From the NCBI GenBank assembly GCA_905221615.1, contig CAJNDT010005768.1, positions 186,001 to 250,000 of the forward strand: a DNA stretch of 64,000 nt, read 5' to 3'. A model generated the notes under the pieces. The model was given only the letters and a program-made list of their open reading frames with translations, ran no database searches and was not told where the DNA came from. Positions within the stretch are counted from its first letter, which is position 1, and each line of letters opens with the position of its first letter. Shown here in pieces: positions 1 through 64,000 of this stretch. The translations under genes and the position numbers were made by a program. The DNA is from Symbiodinium sp. CCMP2592 (taxonomy: Eukaryota > Sar > Dinophyceae > Suessiales > Symbiodiniaceae).

Positions 1-1396
1 GCCATGTCATGGAGAGTCTCGAGCAGCGGCCCCTCAAGGTGGGAGGTCTCTGGACGGGGTTACAACTTCGACACCATGAAGAACTACGTGTGGACGCTGC
101 AAAGTGGAAGACTCTAGTGGGGGCGTTTGACCAGATGCCCACTGAAGGTCAGGCGGGGGAGGAAGTGACTGCGGGGGATCTCCATCCTCGTGAAGCTGCA
201 GACATGGGGGAACAAGCCCCAGTCACACCTCCTCTGCCACCAGGGGAAGAAGATGAAGAAGCCACACATACAGATGTACCAGACTGGACAGGAGCAGAGA
301 GCGACCTGGAAAGTGGGGGAGGCCAAGCTGATGGCACTGCAGCCCCTCAAAGACCAGAGCTTCAGGCAACAGAAGACGACCTACGGACTGGGGGGACGTC
401 AAGACCACAATGGCCAGACGACGACGCTGTCGATGCTGCATTCGGCGACCTCACGGAAGACCACCGAGAGGGAATACAGAGCCGCGGGAAAGCAGCGCCG
501 GCACAGCAGCGCCTCTGCTCAACGACGCGGACTTTCTACAACGAGTACTACAAGACCTGGGCGAGGAGGCGGGGGAAGTCGCGGTGGAGACGGGGGAGTT
601 CGACCTCGAAAGCGCCAACACCGCAGTGTACGCAGCGGGCAGACAGTGGGCAGAGGGGAGACAGCCACGACTGGTGAAGATAGCGAGTGATAGCACTTCA
701 CACCAAGCAAAGAGAGAACCAAGAAACGGACGTCAGCAAGCCAGTCCAGGACCATGGGGAACCAGCCACTACCTCCTCGCTCACACAGCAAGTGTTGAGG
801 CTTGCCCGTGAGGGGGACACTGCTGAGACAGAGGAAAGATGTCCGCCGCTCCCGACCGCGACAACCAGAACCTTCCCAGCTGGGGGGAAACCGGAGCGAC
901 CTCCTCTAAAGAGGAAGCCGCGCCGACCTGAGCGATGAGTGAAGGCAAGGGCAGTGAGAGCCTCCAACAACTGCAGGGGGAAAGGCCAAGTGTCTGTTGC
1001 GTGACTAGTTTGTAGGTAGCTGTGAGTGCATTTATGCTGTTTCGTGGGGGGAATCAGTTGTGAAGCCGGAACCTCGTGCAGTGCGTTGTAGCTGAAGTAG
1101 GCCACAGTGAGAAGCTTCCTTTCAAGCCGAAGCCATGGGGGGGCACCTCCCTTTTTTCCCCAAAGGGGCGTCGGGACCTCAGCAAAAAGTTGAGAGATCT
1201 TTGGTAGACCGGAGTACAGATGAGGCGCGTTGGGGGAAATTAGTGTTCAGGGTAATAGGAGGGATATGACGGTTCAAAAACGCGGCCCTCAACCGGTTAA
1301 CAGTTTCACTGCCAAGACCGCGGACCCGGTGCGCACACGTGCGCGGGAGGGGCGCCTGCTTCTCCTTGTCCGAGTGCAAGCAAGCAAGAGAGAGAG

Positions 1397-1449
1397 AAGC
1401 CATTTTCTTTGGCTGCGTGCAAGCAAGAGAGAAAGCATTTTGGCTCAAG
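1397..1449 (+). other. Pair of degraded spliced-leader relics
   Basis: Two fragments resembling the 3' part of the dinoflagellate trans-spliced leader lie close together: 'agccattttctttggct' from 1397 (2-nt insertion) and 'agcattttggctcaag' ending at 1449 (one C missing). Tandem leader relics are known in dinoflagellate genes that were reinserted from mature mRNA. Here they lie beside GA-rich sequence in repeat DNA, so a repeat-borne origin is equally possible. Confidence 0.5.
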
Positions 1450-2384
1450 TGCTGCACCTTTGTGGGGGGCCTGTTCCGCCTCTCTGCACCGGGGGGGAGG
1501 TGGGGGCTGTGCCCCTGCGGGAGCTCCCGTCACCTTTCCCAGCGGTGCTTGAGCTAACATATTCGCTGCCGCTTTGCTTCAGGAACTTAGCCGTCGACCT
1601 TGCGGAACAAAGGGGACACACTCCTTCTCCAACGGCCTCGACCTGACCGCGGGAAAGCTTTTCGCAACAGCTACGACACCGCTTGGGCGGGGGAGTCCAA
1701 CGACTCAGAGTTCGTGACTGTGGCAGGAAGGGCGAGATCGCAATCTACAAGAAAGATGGCGACCTGGACCGGACAAGAGTGTAAGATATGTCGATGTGGT
1801 GGGGGGATCTGTCAGGCTGGTTTTCGAAAGGTGCACATACGTGAGAACCCGCAGCGCAGACTTCATGGGGTCAAGCTGAGAATGAACGTCAGACTGGGGG
1901 AAGCTTACGTGCCACTGGCCCCAGCGCCCGCCCCGACTTCAACCGGGAGGACAGAAACGTGCCTGGATGAAAAGACGGCCTTCCGCACGCAATGGGGATT
2001 GCACCTCCTGTTCGAGCCCGAAGCACTCGACCAATGCATGACGAGGCATGTGGAAACACACGACGGGGGAGGATACACAGATGTCGTGACGGGGGAGCCC
2101 CTCGAGCCGGACGAGGAAGCCACCGACGAGGCACACTTGCAGCGGCTTTCGGAATGCCACCGAATAGGCGAACAGGCGGCTAGCCCCACAGCCTGCCCAC
2201 AGCCACAAGGTGAACGACATGCTGCGGAAAGCATGGGCACTACGTTGAAAGCTACGGGCCAAAAAGAAGATGGGGAATGCAGATAGGGGGGATGCCAAGA
2301 CATCTATTTCCACGACCCAGAGCAACTTGGACTACTTCAGACAACAAATGCAAGCATGTGCGACAAAGGCAACCAGCGCTTCAG

Positions 2385-3480
2385 AAGAAACGCCGCCGGA
2401 CTGGGGGGTGGCCGGAGAGGAAAACAGCCCGGAGGGCGTGAGCAAGACCCAGCAGTGGACGTGCAGTGGCCATAACGATCTTCCGACAAGGAAGCAGGCC
2501 AGAGGCGACCCAGTGAGCCAGAGGGGAGCCAACATGTAAGCGCCGCTGCCTGCCGACGGACAAACCCAGCACGCCGGCGGGGGAACCACCATGTCCGCGA
2601 CCTCCGAACACTACGAGCGAGCCAGACGAATCGCGCGGGGGATTTCAAGGGTCACCTTGGTGCCAAGCCTACTCTGGCAAGTGAGGAGAGTACAAGAACA
2701 CATGGCACGACGCAGAGGGGAAGCACCGACAATTTCCAAGTGCTGAGACTGAGTGAGCGCAGCAAAAAGTTTTCAATGTTCCAGTGATGAGGGGAGCGAG
2801 GGGGAATGTTTTGTTTTCGAGGGTCTTTTTGGTGTCTTGGTTTGGGGGATGGCATGCATCGATCCGCTCTCGTTCCCGTCATGCATGGCTTTGTCTTTCG
2901 TACATATGCACGCACAGCAAATCCTTGACTTTTGGTTGCAAAACACAGTGTATCCGGAACTGCCGGCGAAGCTGCGTCCTGGTGTGAACTTTTTGTGGGC
3001 CGATGTGGCGCTTTTCGGCCAACTCACTCCAATGGGCTGGACAAAGCCACTAATCCTAGCTTCTTTTCAGCACACCTTTACGCAACTGCGAACTCGGGAC
3101 AGGAGGCTTTAATTCACTTCGATCCAACCTCGATGAGCCCATGTATTGCCCACGCGAAGTCGTGGGGGAAAGCAAGCTTTTCCTCCTGCTCCCGGAGAAG
3201 GCGGGTATGCGTATGCGGGGGTTTGATGCTTAGTGCTGTTGGCTGCAACCTGTCCGAAAAGATCGGGGGAAAACGCATGCCAACCTTCTTTATTCCCTCG
3301 TAAAGCCGAGCCCCTTTCTGTAAAACCGAAAGGGGGGCAATGGACAACCCGTGAAACTGCGGGTGTGCGTGCGCGCACGGGGAGTGGCCTGATCGCTGCC
3401 GTGACCCCCAAGCCCGGAAAAGAGAGAGAGAGAGAGAGACAGAGACCGGTAGCCATTTTGGCTCAAGCTGGGCTCGCGTT
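2385..3480 (+). repeat. Long repeat, copy A
   Basis: Copy A shares a series of landmarks in the same order with copy B at 5700-6790: 'gacccagtgagcc', 'gggggaaccacca', 'ctggcaagtg', 'gtgagcgc', 'ggtgtgaact', 'aatcctag...cttttca', 'agccgagcc', 'gcgcacgggg', then a GA tract. The offset between landmarks is about 3.3 kb. Divergence is high, so the copies are old. This copy ends with the best spliced-leader relic of the window. Confidence 0.6.
3446..3467 (+). other. Spliced-leader relic (DinoSL), near full length
   Basis: The sequence contains GTAGCCATTTTGGCTCAAG preceded by CCG. It equals the canonical 22-nt dinoflagellate leader except for one extra G and the missing variable first base. It follows directly on a GA microsatellite (3420-3443). 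No SL-RNA gene architecture (leader followed by a GT donor) is seen: the next bases are CTGGGC. It is therefore a relic and not a source gene. It is the strongest taxonomic marker in the window. Confidence 0.85.
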
Positions 3481-5177
3481 TGTGTTGCGGGGGAAGCCTT
3501 GTGCCACCACTCAGGCATCTCAAGACGTCCTACTTGGGCTCGATGCTGCCTCTCAGCAGACTTCGAGGAGCGGTCCTTGTGTACGAGGCCACGACCATGG
3601 AGCCATGTGCTCGTGGTGCGGTCGGCGTCATGGTGCCTCCCTCACCTTACGCTGCAAGTGGCGGAGCTCATCCAGGCCGCCAAACGCCACCGTCGCCCAC
3701 CTCAGAGCAGAGAGCAAGCGGTTGCACCTTGTCCTCTGCGAGAGTGACGACGCCGTGTGGGACGTCCGGCCAGCGCAGGAGTGCCGTCTTTTTTCACCGC
3801 CTGCAAGTTGGCGAGCCGCGCTTACGGACGCAGCGGTGGAGGAGGCGTTGCAGGCGATCGCAGACAAGCCGTGGCCATGGGGTCTTTGCAAACTGCTTTG
3901 CCCCTGCCGCTGCTTGTGCAACAGGGGGTCTCCGACTTCGAAGGAAGTCCGCAGTCGATGTGAGGACCTGCCAGTGCGGGCGAACCGCACAACTGAAGGG
4001 CAGCGACGAAGCAAGTGATGGCTCAGAGTTTTGTTGCATGAAAGGCACAAGATGCTCTCGGGGGACATCGGGACAACCCCTGTTTTCCGAGACCCGCTGT
4101 TGTAAGCCCGAAAAGGGCACCAGCTGAACCTCCTCGTACAGCCGAGCCCATCCACACAAACTAGTGAATACACAGTACAGGCTAAAGGGTCGAGCGCAAG
4201 GTCACAGGCAGTGAGTGCGCGGGGATCAGGCATCTGTTCGGGATACAGGCAGGGATCAAGCAGGTCAGGTTGGTTTCAAGTGGTGCACTAGCCCACATGC
4301 ACAGAGGGCACACACGCCCACAGTGGAAGTAGAGTGGAGTCCGTTATTGCAGCACTTCCTTTGCAGCTGTAGTTTTCTGCTAGTCTGACACACAAAGGGG
4401 ACCAGCTTTACTGAAAGTGAACTCGAGCAGGGCACCGTGGCCGCTGAACCCTGATTATTTGCTTTTAGTTTGGTTGTGTGTTTGCTGTTCTTTACGAGAA
4501 AGGCACGGGAACCCGCTGAACGTTGCTCCGAGTACAGCCGAGCCCATGCCGACAATATGTCAGGGGTTGCGCTGAAGCGCGGGCTTGGCGACTGCTTGCA
4601 GCTCTCACCCTGAGCAAAGCTAAGCAAACGCCAGAGACCGGATCCTCGCGGATTTAATTTTTACGTATTTCAGCCTTGTAGGGTTGCTAGACATCGTTGT
4701 GCAGTTGTTTTGCATACATACACATGAGTGATCCGGCGAGACTTCTGGACGATCAACCTCCCCGATGTAGCCGTTGCAGTGCCTGGCAGTTACGCAGGAT
4801 GAACACTCCCCCGCATCGTCGTAATTTGTTTTTGAGGGAATTATCTACGCGCCTCTGCCTGCTAACGCAGGGAATGTTACATCTTGCAGACAGTTGTGGT
4901 GAGGTACATAGGTCAGGTCCAAGGCAAGTCCCAAAAATGCTGACAGTAGACCTGTAAAGTCAGCATCCGACTTGTAAATGGGACTGCAAAATCACCCAGA
5001 GCTCTGAAACAAGTTACTGTTTGGTCGAAGATTACGGTATACAGGGGGATCACCCTCCTGAGCCTTTGTGTTGGAGAATGTACGTGCATCCTTGATTGCT
5101 TTCGTATCCTGTGTGGCTTCAGCTTTCATGATGCACTACATTCGTTCCTCACTCCTCCGATGCCCGAGAAAGACAAT

Positions 5178-5294
5178 CGGGTGGGCTTGAAGCGTGGGTG
5201 TTTGAACGTTCCACCATGCCCGGGAGAGAGGAAGAGAGATAACAAACATGCGGGTGGGCTTGAAAACCGGGGGTCCTGACCGACCCCTATGCCC

Positions 5295-5352
<58 letters not shown>
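5178..5352 (+). repeat. Short tandem units followed by GA microsatellite
   Basis: CGGGTGGGCTTGAA occurs at 5178-5191 and again at 5251-5264 (73-bp spacing). Each occurrence is followed by a 'tgcccg(g)gag' element, and the second runs into an almost pure GA tract from about 5296 to 5352. Other GA tracts lie at 3420-3443, 6745-6780 and 7108-7130. Confidence 0.7.
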
Positions 5353-5362
5353 TTGGCTCAAG
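5353..5362 (+). other. Short spliced-leader remnant
   Basis: TTGGCTCAAG, the last ten bases of the leader, directly follows the long GA tract 5296-5352. This is the same arrangement as at 3446-3467. Ten bases alone could be chance, but the shared context makes common descent likely. Confidence 0.4.
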
Positions 5363-5699
5363 GACAGAGGCTCAAGGTGCGTACAGCGTCTCCAAGACCA
5401 TCCCGCTGGACGTCTGCTCGAAAGGGGGTTTCGGGGGTGAAGGTCTCTGACTGTGCCTCTGAGACCGGATCGCCCGGGCCCTCTCATCAAGTAAAACTAG
5501 AGTGTTGGGGGGGACGCAATATTCGTGTCTGTGAAGTTTGCAGTGCTACGGCCCAGAACGCGACCTCCAGATTGCAAGGGCCTCAACTTCCGCTTCCTCG
5601 AAGAAAAGGGGACGGTGCTCGAGACCATCCTCGTTGACCCGGGGAGCACAAGCTTCGCACTGTGTACCAGCACACTGGACGGGGGAGAGTTTCAACGTC

Positions 5700-6744
5700 A
5701 AGATCGTGAAAGTGGCAAGGCCGACAACCTAGTGACCCTTGCACTCTGTGGGGGAGGATGAGCCAGTGGCCGTGGGGGCCGGAGGGGCGGCCGCCAGACA
5801 GATGCACAGCCACAGGAGGACACGCAGCACGACCCAGTGAGCCGGTGGGGGAACCACCAACAAAGAGCGCCAGACTGAACGCAGCCGTGGAAAGACCCCG
5901 TGAGCTTGAGGAGGAGCCACCGCGCTGTGACCGCCAGGAAAGGGGGGACGAGCACCAGTACGTCTTTCTCCTAACCTCGACTGGCAAGTGCGCCAAGTCC
6001 AGAACTACATGGCCTCGCGAAGGGGGACAGAGAGCTCGACTAGGTGACGTACTGAACGGAAGTGAGCGCTGAGGAAAACCTTTGCTGCACCCAGTGCTTC
6101 AAGGGAGAATTTTCCGTCTTGAGGTTCGGTGTTGAGCTTTGAAGCCAAACCAGGTGCCTTGTCCCGCCTTCTGCTTGCGAAAGCCAAGCTGGGGGGACCC
6201 AACTTGCATGTACCTTTCGATAGTTCCAGTCGACTTTCCTGCCATGCCCGGTGTGAACTCTTTAAGCAGGAGTTGGGGGATATCGTCTCCCAATCCTTCT
6301 CAGGTAAACCCGTTCAACTCAGGCCCGACCTGACCTGCAATCCTAGTGTCTTTTCAACACGCCGCCTTGAATGAATTCGGGGGGAACAGAAGGCCGTAAT
6401 TCATTTCAATCAAACCTCGTAGTCCCATGGTGGTCCTTGCTTATACACAGCGGGACAACAAATGCAAGCTTTTCCTTCGACCCCCAGAAGGCCTGTGGGT
6501 GGGGGGGGATGGGGCTTTCATGTCATGCTAGGATGCTGTTGTTCGGTCGCATGTGACGTGGGGTATGCACGCGAAGCACCAACAGGCCTTCCCTTTTCAT
6601 GGTTCGGCAAAACTTGTCCACCTATACAGCCGAGCCGACCTGGGGCGAACCCATGGGGGGAGCAAAGGACACTCCGCGAATAGCGGGAGTGCGTTCGCGC
6701 ACGGGGGAAGCGGCCTGAACGCTGCTGCGACCCCCACACCCGGA

Positions 6745-6779
<35 letters not shown>

Positions 6780-6790
6780 AAACAACAAAG
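5700..6790 (+). repeat. Long repeat, copy B
   Basis: This is the partner of copy A, with the same landmark order and a GA tract at the corresponding end. A third, more decayed copy may span about 700-1450. No spliced-leader match is left at the end of this copy, whereas copy A and the putative third copy have one. Confidence 0.55.
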
Positions 6791-7399
6791 TGGAGAAGGG
6801 GCCCGGGTCCGTTCCCAGACCTAACCCCAGCAGAGGGAAGAAAGGAAGGAAGAGCAAGAAAACAGCGCAACTAAGGGGCCTCAAATCATCGTGTAGCCCA
6901 ACGCAACAGAATGCAACAGACCGGACATGCAAGGCGTATTCGCTTGTGTAGGCGGGGACTCCTGTAAGACAGAGAGAGAAAGAGAGAGACCCGTCAATGA
7001 CAACTCCCAAATTTCTAAAATCGGAGCGCCCTGTTGGCGCGGTCAGTGACCGGACCTTTATGCCTCACCGAAAAAGGGGGAAGGGGGGGGACTGGGCCCG
7101 GGTCCGCATGGAGAGAGAGAGAGAGAGAAAGCATTCGCTGTCGACGGTCGGACTTTTGCCCCAGCGAGGGAGACAGACAGAGAGAAGACACACGCTTTAT
7201 GCCTGCAGCATGCAGATGAGCGAAGGGAGAAGCTTTCTTCTTCTGAGCGTGACAGGCAGCTGCCCGTGCCCTTGCGAACCAGGGCAAAGTCTCCAACCAC
7301 CACAGGACGTTGGTGTGTTTCAGCTTGTGGTCTGTGAGCTGTGAATTGCTCTGGGGCACTGCAAAAATGAAACTTATTCTTCCTCGCCACGTATCGTGA

Positions 7400-8360
7400 C
7401 TTGAACGCAGGAGATGCTGGCAGAGAACTGTATCGGCAGGCAGGGCAAAGCCATGTTTGGACGGGCTCAAGTCTGCCGCGGCTGAGGTCCTCTAATACTG
7501 GCCAGCATGGCGAGCATCGTAGCATGGATCGCGAGCCTCGACCTCATCAGTCAGCGAGTTCGGCCGCTTCATCCACCAAGTCTTTTTTTTTACATGGTTT
7601 GAGGCTCGCCGAACCGGCTAGGGCTACGAGGAAGTCAGCTTTCGCCATTTCACACATGCACACAAATTTATATACCTGCACAGTATGCACCACCGACAAA
7701 GAAAGAGTCGTGCTGTTGTAGCCACTTGCCTTTCTACATCCAACCGGAGACGTCTCAAATGTCGGCGCTGCGGCCTTCTGCAGTCGGCAACAGGACGATG
7801 ATACAATCCAGTGCAGAGAAGATTCCATGCCTCCGTAGGCGAAGATTTGTGTATTCGGGATTGTACAAACACCAGGCCAACTCCGTCGGGATACTACTAT
7901 GCAGCGCCTTTGGCTGCTCCCGCAGCACCGCGAGTCGTGCTGAGCGCTTCTCAGCCCATGCACATGCACAGCCGCGGCCCCTGTTCTTGGCGCGTCTTGG
8001 GCCGGCACCACTTTCATTGTTGCACTGGCAGGCTTAGCGGGCATTGCCCCAGCCTTGGCTGCAGCACGCCCAGCATCAAGAGACAGAGCACCCCACGGCC
8101 GCCACAGATGTTGTGAAAACCAAGGCAGTGCCGCCCATCGTGAGAACCATAAGGCCTGCTGTGAGCCGGTTTCACCATCTGCGTTGTTTCCGCTTATCCG
8201 ACTCCTTTAGACTTCAGGATGCCGGCTACAAGCACGACGGCCCCAGTCACAGTCACTCACTGTGCCACGGCCTGGCGCCACTTGGACGCTCAGAAGTTGA
8301 TGTGTCCGAGTCCAACCGATGTGGAGTTGCGGCAGCGCATCACACCATCGAGGTGACGAT
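7400..8360. other. Possible upstream exons of the SPRY gene; otherwise unassigned
   Basis: No domain is recognised. On the + strand a short frame at about 8107-8175 reads like protein (VVKTKAVPPIVRTIRPAVSR) and could be an exon of the SPRY gene downstream. The remaining open frames on both strands show no motif. Confidence 0.25.
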
Positions 8361-8493
8361 GGCTCCAACGCTGTCAAAAACTTGACCGATGGCGCCTTCA
8401 CCATCACTGGCAAGCCTTCCAAAGGTTCACCTGTAAACGCACTTGGCACGATTCCGCTTACTTCTGGGCAATACTTCGAGGTGACATGCCAGG
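8361..8493 (+). CDS. Candidate exon upstream of the SPRY exon
   Basis: The frame contains KNLTDGAFTITGKPSKGSP and later SGQYFEVTCQ, a beta-rich, Gly/Thr-rich stretch with codon use like the SPRY exon. It ends at CAG|GACTGA, which gives either a stop (TGA at 8495-8497) or a GA splice donor leading to the exon at 8596. A (GT)n tract at 8513-8532 would lie in the intron. The domain is not identified. Confidence 0.35.
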
Positions 8494-8595
8494 ACTGATT
8501 GGGTTTCGTGACGTGTGTGTGTGTGTGTGTCTCTTGTGGAAACCTCTAGATTCTAGATTTGCATAAAGCGCTGCACGTAAATCAAGCGTCAAAGA

Positions 8596-9384
8596 GTGGA
8601 TGCCTCGGAGGACGGTGATGGACCGTTTATCGGAGTTGGGAAGCTGGAGAGCTTTGCACAAGGATACAAGTGTAAGGGTCTCCTGTTTGGCGGCCCGGGC
8701 AATTTGTCCAACGGCTCTGCGCTCATGAAAGGCGAGTTTGGGGAGCAGGTCTCGAAGGGATCGGTCGTTGGCATCCTCTTCGAAATGACTTCAGACCTTG
8801 TGACGCTGACCGTGTACCAAGACGGACGATGCCTGGGGCCGGCATTTACAGCGAAGCGACAGGAGAAGGGGCAGCTCTTTCCACTGGTTCAGGCGAAGAG
8901 TGATGGCGACACCTTTCGGATCGCCTTTAAGGCCCCGCCGGCAGTCCGCAGCAGAGAAGCTGGCAGCCAGGAGGGATTCGAGGGGAGTTGGGCGATCGAG
9001 AAGATGATGGTTGGTCCCGAACTCGGCGAGTACCCGCTTTCCACAAAGATGAACGAGAAGCCAGTCGTACTAAAAGTTACCACCGGCCCAAACGGCGCTG
9101 TTCGGATGGGCGCCAAAGTTGTGAACGTGCTGAATTTTTCCGCATCCTCGAGTGCCGATGCCAGCTTGGCTCCGTTTGATGCCTTGACAGTGAATCCTGG
9201 CATCTCAACGATGATGGCAGGCCCGGAGCCTATGATGGACGCCGAGTCGAAGCTTTCGACCGGACTTCAGGGTGCTCGCAAGTGGATAGTTTCTAAGGGC
9301 CAGCTGCTGATCAATGGACCAACCTTTGAGATCTCTTGCGCTCGCCACGTTGAATCGTTCGAACCTGTGGATACGGAGATCTGA
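8596..9384 (+). CDS. SPRY-domain protein, 3' exon
   Basis: This 262-codon open frame opens with GTG and has no ATG at its start, so it is best read as the last exon of a longer gene. Residues 10-115 look like a SPRY/B30.2 core: GLLFGGPGNLSNGS, then GSVVGILFEM, VTLTVYQDGRCLGPAF, GQLFPLVQ and FRIAFKAPP, matching the family pattern of a Gly-rich strand, a strand with 'NG...lG.aF' and a final 'P.v' strand. SPRY domains bind protein partners. Residues 128-255 form a second, unassigned module (FEGSW at its start, ISTMMAGPEP and GQLLINGPTFEI later), possibly a small beta-barrel. A candidate upstream exon at 8361-8493 has similar base use and ends with CAG followed by GACTGA, a possible GA donor. The stop TGA lies at 9382-9384. 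The SPRY call is fairly secure; the cellular role is unknown. Confidence 0.65.
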   Translation: MDASEDGDGPFIGVGKLESFAQGYKCKGLLFGGPGNLSNGSALMKGEFGEQVSKGSVVGILFEMTSDLVTLTVYQDGRCLGPAFTAKRQEKGQLFPLVQAKSDGDTFRIAFKAPPAVRSREAGSQEGFEGSWAIEKMMVGPELGEYPLSTKMNEKPVVLKVTTGPNGAVRMGAKVVNVLNFSASSSADASLAPFDALTVNPGISTMMAGPEPMMDAESKLSTGLQGARKWIVSKGQLLINGPTFEISCARHVESFEPVDTEI

Positions 9385-9873
9385 CGAGACGCTGCAATTC
9401 CACGGGAAAGGTCGAACACGCATCGTTTGAGAAAAAGCCGTGCCAACGTCCTTATCTAACCGGCATCTGCGCTTGTTCGGCTGTGGCTCGCCTTGGAGCA
9501 TCCTGCCTTCACGAGGCCCAGGGATTTGCCAATCTGCGGCGCGCAGCTGAGACTGCTTTCGGCATTTGCGGCGGTCGAGCAGAGCGCGGGGTCGTGCAAC
9601 TAGCAAAGCCCGCATGTAAGAAAATGCATGAAATGCGATGCACAGCCAGGCCCACAGCCCTCAGCGACATCTCACCCTTCAGCAGATTGCCGGCAGGGAG
9701 ATCAGCAATGGGAACCTGCGTCAGGCGAAACTGTTTATGGGGCCCTTAGCTGCAGACGGGTTGGTCGAAATTTCGCTGATTCCAGGCGACCTGGCTTCTG
9801 AACACTTGTCAGAAAAGCCAACAGGCCGCAGCTTCGCCTCACACTACTTTTCACGAGCTTGACGTCGACAAAG

Positions 9874-12800
9874 GCAGCCGATCCCGAAGTTTACAGCCAG
9901 CTCATCACCGCTTTCGCTTCACGTCGATTGATGAGGGAGGCAGCAGCTTGGTCCGCAGAGCGTGGCATCTGATGGACAGTTTTTCAGGCGGTGAGCTGGA
10001 TGAACGTGGAAGGAAGCTTAGCGATTGCTCGCCGTGCTGCGTTAAGTGTGGCGCAAAGGCTGCTTGACCCATCCACAAGCCCAAGGCACTGGCAATGGAC
10101 CTGGAGCTGGACGCTGCAGCTTTTGCTGCTGCCACGCGCTGAGAAAACAGGGCTACGCAAGCTGTTGTTTTCATGCTCAGGGCGGTGGAGCACACATCCG
10201 AAGAGCGATTCCTCTCTTGGTGTAATGTCCTTACATGCTCTCTCGAATGTTGGTACGGCATGCAGTGTTGTCCTTCTGAGCACGACGGCATGCCAGAAAG
10301 CCCCACGCACTACCTTCGGCAAAAAATGGCTCTAGGGGGCAATGGGTAGAACCGGGTAGAACCCACAAGCCCAATCTGCTTCCGTTTGCATAGGTCACGC
10401 AAACGGTCGAGCATGCACGCTCGTGACCAACAGTTTTTGCAAACGACGTGAGCAGAAGGGTTGATTCTACTCGTATCTCTATCTGGCAAAGGTAGATCTT
10501 CATCAGAGCAGGAAAGATGCCAGCTCCTTGGTCATGCCAACTCTTGACCTCATGCTCGTGAGTGCAACCTTCTGGCATGCAGGTCGGTCCACGGGAGGAG
10601 TTGGACGAAGAAGGCCAGCAAATATTTCGTTGGGAGAACATGGGGCAGGTGACAGTGAAGGCTGTCTAATTGTCTGAGCATGTTCTGGTTCTAGGCCGCA
10701 AAAAGTGGTGGAGAACGGTCCGTTCCCAACTCCGGCTGATCGCCATGAGTGGCTTGTCTGTCGGCATGCGACCAGCAAAGGTCTCACGGATGCGGGAGGG
10801 TGGTCTTCTGGAAGGCGCGCTCATCAGCGCCGGGGATGGAGAGTTTCGGGTGAGTTTGAGGCCAACTTGAGGTATTGGAACACAGCAAACGAAGAGAAGG
10901 GTTCACTTTGAGACCTTCGCATTGCCGAACAAAGAAAACGTGTCTTCTCCTGCTTGTCCACGTTTCTATGTCTGTCTCCCCAGAGCTTTCGCAGGCACTG
11001 TGGGCCGAGATGCGCTGCTCTATCTCCAGAAAGCTGGTAACTTATCCCGTTTTGCATATAGGCTCAACTCGATTTTGGATTGGGCTGAAGCTCTGTATTT
11101 CGCCACATCATGCACTATTTGTTTGCGATTTCAAGCTTCTGCTTCTGGCTGAATCCTGATGTTTTCAAGGCTTGCCAATCTCGGCTAGAAGTTCAGGCAA
11201 CTGTGTTCCAGGAGCCGAAGGGTTCACTCGAGTCTCTGTGCATCTGGGATGTCTGAGCCGATGAAATTCAGCTGCCTCGGTAGTAGCGTTGCTGCAGGCA
11301 AGTTAAGTCTCGTTTGAGGCTTGCGAGAGGGTTTTTGTTCAGGATGCCATCCGTGGCTTCAGAGACGTTGCATCCTCAGCCTGTGCAATCATGCTGTTGC
11401 TCGAGGAAACACTTGAAGCTCAGGATCCAGATTCCGCGGCCGAGTGCCTTCAATGTGCAAGCAAGCTGCGTCTGGAGCAGGAGGAGAGACGGAGCGACGC
11501 TGAGCCGCAGCTGCCTTACTTGGGTTGGTCTTGTGAGGCCTCTACGTTCCATTCCGTGATCATGAAATGCTGTGCGCAGCTCAGCATGCTCGGCTTCGGA
11601 AGCAGTCGCACCTGCTCCGGACTTGACCTGACACAACAGAGTTTGCTTAGGCATGCATGGCCTGCTAGACAAAGCAGCGGCACTTGTGGATACCATGGCA
11701 CCGCACTCAGCTGTCAACGTCCGAGCGGCCGTCAGAGTCTCTTGAAGAATCTGTCAGGCCGAGTGCGGATTGCAGCCTGCATCTGTCACCTGGCGATCAT
11801 GTTGTGACTGCGCAAAGGCGAACTGCTCACAAGTTTCGTGACTGAGGACATCTACCGTGCCTTGTGCCACAGTCAGGCATGGAGTTTCAACTTTTCGGGC
11901 TACCGCTGCTTGTTGTCGCGGTGGGTAGACACGGCAGGCATTGAGGCACAACGAGACCGGGGTGGAATTCTGGCTTTCCAAGCTGGAGGCCGAGACCGGC
12001 CATTCCAAGTGCATGTGGCAAGTAAGAGGTGGCGGCTCACGGGTGTGTTTTCGGTTCTCAGCAACTGTGATGTGACGGCGTACGAACAGGATGCTGAGAT
12101 GGAGCTGGCACCGTTTCGTTTGATGCAAAGGGCCCAGTGCTGCTGAGCACATAAGTGTCCGAGTTCGAGCACCGGAAGCCCTGAAGGTCGTATCATCGAG
12201 CAGCAAAAGGCCAGGCGGAGTCATCCGAGGCACGAGCAAGTTTTTTAGTTTTATGTCGCTCGTTTTTGAATGTTTGGAATGACAGTGGACACCCCTTCGC
12301 GTCCAGCTTCTTGCTTCCCCTGGTAGGCTTGGCTAGAGCGCGCGCATGACGCGGCACTACATCCTGATGTTGCCTGTTACAACGAGGCCGCTGCTGGCTT
12401 TTCTTGTCATGGCTAATGAGTTCATGGATAGCACTGTGCATGATGCCTGCCAGGTCCTGGCAGCCTTCTCGCGGCCCAAAAAGGCCTTTCCATGCTCATG
12501 CGGCAGAGGGACAGGCGTTACAGTCGCAAGTGAAAAACTGTGTGAAGCGGCTGCAGATTACACCACATTAGGGCATGTGCGGTCTTTCTCTCGTGTCAGT
12601 CGTCGTGTTCTTGTCTTTTCGTCTTTAATGCTCGAGTTGCTGACGTGGGTTGACCTCGTTGCACCATAGAATCTACTCAGAACTCTACTTGTAGCACCGT
12701 GCTCAGCCTGATCGGGAAGCAGTCTGACACGTTTTGTCGATTGTTCGGCCACGCCAGGGAGCAGGTTCTGAGTGCCGCATCGCCTAACTTTACCAAGCTG

Positions 12801-13477
12801 GTGTTTGCCCACTTGTTGTGTTTGCTCTTGCTGTTGCGCTTACTGTTCAGGGCTGTGCAACTGAATGGTCTCTTCCTGCCAAGCGGGCCGACGGAGCGTG
12901 GAGGTCTGCATATTCTGCTTGAATGATGGCACAATGTAGGTAGTAGCTTTTTCAGCCAGAATGTGTGTCTCTTCACAGGTGCTTTCAGCAAATGCGTCAC
13001 AAGGAACGGTTCTGGCCACATCAGAAGTGCTCTTTCTTGGTTGTAGGTCCAGTTCACGTCCAGTCTCCGACAGGCTGTCGAGCCAGATGCTGGATCCTAC
13101 AGGACGGCTGGTCGCCGCACTTGTAGGCTGCAGACAGTGCTTACCGGACAGGTCAGTACTGCGTGGCTTTGCCCGGTCCGGCCTTACGAGGCTCGCATGC
13201 TTGCATCATACTTCCGGCTCGTGCTCTTGATGGCCTGTGCTTTCGTGTGGTGGTGAGGCGTAGCGTGGAATGGATGCAGCAGATGCTGGACGCGAATGTG
13301 GCCGTCGATGAGACATGTTGCTCGTCCTTGCAAGGTATTCGAAGGATTTGGCAGAAGCTGCTACGCGCTGTCGTGACCACGAACGCAACCTTACAGACAC
13401 TGAGATGCTGCAAGTCAGGCTACAACTCGCTGCTTTGTGATGCTGCCATGTTTTCTGACGCAGTCACATTGCTATGA
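9874..13477 (+). CDS. PPR protein, 5' group of exon-like segments
   Basis: Separate frames carry PPR-like helices: DPEVYSQLITAFASRRL with MREAAAW (9880-9960), a helical segment LLEETLEAQDPDSAAECL (11390-11450), STFHSVIMKC (11543-11575), GLLDKAAALVDTM (11655-11695), HPDVACYNEAAAGFS (12358-12402), WMQQMLDANVAVDE (13272-13313) and YNSLLCDAAMFSDAVTLL (13420-13474). The motif 'd...yn.li.a......A......M' is that of pentatricopeptide repeats, which bind RNA in organelles. The pieces lie in order on one strand but in different frames, so they are either exons of one intron-rich gene or remnants of a decaying one. I could not place its start. The sequence from 9385 to 9870 holds no recognisable gene. 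Confidence 0.5.
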
Positions 13478-13962
13478 CATGGTATCGCACCAGGACTGTT
13501 GAAGCCACCAGGGTAGAAGAGACGTGCTTGCTATGTTTGTTGCTTGCCATCCTTGTATGGCGTAGACTTCTACCCTTCCTGCAGCCGTTTGAGACATGAA
13601 AGTTATCCCAAAGCCCGTCTCCCATTCTCCTCGGATGCCTCGTGCACAGAGACTTGCGAAAGATGACATACGCGGACTTGCGAAACCGAGAAACTGTAGA
13701 GGATCCTTTCCTGCTGGGCTCAGGCATCATGCAAGGATGGCCAGGCGGCCAGCAGCTTTCTGGCTGCTTGCGCGGCGCACAGGTGGATGGCCGAGAACAC
13801 AACAGAGCGGTGACACTTCTTTTCCTGCAGATGCGTGCAGCAATTGCGTGCAACAGGTTGCCAACATGCCGTTTGCCTTCCAGGCCGTACAGCTTGGCCG
13901 TTCGTTTTCGTCTAGGTTTGATCTGGCATTTTCCAGCTCCGTTTTGTTTAAGGAGAGGCGAA

Positions 13963-13991
13963 GAAGGGTTGCAAAGTGTTCGCAACCCTTC
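13963..13991. repeat. Perfect hairpin, 10-bp arms
   Basis: GAAGGGTTGC (13963-13972) is followed after nine bases by its exact reverse complement GCAACCCTTC (13982-13991). It lies in the presumed intron space of the PPR gene. No terminator-like T run follows. Confidence 0.6.
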
Positions 13992-15159
13992 GTGTTACAT
14001 GCTTTTGGGGATGAGACTGACAGAATAGCATGCCCAGCGTGGCCTGCTCCTAAGACTAGGAACTAGAGTCGAATCTTCAGCTTCGTCAGGCCATGTCCGC
14101 AGACGGGGCGGAGGACTTGTCCTCACTTCCATGGTTATAGCCGCAGTGGTGTCGGCGAAACTGCAGGAGCAAGAGCCTTCCTCGAAACGCCAGAGGTCAC
14201 AGGCCAGAGGATGCGGTAGAAGCTGCCTTTGCTACCGAGTAGGGAGTGTTCGAGACGTGGTCCTCGCAAGTGATGCCAGGACGGCTCGGAGGCCTTTCCT
14301 TGTCTGGGAGGCTGGCCAGGCCTGGATCGTACAGAGCAGGGCCTGCTTTTGGAGCAGTGCCCCACTTTACCTGACCGCGTCAGGTAGTTTCGGTGACGGC
14401 TGTGGTGGCTCGCAGACATCTCAGAAGCAAAGCTGCTCCAGCAGATCATGTCGGGCATGATACTTGGTGCGCGCGCGTCAAAGTCTGGTGTGCAGGTGTG
14501 GTAGCGGTTATGGCGGTGCCAGCAGCAGCGGCTCAGGCATCAGAGCTCCGAGAACCCAAGCCGCCTGTGCAGAAGAGCAGCGGCAGCCGATTTGTCAGGC
14601 GCTAGTGCTTTGGACCCCATGGCAGGCAGGCTGCAGCCGTGAGGATGTCATTCTTTTAGTTTCCACCAAGCTGTTGGTTCTTCTCTGTTGTGAGGCTGCG
14701 GAGGATGCTCTGGTCTCGGCTGGGGCTCTGGCCCGAGAATCGATGTTGTTGTGAGCACAGGGCATAATCACCCCCAAATCTGAAAGCTACTGTAGCAGAA
14801 AGACCGGCAGCTTCACGGAGATCAGCTTCCTGAATTCAGTCTTGATATTGAGACGAGTGAGGTGCCTGCGGTGGCATGAACCCAATACAACTGGACGCTT
14901 GACCGCACGAAGTCGTAAAGTTCCTAGAGCTTGCGACGAATCGCCGCCACTGCAAGGCTCAGATGCAGCAGATGGCCCAGGCCATGGCAGCCTTTGCCTC
15001 GAATGCCAAGGCATGCAAGAAAGGAAGCTCTCTCAAAGGTTCATGTTGTGATCCGTTACCGGAAGGAGGATTTTGTCCCTGAGAATCCAAATGTGGAGGA
15101 GAGGTACTACGGCAACTGGGATGCAAGAAATTCTTCATACTGTTCTATGTGGCAAGAAC

Positions 15160-15660
15160 ACCGCAAGAACGGGAGTCGAAACAAGGCATTATTCGTGATT
15201 ACAACGAGAGCCAAGTCACAGCCTCGAGCCAGTTCAGTGTGTGTCGCAATGCGCGTTGCGCAAAACTTTGGAACACTGAGGGCTTCGGTTTCATCGAATG
15301 CGAAGACGCAAAGTGGAGATACGGGATGGACGTGTTCATTCACAGGCCAGCCCGTATCAACGTTGCACTACATGCTACTCCGCAGCTTGTACTTGGGGGT
15401 GGGCTGTTCTCCGAAAAGGCGTCAGATGTTTGGCTTGGCCAAGGGGGACGAGGTTGGCTTTGCCTGTTTTTTCGCGAGGACATTCCTTCTGACGCCTGTT
15501 GCAGGTTAGTTTCGTGATTGTGCGAAACTCCCAAGGCTGGGCGGGCTGGGCTGTTTGTGGCTGGACTTACATTCAATGCTGTTGTTTCGCTTGGAGAGCG
15601 GCAAGAAGTCTATTTGCAGGTCAGCCTCAAGCTAGGCATGTCATCAAGAAGGAGGCAGGT
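15160..15660 (+). CDS. Cold-shock-domain (CSD) protein, four small exons
   Basis: Four short pieces in order rebuild a nucleic-acid-binding cold-shock fold: GIIRDYNES (about 15173-15200, RNP1-like beta strand), GFGFIECEDAKWRYGMDVF (15271-15340, RNP2-like strand), KGDEVGFACFF (15440-15475) and GQPQARHVI (15616-15645). The pattern 'G.I..yN..GFGFI.C...yG.DVF.H...GD.V.F....GQPQA' is the one seen in abundant dinoflagellate CSD proteins. Each of the last three pieces follows AG directly, and in two cases AG|G. The gene lies between two groups of PPR segments on the same strand, so it may be nested. A frame at 16149-16219 (MEGKVMSEEEARRF, then stop) could be a C-terminal exon, but the link is unproven. 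Frame changes between pieces need the introns to be real. Confidence 0.6.
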
Positions 15661-16298
15661 TGACGATTCGCTCTGCTCAGGGTCCTGTGAACTTCCTTGT
15701 ATATGATGAACAGTTTAAACGCCGCCTGACAGAGACAAACCGGACGTCATCGGTCGACGTAAGAAGGTCAGAACCTGCGGCCCTGGCAAGGAGACGGCTC
15801 GAATACTGGAAAAGCGTAAGGATCGGGAGAAACGCGAGGCTGGCTGACCGAGTGACCTGTGAATCCTTCGTGATGGCCTTTTTTCCGAAGGCCGAAAAAC
15901 TACAAGCAAAGAAGCAGGCCCACGGGACTCTTCGCTGACTGGCTTCAATAGAGACCTGCTGTCTTCCGCATCGAGAAGCTAGACAAGAGTTTGGTGATTC
16001 AGAGGAATGTCTTGTGCTCATGGGCAGGCCTCGGAAAAAGTTTGGGGCTTATACTGGAGCCACTGGATGCCGTGCATCTTGTGGCGCGAGTATGCACGAG
16101 TTTACGCTGTTCTTTGCTGTTCATCTGCCCAGGTGTTCACCCCCAGCACAATGGAGGGCAAGGTTATGTCCGAGGAGGAGGCGAGAAGATTCCAAAAGTC
16201 CTTGAAACGAGGCAGATGACAGCCGCTCGCCTGCACATTCATTGACTGAAGACTGCGTGGAACATTGTTGCGCTCGACTAAAGATATCTCCAGTGAAT

Positions 16299-16325
16299 AT
16301 GAGGCCAATGAATCTCCGGCCTCAT
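16299..16325. repeat. Short inverted repeat
   Basis: ATGAGGCC (16299-16306) and GGCCTCAT (16318-16325) are exact complements separated by eleven bases. It lies between the CSD gene and the next PPR segments. The role is unknown. Confidence 0.5.
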
Positions 16326-16633
16326 GATCGCACAAAGACGTGCGGAGTGTGAGACCACTCGAGATCTCTGAAAAAGGAGTAGAACGAGTCATGCTTCTAG
16401 CGAACCCGTCTCTCGCTGCAGCTTCCTTCGCCAGTAGCACTGGCGCCAGGTGGCCTTGCACGGGCCAGAGAGGCCACACTCGCATCGACGTGGCTCCAGA
16501 GGTGGGCTGTCCGGTCAGTTTGTTTTTCAGCATTTCGCTCGTGCGCTGCATAACTTGAGGATGGTGCTCGACAAGCTGGAAGCAGCCGAGGCACGGCCAC
16601 GTGTGTCGAGTCTCCTTCCCTTAGCCATGGCCC

Positions 16634-17040
16634 AACGAGAAGGTTGCCTTCAATGCTGTGATTTCGTCCCACTTGGGCATCGGAGACTGGAAGAAGGCGG
16701 GGGTTGTCGTTAAGCACCGAATGATTTCCGAGAATTTTCGGGAGCTGAGGCTGCACAGTGGCTGAAGCGAATGGTCATCCGCGATCTGACGCCCGTGAGG
16801 ATTCTGCGATACATGCTTTGCCGTCGCTGCAGCACATACAGACTGTATTTCCTAAAACGTCTGGATCCTACGCAGGGTCCACGCAACAGTAAAACCTGTC
16901 TCAGCACAAGTGTTTGGCGCCAGGACTCATTACAACGAGGTCATCGACCACTGTGTGCAAGAGGAAAAGTTGGACAAGGCGCTCCGTGCCTCGACAGCGG
17001 AAGTCTGCCAGCATCATGCATCTGGACATTGCAGGCCTAC
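16634..17040 (+). CDS. PPR protein, middle group of segments
   Basis: Two PPR-like helices are clear: NEKVAFNAVISSHLG with GDWKKAGVVV (16634-16710) and RTHYNEVIDHCVQEEKLDKAL (16922-16985). They have the same repeat grammar as the groups at 9.9-13.5 kb and 18.3-19.2 kb. This group ends less than 200 bp before the ATG of the TspO gene, and PPR motifs resume beyond it, so TspO sits inside the PPR territory. Confidence 0.5.
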
Positions 17041-17210
17041 TCGTGGTTGACTTTGATGAAGGACTGGGAATGTTTGGTGATTGTGCTCGAGTGCCTGCCC
17101 GCAATGATGAGTGTGTTGAAGAGCATAGCCGAGCCTTAGCACACGTCCCCCTTGTGCTCGGCTTCCAGACAACTCACATTTCATTTGCTTGTTTGCTTCT
17201 TCGTTTGGCA

Positions 17211-18119
17211 ATGTCGGCGTGCGAGAGGCACGCAAGCCAACAATGCGCGAAGCGATCGCGCCGGCCGGTTGCTCTCGCGATAAGCCTGCTGGCGTTTGGC
17301 TGCTTGGGGCCATCCTGGATGCTTTCCCCTGTGCTCCCACGGCCGGGCAGAGCCACGCATCTTACGATAGGTAGCTCGAACTTACCACCACTCAAGACGC
17401 CGAAGACGTCACGTGTGTCACTGCAAGCTTCTGAAAAGGAGCTTGACACCGATGCTGTGGGAAAGTACGCGCTGTCCATTGCCATCCAGCTGCTAGGAAT
17501 TACAACTTTCTTCACGGCGATCGACTCTGCTGTTAAAGCCTCGGGTGTGGAGCTGCCTGACTGGGCTGTTTTTGCCTTGTTCTTTGGCATGAGCTTGCGC
17601 TCGCGCATCTTTTCGCCCCTGGACAACTCCCGCCCCGATATTCAGAAGGCAACGCAGGGACAGGCCACAGGAGGCTTCAACGACCGAACGATGCCAAGTT
17701 GGACACCTCCCGGTTTCTTTTTCCCGATCATGTGGATACTTATCGTGGCACCCCTTCGGGCGGCATCCTCGATGATGATTTGGCAGCAAGTTGGCCACCT
17801 TTGTGACGCAACTATCTTGGTCCTCATGCTTCACTTATGTGTGGGGGACACTTGGAACACCGTCAACAATGTGGAGCGAAGACTGGGAGCTGCAGTTCCT
17901 GGGGTCCTCTGTGTTTGGGCCTCGGCGCTTGCTGCGAGCTACGCATACTTTCAGGTTGATCCCTTTGCTGGGCAGCTACTGTTGCCAACCTGCCTGTGGC
18001 TTACAGTGGCAGCTGCTTTGGTAACGGACACCTGGCGGGTGAACAACACTTCCGGAGCAGAGCCACTCTTTCCGTATAGGGGCACAACCCAAACAAAGTT
18101 CTGGTTTTCCACAGACTGA
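17211..18119 (+). CDS. TspO/MBR-family membrane protein with plastid-type presequence
   Basis: TspO/MBR proteins (translocator protein family) bind tetrapyrroles and related ligands in outer membranes of mitochondria or plastids. The 302-codon frame is intact and uninterrupted. I chose the ATG at 17211 because it starts a plausible targeting region: basic residues, then hydrophobic VALAISLLAFGCLG (signal-peptide-like), then a Ser/Thr/Pro-rich basic stretch, as expected for proteins entering a secondary plastid. The frame is open further upstream, but that part overlaps PPR-like sequence in another frame. The core has about six hydrophobic segments, the TspO hallmark PSWTPPGFFFPIMWIL, and GDTWNTVNNVERRLG, a signature seen in algal members. 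It is intron-free, unlike its neighbours, which fits reinsertion from mRNA. I found no spliced-leader relic just upstream. Confidence 0.8.
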   Translation: MSACERHASQQCAKRSRRPVALAISLLAFGCLGPSWMLSPVLPRPGRATHLTIGSSNLPPLKTPKTSRVSLQASEKELDTDAVGKYALSIAIQLLGITTFFTAIDSAVKASGVELPDWAVFALFFGMSLRSRIFSPLDNSRPDIQKATQGQATGGFNDRTMPSWTPPGFFFPIMWILIVAPLRAASSMMIWQQVGHLCDATILVLMLHLCVGDTWNTVNNVERRLGAAVPGVLCVWASALAASYAYFQVDPFAGQLLLPTCLWLTVAAALVTDTWRVNNTSGAEPLFPYRGTTQTKFWFSTD

Positions 18120-18284
18120 AGCTCCAGGCCCGAGAGAGCAAAAGAAGCTTGCTTACTGCTTGTTTGCTCTGGCTTAGCCCGGGCATGACGTCTGTCTTTC
18201 GGCTGTGCCTGAAGCTCTGGCTTTGCTCTGACTCTACGGGCAAAAATTCGACTCTTGTTGCGCACTCCTGCAGGCTACTCCTCC

Positions 18285-19235
18285 GTCGTTGCCGGATCTG
18301 GTTTCGTACCATCACCTCATCAGTGGTGCTGCGGCGCTGGGAAGAGAGAAGCAAGCGGCCTGCTGCTTACTTTCTTTCTTCGGATTTTGCCTCCGCACGG
18401 CTTACCGGCTTCACCTTGAGGAAGACTGGTTCGGGGAGATGCGAAGTGCACGATTGACGCCCGATCCAGTCTTTTTCACTGACGTGATCCACGGCTTCGC
18501 AAGCCGGGCATCCTAGTTAATTGTTGTATGGATTCTGGCATGTTGGAGCCAAAGTGCATGCAGGAAGCACGGAGTATGAAGTCGCCATTACATGGCTGCG
18601 ACGCATGGCCCTGCGCTGAGGCTACCTATTCATGTTGCATTTTTCTCACGGGCATCTGCAGTCCGCTGATAAGGCGAAAGAAGCTGTGCATCCGACCGTC
18701 GCGTGCTACAATGCACTCATCTCTGCATGTGCCAGGCCGTGCCGGCAACCAAGTCTTTCAGAGGGGTTTATGTGTGTTGGCCCAACAGGCAGGGTGACTT
18801 ACAACGTGCGGAGTGCCGCACTTACCTCCGTTCTTGAAGCATTCGTTACTTCGTCTTGGGTGGTTCCTGATTGAGGCACTGGTTTGAGCAGCTGCCCATC
18901 CAACGGCTGCAGCCGGGAACATATGTCGCACATTGCTGGACCTAGATCATACACGCAGTAGCGGCTCAGTAGCGGCCTCCCGTGCGTAGAGCATACTCAG
19001 AGACAAGACCACTGTAACATGTAGTCCGCACGGTTGAAGCAAGTCTGTGCAAGTGGGACGAAGCAGCTGGCTTACTACCCTTGGGCATGGAGATACGGAC
19101 CTGCCGACAGTTTTACAGCTAGCTCGGGGCTGTTTGCAGTCCAAGGCCCGACGAGTTCTCTTACAAGGCATTGATTCGCGGCTGCTGCTTGCTGGATGAG
19201 ACTCAGAAGTCGCTTGGAGGAATCAGGGGAGTTAT
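18285..19235 (+). CDS. PPR protein, 3' group of segments
   Basis: The motifs are PDLVSYHHLISGAAALG (18290-18340), ARLTPDPVFFTDVIHGFAS (18450-18506), HPTVACYNALISACA (18690-18735) and GPDEFSYKALIRGCCLL (19143-19195). All follow the PPR helix pattern ('PD...Y..LI.......'). They lie in order on the + strand, in different frames, with stops between them. The gene or its remnant therefore continues past TspO. From 19.24 to 20.0 kb I see only weak helical pieces (around 19340-19420) and no stop codon I would trust as the end. Confidence 0.5.
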
Positions 19236-20032
19236 AGATGTTGGCAAGTGCTAAATCTGAGTTCCAATGCCACGCACTTCAGCAGAGTCGCAAGTTACGT
19301 TAAGAAGTGTTCCATCACTGTCGGGAACTTCCGCCCTGCCTCTCAGGGCAAAGCAGTGGTTGCAGAAGCTTCAGTCCACCAGATGCAGGCCCGGAAATGG
19401 ACGCTTTCGGTCGCCTCGCAATCCATGCTTTGCCTTGCTTTCTTCTTGACTGCCTAGGCCTGATATGCCATTCTACTTGGGGCCACTGCCTGAGACACTC
19501 ACTGCAATCTCTGCTCCGGTCATTCGGCGGATGCAGGATGATAGATGCAAGAGGACACAGCTCCCTTCCGGAGGCAGGGCCAGTCTTCTTGCCAGCTCCT
19601 GCAGAGGCTGATCTGTTTGTATTGTGCTGTCATGTGCTGTCGCTGACGTCCTTTGCAAATGGACACGGCAAACCTCAGCCCCGCCCCACACACTGTAGGC
19701 CTGTTTCGCTCTCCAGCTCAGGCTCAAGACGATGGAAACCACCCTGCCAAAGAAGCAGGCGTGTTGAAAATGCGGCCCTTCCCGCATCGACGAGATCGCC
19801 GTGACACTGGAAAAGAAGATGCAATTCACACAGTTCACATAGCCATCTAATGACTCGAGGCTTCCAAGGTTACAGGGCAAGATGGAATAGATCGATGTAA
19901 ATTGGCAGAACCATAGACCGAGAATGGATGTAAAGAGGCTGCCCGAGGGGCTCAATTTCTTATATGTTTTAAGTTGCCAAGCCATGTCAGTTCCGTGTGA
20001 ACACAGCAAGCTCCAATTTCTGGTAGTCTGTT

Positions 20033-20155
20033 CGGTCCTTGCCTGGCTGCGGGAAGGGGAGCGACCGCTGCGAAACACGCTCCTGCGTTTGGGTAGTTTA
20101 CTCGGTCCTTGCCTGGTTGTGGGAAGGGGGAGCGACCGCGGCGATGCGAAATGGA
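20033..20155 (+). repeat. Tandem duplication, about 71-bp unit
   Basis: CGGTCCTTGCCTGG followed by a G-rich stretch and 'gagcgaccgc' occurs from 20033 and again from 20104. The two copies differ at a few positions, mostly C to T. It lies at the left edge of the AT-rich zone. Confidence 0.75.
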
Positions 20156-20260
20156 AGTTGCAATTCTTCCCCAAAAAATGTTGGGGGTTGGGTTCTTGTC
20201 TGGCTTTTCCTTCTCGCGGGGGAGCGTTCACAAGAAAACGTTGCCGTGGATCGGAATACT

Positions 20261-21040
20261 TGTAGCGAAGAGGACGCGTCCACGCGGAGGACACGACCGT
20301 GGTGGTCGTGGATGGGGACAATTGGGGAGCTGGGTGCCAAGCGTCCGCGGGAGGACGCGCCGGTGGTGCGGAGGTCTGGGTGGGTGCAAGCTCCGGGCGA
20401 TCTTGAATGGGGACGGTGGGGAGCTCTGGGTGCTGAGCGTTCGCGGGAGGACGGGTGGTGCATCGGAAGGACGCGGTAGTGGATGGTGACGGTGGTAGCT
20501 CTGGGTCTTGAACGTTTACGGGAAGATACGGTTGAAGACGGGGATAGGTGGGGACGTGGACGGGGAGGGAAGAAGAATTCTAAATAGCGAATATTCAATA
20601 AGAATGGATTATTTATTCTGGCTAAATATTAATTAGAAGAAAGATATAGGAAATCTCTACCGATAGGGATCGGGAGGGGAGCTCTGGGCACCGAATATAT
20701 AATGGAGGAGACGGGGAAAGATAAATGGTTGGGGAGGTCTGGGCTCTGAGAAAATATTATTAGGGACGGGTGGGCAAAATGAATATTGAGAGAATTCTAT
20801 ATTTCGAGCTTACGGAGTAAGATATTTTTTCGAATAGGGACGGGAAAGGTATGATTATGGATAGGAACGGTTGAGAATTCTGGCCATCATATTTATAAGA
20901 GGTTGATGAAGAAGAACTCTGGATTTCGAATATTTATGGAAAGCTACGATTGAAGATAAAGATGGATATGAGTTCTAAATACTGAATATTCGTAGAGGAT
21001 GCGGCACATGGACGTAGGTCGTAGAGAAGGTATCGATTAG
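20261..21040 (+). repeat. Tandem repeat that decays from GC-rich to AT-rich
   Basis: About eleven irregular units of 40-105 bp, commonly near 75 bp, can be aligned on a shared start. Left units read GAGCTCTGGGTGCTGAGCGT and TAGCTCTGGGTCTTGAACGT; later ones read GAATTCTAAATAGCGAATAT, GAATTCTGGCCATCATAT, GAACTCTGGATTTCGAATAT and GAGTTCTAAATACTGAATAT. Many differences are G to A or C to T, and they generally increase to the right. Two GC-rich unit starts (near 20678 and 20730) interrupt the gradient. Confidence 0.65.
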
Positions 21041-22730
21041 AAATTTGAAATCCTTTATTTGGATCTTTTTCTTCATACCTAAAGCACGATTTGATTTCGA
21101 GGTCTCGCCTTGAATAAATAATTCTATTTATTTATTATATCTCTATTTGGCTATCATTATTTTGATGAATATCGAAACTATTATTTATTTTAAATTTTTT
21201 TATTCTGGAAACTATATTCGATATAGATCGAAATAGATATGATATTCATATTATCTCGCGATATTCTCTTTATAGATTAAGAATTTAGGGATATTTCAAA
21301 TTCGTTTTCTCAGAAAATTTTCGTATTATCATCGTCTCGCTATTTTTATTTTTCATAAATTTCTGATCATATCGTGATACTCTTTAGGATATTTCTTCAT
21401 GACCAAGAAAAATCTGGCGACTTCACCTAGCCGGTTAAGATTTTCTTTTCGGCGTGTTTCAAATCTTCTTCATAAAATTCTATTTCGTCGTATTTCTCAC
21501 GAAATCGCTTTCGCGGAATCTCTCGTCGTCGCCCCAATTTTTTATTTTCGAAATCATTTAGATTAATCCAAATGGTATCTAATATCATACGATATTGACT
21601 ACGATATATCTTTATTCGTCACGACCAGAATATTGAATAAGAACTCGTTAGAAATAAAAATAAAACCATTTTTATGATTTCGTATCTAGGATCCTAAACC
21701 TTATTTAAAATCCTCAATTACTAATCTCTTAAAAACCCCCCTAGCATATCCTACGTATCTAATATTTCGGAAGATTTAAATTTTCTTCATTAAATCAGAA
21801 ATAATTCCAGAATTTATCGCTACCGATTAATAAAAAAACTAAGGAAAAGAGACTAATAGACAAAAACCAAGAATGCCCCAATAATTTAAAAATAATATAA
21901 TTTAAAAAATCAAGAATTCCAATTCTTCGATCATTATCTCCCTGCCCGAAGAGACCCGAAAAATTCAAATCCTATACTATTCAATTCGGGCCCAAATACC
22001 TATAACCTCGCAGAGAACTCAAGATTTCTTATATAAATCGACGCAAAATATTCCACAAGACGTAAAAAATCTAAACTAATATAATTTAGAATATCGAATT
22101 CGTCTCCCAAATAATTTTGCAGAGCTTCGAATATTATCTTGCCAGCAAGGATGAAACATATAGATATTAAATATCTCGGAATCTTGCATCGTATTCTTTA
22201 TTTCGAATCCCAATAAAATCTTTTATTTTATTTATCATCGAATTCAATTCGAGAAATCAAAATCGAATTCAAAATTAAATCAACTTCCCACCGTCCCGCC
22301 ACCCCGCTTTCCCGCAAATTGCGGGAAAGCGGGCACGCCGCCCCCCGTATCGCAAGCGGACACGATATGAAATATTCGCCCCACCCCTAAAACTCGATTT
22401 TAAAAAGAGAACCCTTCAACTACGAATTCGGGAAAGATATTGGTGATTTTCGAGAAATCAGAATTTCGTTTATCCATAAGAAAATATACAAATACTATCG
22501 TCTTATAAGATCGGAATACTACGATAATATCATCCTATAACAGCCCTTCGAAATAGATTCTTTACACATATTCATATATATATATATACACATATCATAG
22601 CCTAAGTTCAGGAAGATTCATCGATTTATTTCTCCTATTCGGACTAGTTGATATTTTGGGATTCAATAATCGCTCATACCATACGAAGGGTTTATTCAAC
22701 TCTAGTTGGTAAAATATAATCATAGAGAGC
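20570..22730. other. AT-rich, gene-free block
   Basis: Composition changes abruptly here to clearly A/T-dominated sequence, against the GC-leaning rest of the window. No open frame of 60 codons occurs between about 20.6 and 23.2 kb on either strand, which is unique in this window. It contains a (TA)n tract at 22574-22588 and a GC-rich palindrome at 22303-22333. It lies where the left (+) and right (-) gene blocks meet. I see no organellar or rRNA gene in it. Confidence 0.8.
22303..22333. repeat. Perfect GC-rich palindrome in the AT-rich block
   Basis: CCCGCTTTCCCGCAA (22303-22317) and TTGCGGGAAAGCGGG (22319-22333) are exact complements around a single A. Short GC-rich flanks continue on both sides (about 22288-22360). 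It could form a strong hairpin or cruciform. Nothing nearby identifies it as part of a gene. Confidence 0.85.
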
Positions 22731-22737
22731 GGTCGAC

Positions 22738-22911
22738 TGTGGAGCCTGGGTTTGGTTTCAGTGCTTTTTATCGGGTTTCAACGTTAATGGCTCCAAAGCA
22801 GGAGTTTGTGTTTTGTGTCGCGTAAAGCACATACCACAAAGCAAGCATCACAAGTGTTTTTCGGAACAGCTTATTCGAGTTGTGCAAAATCGCTCTCCAA
22901 CAGGCTCCACA
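22738..22911. repeat. Inverted repeat, 11-bp arms 152 bp apart
   Basis: TGTGGAGCCTG (22738-22748) and CAGGCTCCACA (22901-22911) are exact complements. They bound a segment of mixed composition, possibly a small foldback element. No target-site duplication was identified. Confidence 0.45.
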
Positions 22912-24900
22912 CCAGTGTGTAGGTCGAGCCTCTTAATCTGGGTTCTTGTGTAGCAGATCTTACAAGCAGATAACGCTATAAATATCGATGAATTCAAGAC
23001 TCTCTAAAGAACGTCTTAAGGTAGGCTACATAAGCTCGACAGTTTCTCTATGCAGCTCTGATAATCGGGCCTTTAAGATTCTGGACTGTCTACCCAAAGC
23101 AAGCTGAGCCAACACCGCTGTTGGTAACAGTGTTTGAAACACCAATATAGAGATTCAGCCGAATTAGCTGTCGAATTGCATTGGCATAGGGTTAATAGCA
23201 ATGTGGATGCACATAAGGGCCCTTTGTTTTGGCGCGGTGAAGCAAAGTAAAGATATGAGCGGGTTCAGCCTATGTACCTGTATAAAGGACTACCAAAGAC
23301 AAACTGTAATCGATGAAGATCTGGCTGCTGTCCTAGACTGGAATCCTACTTGTGTTGATGCTTATCCGATTCTGGCTTCTTCCGATACCCTTGTTCATAA
23401 GGTACCCCGTACCCCTTCGAAATAGCCAGTATTTGGATATAAATCATTTGGATTAGTGAAAAATGCTGCACTGGATACCGTGTCGGTTCCAAGCCATAAC
23501 GGATCGTCCTCCTATAGTTCCTCAAACCGGTTTGGTCCAGGCCGTAGCACGCTCTCCATCCCTACACATAGCCTTACAAGAGATTTTGTATAGTTGAAAT
23601 ACTAAACACGAACATCTCGTGGTTTCACTCGATGAGCCTGGACGTATCAGCCGCACCCCAGGATCGACCCTTCTGTAATCATAATACATAATAATCTTCA
23701 TGCCGCTCACAGTTTGGTTCTCTATGGTTATATGACTATATATAAAATCACATTTCTAATTTTGACCCAGTTATGTCTGTCTGGGTTCGACTCCGAGGCT
23801 TTTTTGGAATCAGTCATTCTTCCAACTTGCGCGTAACTATGTGGATGTAGACCTGGCGCTTCCAGGATGTTCAGCGTGTCCGGCATGCTGCAGGCAACGG
23901 ACAAACTTCAACCTCCTGCGTGACACCACGTTGCCTCTTCTAGTCCACATGGATCGAAATCCTTCTCTTCGTCCAGTTGCTGAACCTGCATCGACACAGG
24001 GCGCGATGAGCAAGCAACCCCATCGTCCAGCTGAGTCGCATCAACGTCTGCTTGCCTCGAAGAGTCCACTGTCATGGACGATGGCAAAGAAATTCCACGA
24101 AAATGGCCGGTTGATGAAGACCTGTCCCATGTTTAGCTTAGCTTTCCATTCAGGACACCACAGTAAACGTTCTGCTGGATGCTGAGATCATAGCTGAATA
24201 GATCAGGGTCTCGGGGCTGCAGAAGCGGTCCCAGGTCCAAAGCAATAGGTCATGAGTCTCCTGTCTGCACCGGGCCTACCACAGCAAAGTCTGCTCTCTC
24301 GAGCTCTCTGCATGTCCGTGACAAACCTAGAGTGTCATCGTGTTCAGCGCATCTTTCGCAACTGCAGCCGCACGCTATCAACCAATGCCAGCCAGTGGGA
24401 CAGGCCGCGAGTCTGATGACACGTTCAATGCACGGCCAGGAATAGGACGACTAGAACTAGGAGATGTGCTCTGCTTCCATGTCGGCAGTTGGTTTTCACT
24501 CATCATCTGACTTCATAGTTCCACTGACTACTTCTCTAGTTTATGTACAGCGCGACTTCGCAATACTTTGCAGGCAACTTTGTGCCTTCACTCACTCCAC
24601 CAGCTCGCACCTTGGTGAGCCATCTACATCGTCTTGCGGTCGATCCTTTAAGAACTCTGAGATGCTGGTTGCAGCACTTACCTCTCAGGATGCAGCTCGC
24701 TGTCATCACCAGCCACAACTGTCAAAGATGTCTTATTAACTTCTGAAGCCATGACGGTAATCGAAGTACGGCCTGCAAGGCGCAAGCGCTTCTCAGGCGG
24801 TTCTGCCTGCAAGAGGAGTAGAGGAGACGCACCAAAGGGGATGAGAAGTCCCTTGAATCATCGCAATCTTGCGACAAGAAACATCTCTAGCATGAATTTG
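22912..24900. other. No recognisable gene
   Basis: Composition returns gradually to the window norm. Short open frames exist on both strands (for example 24464-24746 +) but none shows a domain, and none continues a neighbouring gene that I can identify. Confidence 0.4.
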
Positions 24901-24959
24901 CAAGCAGAGGAGAACTCCGCGGTGGCAGCTCGGGCAAGGCAACTGGGAGCTTGGCTGAT

Positions 24960-25385
24960 CCACCCTCGAAGTGCGCGTTCACGTGAGCGTCTGCCTCGTC
25001 CTGGCAAGCTGAAACGACTTCGCTCAGTGAGTGTGTCTTGCAACCTACAGTCAGAAACGTGGTTTGGGGACTCTGGTGCTAAGTCCCTGCCACGACGAAG
25101 GAGGCTGGCCTTGTTCAGGAGCTTGGAGCACACGGGGCACTCCACCTGGTTTCTGCTGTCCGGCTCCTGGCGTGGCATCGCCGCCATCGCACACAGCAAA
25201 GCCTTGCTCAAAGATCTCAGGCTGATGGATATCTTTCCTGCACCTGCACCTGCTCGGAGCCTTCCAGGTCCACGACCTTTCTTGCGCTAGCTCTTCCTCC
25301 ACTCTCCACTCTTGCGATTCTGTGGATCCGGCAATGTGCGAGTCTGCAAAGGCTGCAGTGGGGGCTTCTGCCGCCTGATTCACAG
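24960..25385 (-). CDS. Zinc-finger-like segments (UBZ-type?), possibly the REV1 C-terminus
   Basis: On the - strand, VECPVCSKLL (about 25145-25116) directly follows AG|G. After a presumed short intron comes ACQDEADAHVNAHFEGG (about 25012-24962). Together they resemble a ubiquitin-binding UBZ4 finger ('CP.C...L ... hvn.H'), although the expected last Cys is not evident. A further open piece, EAPTAAFADSHIAGSTESQE, lies upstream at 25375-25300. The segments follow the last REV1 motif (26.0 kb) on the same strand, so they could be its C-terminal ubiquitin-binding module. They could equally belong to a separate small gene. Confidence 0.35.
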
Positions 25386-26019
25386 AAAGCCAATAGATGA
25401 AAGAGGAGCCTCAAGAGACAGATTAGCATGCAGCGAGGCAAGCGAAACTATCATGCAAAGCCACAGGGCGGACTGCCTTCTCCAAGCTGCTCTCTGTCGA
25501 TCCACGCTTCAACCACCTGTCGGAACATTGCCGTTGGAGGCATTTCTTGGGAAATGGGCCTCGGGTACGTCGACCTCTAGCTTCCGGTCACGATCACAAT
25601 GTTCAAACACGACCAGAGAGCCTGGTCAAGCTCGAGGTGCCCACAGCAGCCTTCTGAGGGCTGCCTTGACAGTGGCTCGCGAACAGACTGCATGCTCCAT
25701 CTTCCTTGCCTGCCGACACACGTGTTGATTATTTCATGCCAACTCGCTGACTTTCGACAGTCGGCTTTGGATTGAAGATCGCGTTTCGGAGCACAAGAGG
25801 TTACTTGCTTCTGACAAAGGCTGTTCAGACCGATTGGCTGCAAGCAGTGGATGTCTCAATTGCAGGGTGGGGCGGCTACGGGTTAAGACCTTTCCTTTGA
25901 ATCTGCGCACAACTGAGGCGGCCACGTGAGCTTGAGCTAGCGGTGCCTCTGAGTCAGCACTTTATCATCAAAACCGTGCCTCGAGGTCCCGAGTTCCAAA
26001 GCCAAGTATTCTCAGACTC

Positions 26020-29000
26020 TGACCAAGTTTGACGGCAAGCCCAACTCCACGCAGCCTAACCTTCCGCAGGGCCAAGCTACTTGCTGGGGGGCTTGGTGCA
26101 GATGACCGCAGCTTCACGAACACATCTCGTCCGTTCAATGTCAAGAATCGAAGCTGCTTGAGCTCAGGGAAGCCAAGGCGCCGGATCTGGAGACAAGGCG
26201 TCAAAGAGCTGTTGTGCAGTCCTCTCGGTGCTTTGCGAGGATCGCGACAGTTGACAGCCCTAAAGCACCAAAGCCCTTTGGCAGCCTGAGGAGCAGGGCA
26301 GGCTCCTGGGCTCAAAGGATTGTGCAAACGTGCACCTCTCTTCGCCCTGTTTCCTTGCTGTCCCAGCTACGTTGCTTGCATCAGGAAGGGGCGCAGAGCG
26401 ACTCACATCGTCGCACTGGCCATGGCCACCTCTCTTGATCGGCTCCACCTGCTCCGAAAACAGCTGCTTAAACCTAAATGCCGCCGCAACTGCCATTGCC
26501 AGAGTGAGGAAGGCACCCAACCGGGCACGGCAAGCTTGAGCTTCAAGGTCAGATGAATGGCACCTGGGTCGGACAGTGGGACTTTGCTCCACAGCCCGAG
26601 ACTGTCAACTGAGCTTCAAACAAGGTTTCAGTCCGGTGTGAGTGGGTCTGGGACGCGGACGCAAATCGCAGGCAAGGAGACGCTCGGAAAGCTGTTGCGA
26701 GACCTACCAGTAGCATCGGTGCATGGAGATCCACACGCGGATAGGACGAAGAAGTATAGGCTAGGCACGTGCTAAGCCAAAGAGACATTAGCGAGAGCAA
26801 GAGACGCCATCCGTGTTAATCAAGGGCCTCTGACAGGATCTTGACGGCAGCAGCCCGATCTTGGCATCGAATTCCCCAGTTCCTTGTCATTTCGTCTGTA
26901 GCTTCTCACAGTTGCTGTTAGTGGCATGCAAAGGGCCAGCATGCTCACAGTGCGGCCGAGGCGCATCTCTGCGCTGACGGACCTAAGAAAGCAGCTCTAG
27001 GAGCACCGTTCTGCTGCCATTCGCAAGATCCCGACTTCCTTTGTGCCGGTGCAGAGCTGAGAGCGTTCGCCTGGAAGAGGCTTCCGCAGGAGGAACTCCC
27101 GTGAGCGGACTCCGAGAACAGCCCGAGCCTGGTCAAGGCCCTGCGCGTTGAGCCAAAGTGTCTCGCCCTTGGCGCCAAACCTGCTACTAAGGCTTCCGGA
27201 AAGACGAGTCACCAGTCCTCTGACCCAAACGCCATCCTTGGCATAAGAGCAAGATTCAGGAGAGTTGCTACTGTGCAGCCAAGTGTCCACTCACGCAGTC
27301 GTCCCTGCCTGCGTGTGGCCGAATTCCATTCAAAGCCAGTCGCTTCGGGAATGCTTAAGACTGCCGTGCAAGCCAACTTTCGCAGCACGGCTAAATGCAA
27401 TCACTTTTTTTGGGATGAGGGCAGGGTCTCGAGTGTTGTGGGTGCTCTTGGATAGGGCTTCGACATAAAAGATTTTTTTGCAAGCGGGCTGGCCTGGCTG
27501 GGCTGGGCTGCCGTGGGCTGGGCTGTGGGCTGTGACCGTTCCGAGCCGTTCCGATCCGAAGCGTTCCGAACCGTCCCGAGCCGTTCCTTTCCGAACCGTT
27601 CTGAATCGTTCCCAAGCGTTCCGAACCCTTCCGAGCCGTTCCGACCCGTCCCGAACCGTTGCAGACTGTCCCTTGGTCAGGCCAAAAGCAACGGTTCGGG
27701 ACGGCTCGGAGCAGTTCGGAACGGATCGGGTCTGGAACGGTTCGGGACGGTTCGGAACGGTTCGGCACGGGTCGGGACGGGACGGCTCGGAACGGTTCGG
27801 AACCACTCGGAACGGTTCGGAACGGCTCGGGTCAGAACGTCTCGGAACCGCTCGCACAGCTCGGGAGGGCTTGGAGCAGCCTCACAGCAACTCCACCTGA
27901 CAGTTGAACCATGTTGAACCCCTAGCCCTGAGAATGCTTAAGACTGGATGTGCATCGCATATTCGATTCCAACCCATTAGTGTTATTAGTGGCCGCGGGA
28001 GGCTAGCCTCCTTAAAGTTGAGTTACGCATTCCCAGGGCCTCCCCAACTTTAACTTGTTCCAGCACTAAGGCGGTGGCTCCAAAGACTGGATGTCCCTGC
28101 ACGTTTCCAACCCACGCTCCTGCCACGCAACGATCGCTGCAAGGTCGCCCTGCATCCGTCACAGTACTAGCTAGAGCCAACACAGTGTCTAGAGGACTGG
28201 CTGAGTCGTTGCCTTTGACTGCACGTACCAGTGCTGCTCGTTGGACCATTAGGACTTACACTATCCCACATCCAACTTCGCCTGCAGCTTTGCCGACATG
28301 GCATGCCCAACCTGTGGCATCAAAACAAATGCCCGCAATTGGAAAGCGATGGATGACAGGGGCAACCACTGTCCAGTCTCTCCACACAGCTTGGCAGGCA
28401 CAGCAGTGCGATGCAGCACCGCAGCCATTTTTCTTCCCGCGATGTGGCTGCAAGCCGAGGGAAGCTATTCCTGCCCGGGCTGTCTAGCGCCGGGCAGAAC
28501 CGCGACCATCGTGACACCTCCACGATGTCACCGACGCCCCTTGTGCATGCTGTGACTGGTACTGCGTTGACCAACCGTCCGCTCTTCAGCATGCCAGCGC
28601 TCACCGTTAGAAACTTGCTCGGCTTCCATCCTGCTCGAGGTGCCGCTCACAGCTTCTGTTTGATTGTTCTGGACCAAGTCGATCCACTGGAATTACTTGA
28701 CGAAAGCTGGCACATACAGGTCGTGCGCCTGTCGCGTCAAGCCGCCAAAAGATAGTGTCAAAACCGGAAATAGCTGCACTGGGGCCTCCGCCGCAGTCAC
28801 ATAGGAGGAGTTCGCCTTTCAATGCTTGATGTGGCACCGTACGGCTTCGAAACTGGCTTTCAACATCTGGCCGTTCGGTCTGAGCTGGACTGCCCTCTTC
28901 TCAGCTTCTGGCTTCTGCTCGTAGCCCGGATATCCTAGCAGAGACATCACGAAAATCAAGCACAACGTTCACAACACAAACCTCAAAGTCTTGTGAATGC

Positions 29001-32000
29001 ACCAGCGCTCCGGCCTAGAAAGACTCAGCGCGCTGAACAACGGGGCAATCTGGCGCTGCAACAACTCCAGCGTCGAAGTCCTGCAGGCAGCGCTGGCTTT
29101 CGGCCACGATGCTCGCCACAGCTGCCAGAGAGAGTTTTTGACGCGGAATGCTTCTCGCTCGGATCAGGCTCGTCCTGTGAGAAACCGCATATTGCACAGC
29201 CACACCGCCCGGACGAAGGACGCGATAAAACCTCACGCAGAAGCTTGGGAAGCTTGGACGGTGTATGGCAATGGACAGACTAGTATGCTGAAGACTGTCA
29301 TCTTATGTCAGTCTGAAAACCGGGATCCTGACTGCAGCGCTTCGAAGACGCACATTGGAAGGCCCCAGGTCTCGAAGCGCTGTTGCTCCCCGATATATCT
29401 GACGATCAAGCAGGGAACGCTGAATGCCCATGCAGCGCTGCTAACATGGTTTTTGTTCGGCCTCGGGCTGATGTTCAAAGGGTCATAGAAGAGCAGGTTG
29501 TACGACTGTGCTGGAAGCTCTGGCAGAATCTTCTGCCACGGTCCCTCGTGAACATGGAAGGCCTTGACAGGCCCCTGCCAGGGATGCAGGCTGAGGATTT
29601 TGAATTTCTAGCCAAATGCAGAGCAACAGAACACTGCGATAGTTGGAACGCTATAAGCATGACGAAATGCCAAGGATGCAGGAGCGAAGCCCTTATACTT
29701 CTGCCTAAAGAGTGTACCCAGTCTGTTGGTGGCTTTTGCCTATTGTTGGAAGCATCCTCTGAGAGATGAGCGTCCTGCCTTCTTTCTTGTTTCGGCCTCC
29801 CGTCGAGCGTCTGCTGCCACGGCGGGATGCAGCTCCACAACCTCGTACTCGATTTGCAGTTGTGGCAGGCCGCTTCCTCCCAGACAGCGATTTGCAAAGT
29901 GGCAGGCTGTCTCGGAAGCTTCCGGTGCGGCAAAGTCCTGCTTTCTCCGCGTTATCCAGAAGCCGACGGCCGCTGATCCCCTGCCAGGGCGTTGCAGTAA
30001 CCGTAGCCGCGTAGCGACACTTCCTGTAAGTTCTAACTGTTATACTGTATAGTTATACTGTTACATGCTGGACCACTTGGCTTCCGGCCTGGCCCCAGCC
30101 AATTTCCAGGATTCGAAGCCGTGAGAGGCCGCCAAGTTGTGCGTGGCGCAAGGCAAGATCAAAGCCCACATCCGCCAAGGCAAACATGTAGGGCCACTCC
30201 CAGTCCTCTGACACAAGGACTCGTGCACTGGCTCTGGAGCTCTTTAAAGACATGGTACCAACACCACCCCTGCCTGCATGAGCTGAATCTGGCCAGTTGC
30301 CCCGCCTTTAAGATGCAGATGCCTTCCGAAGGATTGCTTCTTCCCGAGGACTCCCGCGTCCGCCTCCTCTATCGCAAGTTGGGTGAAGCTCTTCCACATC
30401 TTCTCCTCCCAACTCGAGCATCCTTTTTGAGAGGTACGATAAGCACCACCACACATCACCACACCTCCTGAGGAGAGATCGACATCCTTTGGAGCCGCGC
30501 GCCGACCAGCGCAGCCAAGTCCATGAAGCGCGACTTCCGCTTAGTTGCTCGCCCGGGCCGGGTTCCCAGCTGAACCAGGTTGTGCAGATCTCCTGAATCA
30601 GGGAGAGCTCCAGTGTGGCTGCCTATCATGCCTATCGCTGTCTATCGTGACCAAGATTCGACCAAGGTATCGACGAGGAAAGCAGTAGAGCAACTCTGGC
30701 CGATTCATCGCGTCTACTCGCTTTCCTGAGGCCTCCAATGCAGCCGACCTCGGCTTCAGGATGTGGCGTAGACGTAGACACAGTAAATGGGTCCTGGGCC
30801 AAGCAGACTCAGAGTGCAGGTGAGGCGCATGTCGGCAAGACCGGCATGAACCAGCGTCGCTGCATGCTGGCAGTCAGCCAGCTGCACACTTGGTGCCGCT
30901 TGATCCGCGTCAGAAGCCAATGCCACGAGTCCTCTGGTGCTAGGGCTAGGATTTATACTGGAGCCGTCGATACCAAGATATACCACGCTTGCAACGACAA
31001 GAGGAACCATCGGTCCTTGTCGCACTCGCTGCCAAGCTGAGAGCAGGGCAGCAGCCGTGCTGGCCGACACTTCTTGCAGCGAGCCGACGCCCTTCAAAAA
31101 CTGAACATGTCCTGGTGAAGATGGCACTCTTTTTGGCTTGACCTGCTAATGCTGATCTGAAAGATTTGAGGCAGGTCCCCTGCGTGGTGCCGCCCAAACA
31201 GCGCCGCCTTCTCTCATCCCGCTCGCATTACACACGCTGTCTGATCTGTGAAACTCGACTCGGTATGACTGACTGCTGTGTGCATGCTGTGTGTGGGTGT
31301 GTACTGCAACCCAACGTCTTTATCTCCTGGGTCGCCCAATGCGAAATCAAATTTCGAACGTTACTGCTGTGCAACTTGACTTGGTTTGAGCCGTTGCGTG
31401 CGATTGCTGAATGCACGCTGTCTTGACCTGGACCTAGCCAGGCTGCATAAGCTGTTGACTTGTGCATGTCCTGACCCAGGAATGCTTAGATGTTGCTCTG
31501 AGCTGAACTGCGGCGCACGTTGTTTTAGACTCGGACGCCGAAGTGCTCAACTGGTGCTATCGGCAAACATTATCATTCCGGCTCAACAGCAGGAGCCGCC
31601 ACTATCCTTGCTCTGTTTGCAAGACTTTGCTTGTGAAGCGAAGAGGCTCTGGGAGTCCCGGGGAAGTCCGAGATCCTTCTTTGGAGCTCCATTCACGGCC
31701 GGCCGAGCGCCCTGACAGCGCAACAATGCCAGAACTGGCGCTTCGGCCGCATCAGAAGCACCAAGAACCCGCAAAGCACGGAGTACGACCAGTACGAAAC
31801 CGAGAAATTCAGGGACCCTAGCTCAGAGCTTTGCCGAGATGCGCCCTCCTCCGATCAGCGAGCTCAGCGGCCCAGGTAGGCTGCAGCGGCCCACGGGCAT
31901 ACTCAGCTCCTCAGGAGGGGTCTTCGAGCTTCTGGCCCTTCAGGTCCAGGGCCTGGGTGCTCTGCAAGTCTCCTGCAATCACGCCCTGGCTGACTCCGGA

Positions 32001-34448
32001 GCCAGTTCCTCCATACCCCGACCGCGCCAGTTTGAATGGATTCCTGATGTCGCAGCAGAACCATACTGAGCCGACATGAAGACTTCCTGCTGGAGCTGCC
32101 CAAGGAATTGCGACAAGCTCTGCTCCAAGAATCGCAGCTTTGTTCTCATGGAGCCGAATCCCTGGCTCGGCAGCTTTCGAGTCCTACAGCGGCAGCCGAA
32201 AAAAGCCCAGCACCCCACAACCTGGTGCAAGCGCTTTGCCCATGAAGCTGAGCCGTGCCCGGTGCCTGGGACTCCTGTCCTTGCCCCTGCAAATGTGCAA
32301 TGAGTGGAGCACCTTGGTGAAGGTGTCGTGAGGATAAGTTGATGAGAGAGTATCGGGCGTGACACTGTGACTCACATCTCCAACACAAGCGAGAAGTCTC
32401 ATGATCTCAGGTCGGGGCTCTTTGGCATGGCCAGAACCCGAGGTGCTGTCGAGAAGGCCTTTTGTTGCGTGGGCACTGCCGCATTTCGCCTGGAAAGCAC
32501 GGGAGACATCGTGAGACTACGTGTAGCACATTTTTTTTGCCGCCATGTGCATGAACGAATGCCGTTCCGGGCTCAACTCTCAACTTCCTAAAACTGTCAA
32601 GCGCATCTGGCATCCGTTCACCCAGTCGGAAGGATCTCCAACATGCACTACGTCACATGGCCCTCGGACGGAATGACGAGGTGGGACGATTCAGTTTCAT
32701 CTTGAAGCATTGAGCATAGGCAGCTGGCCTCAGGTCCGGTCCTTGTGAATCCATTGGCTGGGCCGCTGGGCCAAGACAAAACCACCTTTGCAATGTCTTT
32801 CGCTTGTCTTGAGCCCCAAGCTCGCGGGATCTCTGTAAGCAGGCTCTGCCAATTGGGACCAACAAAGGCGCATTGGGTTGACTCTCGCCATCCAAGCTCA
32901 CAGTTCAAGCGCACCTGAGGCATGTCCCGCAGTGGAAGATCGGCAATGAATGGCCTGACCTTTGCACAGTCGCCAGGGTGCACGTGAGCAAGAATGCAAG
33001 CACAGACATTGACATGCATGATGTCATGTTTGCCAATCCTTGCTGTCTTTGCTATATCCAGATTCCAGACACGGCCTCCTTCTGCAGTATTCTCCGCTGT
33101 CCGTTTGGCTTGCAGGCCTGCATGTCGAGGGGCGCTGTCGATTTCACGGAACGCCATATCAGCCCAAATAGCCACCTTCGTCGCGAGCTTCGCGACGAGT
33201 TGGCTTGGCCCGATGCCAACGCTGCAGGTACAGCCTGAAGGCTCAAGGCTATTCAAGGTCCATGGATGCCGGTGCGGGATGTCTCTCCGGCCCGGGCATG
33301 TCTGCAAACGAACAGCCTTGCGCAGGGCTTCTGCCCAAGCCAAGGGATCCTGCCAAGCTGGAGCCCTGCATGCCTGGTTTGGTAGTCTCACCCAGATCTT
33401 TGGTTCCCCACGAATTTTCTGAGGCTGCAGCCCGCACTCCTTTCACCGACAATGCCTAGATGGGCTCCACAACATCAACATTCTGCCAGGCGCTGCTGCA
33501 ACCGGGGGCGCCACGGCTTCATCGCAAGATCTCATGAACACATGGTCGGGCTCGTCTTTACAAGCCACTACCTCGAGAGAGTGCACTTCAGCAGAGGATT
33601 TGTAACTTTGCACAACAAGCTACCAGCATGCTGTGCGTTCGTGTATCTCTGCTCCGGCTGTGCTTCTGGCAAGCAGCTGGTATACCTGCCAAAGTGCTAA
33701 GATCGCTAGTCGAGATTTACCGACATTTTTGCTTCGATGCCCACAACGGTGCCTTCTTCCAGGTCTCTTCTACCTCGGTCGCTATGTGCGTGAAATGGAA
33801 GCACAGAACAAAAGTAAGCCACTCAGGCTTGCACGGAGCGAAGTAACTCAGATGATATTGGAACCAGCCTCAACCTTGTCTCGCTTCCAGCAGCTAGCTC
33901 CATGCAAGTCTGTCTGGAACTGGGGGAGCCCATGGTAGCCCACTTGCTTCTTATTTGAGCTAGTAGCGATGGCAGAACTGCACGCGCTCGCTCAACGGAC
34001 CAGAGATGAGTATTCACCTGAACGCGGCAGCCCGCAAAACAAGATTTATGCAAGCAAAAGCCCGAGGAACACACCCCTGCGCGACGAGCGGCATAGTTCC
34101 TTCTAATAGTAGGAGATGCAAGGTGCTTCCAGTCGGGGACATGTCGTGCTTGCACAGCAAGAAGCGACCGTGCGCGACTGAGGATCTTGCGCTGAACAAA
34201 TCTCTGAGCTCGCTCCCAGGCCAGAGACCACGGCTGTGGGAACCTGAAAATCCAGTAAGATTTCCAGCCTACAGCCGTACAGCTCTGCAAGATGCAACTC
34301 GAGGGCAAGTGGGCCTCCTCCTCTGCATCTGTCCCGGCCTGCAATGGGCAGAGCGAGAGGGGAGAAAGGTTTAAACGGAGAAGTCGGAGGCCCCTGCCGA
34401 CTGGGCCATATCACGAGTTGCTACGGAAGCGAAGAAGCAATCCATGTC
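26020..34448 (-). CDS. REV1: DNA repair protein REV1 (Y-family deoxycytidyl transferase), many exons
   Basis: REV1 inserts dCMP opposite lesions and scaffolds other translesion polymerases in the nucleus. Motifs in order on the - strand: DMDCFFASVATRD (from 34448, catalytic Asp), TAVVSGLGASSEICSA (34243-34191), NYAARRAGV (from 34099), SCDEAVA (about 33530, catalytic Asp-Glu), TCSVGIGPSQLVAKLATK (33238-33166), LPLRDMPQV (about 32940), SSRFGAKGETLWLNAQGLD (about 27190), SVSAEM (about 26975), HLTLKLKLAVPG (26560-26521), EPIKRGGHGQCDDVSRS (26448-26380) and RGVGLAVKLG (about 26050). The order matches palm, fingers, thumb and little finger of REV1. SEICSA joins NYAARR across a clean 91-nt GC-AG intron (34190-34100). 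A 5.5-kb gap between thumb motifs holds another gene and repeats. The N-terminal BRCT domain was not found. Confidence 0.85.
27487..27534 (+). repeat. GGCTG pentamer tract
   Basis: Repeated 'ggctg' and 'gggctg' units lead directly into the decamer array that follows. Confidence 0.6.
27536..27858. repeat. Palindromic minisatellite of decamers
   Basis: The left arm (27536-27660) consists of about a dozen 10-11-bp units near CCGTTCCGAA. After a 30-bp unrelated spacer (27661-27690) the right arm (27691-27858) consists of the reverse complement, TTCGGAACGG and variants. The whole can fold into one long imperfect hairpin. Long open frames cross it on both strands (Ser/Arg/Pro/Glu repeats), but they come from the repeat and do not belong to a gene. 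It lies in the long REV1 intron. Confidence 0.85.
27900..29100. other. REV1 intron interior, no gene assigned
   Basis: Frames without recognisable motifs occur on both strands. A short imperfect stem around 28012-28052 (AAAGTTGAG ... CCCCAACTTT) is the only structure I noticed. Confidence 0.35.
29165..30225 (-). CDS. Guanidinoacetate-methyltransferase-like SAM enzyme, four exons
   Basis: Four - strand pieces follow the order of GAMT/RMT2-type methyltransferases: SEDWEWPYMFALADVG then RLRILEIGWGQAG (30225-30084, the 'W..PYM.ALA' start plus SAM motif I), IEYEVVELHPAVAADARREA (about 29855-29790, motif II acid), VHEGPWQKILPELPAQSYNL then LFYDPLN (29573-29460, the 'G.W......LP...fD.i.YD' stretch) and FYRVLRPGGVAVQYA (29236-29185, post-motif strand). 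Such enzymes transfer methyl groups to guanidino nitrogens. The pieces are in different frames, so introns are needed; their limits are approximate. The whole gene lies on the same strand inside the REV1 territory, between the motifs at 32.8 and 27.2 kb. The substrate cannot be read from sequence. Confidence 0.65.
30250..31700. other. No gene assigned
   Basis: Open frames up to 123 codons occur on the - strand (30756-31127) without recognisable motifs. The stretch is probably intron of the surrounding gene. Confidence 0.3.
31710..32330 (+). CDS. Coding-like + strand segments with UBM/DUF4414-like motif
   Basis: Against the local trend, the + strand carries STEYDQYETEKFRDPSSE (about 31774-31830) and DFLLELPKELRQALLQESQ (about 32076-32130), followed by an open frame to 32331. 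The second motif resembles the 'fL..LP.elr.elL' unit found in ubiquitin-binding UBM motifs of REV1 and Pol iota and in HUWE1/UPL-type E3 ligases. It lies within the REV1 span but on the opposite strand, so it is either part of an antisense-nested gene, an inverted fragment, or chance. No other domain was identified. Confidence 0.3.
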
Positions 34449-34569
34449 CTCAAAATCTTTGTCTGCTGCTTGCAAGGTGTTGTCGTCGGCCAACCGATTG
34501 GCACCAACACAATCGAGTAATCGACTGCCGTCGACCTTCACACCAGGGCTTCTGCCAAATGAGCCCACA

Positions 34570-37290
34570 CAGGCTCGGCATCATCTTGCTGAAGCATTGC
34601 CACCTCCTGAACGGCCGGAATGAAATCTGAAATTGAAATGTGGCACCGCATGCCAATTCCAAATTATGTCCTGCTCACACTTGCTTCTTTCGATTGTGGT
34701 GTGCAGCCGCTATAGGATCCCGTGCCGAAAAAGAGACCGGGATGACATTAAGCAAGCTCCCGACTCTAAGCAACTTCAAACAAAAACGACAACAGCGCAG
34801 CACTCGTCCTGACGCAGCCGGTCGGCCTGCTCTGGAACGTCTGGCCCTGGCACACGAGAACAAAAACCAAGAAAGCGTGCTGCGTTTTGCGGAGCTGCTT
34901 CTCTTGAATGGCTCTCATTACACAACTACTACTTTGGCCTTGACCCTGCAGTGTCTCGTTTTCTAGATGCATCTGCAGGTGTGCATCCTACTGTACTTGA
35001 CACCAGGTTTTTGCCTCTCCAAATGGCTACCTCTCGGTGCACTTTCACCTGCCAGAAATACACATCGGCCAGCTGCATACGCAAGGGCTGCCCAAGGGCT
35101 GCAAGAGCAATGTAACTACACGACTACATCCGGATATCGGATATTCCAGGACGGGATGCATCTGCTGGCTATTTCCCATGACATGCTGCAGAGCCCGCGG
35201 CAGGCCGACAGCCTCCGCCTCCGCCGGCGCCGGCGGCGCGCCAGCGCTCGAAGCGCTCCCGCCAGGTTCCCAGGAAGTGCAAACCTCGGCTCTGCTGGGC
35301 GGCCCTGGGCGATTTTTGGGCCTCTCAAAATCTCTCAATGCCTTCGGTCTTAGGAGTTGACGGCTCGCGCGATGAAACTCGGCAACGTTGACCGGAAGCA
35401 CATCCTGGCCCTGGCGGCTCTGCCAGGCTAGCGGCTCGGCTTCAGATGGCAAAATCGCACATTTAAGGCATCCTTCACTTGTGTGGTCTCGGGCGGCGCT
35501 TCTGTCACGGGCTCCTTGCTGCCAAAGTCGAAGCCTGTTCATAGGAACTAAGAGAATGCTTGACACGAGGCGTGGAGGAAGGCCTTCGTTTTCAGACTCT
35601 GACTCTGTAGGCGGCGGCGACTTCTCCTGTGTCAGAGTGGAGAGGGCTCCGTGACTTTGGGACTCGGAGAAAATGTGCGAGTCGGCCTCAGGACCTTCTT
35701 GATCCTCGCGAGCTTTGGCGTTGAAGAAGGCGGTTATGCGAGGCCTCGGCAACGGTTGAAGTGACAGCTCGTGATCGCAGTGTGCTCCCAGGGTGAGGCT
35801 GCGACCCGTGGTGTTCGACCTGCAGGGGAGCCCAGCAATACTCCGTAAACATCACGGATTTCACGGACTTGGCCTTGACGAAATCTGTTGCTCCCAGAGC
35901 CAGTCGGCTGCAAGGGAAGGGCGAGCTGACCTTTCAGATGTGACGAAACTCAAAAACTGGCATCAAGAAGCCAAGGCCCTAAGGCCCAAACCCGCTCTTG
36001 CAAGAGCTTCCTTGCCTGGCATCAGGCATGATCAGCACAGCAGGCGAAAGCTCCTGGCATGTCCTGCAATGGCAATGCCCCCCCGCAGTTGCATCCAGGC
36101 TGCGGTCTCTGCTATGACTGATGCCGGAATTGGCCAGTCTGCTCCTGCACAGTGCGTTGGGAAAAATCTGTACGATCGGCCTGAGCCGTTTCAGATCGGT
36201 GTCCTGCGGCGCCGCCAGGTTTTATGGACGCCACGGAATATTCGGGAAAAGCCTGGACGGTACTTGCATGTATAGCTGCAGCGCTTATCCCAGACCGCGT
36301 ATCACAGAAAGCATTGGGTTTGTGCAGCCAGGGCACGCACGATCTGCTGACTGTTTTTGTCAACTCCTCAGCAGCTCAGCAGGACCGAAGGAAACATTAC
36401 TGACATGGTAGGATCTTACATGGACCGCCTCAGGCCCCTGCAGAAGTGCGCCCTGGCAGGGTCTTCCAAAACCCGGGCTGACTTGAACACGACGGACAGG
36501 CCTGCCATCCAGTTCTTCGCATGGTCCTGTGCATGACGTCTCTCTACGAAGCAATTCACAAGCTGCTCGGCACTGGATGCGCTCCGTATCTAGCCGGCCG
36601 CGATGATGCAAGACGAGCGTTCGCGGGCGACGCGACAGATCCTTGGGCATCGTATGTTGGGTGAACTTCAACTGCAATACGAGTCTATGTTGGCTTAATT
36701 GCTGCCACAGCTAAGCTAGTTCCAAGTGTCATCTTGTAGACGCCCTAGAAGTTCTGCTGACAGGCTAGCCAGCCACGGATCCAGATCTGCCATACCTGTC
36801 ATCCAGCGCATGCACTTGCACTTTGAATGGTGGCGTGTGCTGGCACGAACATGCAAAGCAGTCATGAGTTGGATTGCTTCTTTTCGACGCGGGATCATCC
36901 TGGCAGCACCTGATATGTGGCATCGGTGAAATCCTCCCTTTCACCAAACGGCCGTCCGTGGAGGTTCGGCCGACTCTCGCCCTCGGCCCGGGTTCTAAGG
37001 CGATCAGACTGCCGGCTGCTAGCCGCTAGCTCTTCTTCTATCAGACTCTATCAGCTGCTCTCGTCTACTGAATCCAACATCTACCCGACATATCCCCCAA
37101 ACCCAAATGACACGAGGGAGCTCTGACGCCAGGACTGCCAAGTTGCTGCCTCTGACCATGAAGTGCTGCGACGATTCCTACCGGAAGGCAGACGCTGACA
37201 GGGCCTCAACCATGATCACAATAGGCATCGCGCCTGAACAGAAGAGCGCTCTTCTGCTGGATCCTGGAAAAAAGTCGAGAGTCAAGTGGA
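34570..37290. other. Upstream of REV1 motifs; mostly unassigned
   Basis: Apart from the frame at 35045-35752 (listed separately), nothing here matches a family. BRCT-like patterns expected for a REV1 N-terminus were looked for on the - strand and not seen. Confidence 0.35.
35045..35752 (-). CDS. Open frame with PIP-box-like start, possibly REV1 N-terminal exon
   Basis: This 235-codon - strand frame opens with TTG and continues upstream without ATG, so it is likely an internal exon if real. Near its start it reads LQPLPRPRITAFFNAK, which contains ITAFF, the hydrophobic core of PCNA-interacting peptides (consensus Q..I..FF), but with Arg where Gln is expected. A low-complexity acidic Ser/Glu-rich stretch follows (SPPPTESESENEG). 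Nothing else is recognisable. It lies 600 bp upstream of the first REV1 polymerase motif on the same strand, which fits a PCNA-linked protein, but the link is inference. Confidence 0.35.
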   Translation of the reverse strand: MPRPRITAFFNAKAREDQEGPEADSHIFSESQSHGALSTLTQEKSPPPTESESENEGLPPRLVSSILLVPMNRLRLWQQGARDRSAARDHTSEGCLKCAILPSEAEPLAWQSRQGQDVLPVNVAEFHRASRQLLRPKALRDFERPKNRPGPPSRAEVCTSWEPGGSASSAGAPPAPAEAEAVGLPRALQHVMGNSQQMHPVLEYPISGCSRVVTLLLQPLGSPCVCSWPMCISGR

Positions 37291-37299
37291 TGGGCTCCT

Positions 37300-40200
37300 T
37301 TAATTCGGCTCCTCGCACCAGACGCGCCTCAGCCGTCTGAAAACTCTCACAGCCAGCACGCTGCTGCCGATGAGGTAGATGACCACCAGGATCCAAAAGT
37401 ACAAATAGCCTAGACACATCGTCGGGCTCATGAAGGCTGTGGCCAGGTTTCGTCAACACCACTGAAACGAACGAAGCCAACATGGCTGTTTTTTATCGTT
37501 AGTTCTCGCGAACGGAGGTGAATTGCCTAGTTCATCCTATTTTATATGCGCGTGTACTTGCCCGACAAACATGGTGCAGGCTTGAATATACTTGGGCCGG
37601 GATTCCGTACTCCCACTTGAGCTCGGGAATGGTAGGGTCACCGTCGACTGCAAAGTTCATGCCATACACACCTGCAGCTCTGGAACAGAGAACCGCGAAG
37701 TGCGAGAACGGAACGCGTCTTTCAGGCTGGAGCCGGCGAGGAATTGCACGGGTGCAAAGAGCGTCGTGGCAGTTGTCAAGACGAAGAGAGTGTCATTCAG
37801 ACGCTCTGCATGGCGATTCTGCTCCTCCTGCTCTTGTAATGCAGCATCCTGAAACAGGCAAGCAGAGAACTGGCTCCCAAAAGCCGCGCCTCTGAGTGCG
37901 ATCGGTCCTTGGACTGCCGTCTTTGCGCGTCCGCCTCCCTGTTGACCACGGTGTCGTAAGCGGAAGCCAAAGCGGCGCACCTACCATGGACCATGGTCAA
38001 TCTTCGAAGCTGTGATTTTTGACTCCCCAACACGAGACACTTACACCAAAGTACACATGCTAAGCGAATGAAAACTACTTGGCTGCGGCGGACAGGCAAA
38101 AGCCGAAAGATCATCCAAGCAGACTGCCGCCGATTCTTCAAGCTGCTAAGTCTCCGGCTATTGAATGTGTATGTGTCTGTATGCGTGTGCAACCATACTA
38201 CTCCCGCCTGTCAATCAAGTGCCCGGCATCTTCCAGGGAAACTTCGACATCGTCACCTATGTCCCGCAAGTAGCCAGCCAGCCTGATTCTCGACGCAGCT
38301 AAACCGCTTTCAAGATTCGAGCGACGCTGTCTGACCATCCGACACTTCTTGAAGAGCACACCGCCGCTCCGCCTTCTGTCCACGCCAGCCTCGCTAACCC
38401 GCTCCACCAGTCTGCGCAGCATGAGCCGATGATTGCGCAAGCGTCGGCAAACCACAGCCAGCTGGAGCCGGACAAGGGAGACCTGGGGCAGGGCAGCTAA
38501 AAGCCGCAATTTTCGCAGTTCTCAGCCAGCTGCACCCTGCCTCTGAAAGCCAGCTAGCTGGCGGCACCTCCGACAGGGCATCTCAAACTGAGCTCTGCAC
38601 GGGAGTTTGAAAGGCAAAAGAGAGCAGACTCGAATGAAAAGCCCACCCGGCTGCCAGCTGCCCACGAAGATGTCACGGAGGCCGTGCTGGGACTTGGGTT
38701 TAAGTCCTCCTCCAGCCTGTCGAGTCTCGCCTCGAGCGCGTCAGCTAAGCAAGCGTTGCTCGGCACTTGGAAGCTTAGCTTCCACCGACACTTCTGTGCG
38801 CTGATCCAAGGGACAGCAAAAGCTCGGACGACCGACAGCAGATCGTCCACACAAAGCCTTCGGTCCGTTTCAAATCTTTCCAAGGACTGCACATACAAGC
38901 ACCTGTAACTTGTACCCAGGTTCAGTAACAGTACGTAGTACGCAGGGCAACCGCTGGCTGAGAAGCAGCCGAGGAGCTGCACGATGTGCTGAGCGAGATA
39001 CCTGACATCATGCTCTGCCAATCTGGATGCCAATCTCCTCAGCTCTAGTTTTCCGACGCATGCCACACACCAGCATGGCCATGGACAAAGAGGCAACCCC
39101 CTAAACCGAGACAAGCGTGTGAAATCCGGTGCATGGAGGGCTCAGAAAGGCCGAGCGCTTACCCCGGGCAGGAGGTTCGAAGCAAAGGCTTTTTGAACGT
39201 CGGATCCTAGGCTCTAGGCTTGCGGCTAGGCAACTTCAGCCGCTCCATGAGGGCCTCCGACCAGGCGTCATTGAAGGTGGTCTTCGAGTTTTCTCCACCC
39301 GGCCAGTCCTTCAACCAAACAGCCACGGTTTGGGGTTTGGGGCTTAGGGCAGTTTAGGGTTCGGGGTTTTGGCGTAGCACAAGCAGATTCAAGCAGCGCA
39401 ACCCGAGTGCAAGCGTGCAAGCTCCTGCTCAAACAAGCGGTTGGGCTGCACCACGGTGATCCTTGGCATACCGTCGCAGCGATGGGATGGCTTTTGATAT
39501 GCTTTTGATGATCAACGAGGCGTTTCAAGACTGATAAATCTGCAGAAGCCCTTCACAAGAATGGTCAATCGAGTGTCAGCGTGTCTGCACGATGTGGTGC
39601 CGAAATTATCAGAGACACGTACGAGCAGCTGATTTGAACCGGGCCAGAGCCGTCAAAAGCATCCCGCTGTCGTGATGACGCAGGGTCGACTTGCAACCAG
39701 TCCAGCGTAACGAAGATGTTGTTGCCATGCTCGCCCACTTTGGTTGGGCCTTCGTCGAGGAAAAGCTTCATCTGCCAATGATGCAGATCAGACCCGTCCT
39801 CACCAGCAAACTTTCTGCAGGCCAGGCACCTTGTTCAATAATGTCCTCAACGCCCAGTGGAGAAAGCCGGTACTTTACCATCAGGGCCATCAGCAAAATG
39901 AGGTGACAGCCCCGCATGTGGATCCATCGGTGAATAGTGTCAGGGGAGGGATGCTGAGCTCGATGGCCGAAGAAGAATCTGAGTACTCGCTCACCAGTCA
40001 GATCCTTCGAGTTGGAGCAGAGCCACATGTAATGTGTCATCATGTTGGTGGTTGTCAAAACTATGGTCCCTGTTTGGGAACCCTAAATATCAGGTGCCGT
40101 ACTATCATAAGGACCGAAAAAGGGACCCTAATATTGACAACCACCATGTGTCATGGCGATAAGCCCATCAGAACCCTCCTGCGCTCCTGCACTGCAGCTC

Positions 40201-41140
40201 TGTGCATGTTATAATCCACGAGCGTGAAGCGACCAGAGGGAACGCTCCCACTGACGCTGCCTGAGACAGAGAACATGTTACACGCGAACAATGGACATGC
40301 TGCAATGCTGCGGTCAGACGCCTTCTCCGCGCCCCAGAAGTTGTGCCAGCTTCAGTCTGGAAAGAATCACGTCCAGTTCCATGGGCTGCAAGCCTCCGCC
40401 GTCCAGTTCATGGGGCATGGACTCATAAACTTTCCCCACGCTATGCTTTTACGGCAAAGACGACTCTGGACATGTCTCCGTGTGCTCCACGTTGCCTCGG
40501 TTGCTCCTTTGGCCCATGATGAGGCGGAACGGCGCGGCCACTCGCGCGACATCTTGGCAGCTTATGCCGACCTTGCTCAAACCTCCGAGCATCTCCGTCG
40601 CAAGGAGCAGTCAGAGTCACGTGAGTGAAAAGTGTAGCGAGGCATAGCGAGGCCTTCGAGCAGCTCTTCAGCAGTGCGAATCTCGTTCCCGCTGGAGACA
40701 CGCATGAAAATCCTTGGCCGCAATGGGACTGCTCTGGCTCTGACTGTGCTTCGGTCCACACTAGCCAGGTTCATACAAGAAGCTCCTGGATCCGCTCCGC
40801 TGTCAGGTCGAAGTGCTCGTCCAACATGTTCTCTCCTTCGTTTGTTTCAAGCTGATGAATGTTGCCTGCTTTGGTGCGAAATCTGCGATACACAATTCGC
40901 ACCAATGAGGTTGCAGCGAAGTTCAACAAAGTGGCTGATGCTTCGAGCATGCATGCAGAAGTCTTTCGCATCATAGTCAGGCATAGCAGGCTTTGCTGCA
41001 TCGCCTTCCAAATGCCGAAATTTGTGAGGATCATCCTTGAAGGACTCCTTCATTTGGCGGATGTTAACCTTGGAAGGAAGATAACGTTCAGTTTCAGCAT
41101 GGCTGACACCAAACCGTTCTGTCACCCGTTTTGAAGCCAT
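37300..41140 (-). CDS. CorA-family Mg2+ transporter, many exons
   Basis: CorA proteins are pentameric Mg2+ channels with two C-terminal membrane helices and a GMN motif. In order on the - strand: MASKRVTERFGVSHAETERY (from the ATG ending at 41140), DEHFDLTAERIQELL (about 40825-40775), YRLSPLGVEDIIEQ (about 39878-39837), KVGEHGNNIFVTLDWLQVD (about 39745-39685), RLAEHDVRYLAQHI (about 39027-38986), ALEARLDRLEEDL (about 38735-38697), YLRDIGDDVEVSLEDAGHL (about 38275-38215), EQNRHAERLNDTLFVL then FAPVQFLAG (to 37734), VYGMNFAVDGDPTIPELKW (from 37671) and LGYLYFWILVVIYLIGSS, ending in RRVWCEEPN and TAA at 37302-37300. A 62-nt GC-AG intron (37733-37672) splits the Gly of LAG|VYGMN. The N-terminal exons are less certain than the rest. 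Confidence 0.85.
39327..39372 (+). repeat. Interstitial telomere-like tract
   Basis: GGTTTGGGGTTTGGGGCTTA continues as 'gggcagtttagggttcggggttttgg': degenerate repeats of the TTTAGGG type used at dinoflagellate and plant telomeres. It lies in an intron of the CorA gene. It could be a healed break or chance G/T richness. Confidence 0.5.
40032..40154. mobile_element. MITE-like inverted-repeat element with 9-bp flanking repeat
   Basis: GGTGGTTGTCAA (40047-40058) and TTGACAACCACC (40134-40145) are exact terminal inverted repeats. The interior continues to pair imperfectly (GGTCCCT against AGGGACC, CAGGTGCCG centrally), so the element can fold almost end to end. The direct repeat ATGTGTCAT occurs at 40032-40040 and 40146-40154. 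The right copy abuts the inverted repeat; the left copy is separated by six bases. A 9-bp target duplication is typical of Mutator-like elements. It has no coding capacity and lies in an intron of the CorA gene. Confidence 0.7.
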
Positions 41141-42004
41141 GTTGCTGGAAAAGAGGTTGCATCAGCAAGGGAGAACCACATATCCAAATCGCAAAGTGCC
41201 TGAGGCCAAAGTGTGTTGCCACAGAGACGTGGTGTAGAGATTAGACAAGCCAGTCCGATGCCTGCTCCGCAGCTTGGAGTGGACGCCCTGGACAGGTCTG
41301 AGAACCACACCGATGTGGAGAATCAGACGCAGTGTAGACTTATGGCGGGTTTGGCGCAGCCTCAAGCTCGTTATGTCATCTCCAGCACATTCGAGCTGTC
41401 TTTGATGGTTTGGATTCGTTGGAAGCCCTGAGAAGCCAAGCTTGGTCCATCTTTGCGCGCTGGCCCGCAAGGCCTCTCCAAATAGCCGTATCTGACAACG
41501 ATTTAGAACTGCTCCCTCTTCATTGTCTTTTCGATCAATGCATGGACCATGCTAGGTCCAGTTGTCCTTCTGAGATCTTCTGAAAGGTCGCCCTTTCGCA
41601 CAGGGATGCAGATCACTCCCCAAAAACGGAGCATTCTGTGAGGGGACTATCCGAAGAGCAGACAACGAAAGATTGCAGGTCAGACCTTCAGCACTGTGCG
41701 AATCGTCCGCACCCTGTAGACTCTCCAGGAAGTCAATCCTCCGGAACGGCAAGACGACATGACATGACATGGCTGCCCGACTGTTTCACGTGATGTCGCA
41801 GGTGAGAATCAGCCGAGAATCGGCGATGGGCTGCAGGCCCAACGGAGAACACGTCTCCGTTCAACCATGTTGAGACCGAGCTCTTTCAGATCTTCCTGTC
41901 CAGACAACAACTTTGCAATGAAAAAGACGTAGACCAACTGCCTGAGACTACTTCCAGGAGGCTGTACACTGACACTTGGACCGAGATTGCAACAGGCTGC
42001 AACA

Positions 42005-42150
42005 CTGCCCTACAGACGGGTGTGCCCTCCTTGTCAAGCTCCAGAAGGTCAGCAGCAGTTTGCACCTGCTCCTCGCTTAATCGAAGCCTCACTTCCTGGG
42101 ATTCCATAGCCTTTCGCAGACATGCTCTCATCGCAATGGCGAACAAGGGA
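42005..42150 (-). CDS. Unidentified exon-like segment
   Basis: The - strand reads FAIAMRACLRKAMESQEVRL then LSEEQVQTAADLLELDKEG, a strongly helical, charged segment with protein-like composition. The frame opens with TTG, so any real start lies upstream. It is not assigned to a family. It lies between the CorA and GMC genes, in the same direction. Confidence 0.35.
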
Positions 42151-42671
42151 AACCTCGCTGATCAATGCAAGCTATTGTGCACCGGCCTTGGGCGCCAGAA
42201 GAAGCAAGACACTCTCAGCAGAGTCAGTGGCATGGTTGGACAAGGCCGGTCCCCGCCACAGCACCGAGGTTGACCGACGAAGCGGAACTCGCTTTCCGCT
42301 CATGGCACGATACAGCCGGCAACAAGCATGCTAGAGCCTTACATTTATGAAGCTCAGCGATTCGGTTCGGCGGGTGTTTGTGCCAGCTTTGTGTCTGCAG
42401 AAAACCACAGGCAGCTATTGCGCAAAAATGACCCCAACAAGCTCCAATCTCAGCATAGTTGAAGAGCTGACTAACAGTGAGGATACCCGGGGTCGCTGGC
42501 ACTTTGGATTTTGAGATTACCAAGAAATGCGTCAGACGCGTTTATAGAAAGTATATGCTGGAGGTCTCAGGAACATCTGGCTGAGGCCTAATGGATGGAA
42601 CTTGGCAGCCCAGATGCTCGTCAACATCTGCCAGCATTCTGGTTGGAAGGTCTTAAATCCTAAATGATGCT

Positions 42672-43229
42672 CTAACGGCTAACGGGCCAGCCAGACTCTC
42701 GGCAGCGGGCGACAGCGACTTGAAGCTGAGGTATTGCTTCCTGCCAGTGCACTGGAGCTACGTCTCCAAAACAATGAGAGTCTTCAGAATGGCCCCTGGC
42801 CGAGGCAAAAATCGGAGTGTCCTCTTCATCTCTCCAGCGCGGACTTCCTCGCTGTCCTCGCCACGGCACAAACGATGGACGAAGGCAGCCGACCTGGCAC
42901 TGGGCAACCGGACTGGGACCCAGGTGAAAAAGCACATGCCAGAGGGGCTGTTCACCGACCAGGCGCTGTAGCTCTGACAAAGACACCTGGCTTTCAAGCT
43001 CAACGCGTGCCGGCGACAGAAAAAGCTCCAATCTAGGCTGTCTGTCACGCAGATACCTCCCTCTGTGGCACTCCAACGACATGCAGGGCCTTCTGAAGCT
43101 CCGCAGTCGGGGCCTGATCCACAGAATCTGGTCTGCACCCCCGGCCCTCCGTCGGCCCATCTTAGCTACAAGCAGCCTCGGGCTCCAGTTGCAGCGCGCC
43201 CAAGAGCTTCTGCCCGAGCTTGCCGCCAA
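42672..43229 (-). CDS. Unidentified open frame
   Basis: This frame of 185 codons contains ILWIRPRLRSFRRPCMSLEC and LESQVSLSELQRLVGEQP. It is Arg-rich with no clear domain. Competing frames on the + strand are also open, so coding status is uncertain. The remainder of 42.15-43.75 kb shows nothing recognisable. Confidence 0.25.
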   Translation of the reverse strand: MAASSGRSSWARCNWSPRLLVAKMGRRRAGGADQILWIRPRLRSFRRPCMSLECHRGRYLRDRQPRLELFLSPARVELESQVSLSELQRLVGEQPLWHVLFHLGPSPVAQCQVGCLRPSFVPWRGQRGSPRWRDEEDTPIFASARGHSEDSHCFGDVAPVHWQEAIPQLQVAVARCRESGWPVSR

Positions 43230-43749
43230 GGCCGCGCCTCAGTGTCTCTTGCATGCAAGCTCATACTCTGTTCTGAGCTCTCCTTGCATGAAGGCCTGTG
43301 AGCAGCTTTGTGTTAATACATGGCGCAAAACGATGCATGCGTAGGATCTTTACAAATTTCGCATCTGTACAGCTCGCTTTGGAGACTATGTTCCGGCGCG
43401 CTTTCATAATTTGAACAGCCCCGCCCGCACTAAAAGAGCTGTCTGCAGTTTATTTGAGCGAACCCAGCCGAGTGGAGTCATTGGAGCTCTTGTCCTGACC
43501 TGTACAAAATTAATTGCTCGATCGTGCTCTGTGCGCTGTACACTTTCTGACTTCTTGTAGGCATCGCAAGGCGACAAGGACTTCGGCAATGTCGCTGTTC
43601 GTCCTTCCACGGCTCACGGAGAGCTATGGCTTCAGAGGTAGGCAAGAATTTACTTTTCCGCCTGGCATTGCGACATGTCGGCGTCTCCAGCCGCTACACC
43701 ATCTCTGTGAGTTGCCTGTCTTGGCCGTGAGAACCATCCGTTCCGTCAT

Positions 43750-46700
43750 TCACTTCCACCCACCAGACAAAGAAGACACAGAATGGTGCCTTGCTTTCTC
43801 CTTCTGCGCCAGAAGGGTGCCTATGTAGTGGCCCATTGCCTGATCGGCTGTGAAGGCTTGGTATGTTTTGTGCATTACACGAAGAGAGGCACGCAACTGC
43901 ACAACCCGGAGCCAGGCCATGATTGTACCCTGAGGGTTGACACCTGAGTTTGTGCGATGATATACGGTCCATGCAAAGCACGACTACACACGTTCTTCGT
44001 GATTAGTGCTGCCTTGCGACGTGTTGGATTCGGAAAGACTGATGCATCCACAACCTTCAGAGCCACAAGCAGAACCGAAGTGGCATCCGTCCGAAGCCGC
44101 ATGGTGCAGACAAGAAACGTGCAAGTTGCTTGTGCCCTTGACAGTGAACTCCGGACCGTCGATAACTTTTCCATACGAAGCAGTGCTGAAGTAGTGGTAT
44201 GACGACACCATCGTCTTGCGAAAGTATTCCTTAAAGCGGCACAAATGTGTACGCACTTCGCTGCTTGCTTTCTGGACACAGTACTGACAACATTAGCCAG
44301 ACTTTCAACATCTTGCCACGTTGGTCCAAGACTCAATATACTGCTCCCTCGAAGCTGGTGCATCCGGAAGACATGGGACAATGATGGCCTTCGCGTCTGT
44401 CTGCGGGCCGTTCTGTATGCAGCTGAGATAGACCTCTTCTTTAAGTCTCTGCTGGAAAACTGGCTAAACCAATGTGGGGCTGTGGGGGTTCTGGAATGGT
44501 CATTCAAGAAAATCGCAATTACTGCATAGCATCAAAGGGACCGGAACCACGGCATTCACTCCGCTGAAGCTCTTTGCGCCGACGAGGTCTGCCATTGCTT
44601 CGCTTTCGATCAGCTCCTGAAGCGCCGCCATGGCCGTGAATTTCTGCTCCATGTCACGTGGGTCCTGATGCGGCTCGCTCTTTAAAGGTCCATAGCAAGC
44701 TGAATGCAGGCAATGAAACGGTCTACTGGTACTGGTCTGATACATCCAGCCTTCAGGTGGTTCGCCGTAACTGACGGAGGCTTCCGAGCGTCTGTAGATA
44801 CCGCAGTGACGCTGCCACGCGAGAACGTCTCGTGATTCAGAGCTACAAACTGGATCCTGGGCGCATTGACGGACGCCGAAAATGAATCCATCGTTTCGAT
44901 GAACGTGGCACCACACCAATCACAGCAGCATGACTACAGCGCAATCACATAAAACAAAGTCTGCCGAGGTACATGTTGTCCATGACATGAGCAATGGGCC
45001 CCTCAAACAAAGGAGTCATCGTCTTGCGCAACAGCTCTGTACGCTGGTTGGGGGGTACCAAGGCCAAAGAAGCAATCGCAAAGGCGCTCGCCACTTTTCC
45101 CCAAGCTGACAGGGATAGTTCTCAGCAACAGCAGGCACTATATTGATGCTATTGATGTTGCTTTTCAATGTGCCTGGCGCTTTTCGTCACTCCCTTGCGG
45201 CCTTCGGTTTCGAAAGTGATCTGCGAGCTGGAGTTTGCAGCCATTGCGTAGCCGACATTGAGGGGGCCCCTTTCCGACGACCACACACCTGGAAAGCCAG
45301 AGGACGCATGTTACACTGTCCGGCTACTGGGTGGAAGACTGCTGCAGCCGGGGTGCCGAAGTTCAGAATGTTTCGATCCACGAAATTCTGGCCAACGTCT
45401 GGGTTCGATACAACCTCTGGAACACCCAAGCCACGGAGCAATGCCGGGTCACCAATGCCTGACACTTGAAGAAGTTGCGGGGTGAAAATGGCACCAGCAG
45501 CCAGAATCACACCCTTTCTCGCAGTCAGGGTGATCGTTTCTTTGAAGTTGTTCTCCACCCGCACACTGGTGGCTCGGCCGCTCTCAAAATTGATTTTCAT
45601 GACCTGGTAGTTGGTGTAGAATCTGAGATTGGGCATGTTGGAACGCCTTGGATCGTCCGCACCCCCAAGCCCAGACATACCGCGAGATGAAACCGAAGGA
45701 AGCATTGCAGCCAAGTTGCATGTGAAGCAGGTCACCGGCACCCCGACGAGACCAGGTTCGCTCCGTTGTGTTGAACGTGGAATAGGCGACCTCTGCCACA
45801 CTACTCAACACTTACTTACCTACTGCAAAGTCACGCGTTCGAGAGGGGTTTTCTCTGATCTGCTGCGAGTTGCCCAGGAGCTGTTGGAGGACATGCGCAG
45901 GCTGGGCTTCGGATCCAGTGAGCCAGCTTTGGCTTCATGGAGGGCCCGGACAAAGCGCTGGCCGTAGCTGGAGGGTTGTAGAGGCTCTGCGAGTTGCTCA
46001 GCCACCCAGCGAGAACTCTCGTAGAATTGAGTGGTGTTGAACTCCTCCCCAGAGAATGAGAAGAAGACACCACTGAGTTTATGAATTATGAAGCCTTCAG
46101 ACTTAAACACCGGAAACTTGCGAGGGGGGAGCCTGGCCAAAGTTCTTCTCGAAGTACTCCGGCTCCTCCTCTATGTAGAGTCCACCATTGATTTCTGTGC
46201 CACCACCCAGGACATTTGCCACTGCACCCCAGGTGCCATCAGTCCACCTGATGTTCTGGGCAGCTTTGGTGTTGACAACCTCCGGCCATGTGTTGGCAAA
46301 TTCAGTTTTGGGCACGTCCAGATCGGAATGACCGCGCTCCAGGACAAGGACATCCTGTCCAGCATCTGCCAAGGCGGCTGCTGCCGTGCAACCCGAAGCA
46401 CCTCCCCCAACTATGATCCAGTCGGCACCTTCTGGAGCAGGTGCGGGCTTCGCACAGTGGCCTTCGCAAAGCACGTGCAGAAATCCACAACCCCTGTCGC
46501 CCACCAGGGTTCCGCCTTGTGAGCAGTGGCTGTAGAGGCTTGCTGGACACGCTTTGCACTGGCCATCCCAGTACAGCTCTGGCTGAGGTGTGGGAGTTGA
46601 CTGTGGAAGGCGGCATTTTGCTTCACAGTGTGCATGGGCTGGCCCGCATCCTCTCTCCTGCACGATCGTCCCTCCCATTGCGCAATGGCTGTCTGCATAC

Positions 46701-47065
46701 AAACTTGCCGGACATGCCGTGCATTGGCCATCCCAGTAGAGCGTTGGTTCTGGAGCCCCAGATAGGAGAGGTTCTGTGCACTTCCCCTCACAGTACATGC
46801 CCCCAAATCCGCAGGCGCGCTCGCCAACCAGAACACCCCCTCGAGAACAGTGCGAATACAGCTTGGCAGGGCAGGCCGTGCACTGCCCATCCCAGTACAC
46901 GTCGCTGGGGGGCCAAATTGAACCAGAGTCAGAATCAGCCTTGGCATGGACAGCAGAGAGGATGCATGCCATTGTGGCAACCCCGTCGGACAACTGAATG
47001 CCTTCTATTCCTACCCAGACGCCCTTGACATTTTCAAGATTGTGCCGCTCATGGCACTGCTTCAT
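43750..47065 (-). CDS. GMC oxidoreductase with N-terminal Cys-rich repeats, multi-exon
   Basis: GMC flavoenzymes oxidise alcohols or sugars using FAD. The first exon (47065 to about 46110) has three Cys-rich repeats and then DWIIVGGGASGCTAAAALAD (Rossmann FAD motif, residues 215-234) and WGAVANVLGGGTEINGGLYI (GMC signature). Later exons: RWVAEQLAEPLQPSSYGQRF (about 46010-45950), AYSTFNTTERTWSRRGAGDLL, NLRFYTNYQVM to NPDVGQNFVDR (about 45640-45370, with ILAAGAIFTPQLLQVSGIG), VPPNQRTELLRKTMTPLFEG, SRGSVTAVSTDARKPPS (about 44820), SSYHYFSTASYGKVIDGPEF (about 44205, catalytic His), VVDASVFPNPTR (about 44065) and NPQGTIMAWLRVVQLRASLR, ending in GGWK and TGA at 43752-43750. All key GMC motifs are present, so the enzyme is probably functional. 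M32 could be the true start, giving a weak signal-like N-terminus. The substrate is unknown. Confidence 0.85.
46454..46903 (-). repeat. Three Cys-rich protein repeats (encoded)
   Basis: Residues 55-96, 108-151 and 163-204 of the GMC protein share the pattern YWDGQC.ACPA.LY..HC..GG..V..R.CG......C...C, with six Cys each and Pro-rich linkers. Paired Cys suggest disulphides and an extracellular or secretory location. I do not recognise the module as a named domain. Confidence 0.85.
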
Positions 47066-47712
47066 TTACGACATAAGCCTCCACGTACGAGATTGATCCC
47101 GCTACCACTGTGCGCATGATCTCGTGCCCTTGCGAATCGCCCGGAACTTCAACACCGCCGCTCTGTTGTGATGATCGAACTAGTTTCAGGCTCGCAATGC
47201 ATTGTCTAGTCTAGGTCCTTTGCAGAGAGTGGTCGGCACATGTTGCTCCCAGGCATACAAGTGGCACTCACTGATGCTGCCAAGCAAAGGAACAGGCCGA
47301 TGTTTCTGGAACCTGCCATCTCGGCTAATTACAAGCTACAAGCTACTCGCCGGCTTGTTGCAGTGACAAAACTTGAGCCGCAAGCTTCGAATGCACATGG
47401 CCACCTGCCCTGATTTTGGACCTGATGCGCGAAACATCGCATCCACAGAAGGCATAAGTAACGACCAATTCACAACCTCCTTCGGCGGCAGCTCCCTTTT
47501 TCACCCCATGATTCCCCGGTGACACGGTACCCCATGTTTCCCTGTGATCTCTCGGATTGCCATCGCCGCTCAGGCACCGCCCTCCGAGATGCGCTTCCGC
47601 TTTGCAGTGGGCTCGTTAAGCTCATTTGGCTCCTTGGCCTTGGCCTGGCGAGATCTGCCAGGCACCATAAGACAAGCCAAAGTGCAACGCATGAGGCAAG
47701 CCCTGTGACAGC

Positions 47713-48942
47713 TTAAGACTGTGGCACCTCCAGAGCTTCTTGCTCTGCTTCCTTCTCGAACCTCTCCCACTCTGCACTGTCGAGTTCTTCCTGAACGCGC
47801 TCTACCGGTGAACATGTTCAGAGTCTGCTTGTTGCGGACAGCCTTTCCTCCTGGGTGGTCTCGAGGATCCAGGGAGGTATTGCGTGCTCTGGCGATTGGA
47901 AACCGCGGCAGTCAGGATCGAAACACTTCCTCAGTGCATGGTGCATCGGGCAATCGGGTGACATGTTCCATCTCTACTACTACCTATCTTTAGCTGAGGT
48001 GCTGGTAGAAGGAACGTCGTTCCACATCGACAACCATGTACACATGATTTGAAACGTGGGATGAGCCCTTGCACCGGCAGTAGCGATTGTTTGACAGAGT
48101 AACTGTCGAAAACCGCCGGTCCATCTCGACACAGGATTGCACAAGTGTGGGAGGAAACGGTCCTTGCTCCTCTTCTGCTCGAACGTAGTCCCAAGTTCGC
48201 ACCAAGTAGTTGAGGAGAGGATCCTGTTGAATGACTTGAACTTTGCCCTCGGAATCGCGCACGACTGCGGGGCCCGCACGCCGAACTCGCAAGGATTTTG
48301 CATCCATGTGCCCGAAGCCCTCGGGTATCAGAGCGTGTCGGAAGAGTTCGGTTTTCGGTGGCACAAAGGTGACCATGGTCTCCAGCATCGCGACGGTTGG
48401 GTGTGGACGCCAGTAGCGAAAAAAGCGTTTGCCCGAGGCTTCGTCCAGCTCAAGGCGTCGGTTCTTCGCAAACTTCGATTGAAAAAGCAAGCGAAAGGAG
48501 CGATTGCGGCTGTAAACCGACTCGTCGACTAGTGTTGTCTCGCGCCCGTCAGCATCTGACGACTTGGGGGCTTGCACAAACAAGTGCCGTGCTGAGCTGC
48601 ATTCGCGGTTCGCTCTGGCATAGTTCATGAGCTCATTCACGAACAAGCCAGCCTGAGCATTGTTTGCAAAGGCGAGCGGAACCGTTGTGTCCTTCTCCTT
48701 GTCCAGCAAGCGATGCACGACTACGTGCTTTGAGAACTTCTCCGGAGTTGATGACTCCAGGACAATGATACTGTTAGCGTCCAGCGCCAGGCCGAAGACA
48801 TCTTGACAAAAGGATGACAGTGTTTCGTCGAAGGCAGTCATTGCAAGCTCCGGCTGAAGCTCAGGATTGGTCAGTCTGGAAAACTCCAAATCAAAGTATA
48901 GCCAACAGGGCTGATCTTCAAGAATCACCTCAACATGCAATG
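47713..48942 (-). CDS. PRIMPOL: PrimPol, DNA primase-polymerase (AEP superfamily)
   Basis: PrimPol reprimes DNA synthesis downstream of lesions. The main exon (about 48942-48003) shows all three catalytic motifs: CWLYFDLEFS (motif I, DxE), STPEKFSKHVVV (motif II, SxH) and VDESVYSRNRSFRLLFQSK (motif III Asp). It is followed by the zinc finger: YCRCKGSSHVSN, then across a 73-nt GC-AG intron (48002-47930) KCFDPDC, giving the Cys-His-Cys-Cys set of the family. An in-frame TGA follows downstream. A phase-0 GA-AG intron of 60 nt (47850-47791) would remove it and join TTQ to EELDSAEWERFEKEAEQEAL, an acidic tail ending at TAA 47715-47713 and resembling the RPA-binding tail of animal PrimPol. The exon start uses AG|CA, not AG|G. 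The N-terminal exon(s) should lie between 48.95 and 49.45 kb; FYRQDEAVQAL near 49370 is a weak candidate. Confidence 0.85.
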
Positions 48943-50060
48943 CTCAGGCTTGCAGCAAGACCCTCAGAAACAGCCCAAAACAGCCGCTTCCGCCTCGTAG
49001 AGATGGTTCTTCTCGGTGGGATCCGTATCTTTGGGATACCACGACGGAGCGTGCGTGTGCACAAAGCCGGCAAGGGTATCAACTTTGAACCTGCTCGGGG
49101 GAATCTGGGAGCCAAGGGTCCCAAGCAAGATGCAGGGCCCAAGAGATGCCTCCTCTTGCCACCGGCTCCAACTTCTTTTGCGAAGAGCCCCACCTGAAAC
49201 TAAGCCACAACCAACGGTCTTCGGCTTCAGCTTAGCCCTTCCAGCACCTGCCACCTCTCGTACTCACCGTCTTCGACGAGCCTTAGCCACAAACGCACCA
49301 CCATGTGACAAAGAGCCGACAATTCCTCCGCTGGCCAGGTGGCTTGTGCAAGGCCTGCACAGCTTCATCTTGTCGGTAGAAGTCCTTTGGTGCGGGGTGC
49401 AATCCTTGGCTTCGGCTTCATTCACAAACCGAGGGCCGTCTTTTTGCCAGTGAGCAGGTCGAGCACGTGTGCATTTGTGATAGAAGATAGATACCTAACT
49501 TAGAGCCTGGGAGCCTACAACAACAAACGCACAGACCATCAGGGAGAGCACCACAAGTATGGCCCCAAGCATAAACGCATAAACAAAAGACCTTTGCGAG
49601 CCATGACACCACTCCATCCTGGGAGCTTTGTCAGATTTCTCAAGTTTCTGAGGACCAACTCATCCGCCTTGCTGGCTGTGACCCCAACCATGGCATCTGC
49701 ATTTGGAGAGGAGGGAAGAGAAACCCCTCCTCAGTCGACCTGCGCAGTGCTACGTTCGCTTTCACTCGTCGCTTGGCATCCATCTGACCTCGCTCAACCG
49801 CGTAAGTGCTGTCGCTGCTTTAATGCTGCTGCTTTCTAAAGCCTGCATGACCACGCTTGGGAATGCGCTGCAGCGGGTTGGCACGACTCCACGGCACGGC
49901 AGAACTATTCCGCTCACTTGCCTGCAGCCCCCTCCAAGCCCGGTGCAGATCCTTAATCTTTACAGAGGCCATGAAGGACAGCACGCCTGAAAAGAACAAG
50001 CACGGCTTGGTGTGCTCATCTGCACCGGTGCACGGTCCCCGAAACCCTCTGCCTGAGTTG

Positions 50061-51945
50061 GGAACGATGGTCTGGCGGTTGGGTTTGTGACCTTTCTGTC
50101 ACCAGATGTTGGCAGGACGTGTGTTCAACAGTGTTCAACAGGCATATAGGGCTCTGACAGGCTGAACCCAGCTTGGCCACAAGCTTGCTCTCCGCTATTC
50201 CAGCAGAGACCTGACAGCCCCAGGCGCTGGCACCGACACGCTGGGAGCCATCGAAAGAACTCTTGAGGCGCACACCGTGAAGCCTTCGAAAGAGAGTGCG
50301 GACACAAAGGGACATCCCAAGCACCCTTCCTCGGCTAATGTTATTGCCCTGTCCGGTGCATGTGCATGCCTGTCTCTTTGAAGATGTCGTCCCGAAGCCG
50401 TTGGACCAAATAGGCAGCCGCCAGGAGATGAGAATCCTGAGAGTTTAGTGGACAGAGCGCTTGCCCGGAAGATGGAAGCTGCTGGGACGGCTAAGCGCTC
50501 GGCAGCTGCAAGGTCCAGGCAGATTCCAGCGGGGCAGGCCTCGCGCAAGTCTGTCAAAAGCTGCCTAGGGCCTAGACGCCTAGACCCCGAGACGCTTCAC
50601 GAAAGGGGCTCTGGCTGCTGTGGCGGCAATGGCTGCCAAATCTGGGCCAGACCCTCCCAGTAGCAACTGGGCAGCCTGCAGAAGAAGGGCAGATGTTCAG
50701 GTGCTACTTAGGGCGCCACGCCCCTACTGTAGGGGTCTCGGCTCGAAGGCCTCTTCGGTGAAGTCCAGATAGGCCTCATCGATGGATGCCATCTCGCACC
50801 TTCGCTTCCACAGGATTTTCGTTGCATCTCTTTCACAAGCCTGCAGAAAGCAACTGCAAGTGCCTGGTTTTTGCTAGTGATACTTCGTCGTCAGTGTTCA
50901 GGCAAGGATTACGGCTGCGAACAGTGTTGCACCCGCCTTGCTGAAGACCTTTGGACCACCGCCAGGACTTCGTCTGAGGCCTGGCCTTAGTGACCGGCGA
51001 GTCGTCGGCTGACAGTCTGTGACGTCTTCTGACGCTCCCAAGGCATCGGGCGGTATCGGCGAAGACAGGCCTTTTGTGTTCGTCGATCTGGCCTAATACC
51101 CAATAAAGCTGCAATGACCTGCGATCTTTCTGCTTTGCTTCTGAGTTGAGCACGCGCTGCCTGTTGCAGTCGCCACATCCTGTTGCAAGACTGTGGCTGC
51201 CAATCCGGATCCCATTTCCGTCCGTGAAAGTACTGACCTCGACGCCCTCGCTGAGTGTCTCGACGTGCACGAGCACGATACCCGGGCAAATGGTTGAAGC
51301 TTCCGATGCTCGCATCCCACGCCTCAGGGCTTCCGATTTGAATCTGTGTCTCAAGAACCCGGCAGGCTGCTTGGAGTCCGGCTTGACACCATGTGCACGA
51401 GCAGCATAGTTGACTGCTATGAGACCGTCCCACCTTCAGCTCGGAGCATAGTTCACCGTATGTGGCATTGCGTCCACATCCGCACTTGCAGTGCTGGAGT
51501 ATGCGGACTTGACTTGTGTTTGTCGCGCGATTTGTGCTCCCGGCCCCGTGTATCTGCAACTAGATTAAGATTCTCCGTTGATGGGCTTGCACATGAAGCC
51601 GAAGTCTAATCGGGATGCTCTTGCAACACGGAAATCAAAAAATACCCGAAGGCAAAATTGAGCTCGCTGCTGCTGCACCGCGGCTGGGGGGGAATCCCTG
51701 CACAAAGGGTATCCAATGCATTTCGTCTCTTCGTCTCTGGGCTCAAGTCATGTCTCCTCGCGGTCCAAGGCGGTCTGCCCAGGTTCAGGCGTCGCTGCTC
51801 CACCTGGCACAGCTACGGTTTTACCAGTCCTGCACGCGTCAAATGCGAAGAAGAAGTATCGCACGGTTTCCGAGGCGTCCAGCCCGAGCCTGCACATAGA
51901 AGCAGTCGAGATCCAAGTGCGCGATGGCCCGCTGAAGCCTGCTCT
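50061..51945 (-). CDS. DNA polymerase eta (Y family), N-terminal catalytic exons
   Basis: Pol eta copies past UV dimers. Pieces in order on the - strand: RAIAHLDLDCFYVQ (to 51890, motif I, followed by a GC donor), VNYAARAHGVK (about 51420-51385), RRGMRASEASTICPGIVLVH (51320-51255), EMASIDEAYLDFTEEAF (about 50805-50755, catalytic Asp-Glu), RLRDDIFKETG (about 50400-50365), CQVSAGIAESKLVAKLGS (50215-50166) and HKPNRQTIVPNS (about 50098-50063). This is the palm and fingers order of Pol eta, and KPNRQT is typical of that subfamily. A thumb-like piece, SFMASVKIKDLHR, lies near 49980-49945. I found no little-finger domain or C-terminal UBZ, and only about 500 bp remain before the presumed PrimPol 5' region, so the gene may be truncated. 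Confidence 0.8.
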
Positions 51946-52429
51946 AATCATCCAAAAAAGCAACAGTCCCATCCACGTGACAAAGTCCCAAACTGGCTGC
52001 GAGACCTCGGCGGCATCCACCTCTTTGGAGAAGTGTGGCCTTGTAGAGATCCCAGCCATCGGCATCCACGTCGATATCGGAGGGTCAGGGCATTAGGAGC
52101 TACTGACTGCTGAAGCAGGGGTCATGCCTCTGCGGCTGCAAACAGATTCTTTCCTCTTCCGTTTCGTGCTTTTGGGCTCAGCTGCTTCGGCCAGCGGATG
52201 CACTAGGCTTGCCCAGTGGTGGGTACCGGGACCGGATCAGGGGGTCTTTGACCACGTGATCGTGTCATGTTCCCGACTTGCACTTCATTGCAGTCTGCAG
52301 CCATCGAGCCAGACGCAAGCTTTGTCATCTGAAACTCGCTCAACTGTAGAACTATGCACTCGAACTGAACATGATGCAGACCATGCACTGTGGAATCAGG
52401 GGTCTGCTACATTATCTCTGTCTGCAGCG

Positions 52430-52960
52430 GCATGCACTGGGCATGCACTCTGCCCTGGCATCCTCCAAATAAACCAGCTCCGCCGAGATGATCACGTCGT
52501 AATGCACCTCCCGGGCTCAATATATTGTCCATGAATGCGGGACATTTGGCGGCCCTCCCTTTCTCACTGGCGACAGAGAATCACGACTTGTGTGCTTCTT
52601 GCACAGTCACACTTTGGGTCTCATGGACTCTCTCGGCTGAGTCGGCACTGTGCCTGGTGCATTTGTGCGGCCAGGCATGCTCAAAGAGCAAACTCTGGAT
52701 ACAGACTCAGTGCTTGAATCGTTAACATCCACGTCGAACTTCTGTCATCAAAGAGGAAGCTCTACATGGAGCAGCTTGCCCAGGATGTACAGCACGAAGG
52801 TACTCACCTGAGTCTAGCCTTCGTTTATCTGCAGGTTCTGAAGGACATGCTGTGAATGCCGAGTCGCCAAGGAGACGATGCTGTATCCCAAGTCGGCTGT
52901 TGGGATCAAGCAGGCAACGGTCACCTCTCCAAAGCCGATTCGAGTGAGGGGTGGGGCAGC
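52430..52960 (-). CDS. METTL21-like lysine methyltransferase pieces
   Basis: Two - strand pieces suggest a class I SAM methyltransferase of the METTL21 group: FGEVTVAC with HSQHVLQNLQINEG downstream (about 52930-52820, the strand and helix after motif I) and HYDVIISAELVYLEDA (about 52505-52458, equivalent to 'fDliLgaDivY.e'). Motif I itself is only weakly visible as YVGAAPPLTRI. Frames differ, so an intron is required. It lies just upstream of Pol eta in the same direction. Moderately sure of the fold, unsure of substrate and limits. Confidence 0.4.
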
Positions 52961-53086
52961 TCCCACATAAAAGCAGACATGCTGCGGGCTCGGTTTCTGC
53001 AAGCAGGGCCAGTCTTTCCATAGCCAGGCTCATCACCTTGCAATGACCAAACCTATGTTACAATGCCATCTCATGTCGCTTATCCC

Positions 53087-53400
53087 CTAGGCAAAGAAAT
53101 GCTGCTTGCAGGCCCAGGCCTGATCTCCCACTTCGGATTCCCCAGTCACCTGAGGGGGTGTTTGTACGCGACGGGCCGGAGCAGGGGCTCCACTGGTCTC
53201 AAGCTCTGCAGCCGTGTTGCGGAGTTGCGCCACCGAGCCCGGCAGAAGTTGCTGGAGAGCTTGCCGAAGTTTTCGTTGGCCTTGGCAAAGAAGTCGCAGC
53301 TCCCTGAAATCTGAAAACTGAGCGCTTGCAGCCAAAGTCGCAAGGCGGCCTTGCCACGACGACAGCGGAACAGTCGCACAAGAGTTTGCAGATTGCATCG
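53087..53400 (-). CDS. Unidentified helical segment
   Basis: The frame includes SDFRELRLLCQGQRKLRQAL and LPGSVAQLRNTAAELETSGA, amphipathic and protein-like, probably an exon of an unidentified gene. An alternative frame over the same bases (RCNLQTLVRLFRCRRGKAAL) is also open. Confidence 0.3.
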
Positions 53401-53499
53401 CATTTCAAAAACTTGGTCGGGCACCGTAAAGAATCATTTGGTGTATCGCAACCTCAAGATATTTCGGTAGCAAACCCAGTTCTCTGGGAGACTCGGCTG

Positions 53500-56400
53500 G
53501 GATACTCACATCCATATCTACTTTTGACAAGTCACTGTAACACCACTGATGATCACAAGGCACACACATGTCCCAGCATTTAGCTGCGAATGCGCGCCCA
53601 AAATCACTCCAATGAGGACAAGGCCAAGACCTGACTCACGATCTTCAACATGTCCGAAACGCTTCAAACATCTGTGGTCAAGGCAGCAGCGATGCGCTTG
53701 ATAGCCCAAGGAGCCCATTGTCGAAGCTGTAGCCAATGCTCCAATGTAGGAGTCTGCTCGGTGTTGGTATCGACTTCCCATTCGAAGAACGGTCTGCAGA
53801 AGCATGCAGCAGTCAAAATCCAGCTCTCGCAACGTGCTGTATTCTTCCGGCATGTCGATGGACTGAGCTGTGAAAGAAAGCTTCTGATCTTCTAATCGTA
53901 ATCGGCACTCGCCATTGACAGGCAGACACACGGTAAGGGGGCCTCGAAGCAGGCAAGCACCGCCCGCACGTTCGCTTCCGCTGTCGGGCCCGAAAGCTGC
54001 ACCTGTGCGGGACTTTTCATCTTCTGTAAGCGTCAAGTTTCGTATGCAAGTTTGCAGCGACTGCACTGTACAATGCCAAACGTGTCAGCTGATGTATCGG
54101 TTGAGGAGTGGTATACAGAACCGCTTACTCGTCAGTTTGTCCATGAGCATTTGACGCGAAGAACCCCAGGGCAGCGGAACACGCCTGAGGCAAGTTGGGA
54201 TACAGGCAGGGAAGGCGCCGAGCCAGTTGTTGCACCGAATCCATCACCATCTGCATGCGCCGATAGTGAATAATTGCAATGACCTCCGTCTACAGTGTGC
54301 AAAGGACCCCTTCGCCACAGGATGTTGCAAGCCCCCGGCTGCAAAAACAGACGACACGGCGCCGTGCGAGTAGGCAATAAAAGCGGCTTGTGCAACGCAG
54401 TAGGAAACCTCAGCTACATTGCAACGTCACCGCTGCTGGCCCTAACTCACTTGGAAGTTGGACCAGTTGAGGGGCGACGTAGCTATGCCTTCCAAAGCCC
54501 GCTGCAAGAATATCTCCAGCATTGACTTCGTCACCTAGCTCACCTCAGCTGGCTGTGCCACGGCTGCCAAGCAGGCCACTCCACAAGTCTGCGTAGTTGG
54601 ATTTTGCTTCATGAAATCTGCTAAGGGGCTGGTGCACTTCACACAGCGCCAAGCAATCGGGAAAATGGCTGGAAAGAGCGCAAACAAACCTGGCCGCTCT
54701 GAGAGCTCGAGAAAGCTCGCATTGCAACTGCATTGCTATTGCCGGCTCGCCCCCTTTTCTGGCCTACAGAAATGAATTTCTGGCTCTCCGCGACTTCGTC
54801 AGCAGTGCGACGGTACAAGGTGTACAGGAGCTGATGAGCACCTTGTCACGGTAACGTGTGTCATGTCTCACACGTCTTCCTTCAAGCGTAAGCAACACAG
54901 CTCTGATCTCCGCCCAAGGACTGATCCGTCGAAGGCCCCGGGAGAAGCTCACGCTGGTCTCTCTTGAGAGGACCTTCGGACCACAGGGCAAAGACACAAA
55001 CAGTCAGGAGGCCCAGGCTTTATGTTTTTTTGCCGAGAGGCACGTGTGAGATTGGGGCACAAGGATGAGCTTTTAAGCTCTGAGTTGGTGCAGTGGCCTT
55101 CCAGCATCCTTGGAGACAGCCGCATAGAACAGGAATGCGGCTTTGCAGAATCATGTGGATCAATCCCCTACCCCAGTTGGCCATCTTCTCGCAGGGGTAC
55201 CCTCCCTGGATTGAGCGTACTCCAACAAGTGGATACGACGGGAAAGCAATGCATCGGTTAAGCGGTTGATAGTCTGATTAGCTTAGTGTTACGTACCCCG
55301 AAAAACTGGCAATCCTGCTCGGCAAGGACTTCCCCCCCTAAGTGCCATGAAGCGTCTGCTCCCAGACCTGCCAACATCTCCAACTACTCACATCCTGCCT
55401 CTGCTGTCGCTGGAGTGGATTGGCAGCTCGCAAACTACACAGCTGAACCATTGCCGACGCATGAAAGCAAATGCTGATTATCGTTTGCAACGGGGCTGCA
55501 CATCGTGCTCGAAGAAAATCTCATGCAGATCAGCACCTGCACGAGGTGTGCTTTTGGAGTTAAATGAGTCAACATCGGTCCAAAGGAGCAAGAAAATCAA
55601 GAAGATGGACGCAAATTGCAACGAGCAGTGGAAGGGAGTCGTCAAATATAGTAGATCTTTGTCTGCTGCTGTGCACTTAAGGTATCCGATCCTAACATGC
55701 GCAGGAAATTGCTTCCACTGGCGCCTTGATACTTGCAAGCCTTGTCAATCTCTGCCACTAGGATTTCATCTGGCACTGGTAGCCACGTGGAGATGAGCTG
55801 CATTTGCTTGCTCCATCTCAGCAGGCGCTGTTCTGCCGTGCTACGACTGAAGCACTGCATTCGCCAACAGAGGCTCAGCAGCAGTGCTGTCACTGACAAT
55901 GTAATCCTTGCTGAACTCGAAACCCTTTTTTGAGCCACGTCGCTTGGCGGCAATTTGTCTGGGAGCACCCAGCCAGAGTGAGTACTCCTCCGGGGAGAGA
56001 CCGCTGTATTTCCTTTGTTGTGACTCTGCGCATGCGAGCTACCAGAAAGATCGGGGATCCGACTGTGGCTGTCAGAGCTAGCATCCTTTGGTCGATACTT
56101 TGCTGTACACTGCAGCAGAGGTGCAACGCGATCATGGATCGATGTGTGAACATAGCCAAGCACGGCACAATCACGATCTCAGCAATGCCAATGTCATTCC
56201 GCTCGAACTCCTCGTAGAAGAGTGCCTCGGATTCGACAAAAGATGAACGCCTGCCATCAGCTGGGACCGGAAGCTGACCTGCTGCCTGGTCGCAAAGAGC
56301 ATCGCGTTGGCGTAGACGATTAGTGGAACTATTGTCCAGTAGAGCGTCACGAGATTTGGACAAGGCCACGTCTGCGTGTTGGAAAGTAATGCCCTCTTGC

Positions 56401-59400
56401 CCAGCAACAAATAGAACGGAATGCCTCGACACCGAGCGGAGTGGAGGCGTGCAAACAGCTGCCGATGGAGGCTACCGGACAACATCAGCACTGACAAACT
56501 GAATTCAAGCTCCCCCGCCCTGTAAAAGTGTGAAACTAGTCACCAAAGCGTGAGATGAACATTTTGAGTCTTTTGTCGAGAGACAGAATGGTGACAGCAA
56601 GTGAAGCAGCAACTGCTCTCGGAACACGGGAATGTTGAAGCATTCCGCAGTGGTCTGGTTCATTAGAACATCTGGCAGGCCGTCTTTGTCTTCGTCCACT
56701 CGGAAGGTCGACTCGTCGCTCATGTCGCCTCAGCTTCAGGTCCGGCAGAGATAGCAAAGCCGTACAGCCAAATACGCTTTCACTCTGCAGGATCTGCAGG
56801 CATGTTGCTGGAGTGATCACCATCGTGATCGCAGAATGGGGTGTACCTTTGAAGCCACTCGCGCTAAGCCCTCACACATATCAAAGGCAAAGGCTGGCAG
56901 CTAGAAACAGGCCACTGTCGCTACAGCGTCCCCGTCTCGTTTTATGAAATTCCTTGAATAAATGCACGCATGAGCTTATGACCAAGGGCCTGTGGTCAGA
57001 TTTCCATACCAGGCTCGATCACCATTGGCCAACATGACACAACACAGGCCCAGCTGCGCAGCGGTCTGTACTTGCCGGTTTGACATCTTCTCCTGCAAAT
57101 CGTAGGGATACGAGGATGGCCCACCTGGTGTGTTGAGGACATCCATGGCTTCCGCTTACATCTCCGGTTGACTGGTTGACGAGGCCTGACTTGATTAGAG
57201 GCCTCCTCGAATCGCAGCTCCTATAGGTAGGTGCCTTAGTCATGATTGATCATGATTCCGATGTGGGAGGCATACCTGCGTACGCTTAAAAGCACTAAGA
57301 TGTTTGTATCACACCTTCTTGCTTTGCCCAAACAGCATGCCGTGCCATGGCTGGAGGCCAAAGAGCCGCGGGGACCGCCAGCTGTTTCAATCAAGGACCA
57401 TGGCAGGGTCTAAGGTTCCGAAAGTTCAGCCAGGTCAGCCGCAAACAGCGAATCTTTCCAAAGCATGCTCCTGGCCTCTTCGTTATGAAATTCTGAGGCT
57501 GCAAACCCCTCCTGCCCATCAGGATTCAGCATCTGGGCTGTTTCATGTCTCACCTAACTCAACCCACATGCCCCAGCCTGTCCCCAATCCTCAGATCGGG
57601 ATGATCTGTCACACAGACGCTACACGGCCAAGTAGAGGGAATGACTGCCATTCGTGCAGTTGGGGCACCAGGGACACAACGCGGATACTGCCACCTGCTT
57701 CTGCATGGTGGCCCTGTCGCCTAGCATCAGTTGGACACGACGATCCTTGTTGCAGACAGCGAATCTCTGAAAAAACTCGTTTCGCCTGTCGAGCTCCTTT
57801 AGCGACTCCTGCCGAGAGGATGCTTCAATTCTCCATGGATTCGATCTTGGCATCCATGATAATGTAAAACGGGTGCGGTAATCACTAGTAATATCCTATC
57901 CCAGCGTCAAAGAGATGCAGGCAGCGGCCTCCAGCACTGGAATAATCTTGGCTTGATCTGTGCAGGTCACCTGCGCTCCAAGCCTGCGCAAAAGCGATTG
58001 ATGTCTGTCCGCCGCGGAGGTTGTGCATCGCCCACTGTTTCTAGATCGTCTGCTCTCACCGCAGCTGTCAGCCCAACTCGCATACTCCACACAGGCTTGA
58101 AGTCAAGTTTATAGACTGATGATGTTGACAGCTTAATTCGTCCTCATCCTCCTCTACAGTCTCAGCTTCTTGACGGTTTGTCTACCGAACATTTGCCAGT
58201 GTCTCTGCGCTGTGAGCTGTGTCAATTCTAGCGAAGCCGTCTCAGTCTCATGTCATAGCTTGTCTTCGTTCAACTCCCAAAGCTTCATGTCTGGCCTGAA
58301 ATTGCAGCTGTTCGTGTTTGGCTACTCTTGAGGACACTGCTCCAAGGCACAAATAAAGCTTCTTTCCTCGCTCCGTAGACTGGGAGCGTACGGGAAGAGC
58401 CGGTGTGAGCTGCCGATGAACCACAGAAGTTGAGCCGACATGCACCTACTTGTACCTGTCAAGCATTGGTGATAGTCAGGAGCACCAAGCACGCGCAACT
58501 CCGGCACCAGCAGTGAAAACAATAACCTGCATTGCATTTTGTTGCATTAATTAAATCGAATTGTGCAGGGTTGATCACTTCAGCTGGCAATCGAATCTCG
58601 ACCATCTCAACTTGCTCGCGATGGTCGCTGACCTAAGTTTGGACTCACGATTGCGCATACGGCCTCCCACTCAATACAGCTTTCCTACTTCGTAACACAT
58701 ACATTTGTACTGAATCTTGGGGTGGCCTGTCAGCACGTGCATCAGCTCCGTCATGGCTGCACACTATCTTCGCAAGCATCTGCGGAGGCCTCCGGATGTT
58801 CACACGTCGGTCGAGTTCTGCGCAGTTGTGTCAAGCAGTCGCCTGGTTGACTTCTGGGCTGCGAGGTGAGCCAACCAGGGTGGCGCGCAGATCTCCGACA
58901 GCCTCCAGACAACTGCGATGCTGCATCTGACACCATGTGAGTCTCCTAATGCGAAGCCCCAATCCCTTCAAGCATCTTCGCGCCTTCTCAGGGGTCGCTG
59001 GCATCCCGCCAGTGCTCGGCCTTTCAAAGCAGTCCCGTTGCAGTGCACCCTGTGCATGCTGGGCAGGGGCCTGAAGACGCAGAGCTGCGAGCGTTGTTCC
59101 TCCCACTCCGTGTCGCGCCTCTGTCACGATTGAGTGCGTTCGAGACTAGGCAGGACTGTTGCCGATTCAATCGTGCAACTATGAACCGTGGTCATTTCTG
59201 AACAACAATGTTCTGCTTTCTGTGGCAAGAAACCGATATCTGACGCAGGTTAACAGCTGTCTGCCATTAATCGAGGCGCCCTAGCTTGGCAAAGGCAATG
59301 CACGGCAATGCGCAGCAATGTGCATCCAAGCATACATTACTGCATATCATGGCATTGCGCTGCTGGGGATGGGGGAGTGAAATTCGACTTTACGTTCATT

Positions 59401-60600
59401 TAAGTTCTGTGCCCGTGCCTGGCGAGTGCGACCGCACGTGCGCGCTGAGCTCTCTCCTGGGGCAAAGATCCCAAAGCGGTTGCAGCGGGCCGCAAACAGG
59501 GGGAGCGTGAAGGACTGCCGTTTAAGCTGAGCTTGTCCTCCGGCGACTCCGCAGCTGCAATCCAGGCATCAGCTTCGACTCCCTCTGGAATTGACATGAC
59601 CTGCACTGGAGCTCCTAAATCAGCTTGAACAGCTGGCATGCCTGGCCTGCTGTTCGGGCTTTCGGACAGGCCCTGGAACTGGCGTCTCTCGTGCAGAGTC
59701 CTTGACCGGAAAGGGATTCGCCTCGGATAGAGCTCAGGTGTCTTTGATTCTTCGCGGAGCATAGCTCTTCACTCTTTTCCGGTCTGCAGATGAGACTCCA
59801 GAAGCAAGGCGGCGAAGCGATGCTCGAGATGGCGCTCAATGGCTGCCTGGAGGGGACAAGAAAGCTGGCAGCAATCCGTTGCCCTATCGGCAGCTCGGCA
59901 GGAGGTCTCGCAGAACCAGAGCACCTGCTCTCGCGGGTTGGGATGCTTCTTCAGGTACACGCGCGAGTCGGCTCCTAGCTGGCATCAACATGAGATTGAT
60001 GACATGAATCGGACAACATCGCGGCGAAGGAAATTACAGTGAAGGTAGGGTACGTTACGGCGAATATGCTGCTGTGTGCTGCTTACGTTCGCAGTTGGAC
60101 TGGTTGCTTCCGTCTGCAAAGCAGCCGGAAAAACAAAGCCGACAGCTTCCAGTCTCATACTTGTTACACGCAAGTCCTGCTGCCGTGCTCATGGAGTCGC
60201 GCTGCTCAGTGCCTTCAAGGCATAGCTTGGATTGCAGCGCCGACAAAGAGAAACGACCGGGGTGCTTGCCATGCCAGGAAGTGCTTCGAACTCTCGCTCC
60301 GCGAAATGAAGTGTGAAGCTCTGGCGCCTTGGCTTACGCAGAGGCAGAGACACGGAGCCCGTTGAGCGCGCTCGGGGCGTAGCAATGGGTGTTGTCAGGA
60401 TGCGCTCGGTGCAACGCTCGGCAATGTTGCCACCGAGCAGGGCCTGAGGTTGAGAGCAGCAAAGCAGCAAGCCTCCAAATGCCTCTAGACTCCAGGTCAC
60501 CTCTTCGTCTCAAGACCCACCCCGCTGCTCTCGCACGAAGCCTCCTTGTACTTGCGGCGATTGCGGCGCAACTGCTTCCTGAGCTGAGAGAAAAAGGATT
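53500..60600. other. Unassigned region with scattered exon-like pieces
   Basis: Several - strand frames have protein-like stretches but no family match: ALRAARFVCALSSHFPDCLA (about 54715-54660), SFVESEALFYEEFERNDIGI (about 56245-56180), ARHGVGGTTLAALRLQAPAQ (about 59120-59060) and APVQVMSIPEGVEADAWIAA (about 59610-59555). They suit one or more intron-rich genes in the same direction as the neighbours. I cannot name them. Confidence 0.3.
56505..56723 (-). CDS. Exon-like segment with calcium-loop motif
   Basis: From an ATG the frame reads MSDESTFRVDEDKDGLPDVL. DEDKDGLPD resembles the Asp-rich calcium loop of EF-hands or thrombospondin type 3 repeats. It is a single occurrence, with no second loop nearby. 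It may be the start of an exon in the unassigned - strand region. Confidence 0.3.
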   Translation of the reverse strand: MSDESTFRVDEDKDGLPDVLMNQTTAECFNIPVFREQLLLHLLSPFCLSTKDSKCSSHALVTSFTLLQGGGA

Positions 60601-60608
60601 CATCGGCT

Positions 60609-60630
60609 CCCTTGGGCCCAAGCCCAAGGG
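60609..60630. repeat. Perfect 9-bp-arm hairpin
   Basis: CCCTTGGGC (60609-60617), loop CCAA, GCCCAAGGG (60622-60630). It lies within a stretch open on both strands. Confidence 0.5.
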
Positions 60631-60655
60631 CCCAGGCGGCCTTGCCTGCCTTGCC

Positions 60656-60889
60656 TTAGGCCGGAGCCTCAAGGCGCGCCTCTCCTCGGCTGCCTTCAAG
60701 CATTCCCTGTCCTGTCGCTGCGGCTGCGAGCAGCTGTGCGAGCTGCGACTCCCGAAAAGCAAGGCTGAAAGCTCGGTCTTCGGTGCTCAGTTGATCTTTG
60801 GAGAGGCTCCGAGGACGCGAGAGATGTGAGAGCCTCGTCGAGGCGGCGTCAGACTTTTTTTGATTCTGTAGTTGTGTGCTGATACACAT
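60656..60889 (-). CDS. Unidentified helical exon-like segment
   Basis: The - strand reads STRLSHLSRPRSLSKDQLST then EDRAFSLAFRESQLAQLLAA, strongly helical with protein-like composition. No family recognised. Confidence 0.3.
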   Translation of the reverse strand: MCISTQLQNQKKSDAASTRLSHLSRPRSLSKDQLSTEDRAFSLAFRESQLAQLLAAAATGQGMLEGSRGEARLEAPA

Positions 60890-61769
60890 TTCGTGGCTGC
60901 TTTTCGCCTGGAGTCACGGCTGTAGTCCGAGCCAGTATGGGAACTGCCGGAAGCGGATCTCGCAGGAGAAGCGGCCTTTCAACTACAGAGATCGAGACAT
61001 CTGCAAGGCCACGTCTGCTTCAACATCTCTGATTTCATGCAGCATTCAACTGCTGACTTCAGCGCTGGCAACAAGCTCACTGCACCCCAAGACGAGGCTC
61101 TGGCCACACGCGGCGTGCCCGATCCAAAGGCGATCTTTCGCAGTGGCGAATCCAGGCGAGCCAACCTCGAACAGGCACAGCACCGAGATGATTCTCATCC
61201 CTGTCGAGCATCACGGGGTGCCGACGCCATGCGGTTCAAGTACTGATCCACAGCTTCCTGGCAAAATACGCTGAGCAGTTTTGGAGCTCGGGACCTCGGG
61301 TGCATGCGGCCAAAAAGCGCCTGCTCTTTGACTGGCATGCCACGTCCGGGAGTCATGGAACGTGAGAGCGAGTGCCTGTCCCGCACGTTGCAAAGCCGTT
61401 CTTTTGTCAAAGATGGTCGAGCCTGGTAGGAGTGTTCTGCGGCGTCCACTCTCGCGAGGACGAACAGCTGCGGGAGCGGGACCTGCCCACATCGCCATGC
61501 TGATTGATTGGAACGAGCGCAGTCCTGAGAGCTACTCATCATGAACCAACGGTGCGGCATCGCATACGACATAGCGGGCTGGATCGACAAAAACTCCAAC
61601 TGAAAAGGCGAAGGCGCTGAAGGGGTGGCTGGGAGCAAATGCCTGGAACGATCTTCAGTTCGGAGGTGTGGTCCTCGAGGCACCTTGTGATTAAAAGGCA
61701 TGCTTCTTACATTTCACCTAGCACATCGTTCCATGTGGTCAGGCGATGGGCAACTTTGGTTTGTCTGCC

Positions 61770-61985
61770 TCAGCCCACTTCTTTGACATCCAATCGGCTG
61801 CATGCGCTCCAGCCGTTCTGTGGCCAGAATCCTCTTCTGGCATCACCGGATGGTCGCAAAAGACTCCGCACATCATGCACATCTTTGAGGAACTTGGACA
61901 ATTGAGGAAAATTTTCATCGAATTGCAGAATTGCATGCAGAAAGCGATCATGGACAGAACCCTCTAATTGAACCCACTCGTTCAT
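61770..61985 (-). CDS. Unidentified exon-like segment
   Basis: The - strand frame reads NEWVQLEGSVHDRFLHAILQ then FDENFPQLSKFLKDVHDV, protein-like. The + strand over the same bases also has an ATG-started frame (from 61746) that looks acceptable, so the strand is not certain. The - direction agrees with the neighbours. No family recognised. Confidence 0.3.
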   Translation of the reverse strand: MNEWVQLEGSVHDRFLHAILQFDENFPQLSKFLKDVHDVRSLLRPSGDARRGFWPQNGWSACSRLDVKEVG

Positions 61986-62672
61986 GAATCGGACCACAGT
62001 AAACAGAAAGAATATGAATCTTACCACTATCAAATTACAAAGACGCCTTGTGCTGTTGTTGGACCACTAGAAAGCCCAGCTTCCAGGGAACCCCGAAACC
62101 GTCCACGCCTGTTCCTATATAATTGAATGAACTGGCTTCCAAGGCCCAAAGCCAAACCCCTGGAAAGATGTAAACTGTCCCGAATGCCAGACAACGACTG
62201 TTTCGAGTATGGCGCTCAAGCCATACCCGTGCAGACAAACATATTATCTTCCCCGGCCTTCTAACCGCGCCCCCCTTAAGTTGAAAAATGTTGTCGACTT
62301 TGCCAGCAAACTGCACAAAGCTCGCTTTCTGGAAGCGCGACGCAGGCGTGCAGCATTGTGCAGCGCTGATCATTGGGCGTCGCGACAGCTCTCCGAGCTG
62401 TGCCACTCAGCATAAGGTGCCGGAGTGGATGTGTTGGTTAAAGATTTCCGAAATGTTCACGGAGCTTCGCATTGATAAAAGCACTGTGCTCCACGGGTGG
62501 GAGCTCGAAAAGGAACATAACTTCCAATTCATTGGGTGCTCTCTCAGGCACCCAAAAGCCGGTCCTTGGGAGAGATGGCGGGAGTAAGCGGAAGCTTCAG
62601 CAGCTTGGTCTGCGAAGGGCTTTGGCCCAAAAACCTGAGCCGCAAGCGGATGGAAAGATTGGGAAAACGATA

Positions 62673-64000
62673 CTACGTTGCCGGCCACAGCAGACCGAGC
62701 AACTGCACACGGCCACTTGCCAAGTCGTAGATGCCACCATGAACTTCCAAATCGCCACTCTTTACCTGGCGAGCTCATGCCCGACTGCGACATGACTGTG
62801 GTCGATGCGACCCGCCATGGCCGGCCTTCTGACGAATCGGCTCACTGTGCCTGAGCGGCGGGGTTGCTAGCTTCGGATGCCACGGTCGGATGAAACATTC
62901 TAGCCAGCTTGCTGCAGCATGAAGTTCATGGTAGTGAAGACATTCAGCTTCACAGCATGCTGAGCGATCTCATCTTCTGTGGCCTGAGACTGAGACAAAA
63001 CCCGACCGACCGATGCAGCACCAAGAGCGCCTGGTTCAAACAGGCGCTCCCAGCCTCCTTTCCCAGTTCCATGGCTGCAGACTCCACCACGGAGCCGAGA
63101 CCCCTCAGCATGGCGTCCAAGGCATGGCCGTCCTTTGCGTCAGCAGACTACATGTCAGCTTCGGTCCAAAAGAAGGTCAAAAGCCAAGTCATCAGTCCTT
63201 CGCTGCATTGGCCTTTTGCGATTGGAGGAAGGCCCTCGTGGCACCCTTGATAGCGCCACAGTTCGTGTGCCCAAGCACGAAGATTAAGCGAGTGTTCAGC
63301 GGGCCGGTGCAGAATTCCAGGCTGCCGAGTACACTCCCCTCCGCATGCGTGCAGGTGTTGCCCGCATTGCGCAGCACGAAGAGGTCTCCAGGAAGAGCAT
63401 CGAAGATGGTCTCCAGCGGCACACGCGAATCAGAAGAGCTGACCACCGCAGCGTGGGGTGCCTGCCCAACACTGGCCAAAGCCTCGCGCATGCTCTTGTG
63501 CAGTTTGCCTGCGACCGGGGCACCTACTGCGAAGCGCTCGTTGCCATCCCTTAGCATGGCCAGGGCATCTTGTGGCAGCACAATGGCGCTTTTGGAGGTG
63601 CGCACGGTGCCGCTGGTGATTGAAGGTGGCACGCACCACTTGGAGGACAGCAACTCTTTCTGCTGAGGAGAGCGGCCGAGGAACTCCACCCGGCCTGTCT
63701 CCAAATGATAGATGCCACCTTGGATATCCAGATCGCCCTTGCGCACGAGTTCGCGTATTGGCTCGGAGAACTTTATGAGGAAGTTCATGGAGTTGAAGAC
63801 ATTCACCTTCACGGCGTGGGCCACAACATTGGCCTCCTGAGCGCTTGGACCTAAGTCCTCGCTCGCCCGCTTGGCGACACCTGCAAGGCCGTGCAACAAG
63901 CCCTCCAAAGCACTGCCTGGTGCCCGTTCCGTGGCGCCGGAGCGGTAGGTCCTAGTAGCCCCAGCCACGGCACCGCAATGCGTGTGTCCTAGCACCAGAA
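62673..64000 (-). CDS. Tandem-domain beta-carbonic anhydrase, 3' end (partial)
   Basis: Beta-carbonic anhydrases interconvert CO2 and bicarbonate at a Zn site (Cys, His, Cys). The frame runs off the right edge. It holds the end of one domain (LGHTHCGAVAGATR, later NVFNSMNFLIKFSEPIREL and GDLDIQGGIYHLETGRVEF) and then a full second domain (LRDGNERFAVG, AAVVSSSDSRVPLETIFDAL, LRNAGNTCTHAEGSVLGSLE, LGHTNCGAIKGATR). Small introns follow: 63197-63133 (GA donor, AAG|GAC repeated at both ends) and 63045-62984 (GC donor), giving DGHALDAMLRGLG, then ELGKEAGSATEDEIAQHAVK, collinear with the first domain. The last exon, 62765-62673, reads KSGDLEVHGGIYDLASGRVQ and ends at TAG. Between 62909 and 62765 the expected SEPIREL stretch is displaced (SEPIR readable at 62845-62831), so a micro-exon or damage there is unresolved. 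In domain two the first Zn-ligand Cys is replaced by Ser. Confidence 0.9.

Follow-up and report, generated by a model that had tools for sequence, protein, structure and literature searches.

Does the place where two opposed gene arrays meet in a dinoflagellate genome have a sequence anatomy of its own? Convergent unidirectional arrays are described for Symbiodinium microadriaticum in Nand 2021 (PMC8110479) and for Breviolum minutum, with its dinoTAD boundaries, in Marinov 2021 (PMC8110477). The former already reports that GC content dips where such arrays converge, on average from 51 to 46% at Hi-C domain boundaries and by about 10% at convergent sites. In the window, a stretch of 64,000 nucleotides from Symbiodinium sp. 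CCMP2592, opposed gene arrays likewise meet, as expected of a strand switch:

1–19240, plus strand: left gene array (Pfam; strand k-mer model)
8581–9381, plus strand: META-domain open reading frame (ORF) of the left array (Pfam)
16893–18116, plus strand: TspO/MBR ORF of the left array (Pfam)
24960–64000, minus strand: right gene array (Pfam; strand k-mer model)
within 45190–47065, minus strand: GMC oxidoreductase ORFs of the right array (Pfam)
63195–63998, minus strand: beta-type carbonic anhydrase ORF of the right array (Pfam)

Protein matches and strand composition agree on these directions and uphold the sequence-only reading, according to which both arrays converge on an AT-rich block. Six of the 30 sense ORFs (10 on the plus strand at left, 20 on the minus strand at right) have a Pfam match at E≤0.01, five of them to a model above its curated cut-off, versus 0 of 10 antisense ORFs (three near 60–61 kb), which are not a matched control because the sense ORFs were chosen partly by coding score. 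With a strand model fitted to one array and applied to 2-kb windows of the opposite one, 3-mers gave the correct strand in 10/10 windows at left and 18/20 at right, and 4-mers in 9/10 and 15/20, respectively.

The local GC dip expected of a convergent strand-switch region or dinoTAD boundary is also present and fits the published S. microadriaticum average (PMC8110479). In 200-bp windows, GC is 26–45% at 20601–22800, against a mean of 0.553 (s.d. 0.039, minimum 0.46) outside 19–25 kb; the 2164 bp at 20561–22724 have a GC content of 0.331, against a mean of 0.552 (s.d. 0.014, minimum 0.519) in windows of the same length outside. The block itself thus stands, but not the extent first given to it (19240–24960), the native AT-rich part being about 20480–22724 plus 23676–23800. 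The features assigned at the switch are:

19971–20143, plus strand: separate dispersed repeat just outside element A, with a 38-nt direct repeat present twice; matches on contigs C820 and C5366
20168–20290, plus strand: head of element A (nhmmer E 2.5e-33), a head found in 10/10 fetched A loci
20304–20480, plus strand: near-intact A tandem units of about 58 nt; G:C to A:T transitions at 5/89 aligned GC sites
20480–21066, plus strand: decayed A tandem units; transitions at 50/158 aligned GC sites, counted only in stretches alignable to the A unit
21067–21113, plus strand: decayed tail of element A (nhmmer E 1.3e-3); transitions at 7/23 GC sites
21113–22284, unstranded: AT core, 28.6% GC, unmatched in this genome at E≤1
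22284–22355, minus strand: remnant of B units (plus strand C-rich); unit motif common to locus L039
22303–22333, unstranded: perfect palindrome with 15-nt arms and a 1-nt spacer, formed by the B-unit motif and its inverse
22356–22430, minus strand: head of element B, 80% over 75 nt against L039 on contig C2580 (E 5e-14)
22440–22724, unstranded: AT-rich shoulder beyond the B head, 29.8% GC, with an AT microsatellite at 22568–22596
22725–23675, plus strand: young dispersed transposon copy, 951 bp, 45.5% GC, with TAATCATA at 22717–22724 and 23676–23683
23676–23800, unstranded: remainder of the native AT-rich shoulder, 35.5% GC

The left edge (20168–21113) is a copy of A, a dispersed GC-rich tandem-repeat element, oriented toward the centre, and the GC-rich repeats, decay gradient and AT core anticipated from the letters alone are all found here. 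Four plus-strand unit scores of 49–65 within 20480–21066 and a score of 63.0 for the tail exceed the maximum of 40.5 from 60 resampled sequences, a maximum that no eroded A unit surpasses to the right of the core. G:C to A:T transitions affect 5/89 aligned GC sites in the outer part and 57/181 in the inner part (Fisher p 4.6e-7; transition totals vary between analyses, as alignment cut-offs and stretches differ), and from one unit to its neighbour the rate climbs from 0.07 to 0.29. Transitions outnumber transversions by 57:16 at the inner GC sites versus 185:224 in ten dispersed A copies (p 2e-7), which display no proximal–distal gradient (69/998 versus 33/416, p 0.5). Cytosines that follow a purine are changed about three times as often as those that follow T (AC and GC 33/70, TC 5/34, p 0.0012); by the 3′ neighbour, CA is changed at 5/11, CG at 27/66 and CT at 10/25. 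An excess of C-to-T on the sense strand is weak (32/73 versus 43/158, p 0.016) and AT skew differs between cores, and therefore no strand asymmetry is claimed. Element A as a boundary mark everywhere was likewise rejected: most of the ten fetched copies lie in ordinary-GC DNA with mixed strand scores, and although AT-richer DNA lies close to three (L030, L033, L034), none of their windows shows the core dinucleotide make-up.

The right edge (22284–22430) is a minus-strand remnant of B, another G-rich repeat, for which further loci besides L039 were found. The palindrome, the only one in the 64 kb with perfect arms of at least 10 and a spacer of at most 5, had been placed at the centre; it in fact lies on the core's right margin and is the B-unit motif. 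B arrays of five loci show a small gradient (inner 178/953 versus outer 307/2211, p 7e-4), with inner and outer limits and unit consensus chosen by us and one locus (L046) not clean; cytosines 3′ of a purine are changed more than those 3′ of a pyrimidine in both halves. AT-rich stretches likewise extend beyond the B head at L039, L046, L047 and L048. What had been read as a decay gradient on the right is mostly the element at 22725–23675, a dispersed transposable element with near-identical copies and a target-site duplication: 36 of its 40 other match rows (40 of 112 candidates were scored) have 95–98% identity, and among 18 copies whose ends were compared the duplication was seen for this one only. 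Targeting of AT cores by the transposon was considered and dropped, since no 500-bp window near 20 other copies (L009–L028, two of them just 83–86% identical) has the core make-up; some flanks of L012, L014, L016 and L028 are AT-rich.

A comparison with other convergent sites had also been proposed from the letters; within the part of it that was covered, B homology led to five further loci at which a G-rich array grades into an AT core of similar unusual dinucleotide make-up. Having been found through B homology, these loci may be related by descent and not be general boundary marks. A B fragment without core on C1213 (L049) counts as a miss, while C943, C4112 and C995, a contig that breaks off within its array, are excluded from the core counts; short matches at query 2043–2113, taken as simple repeat, and a head match with three mismatches at C1:259840 are not counted as B loci. 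With cut-offs fixed after the cores had been inspected (CG>1.3, GT/AC<0.5, GA/TC>1.4), 6/6 cores pass versus 0/19 other AT-rich 500-bp windows. Altogether 7 of 1252 500-bp windows pass, all from the window, L039 or L048; none does at L045, L046 and L053, whose cores measure 200–601 bp in the sequence covered. From the 5′ bias one expects AC/GT to be lost and TC/GA to be spared, and the bias accounts for only part of the core make-up: CG is enriched despite changes at 27/66 CpG sites, TG/CA is lost, and GC/GC, for which depletion is predicted, runs from 0.55 to 1.29. The window core and one other core have composition in common and almost no sequence except the B head and an AT microsatellite. 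Of four flanks examined for genes directed toward the core, two support this, one (C2580a) does so weakly and one (C954) is undecided. At C2580b, a Methyltransf_32 ORF (E 1.3e-8) is directed toward the core and another ORF of similar coding score away from it; at C4991 the six top-scoring ORFs are directed toward the core, one C4991 ORF being integrase-like. Five of nine B loci lie within 2.5 kb of a contig end (p 1e-6, for a distance picked post hoc and loci partly found via contig-end queries).

With the anatomy here, its gradient and 5′ context bias, and the similar loci observed, the window is, on balance, probably one case of a recurrent element of convergent array ends whose AT core arises from localised cytosine loss. 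From each array the order would be head, tandem array G-rich on the sense strand, and an AT core common to both sides; the core, at least on its left, would be eroded G-rich repeat rather than foreign DNA. A local C:G to T:A process may favour cytosines after a purine, spare those after T and strengthen centreward. Such erosion may stem from single-stranded DNA, or from modified and poorly repaired DNA, where opposing transcription ends, and the site may be a chromatin-domain boundary that ends transcription from both sides.

A foreign insertion of mobile, virus-like or organelle DNA would explain why a search of this genome at E≤1 gave no homologue for 21113–22284, but eroded A units run through 20480–21113 into the AT zone, 20560–22284 contains no stop-to-stop frame longer than 65 aa, and similar composition lies within decaying repeats at other loci, so we regard it as highly improbable. 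No Rfam match was obtained at gathering thresholds. In fungi, RIP changes C to T in repeats and yields AT-rich DNA, and C-to-T change in a repeated tandem element is seen here too; however, the sequence context differs, with no CA preference in the small 3′ counts above, and instead of general mutation of repeat copies, the switch copy alone among those examined is strongly changed, the other ten A copies being spared although built of the same units, which makes a RIP-like process similarly far-fetched. A replication terminus, origin or centromere of like appearance is improbable as well. Cumulative GC skew reaches its maximum near 21 kb, with the sign expected of a terminus, but transcription-linked skew gives the same sign. 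Some centromeres have an AT core between opposed repeats, which the site resembles; a centromere is disfavoured because C2580 carries two core loci separated by about 437 kb, too many for one.

The core might instead be a passive scar without boundary function, in which inserted GC-rich repeats drift to AT because inter-array DNA is exposed to neither selection nor a GC-raising process. Its lack of coding capacity, the limited share of its make-up covered by context bias, and the climb of GC content with gene density reported for S. microadriaticum in the relevant part of PMC8110479 would suit this unlikely reading; the dispersed A copies, likewise non-coding, nevertheless lack the transition excess, other AT-rich windows lack the core make-up, and the transition rate jumps across adjacent A units. 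Possible, though doubtful, is a selected AT-rich terminator or torsion sink, where easily melted or 5-hydroxymethyluracil (5-hmU) DNA would stop polymerases in the manner proposed for base J at array ends in kinetoplastids. Kinetoplastids, as summarised in PMC11071213, also have convergent polycistronic arrays, with a dedicated termination zone at their ends; dinoflagellates carry 5-hmU, not base J. Boundaries of dinoTADs in Breviolum minutum are 5-hmU enriched with lowered accessibility (PMC11071213), and opposed G-rich arrays would suit a two-sided terminator, but cores alike in composition share almost no sequence.

New here is the anatomy of a boundary-like site, the GC dip itself being already known: the head, G-rich array, mutation gradient and dinucleotide signature are not described in the sections of Nand 2021 (PMC8110479) relevant here. 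Marinov 2024 (PMC11071213), which likewise asked which repeats mark boundaries, found no family enriched at dinoTAD boundaries except Maverick/Polinton, near about 11% of them. Those are large elements with their own genes, whereas A and B are short elements in which no long reading frames were seen, none longer than 65 aa occurring in 20560–22284. As a tentative and rather unlikely generalisation, dinoflagellate domain boundaries might be written by boundary-specific C-to-T mutation that erodes inserted G-rich arrays to AT cores of one signature, one example being deamination of DNA that is exposed or modified at sites where transcription from both sides halts and 5-hmU is tolerated. On that reading, such a modification could have left its footprint here in the TC cytosines that were spared; early work, as cited in Marinov 2024 (PMC11071213), placed 5-hmU at TA and TC, with no context preference in the data of that study itself. 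Whether dinoTAD boundaries arise from specific boundary elements or pure torsion is left open in the discussion cited from Marinov 2021 (PMC8110477); this question could be tested from sequence alone if boundaries had a recognisable anatomy and composition. Such an anatomy would also aid domain calling in fragmented assemblies and may explain several contigs ending at such sites, and an eroded copy with known intact relatives would offer a direct read-out of the local mutation process in histone-poor chromatin.

Both the GC dip and the convergence proposed by the sequence-only reading are present in the window (C4962:186001-250000): genes left of the core run rightward and genes right of it leftward, as judged from Pfam matches of ORFs and from a strand k-mer model. 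The limits of the AT-rich block are tighter than claimed; GC content is 33% at 20561-22724 and at least 52% in equal-length windows outside. Two repeats lie on its left and right sides:

20168-21113: copy of element A, a dispersed GC-rich repeat, with a head of ~120 nt, then tandem units of ~58 nt, then a tail
22725-23675: dispersed transposon copy, recognized by near-identical copies elsewhere in the genome

The anatomy of the window locus includes a gradient of erosion and a bias in 5' context. The head of element A was present in all 10 fetched A loci and the tail in seven of them. In the window copy, erosion affects the inner units and the tail and leaves the outer units near-intact; in the stretches that could be aligned, G:C to A:T transitions per GC site, from outside to inside, were 2/45, 3/44, 13/45, 7/30, 16/44, 14/39 and 7/23. 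The ten dispersed copies carry 185 transitions at 1992 sites, transversions being commoner (224), and display no gradient along the array (proximal 69/998 versus distal 33/416, p 0.5, with L033 contributing no sites). Moreover, the array spans 769 nt in the window versus 187-487 nt in the seven tail-bearing copies. A further dispersed repeat, with matches on contigs C820 and C5366, lies immediately outside element A (19971-20143).

Within the eroded part, cytosines were changed at 33 of 70 sites after A or G versus 5 of 34 after T (p 0.0012). Such a bias is expected to deplete AC/GT and to spare TC/GA, as found in the core (GT/AC 0.43, GA/TC 1.48), but TG/CA of 0.58 does not follow from it alone, nor does CG of 1.68, because CpG cytosines were changed at 27 of 66 sites. 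GC/GC, expected to be lower under the bias, spans 0.55-1.29 across six cores; therefore, the erosion process is only partly described. Cut-offs chosen after the cores were seen (CG>1.3, GT/AC<0.5, GA/TC>1.4) are passed by 6/6 cores versus 0/19 AT-rich windows (500 bp) taken from a further 30 loci. In the window and loci L009-L053, the cut-offs are passed by 7 of 1252 500-bp windows: three belong to the window, three to L048 and one to L039, with none in L045, L046 and L053, where the core sequence analysed spans 200-601 bp, and none in 20 fetched transposon copies (L009-L028).

On the right, what had been read as a decay gradient turned out to be mostly the transposon insert, which is flanked on either side by TAATCATA. 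It has at least 40 other matches (40 of 112 candidates scored), 36 at 95-98% identity. Eighteen other copies agree with it to ~23656 and diverge beyond; the window copy is thus atypical near its 3' end, as if rearranged there.

Similar anatomy recurs at five additional loci in the genome searched (1,098,105,373 bases, 5383 contigs). Segment 22356-22430 matches C2580:834365-834439 (L039), where an AT core reaching the contig end gives way to an array of eroded units, beyond which the DNA is ordinary. Searches with L039 and L045 located further loci of this second G-rich repeat, element B, and a G-rich array grades into AT-rich DNA on C954 (L045), C4991 (L046), C2580 at 396.9 kb (L048) and C1879 (L053). 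C1213 (L049) has no core, only a short B fragment surrounded by degenerate telomere-like CCCTAAA stretches (1-1300); C995 terminates within the array and, like C943 and C4112, is left out of the core counts. Transitions in B arrays are more frequent in inner than in outer parts (178/953 versus 307/2211, p 7e-4), a small effect with limits that we chose, and L046 lacks a clean gradient; purine-preceded cytosines were again changed more frequently. More B loci than expected (on C954, C4991, C995, C943, C2580) lie close to contig ends, 5/9 being within 2.5 kb, a distance picked afterwards; AT cores may therefore break assemblies. Furthermore, the 325 kb made up of the window and L009-L053 contain nine occurrences of GGGTTCTYGTTT, six of them in A heads and three in B heads, and both heads in the window bear altered forms; as these heads were the basis on which loci were fetched, only the sharing of the motif between A and B is informative.

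Gene direction at B loci was scored with flanks oriented so that the core lay to the right. On C4991, the six top-scoring ORFs all face the core, one being integrase-like, below its cut-off. One C2580 flank (C2580a) is weakly oriented toward the core; in the other (C2580b), one ORF, matching Methyltransf_32 at E 1.3e-8, faces it, and a second, with a similar coding score and no Pfam match, faces away. The C954 flank, rich in repeats, yields no clear ORF direction. All four flanks have positive strand k-mer scores, that of C2580b only slightly so.

Elsewhere in the window, two adjoining arrays of 10-base units in inverse orientation (CCGTTCCGAA, AACGGTTCGG; 27535-27830) could form a large hairpin, and a GA dinucleotide repeat has 28 copies (5297-5352).

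Passages of earlier work report a GC dip at convergent but not divergent sites (Nand 2021, PMC8110479), leave open the existence of boundary elements (Marinov 2021, PMC8110477), and place 5-hmU at boundaries, with Maverick the sole repeat family enriched there (Marinov 2024, PMC11071213). Review passages mention lower GC at boundaries without sequence anatomy (PMC11453091), and we found no description of such anatomy in the open-licence literature. We infer that this locus is both a domain boundary and a terminator, where DNA exposed or modified as transcription collides would be the cause of the erosion.
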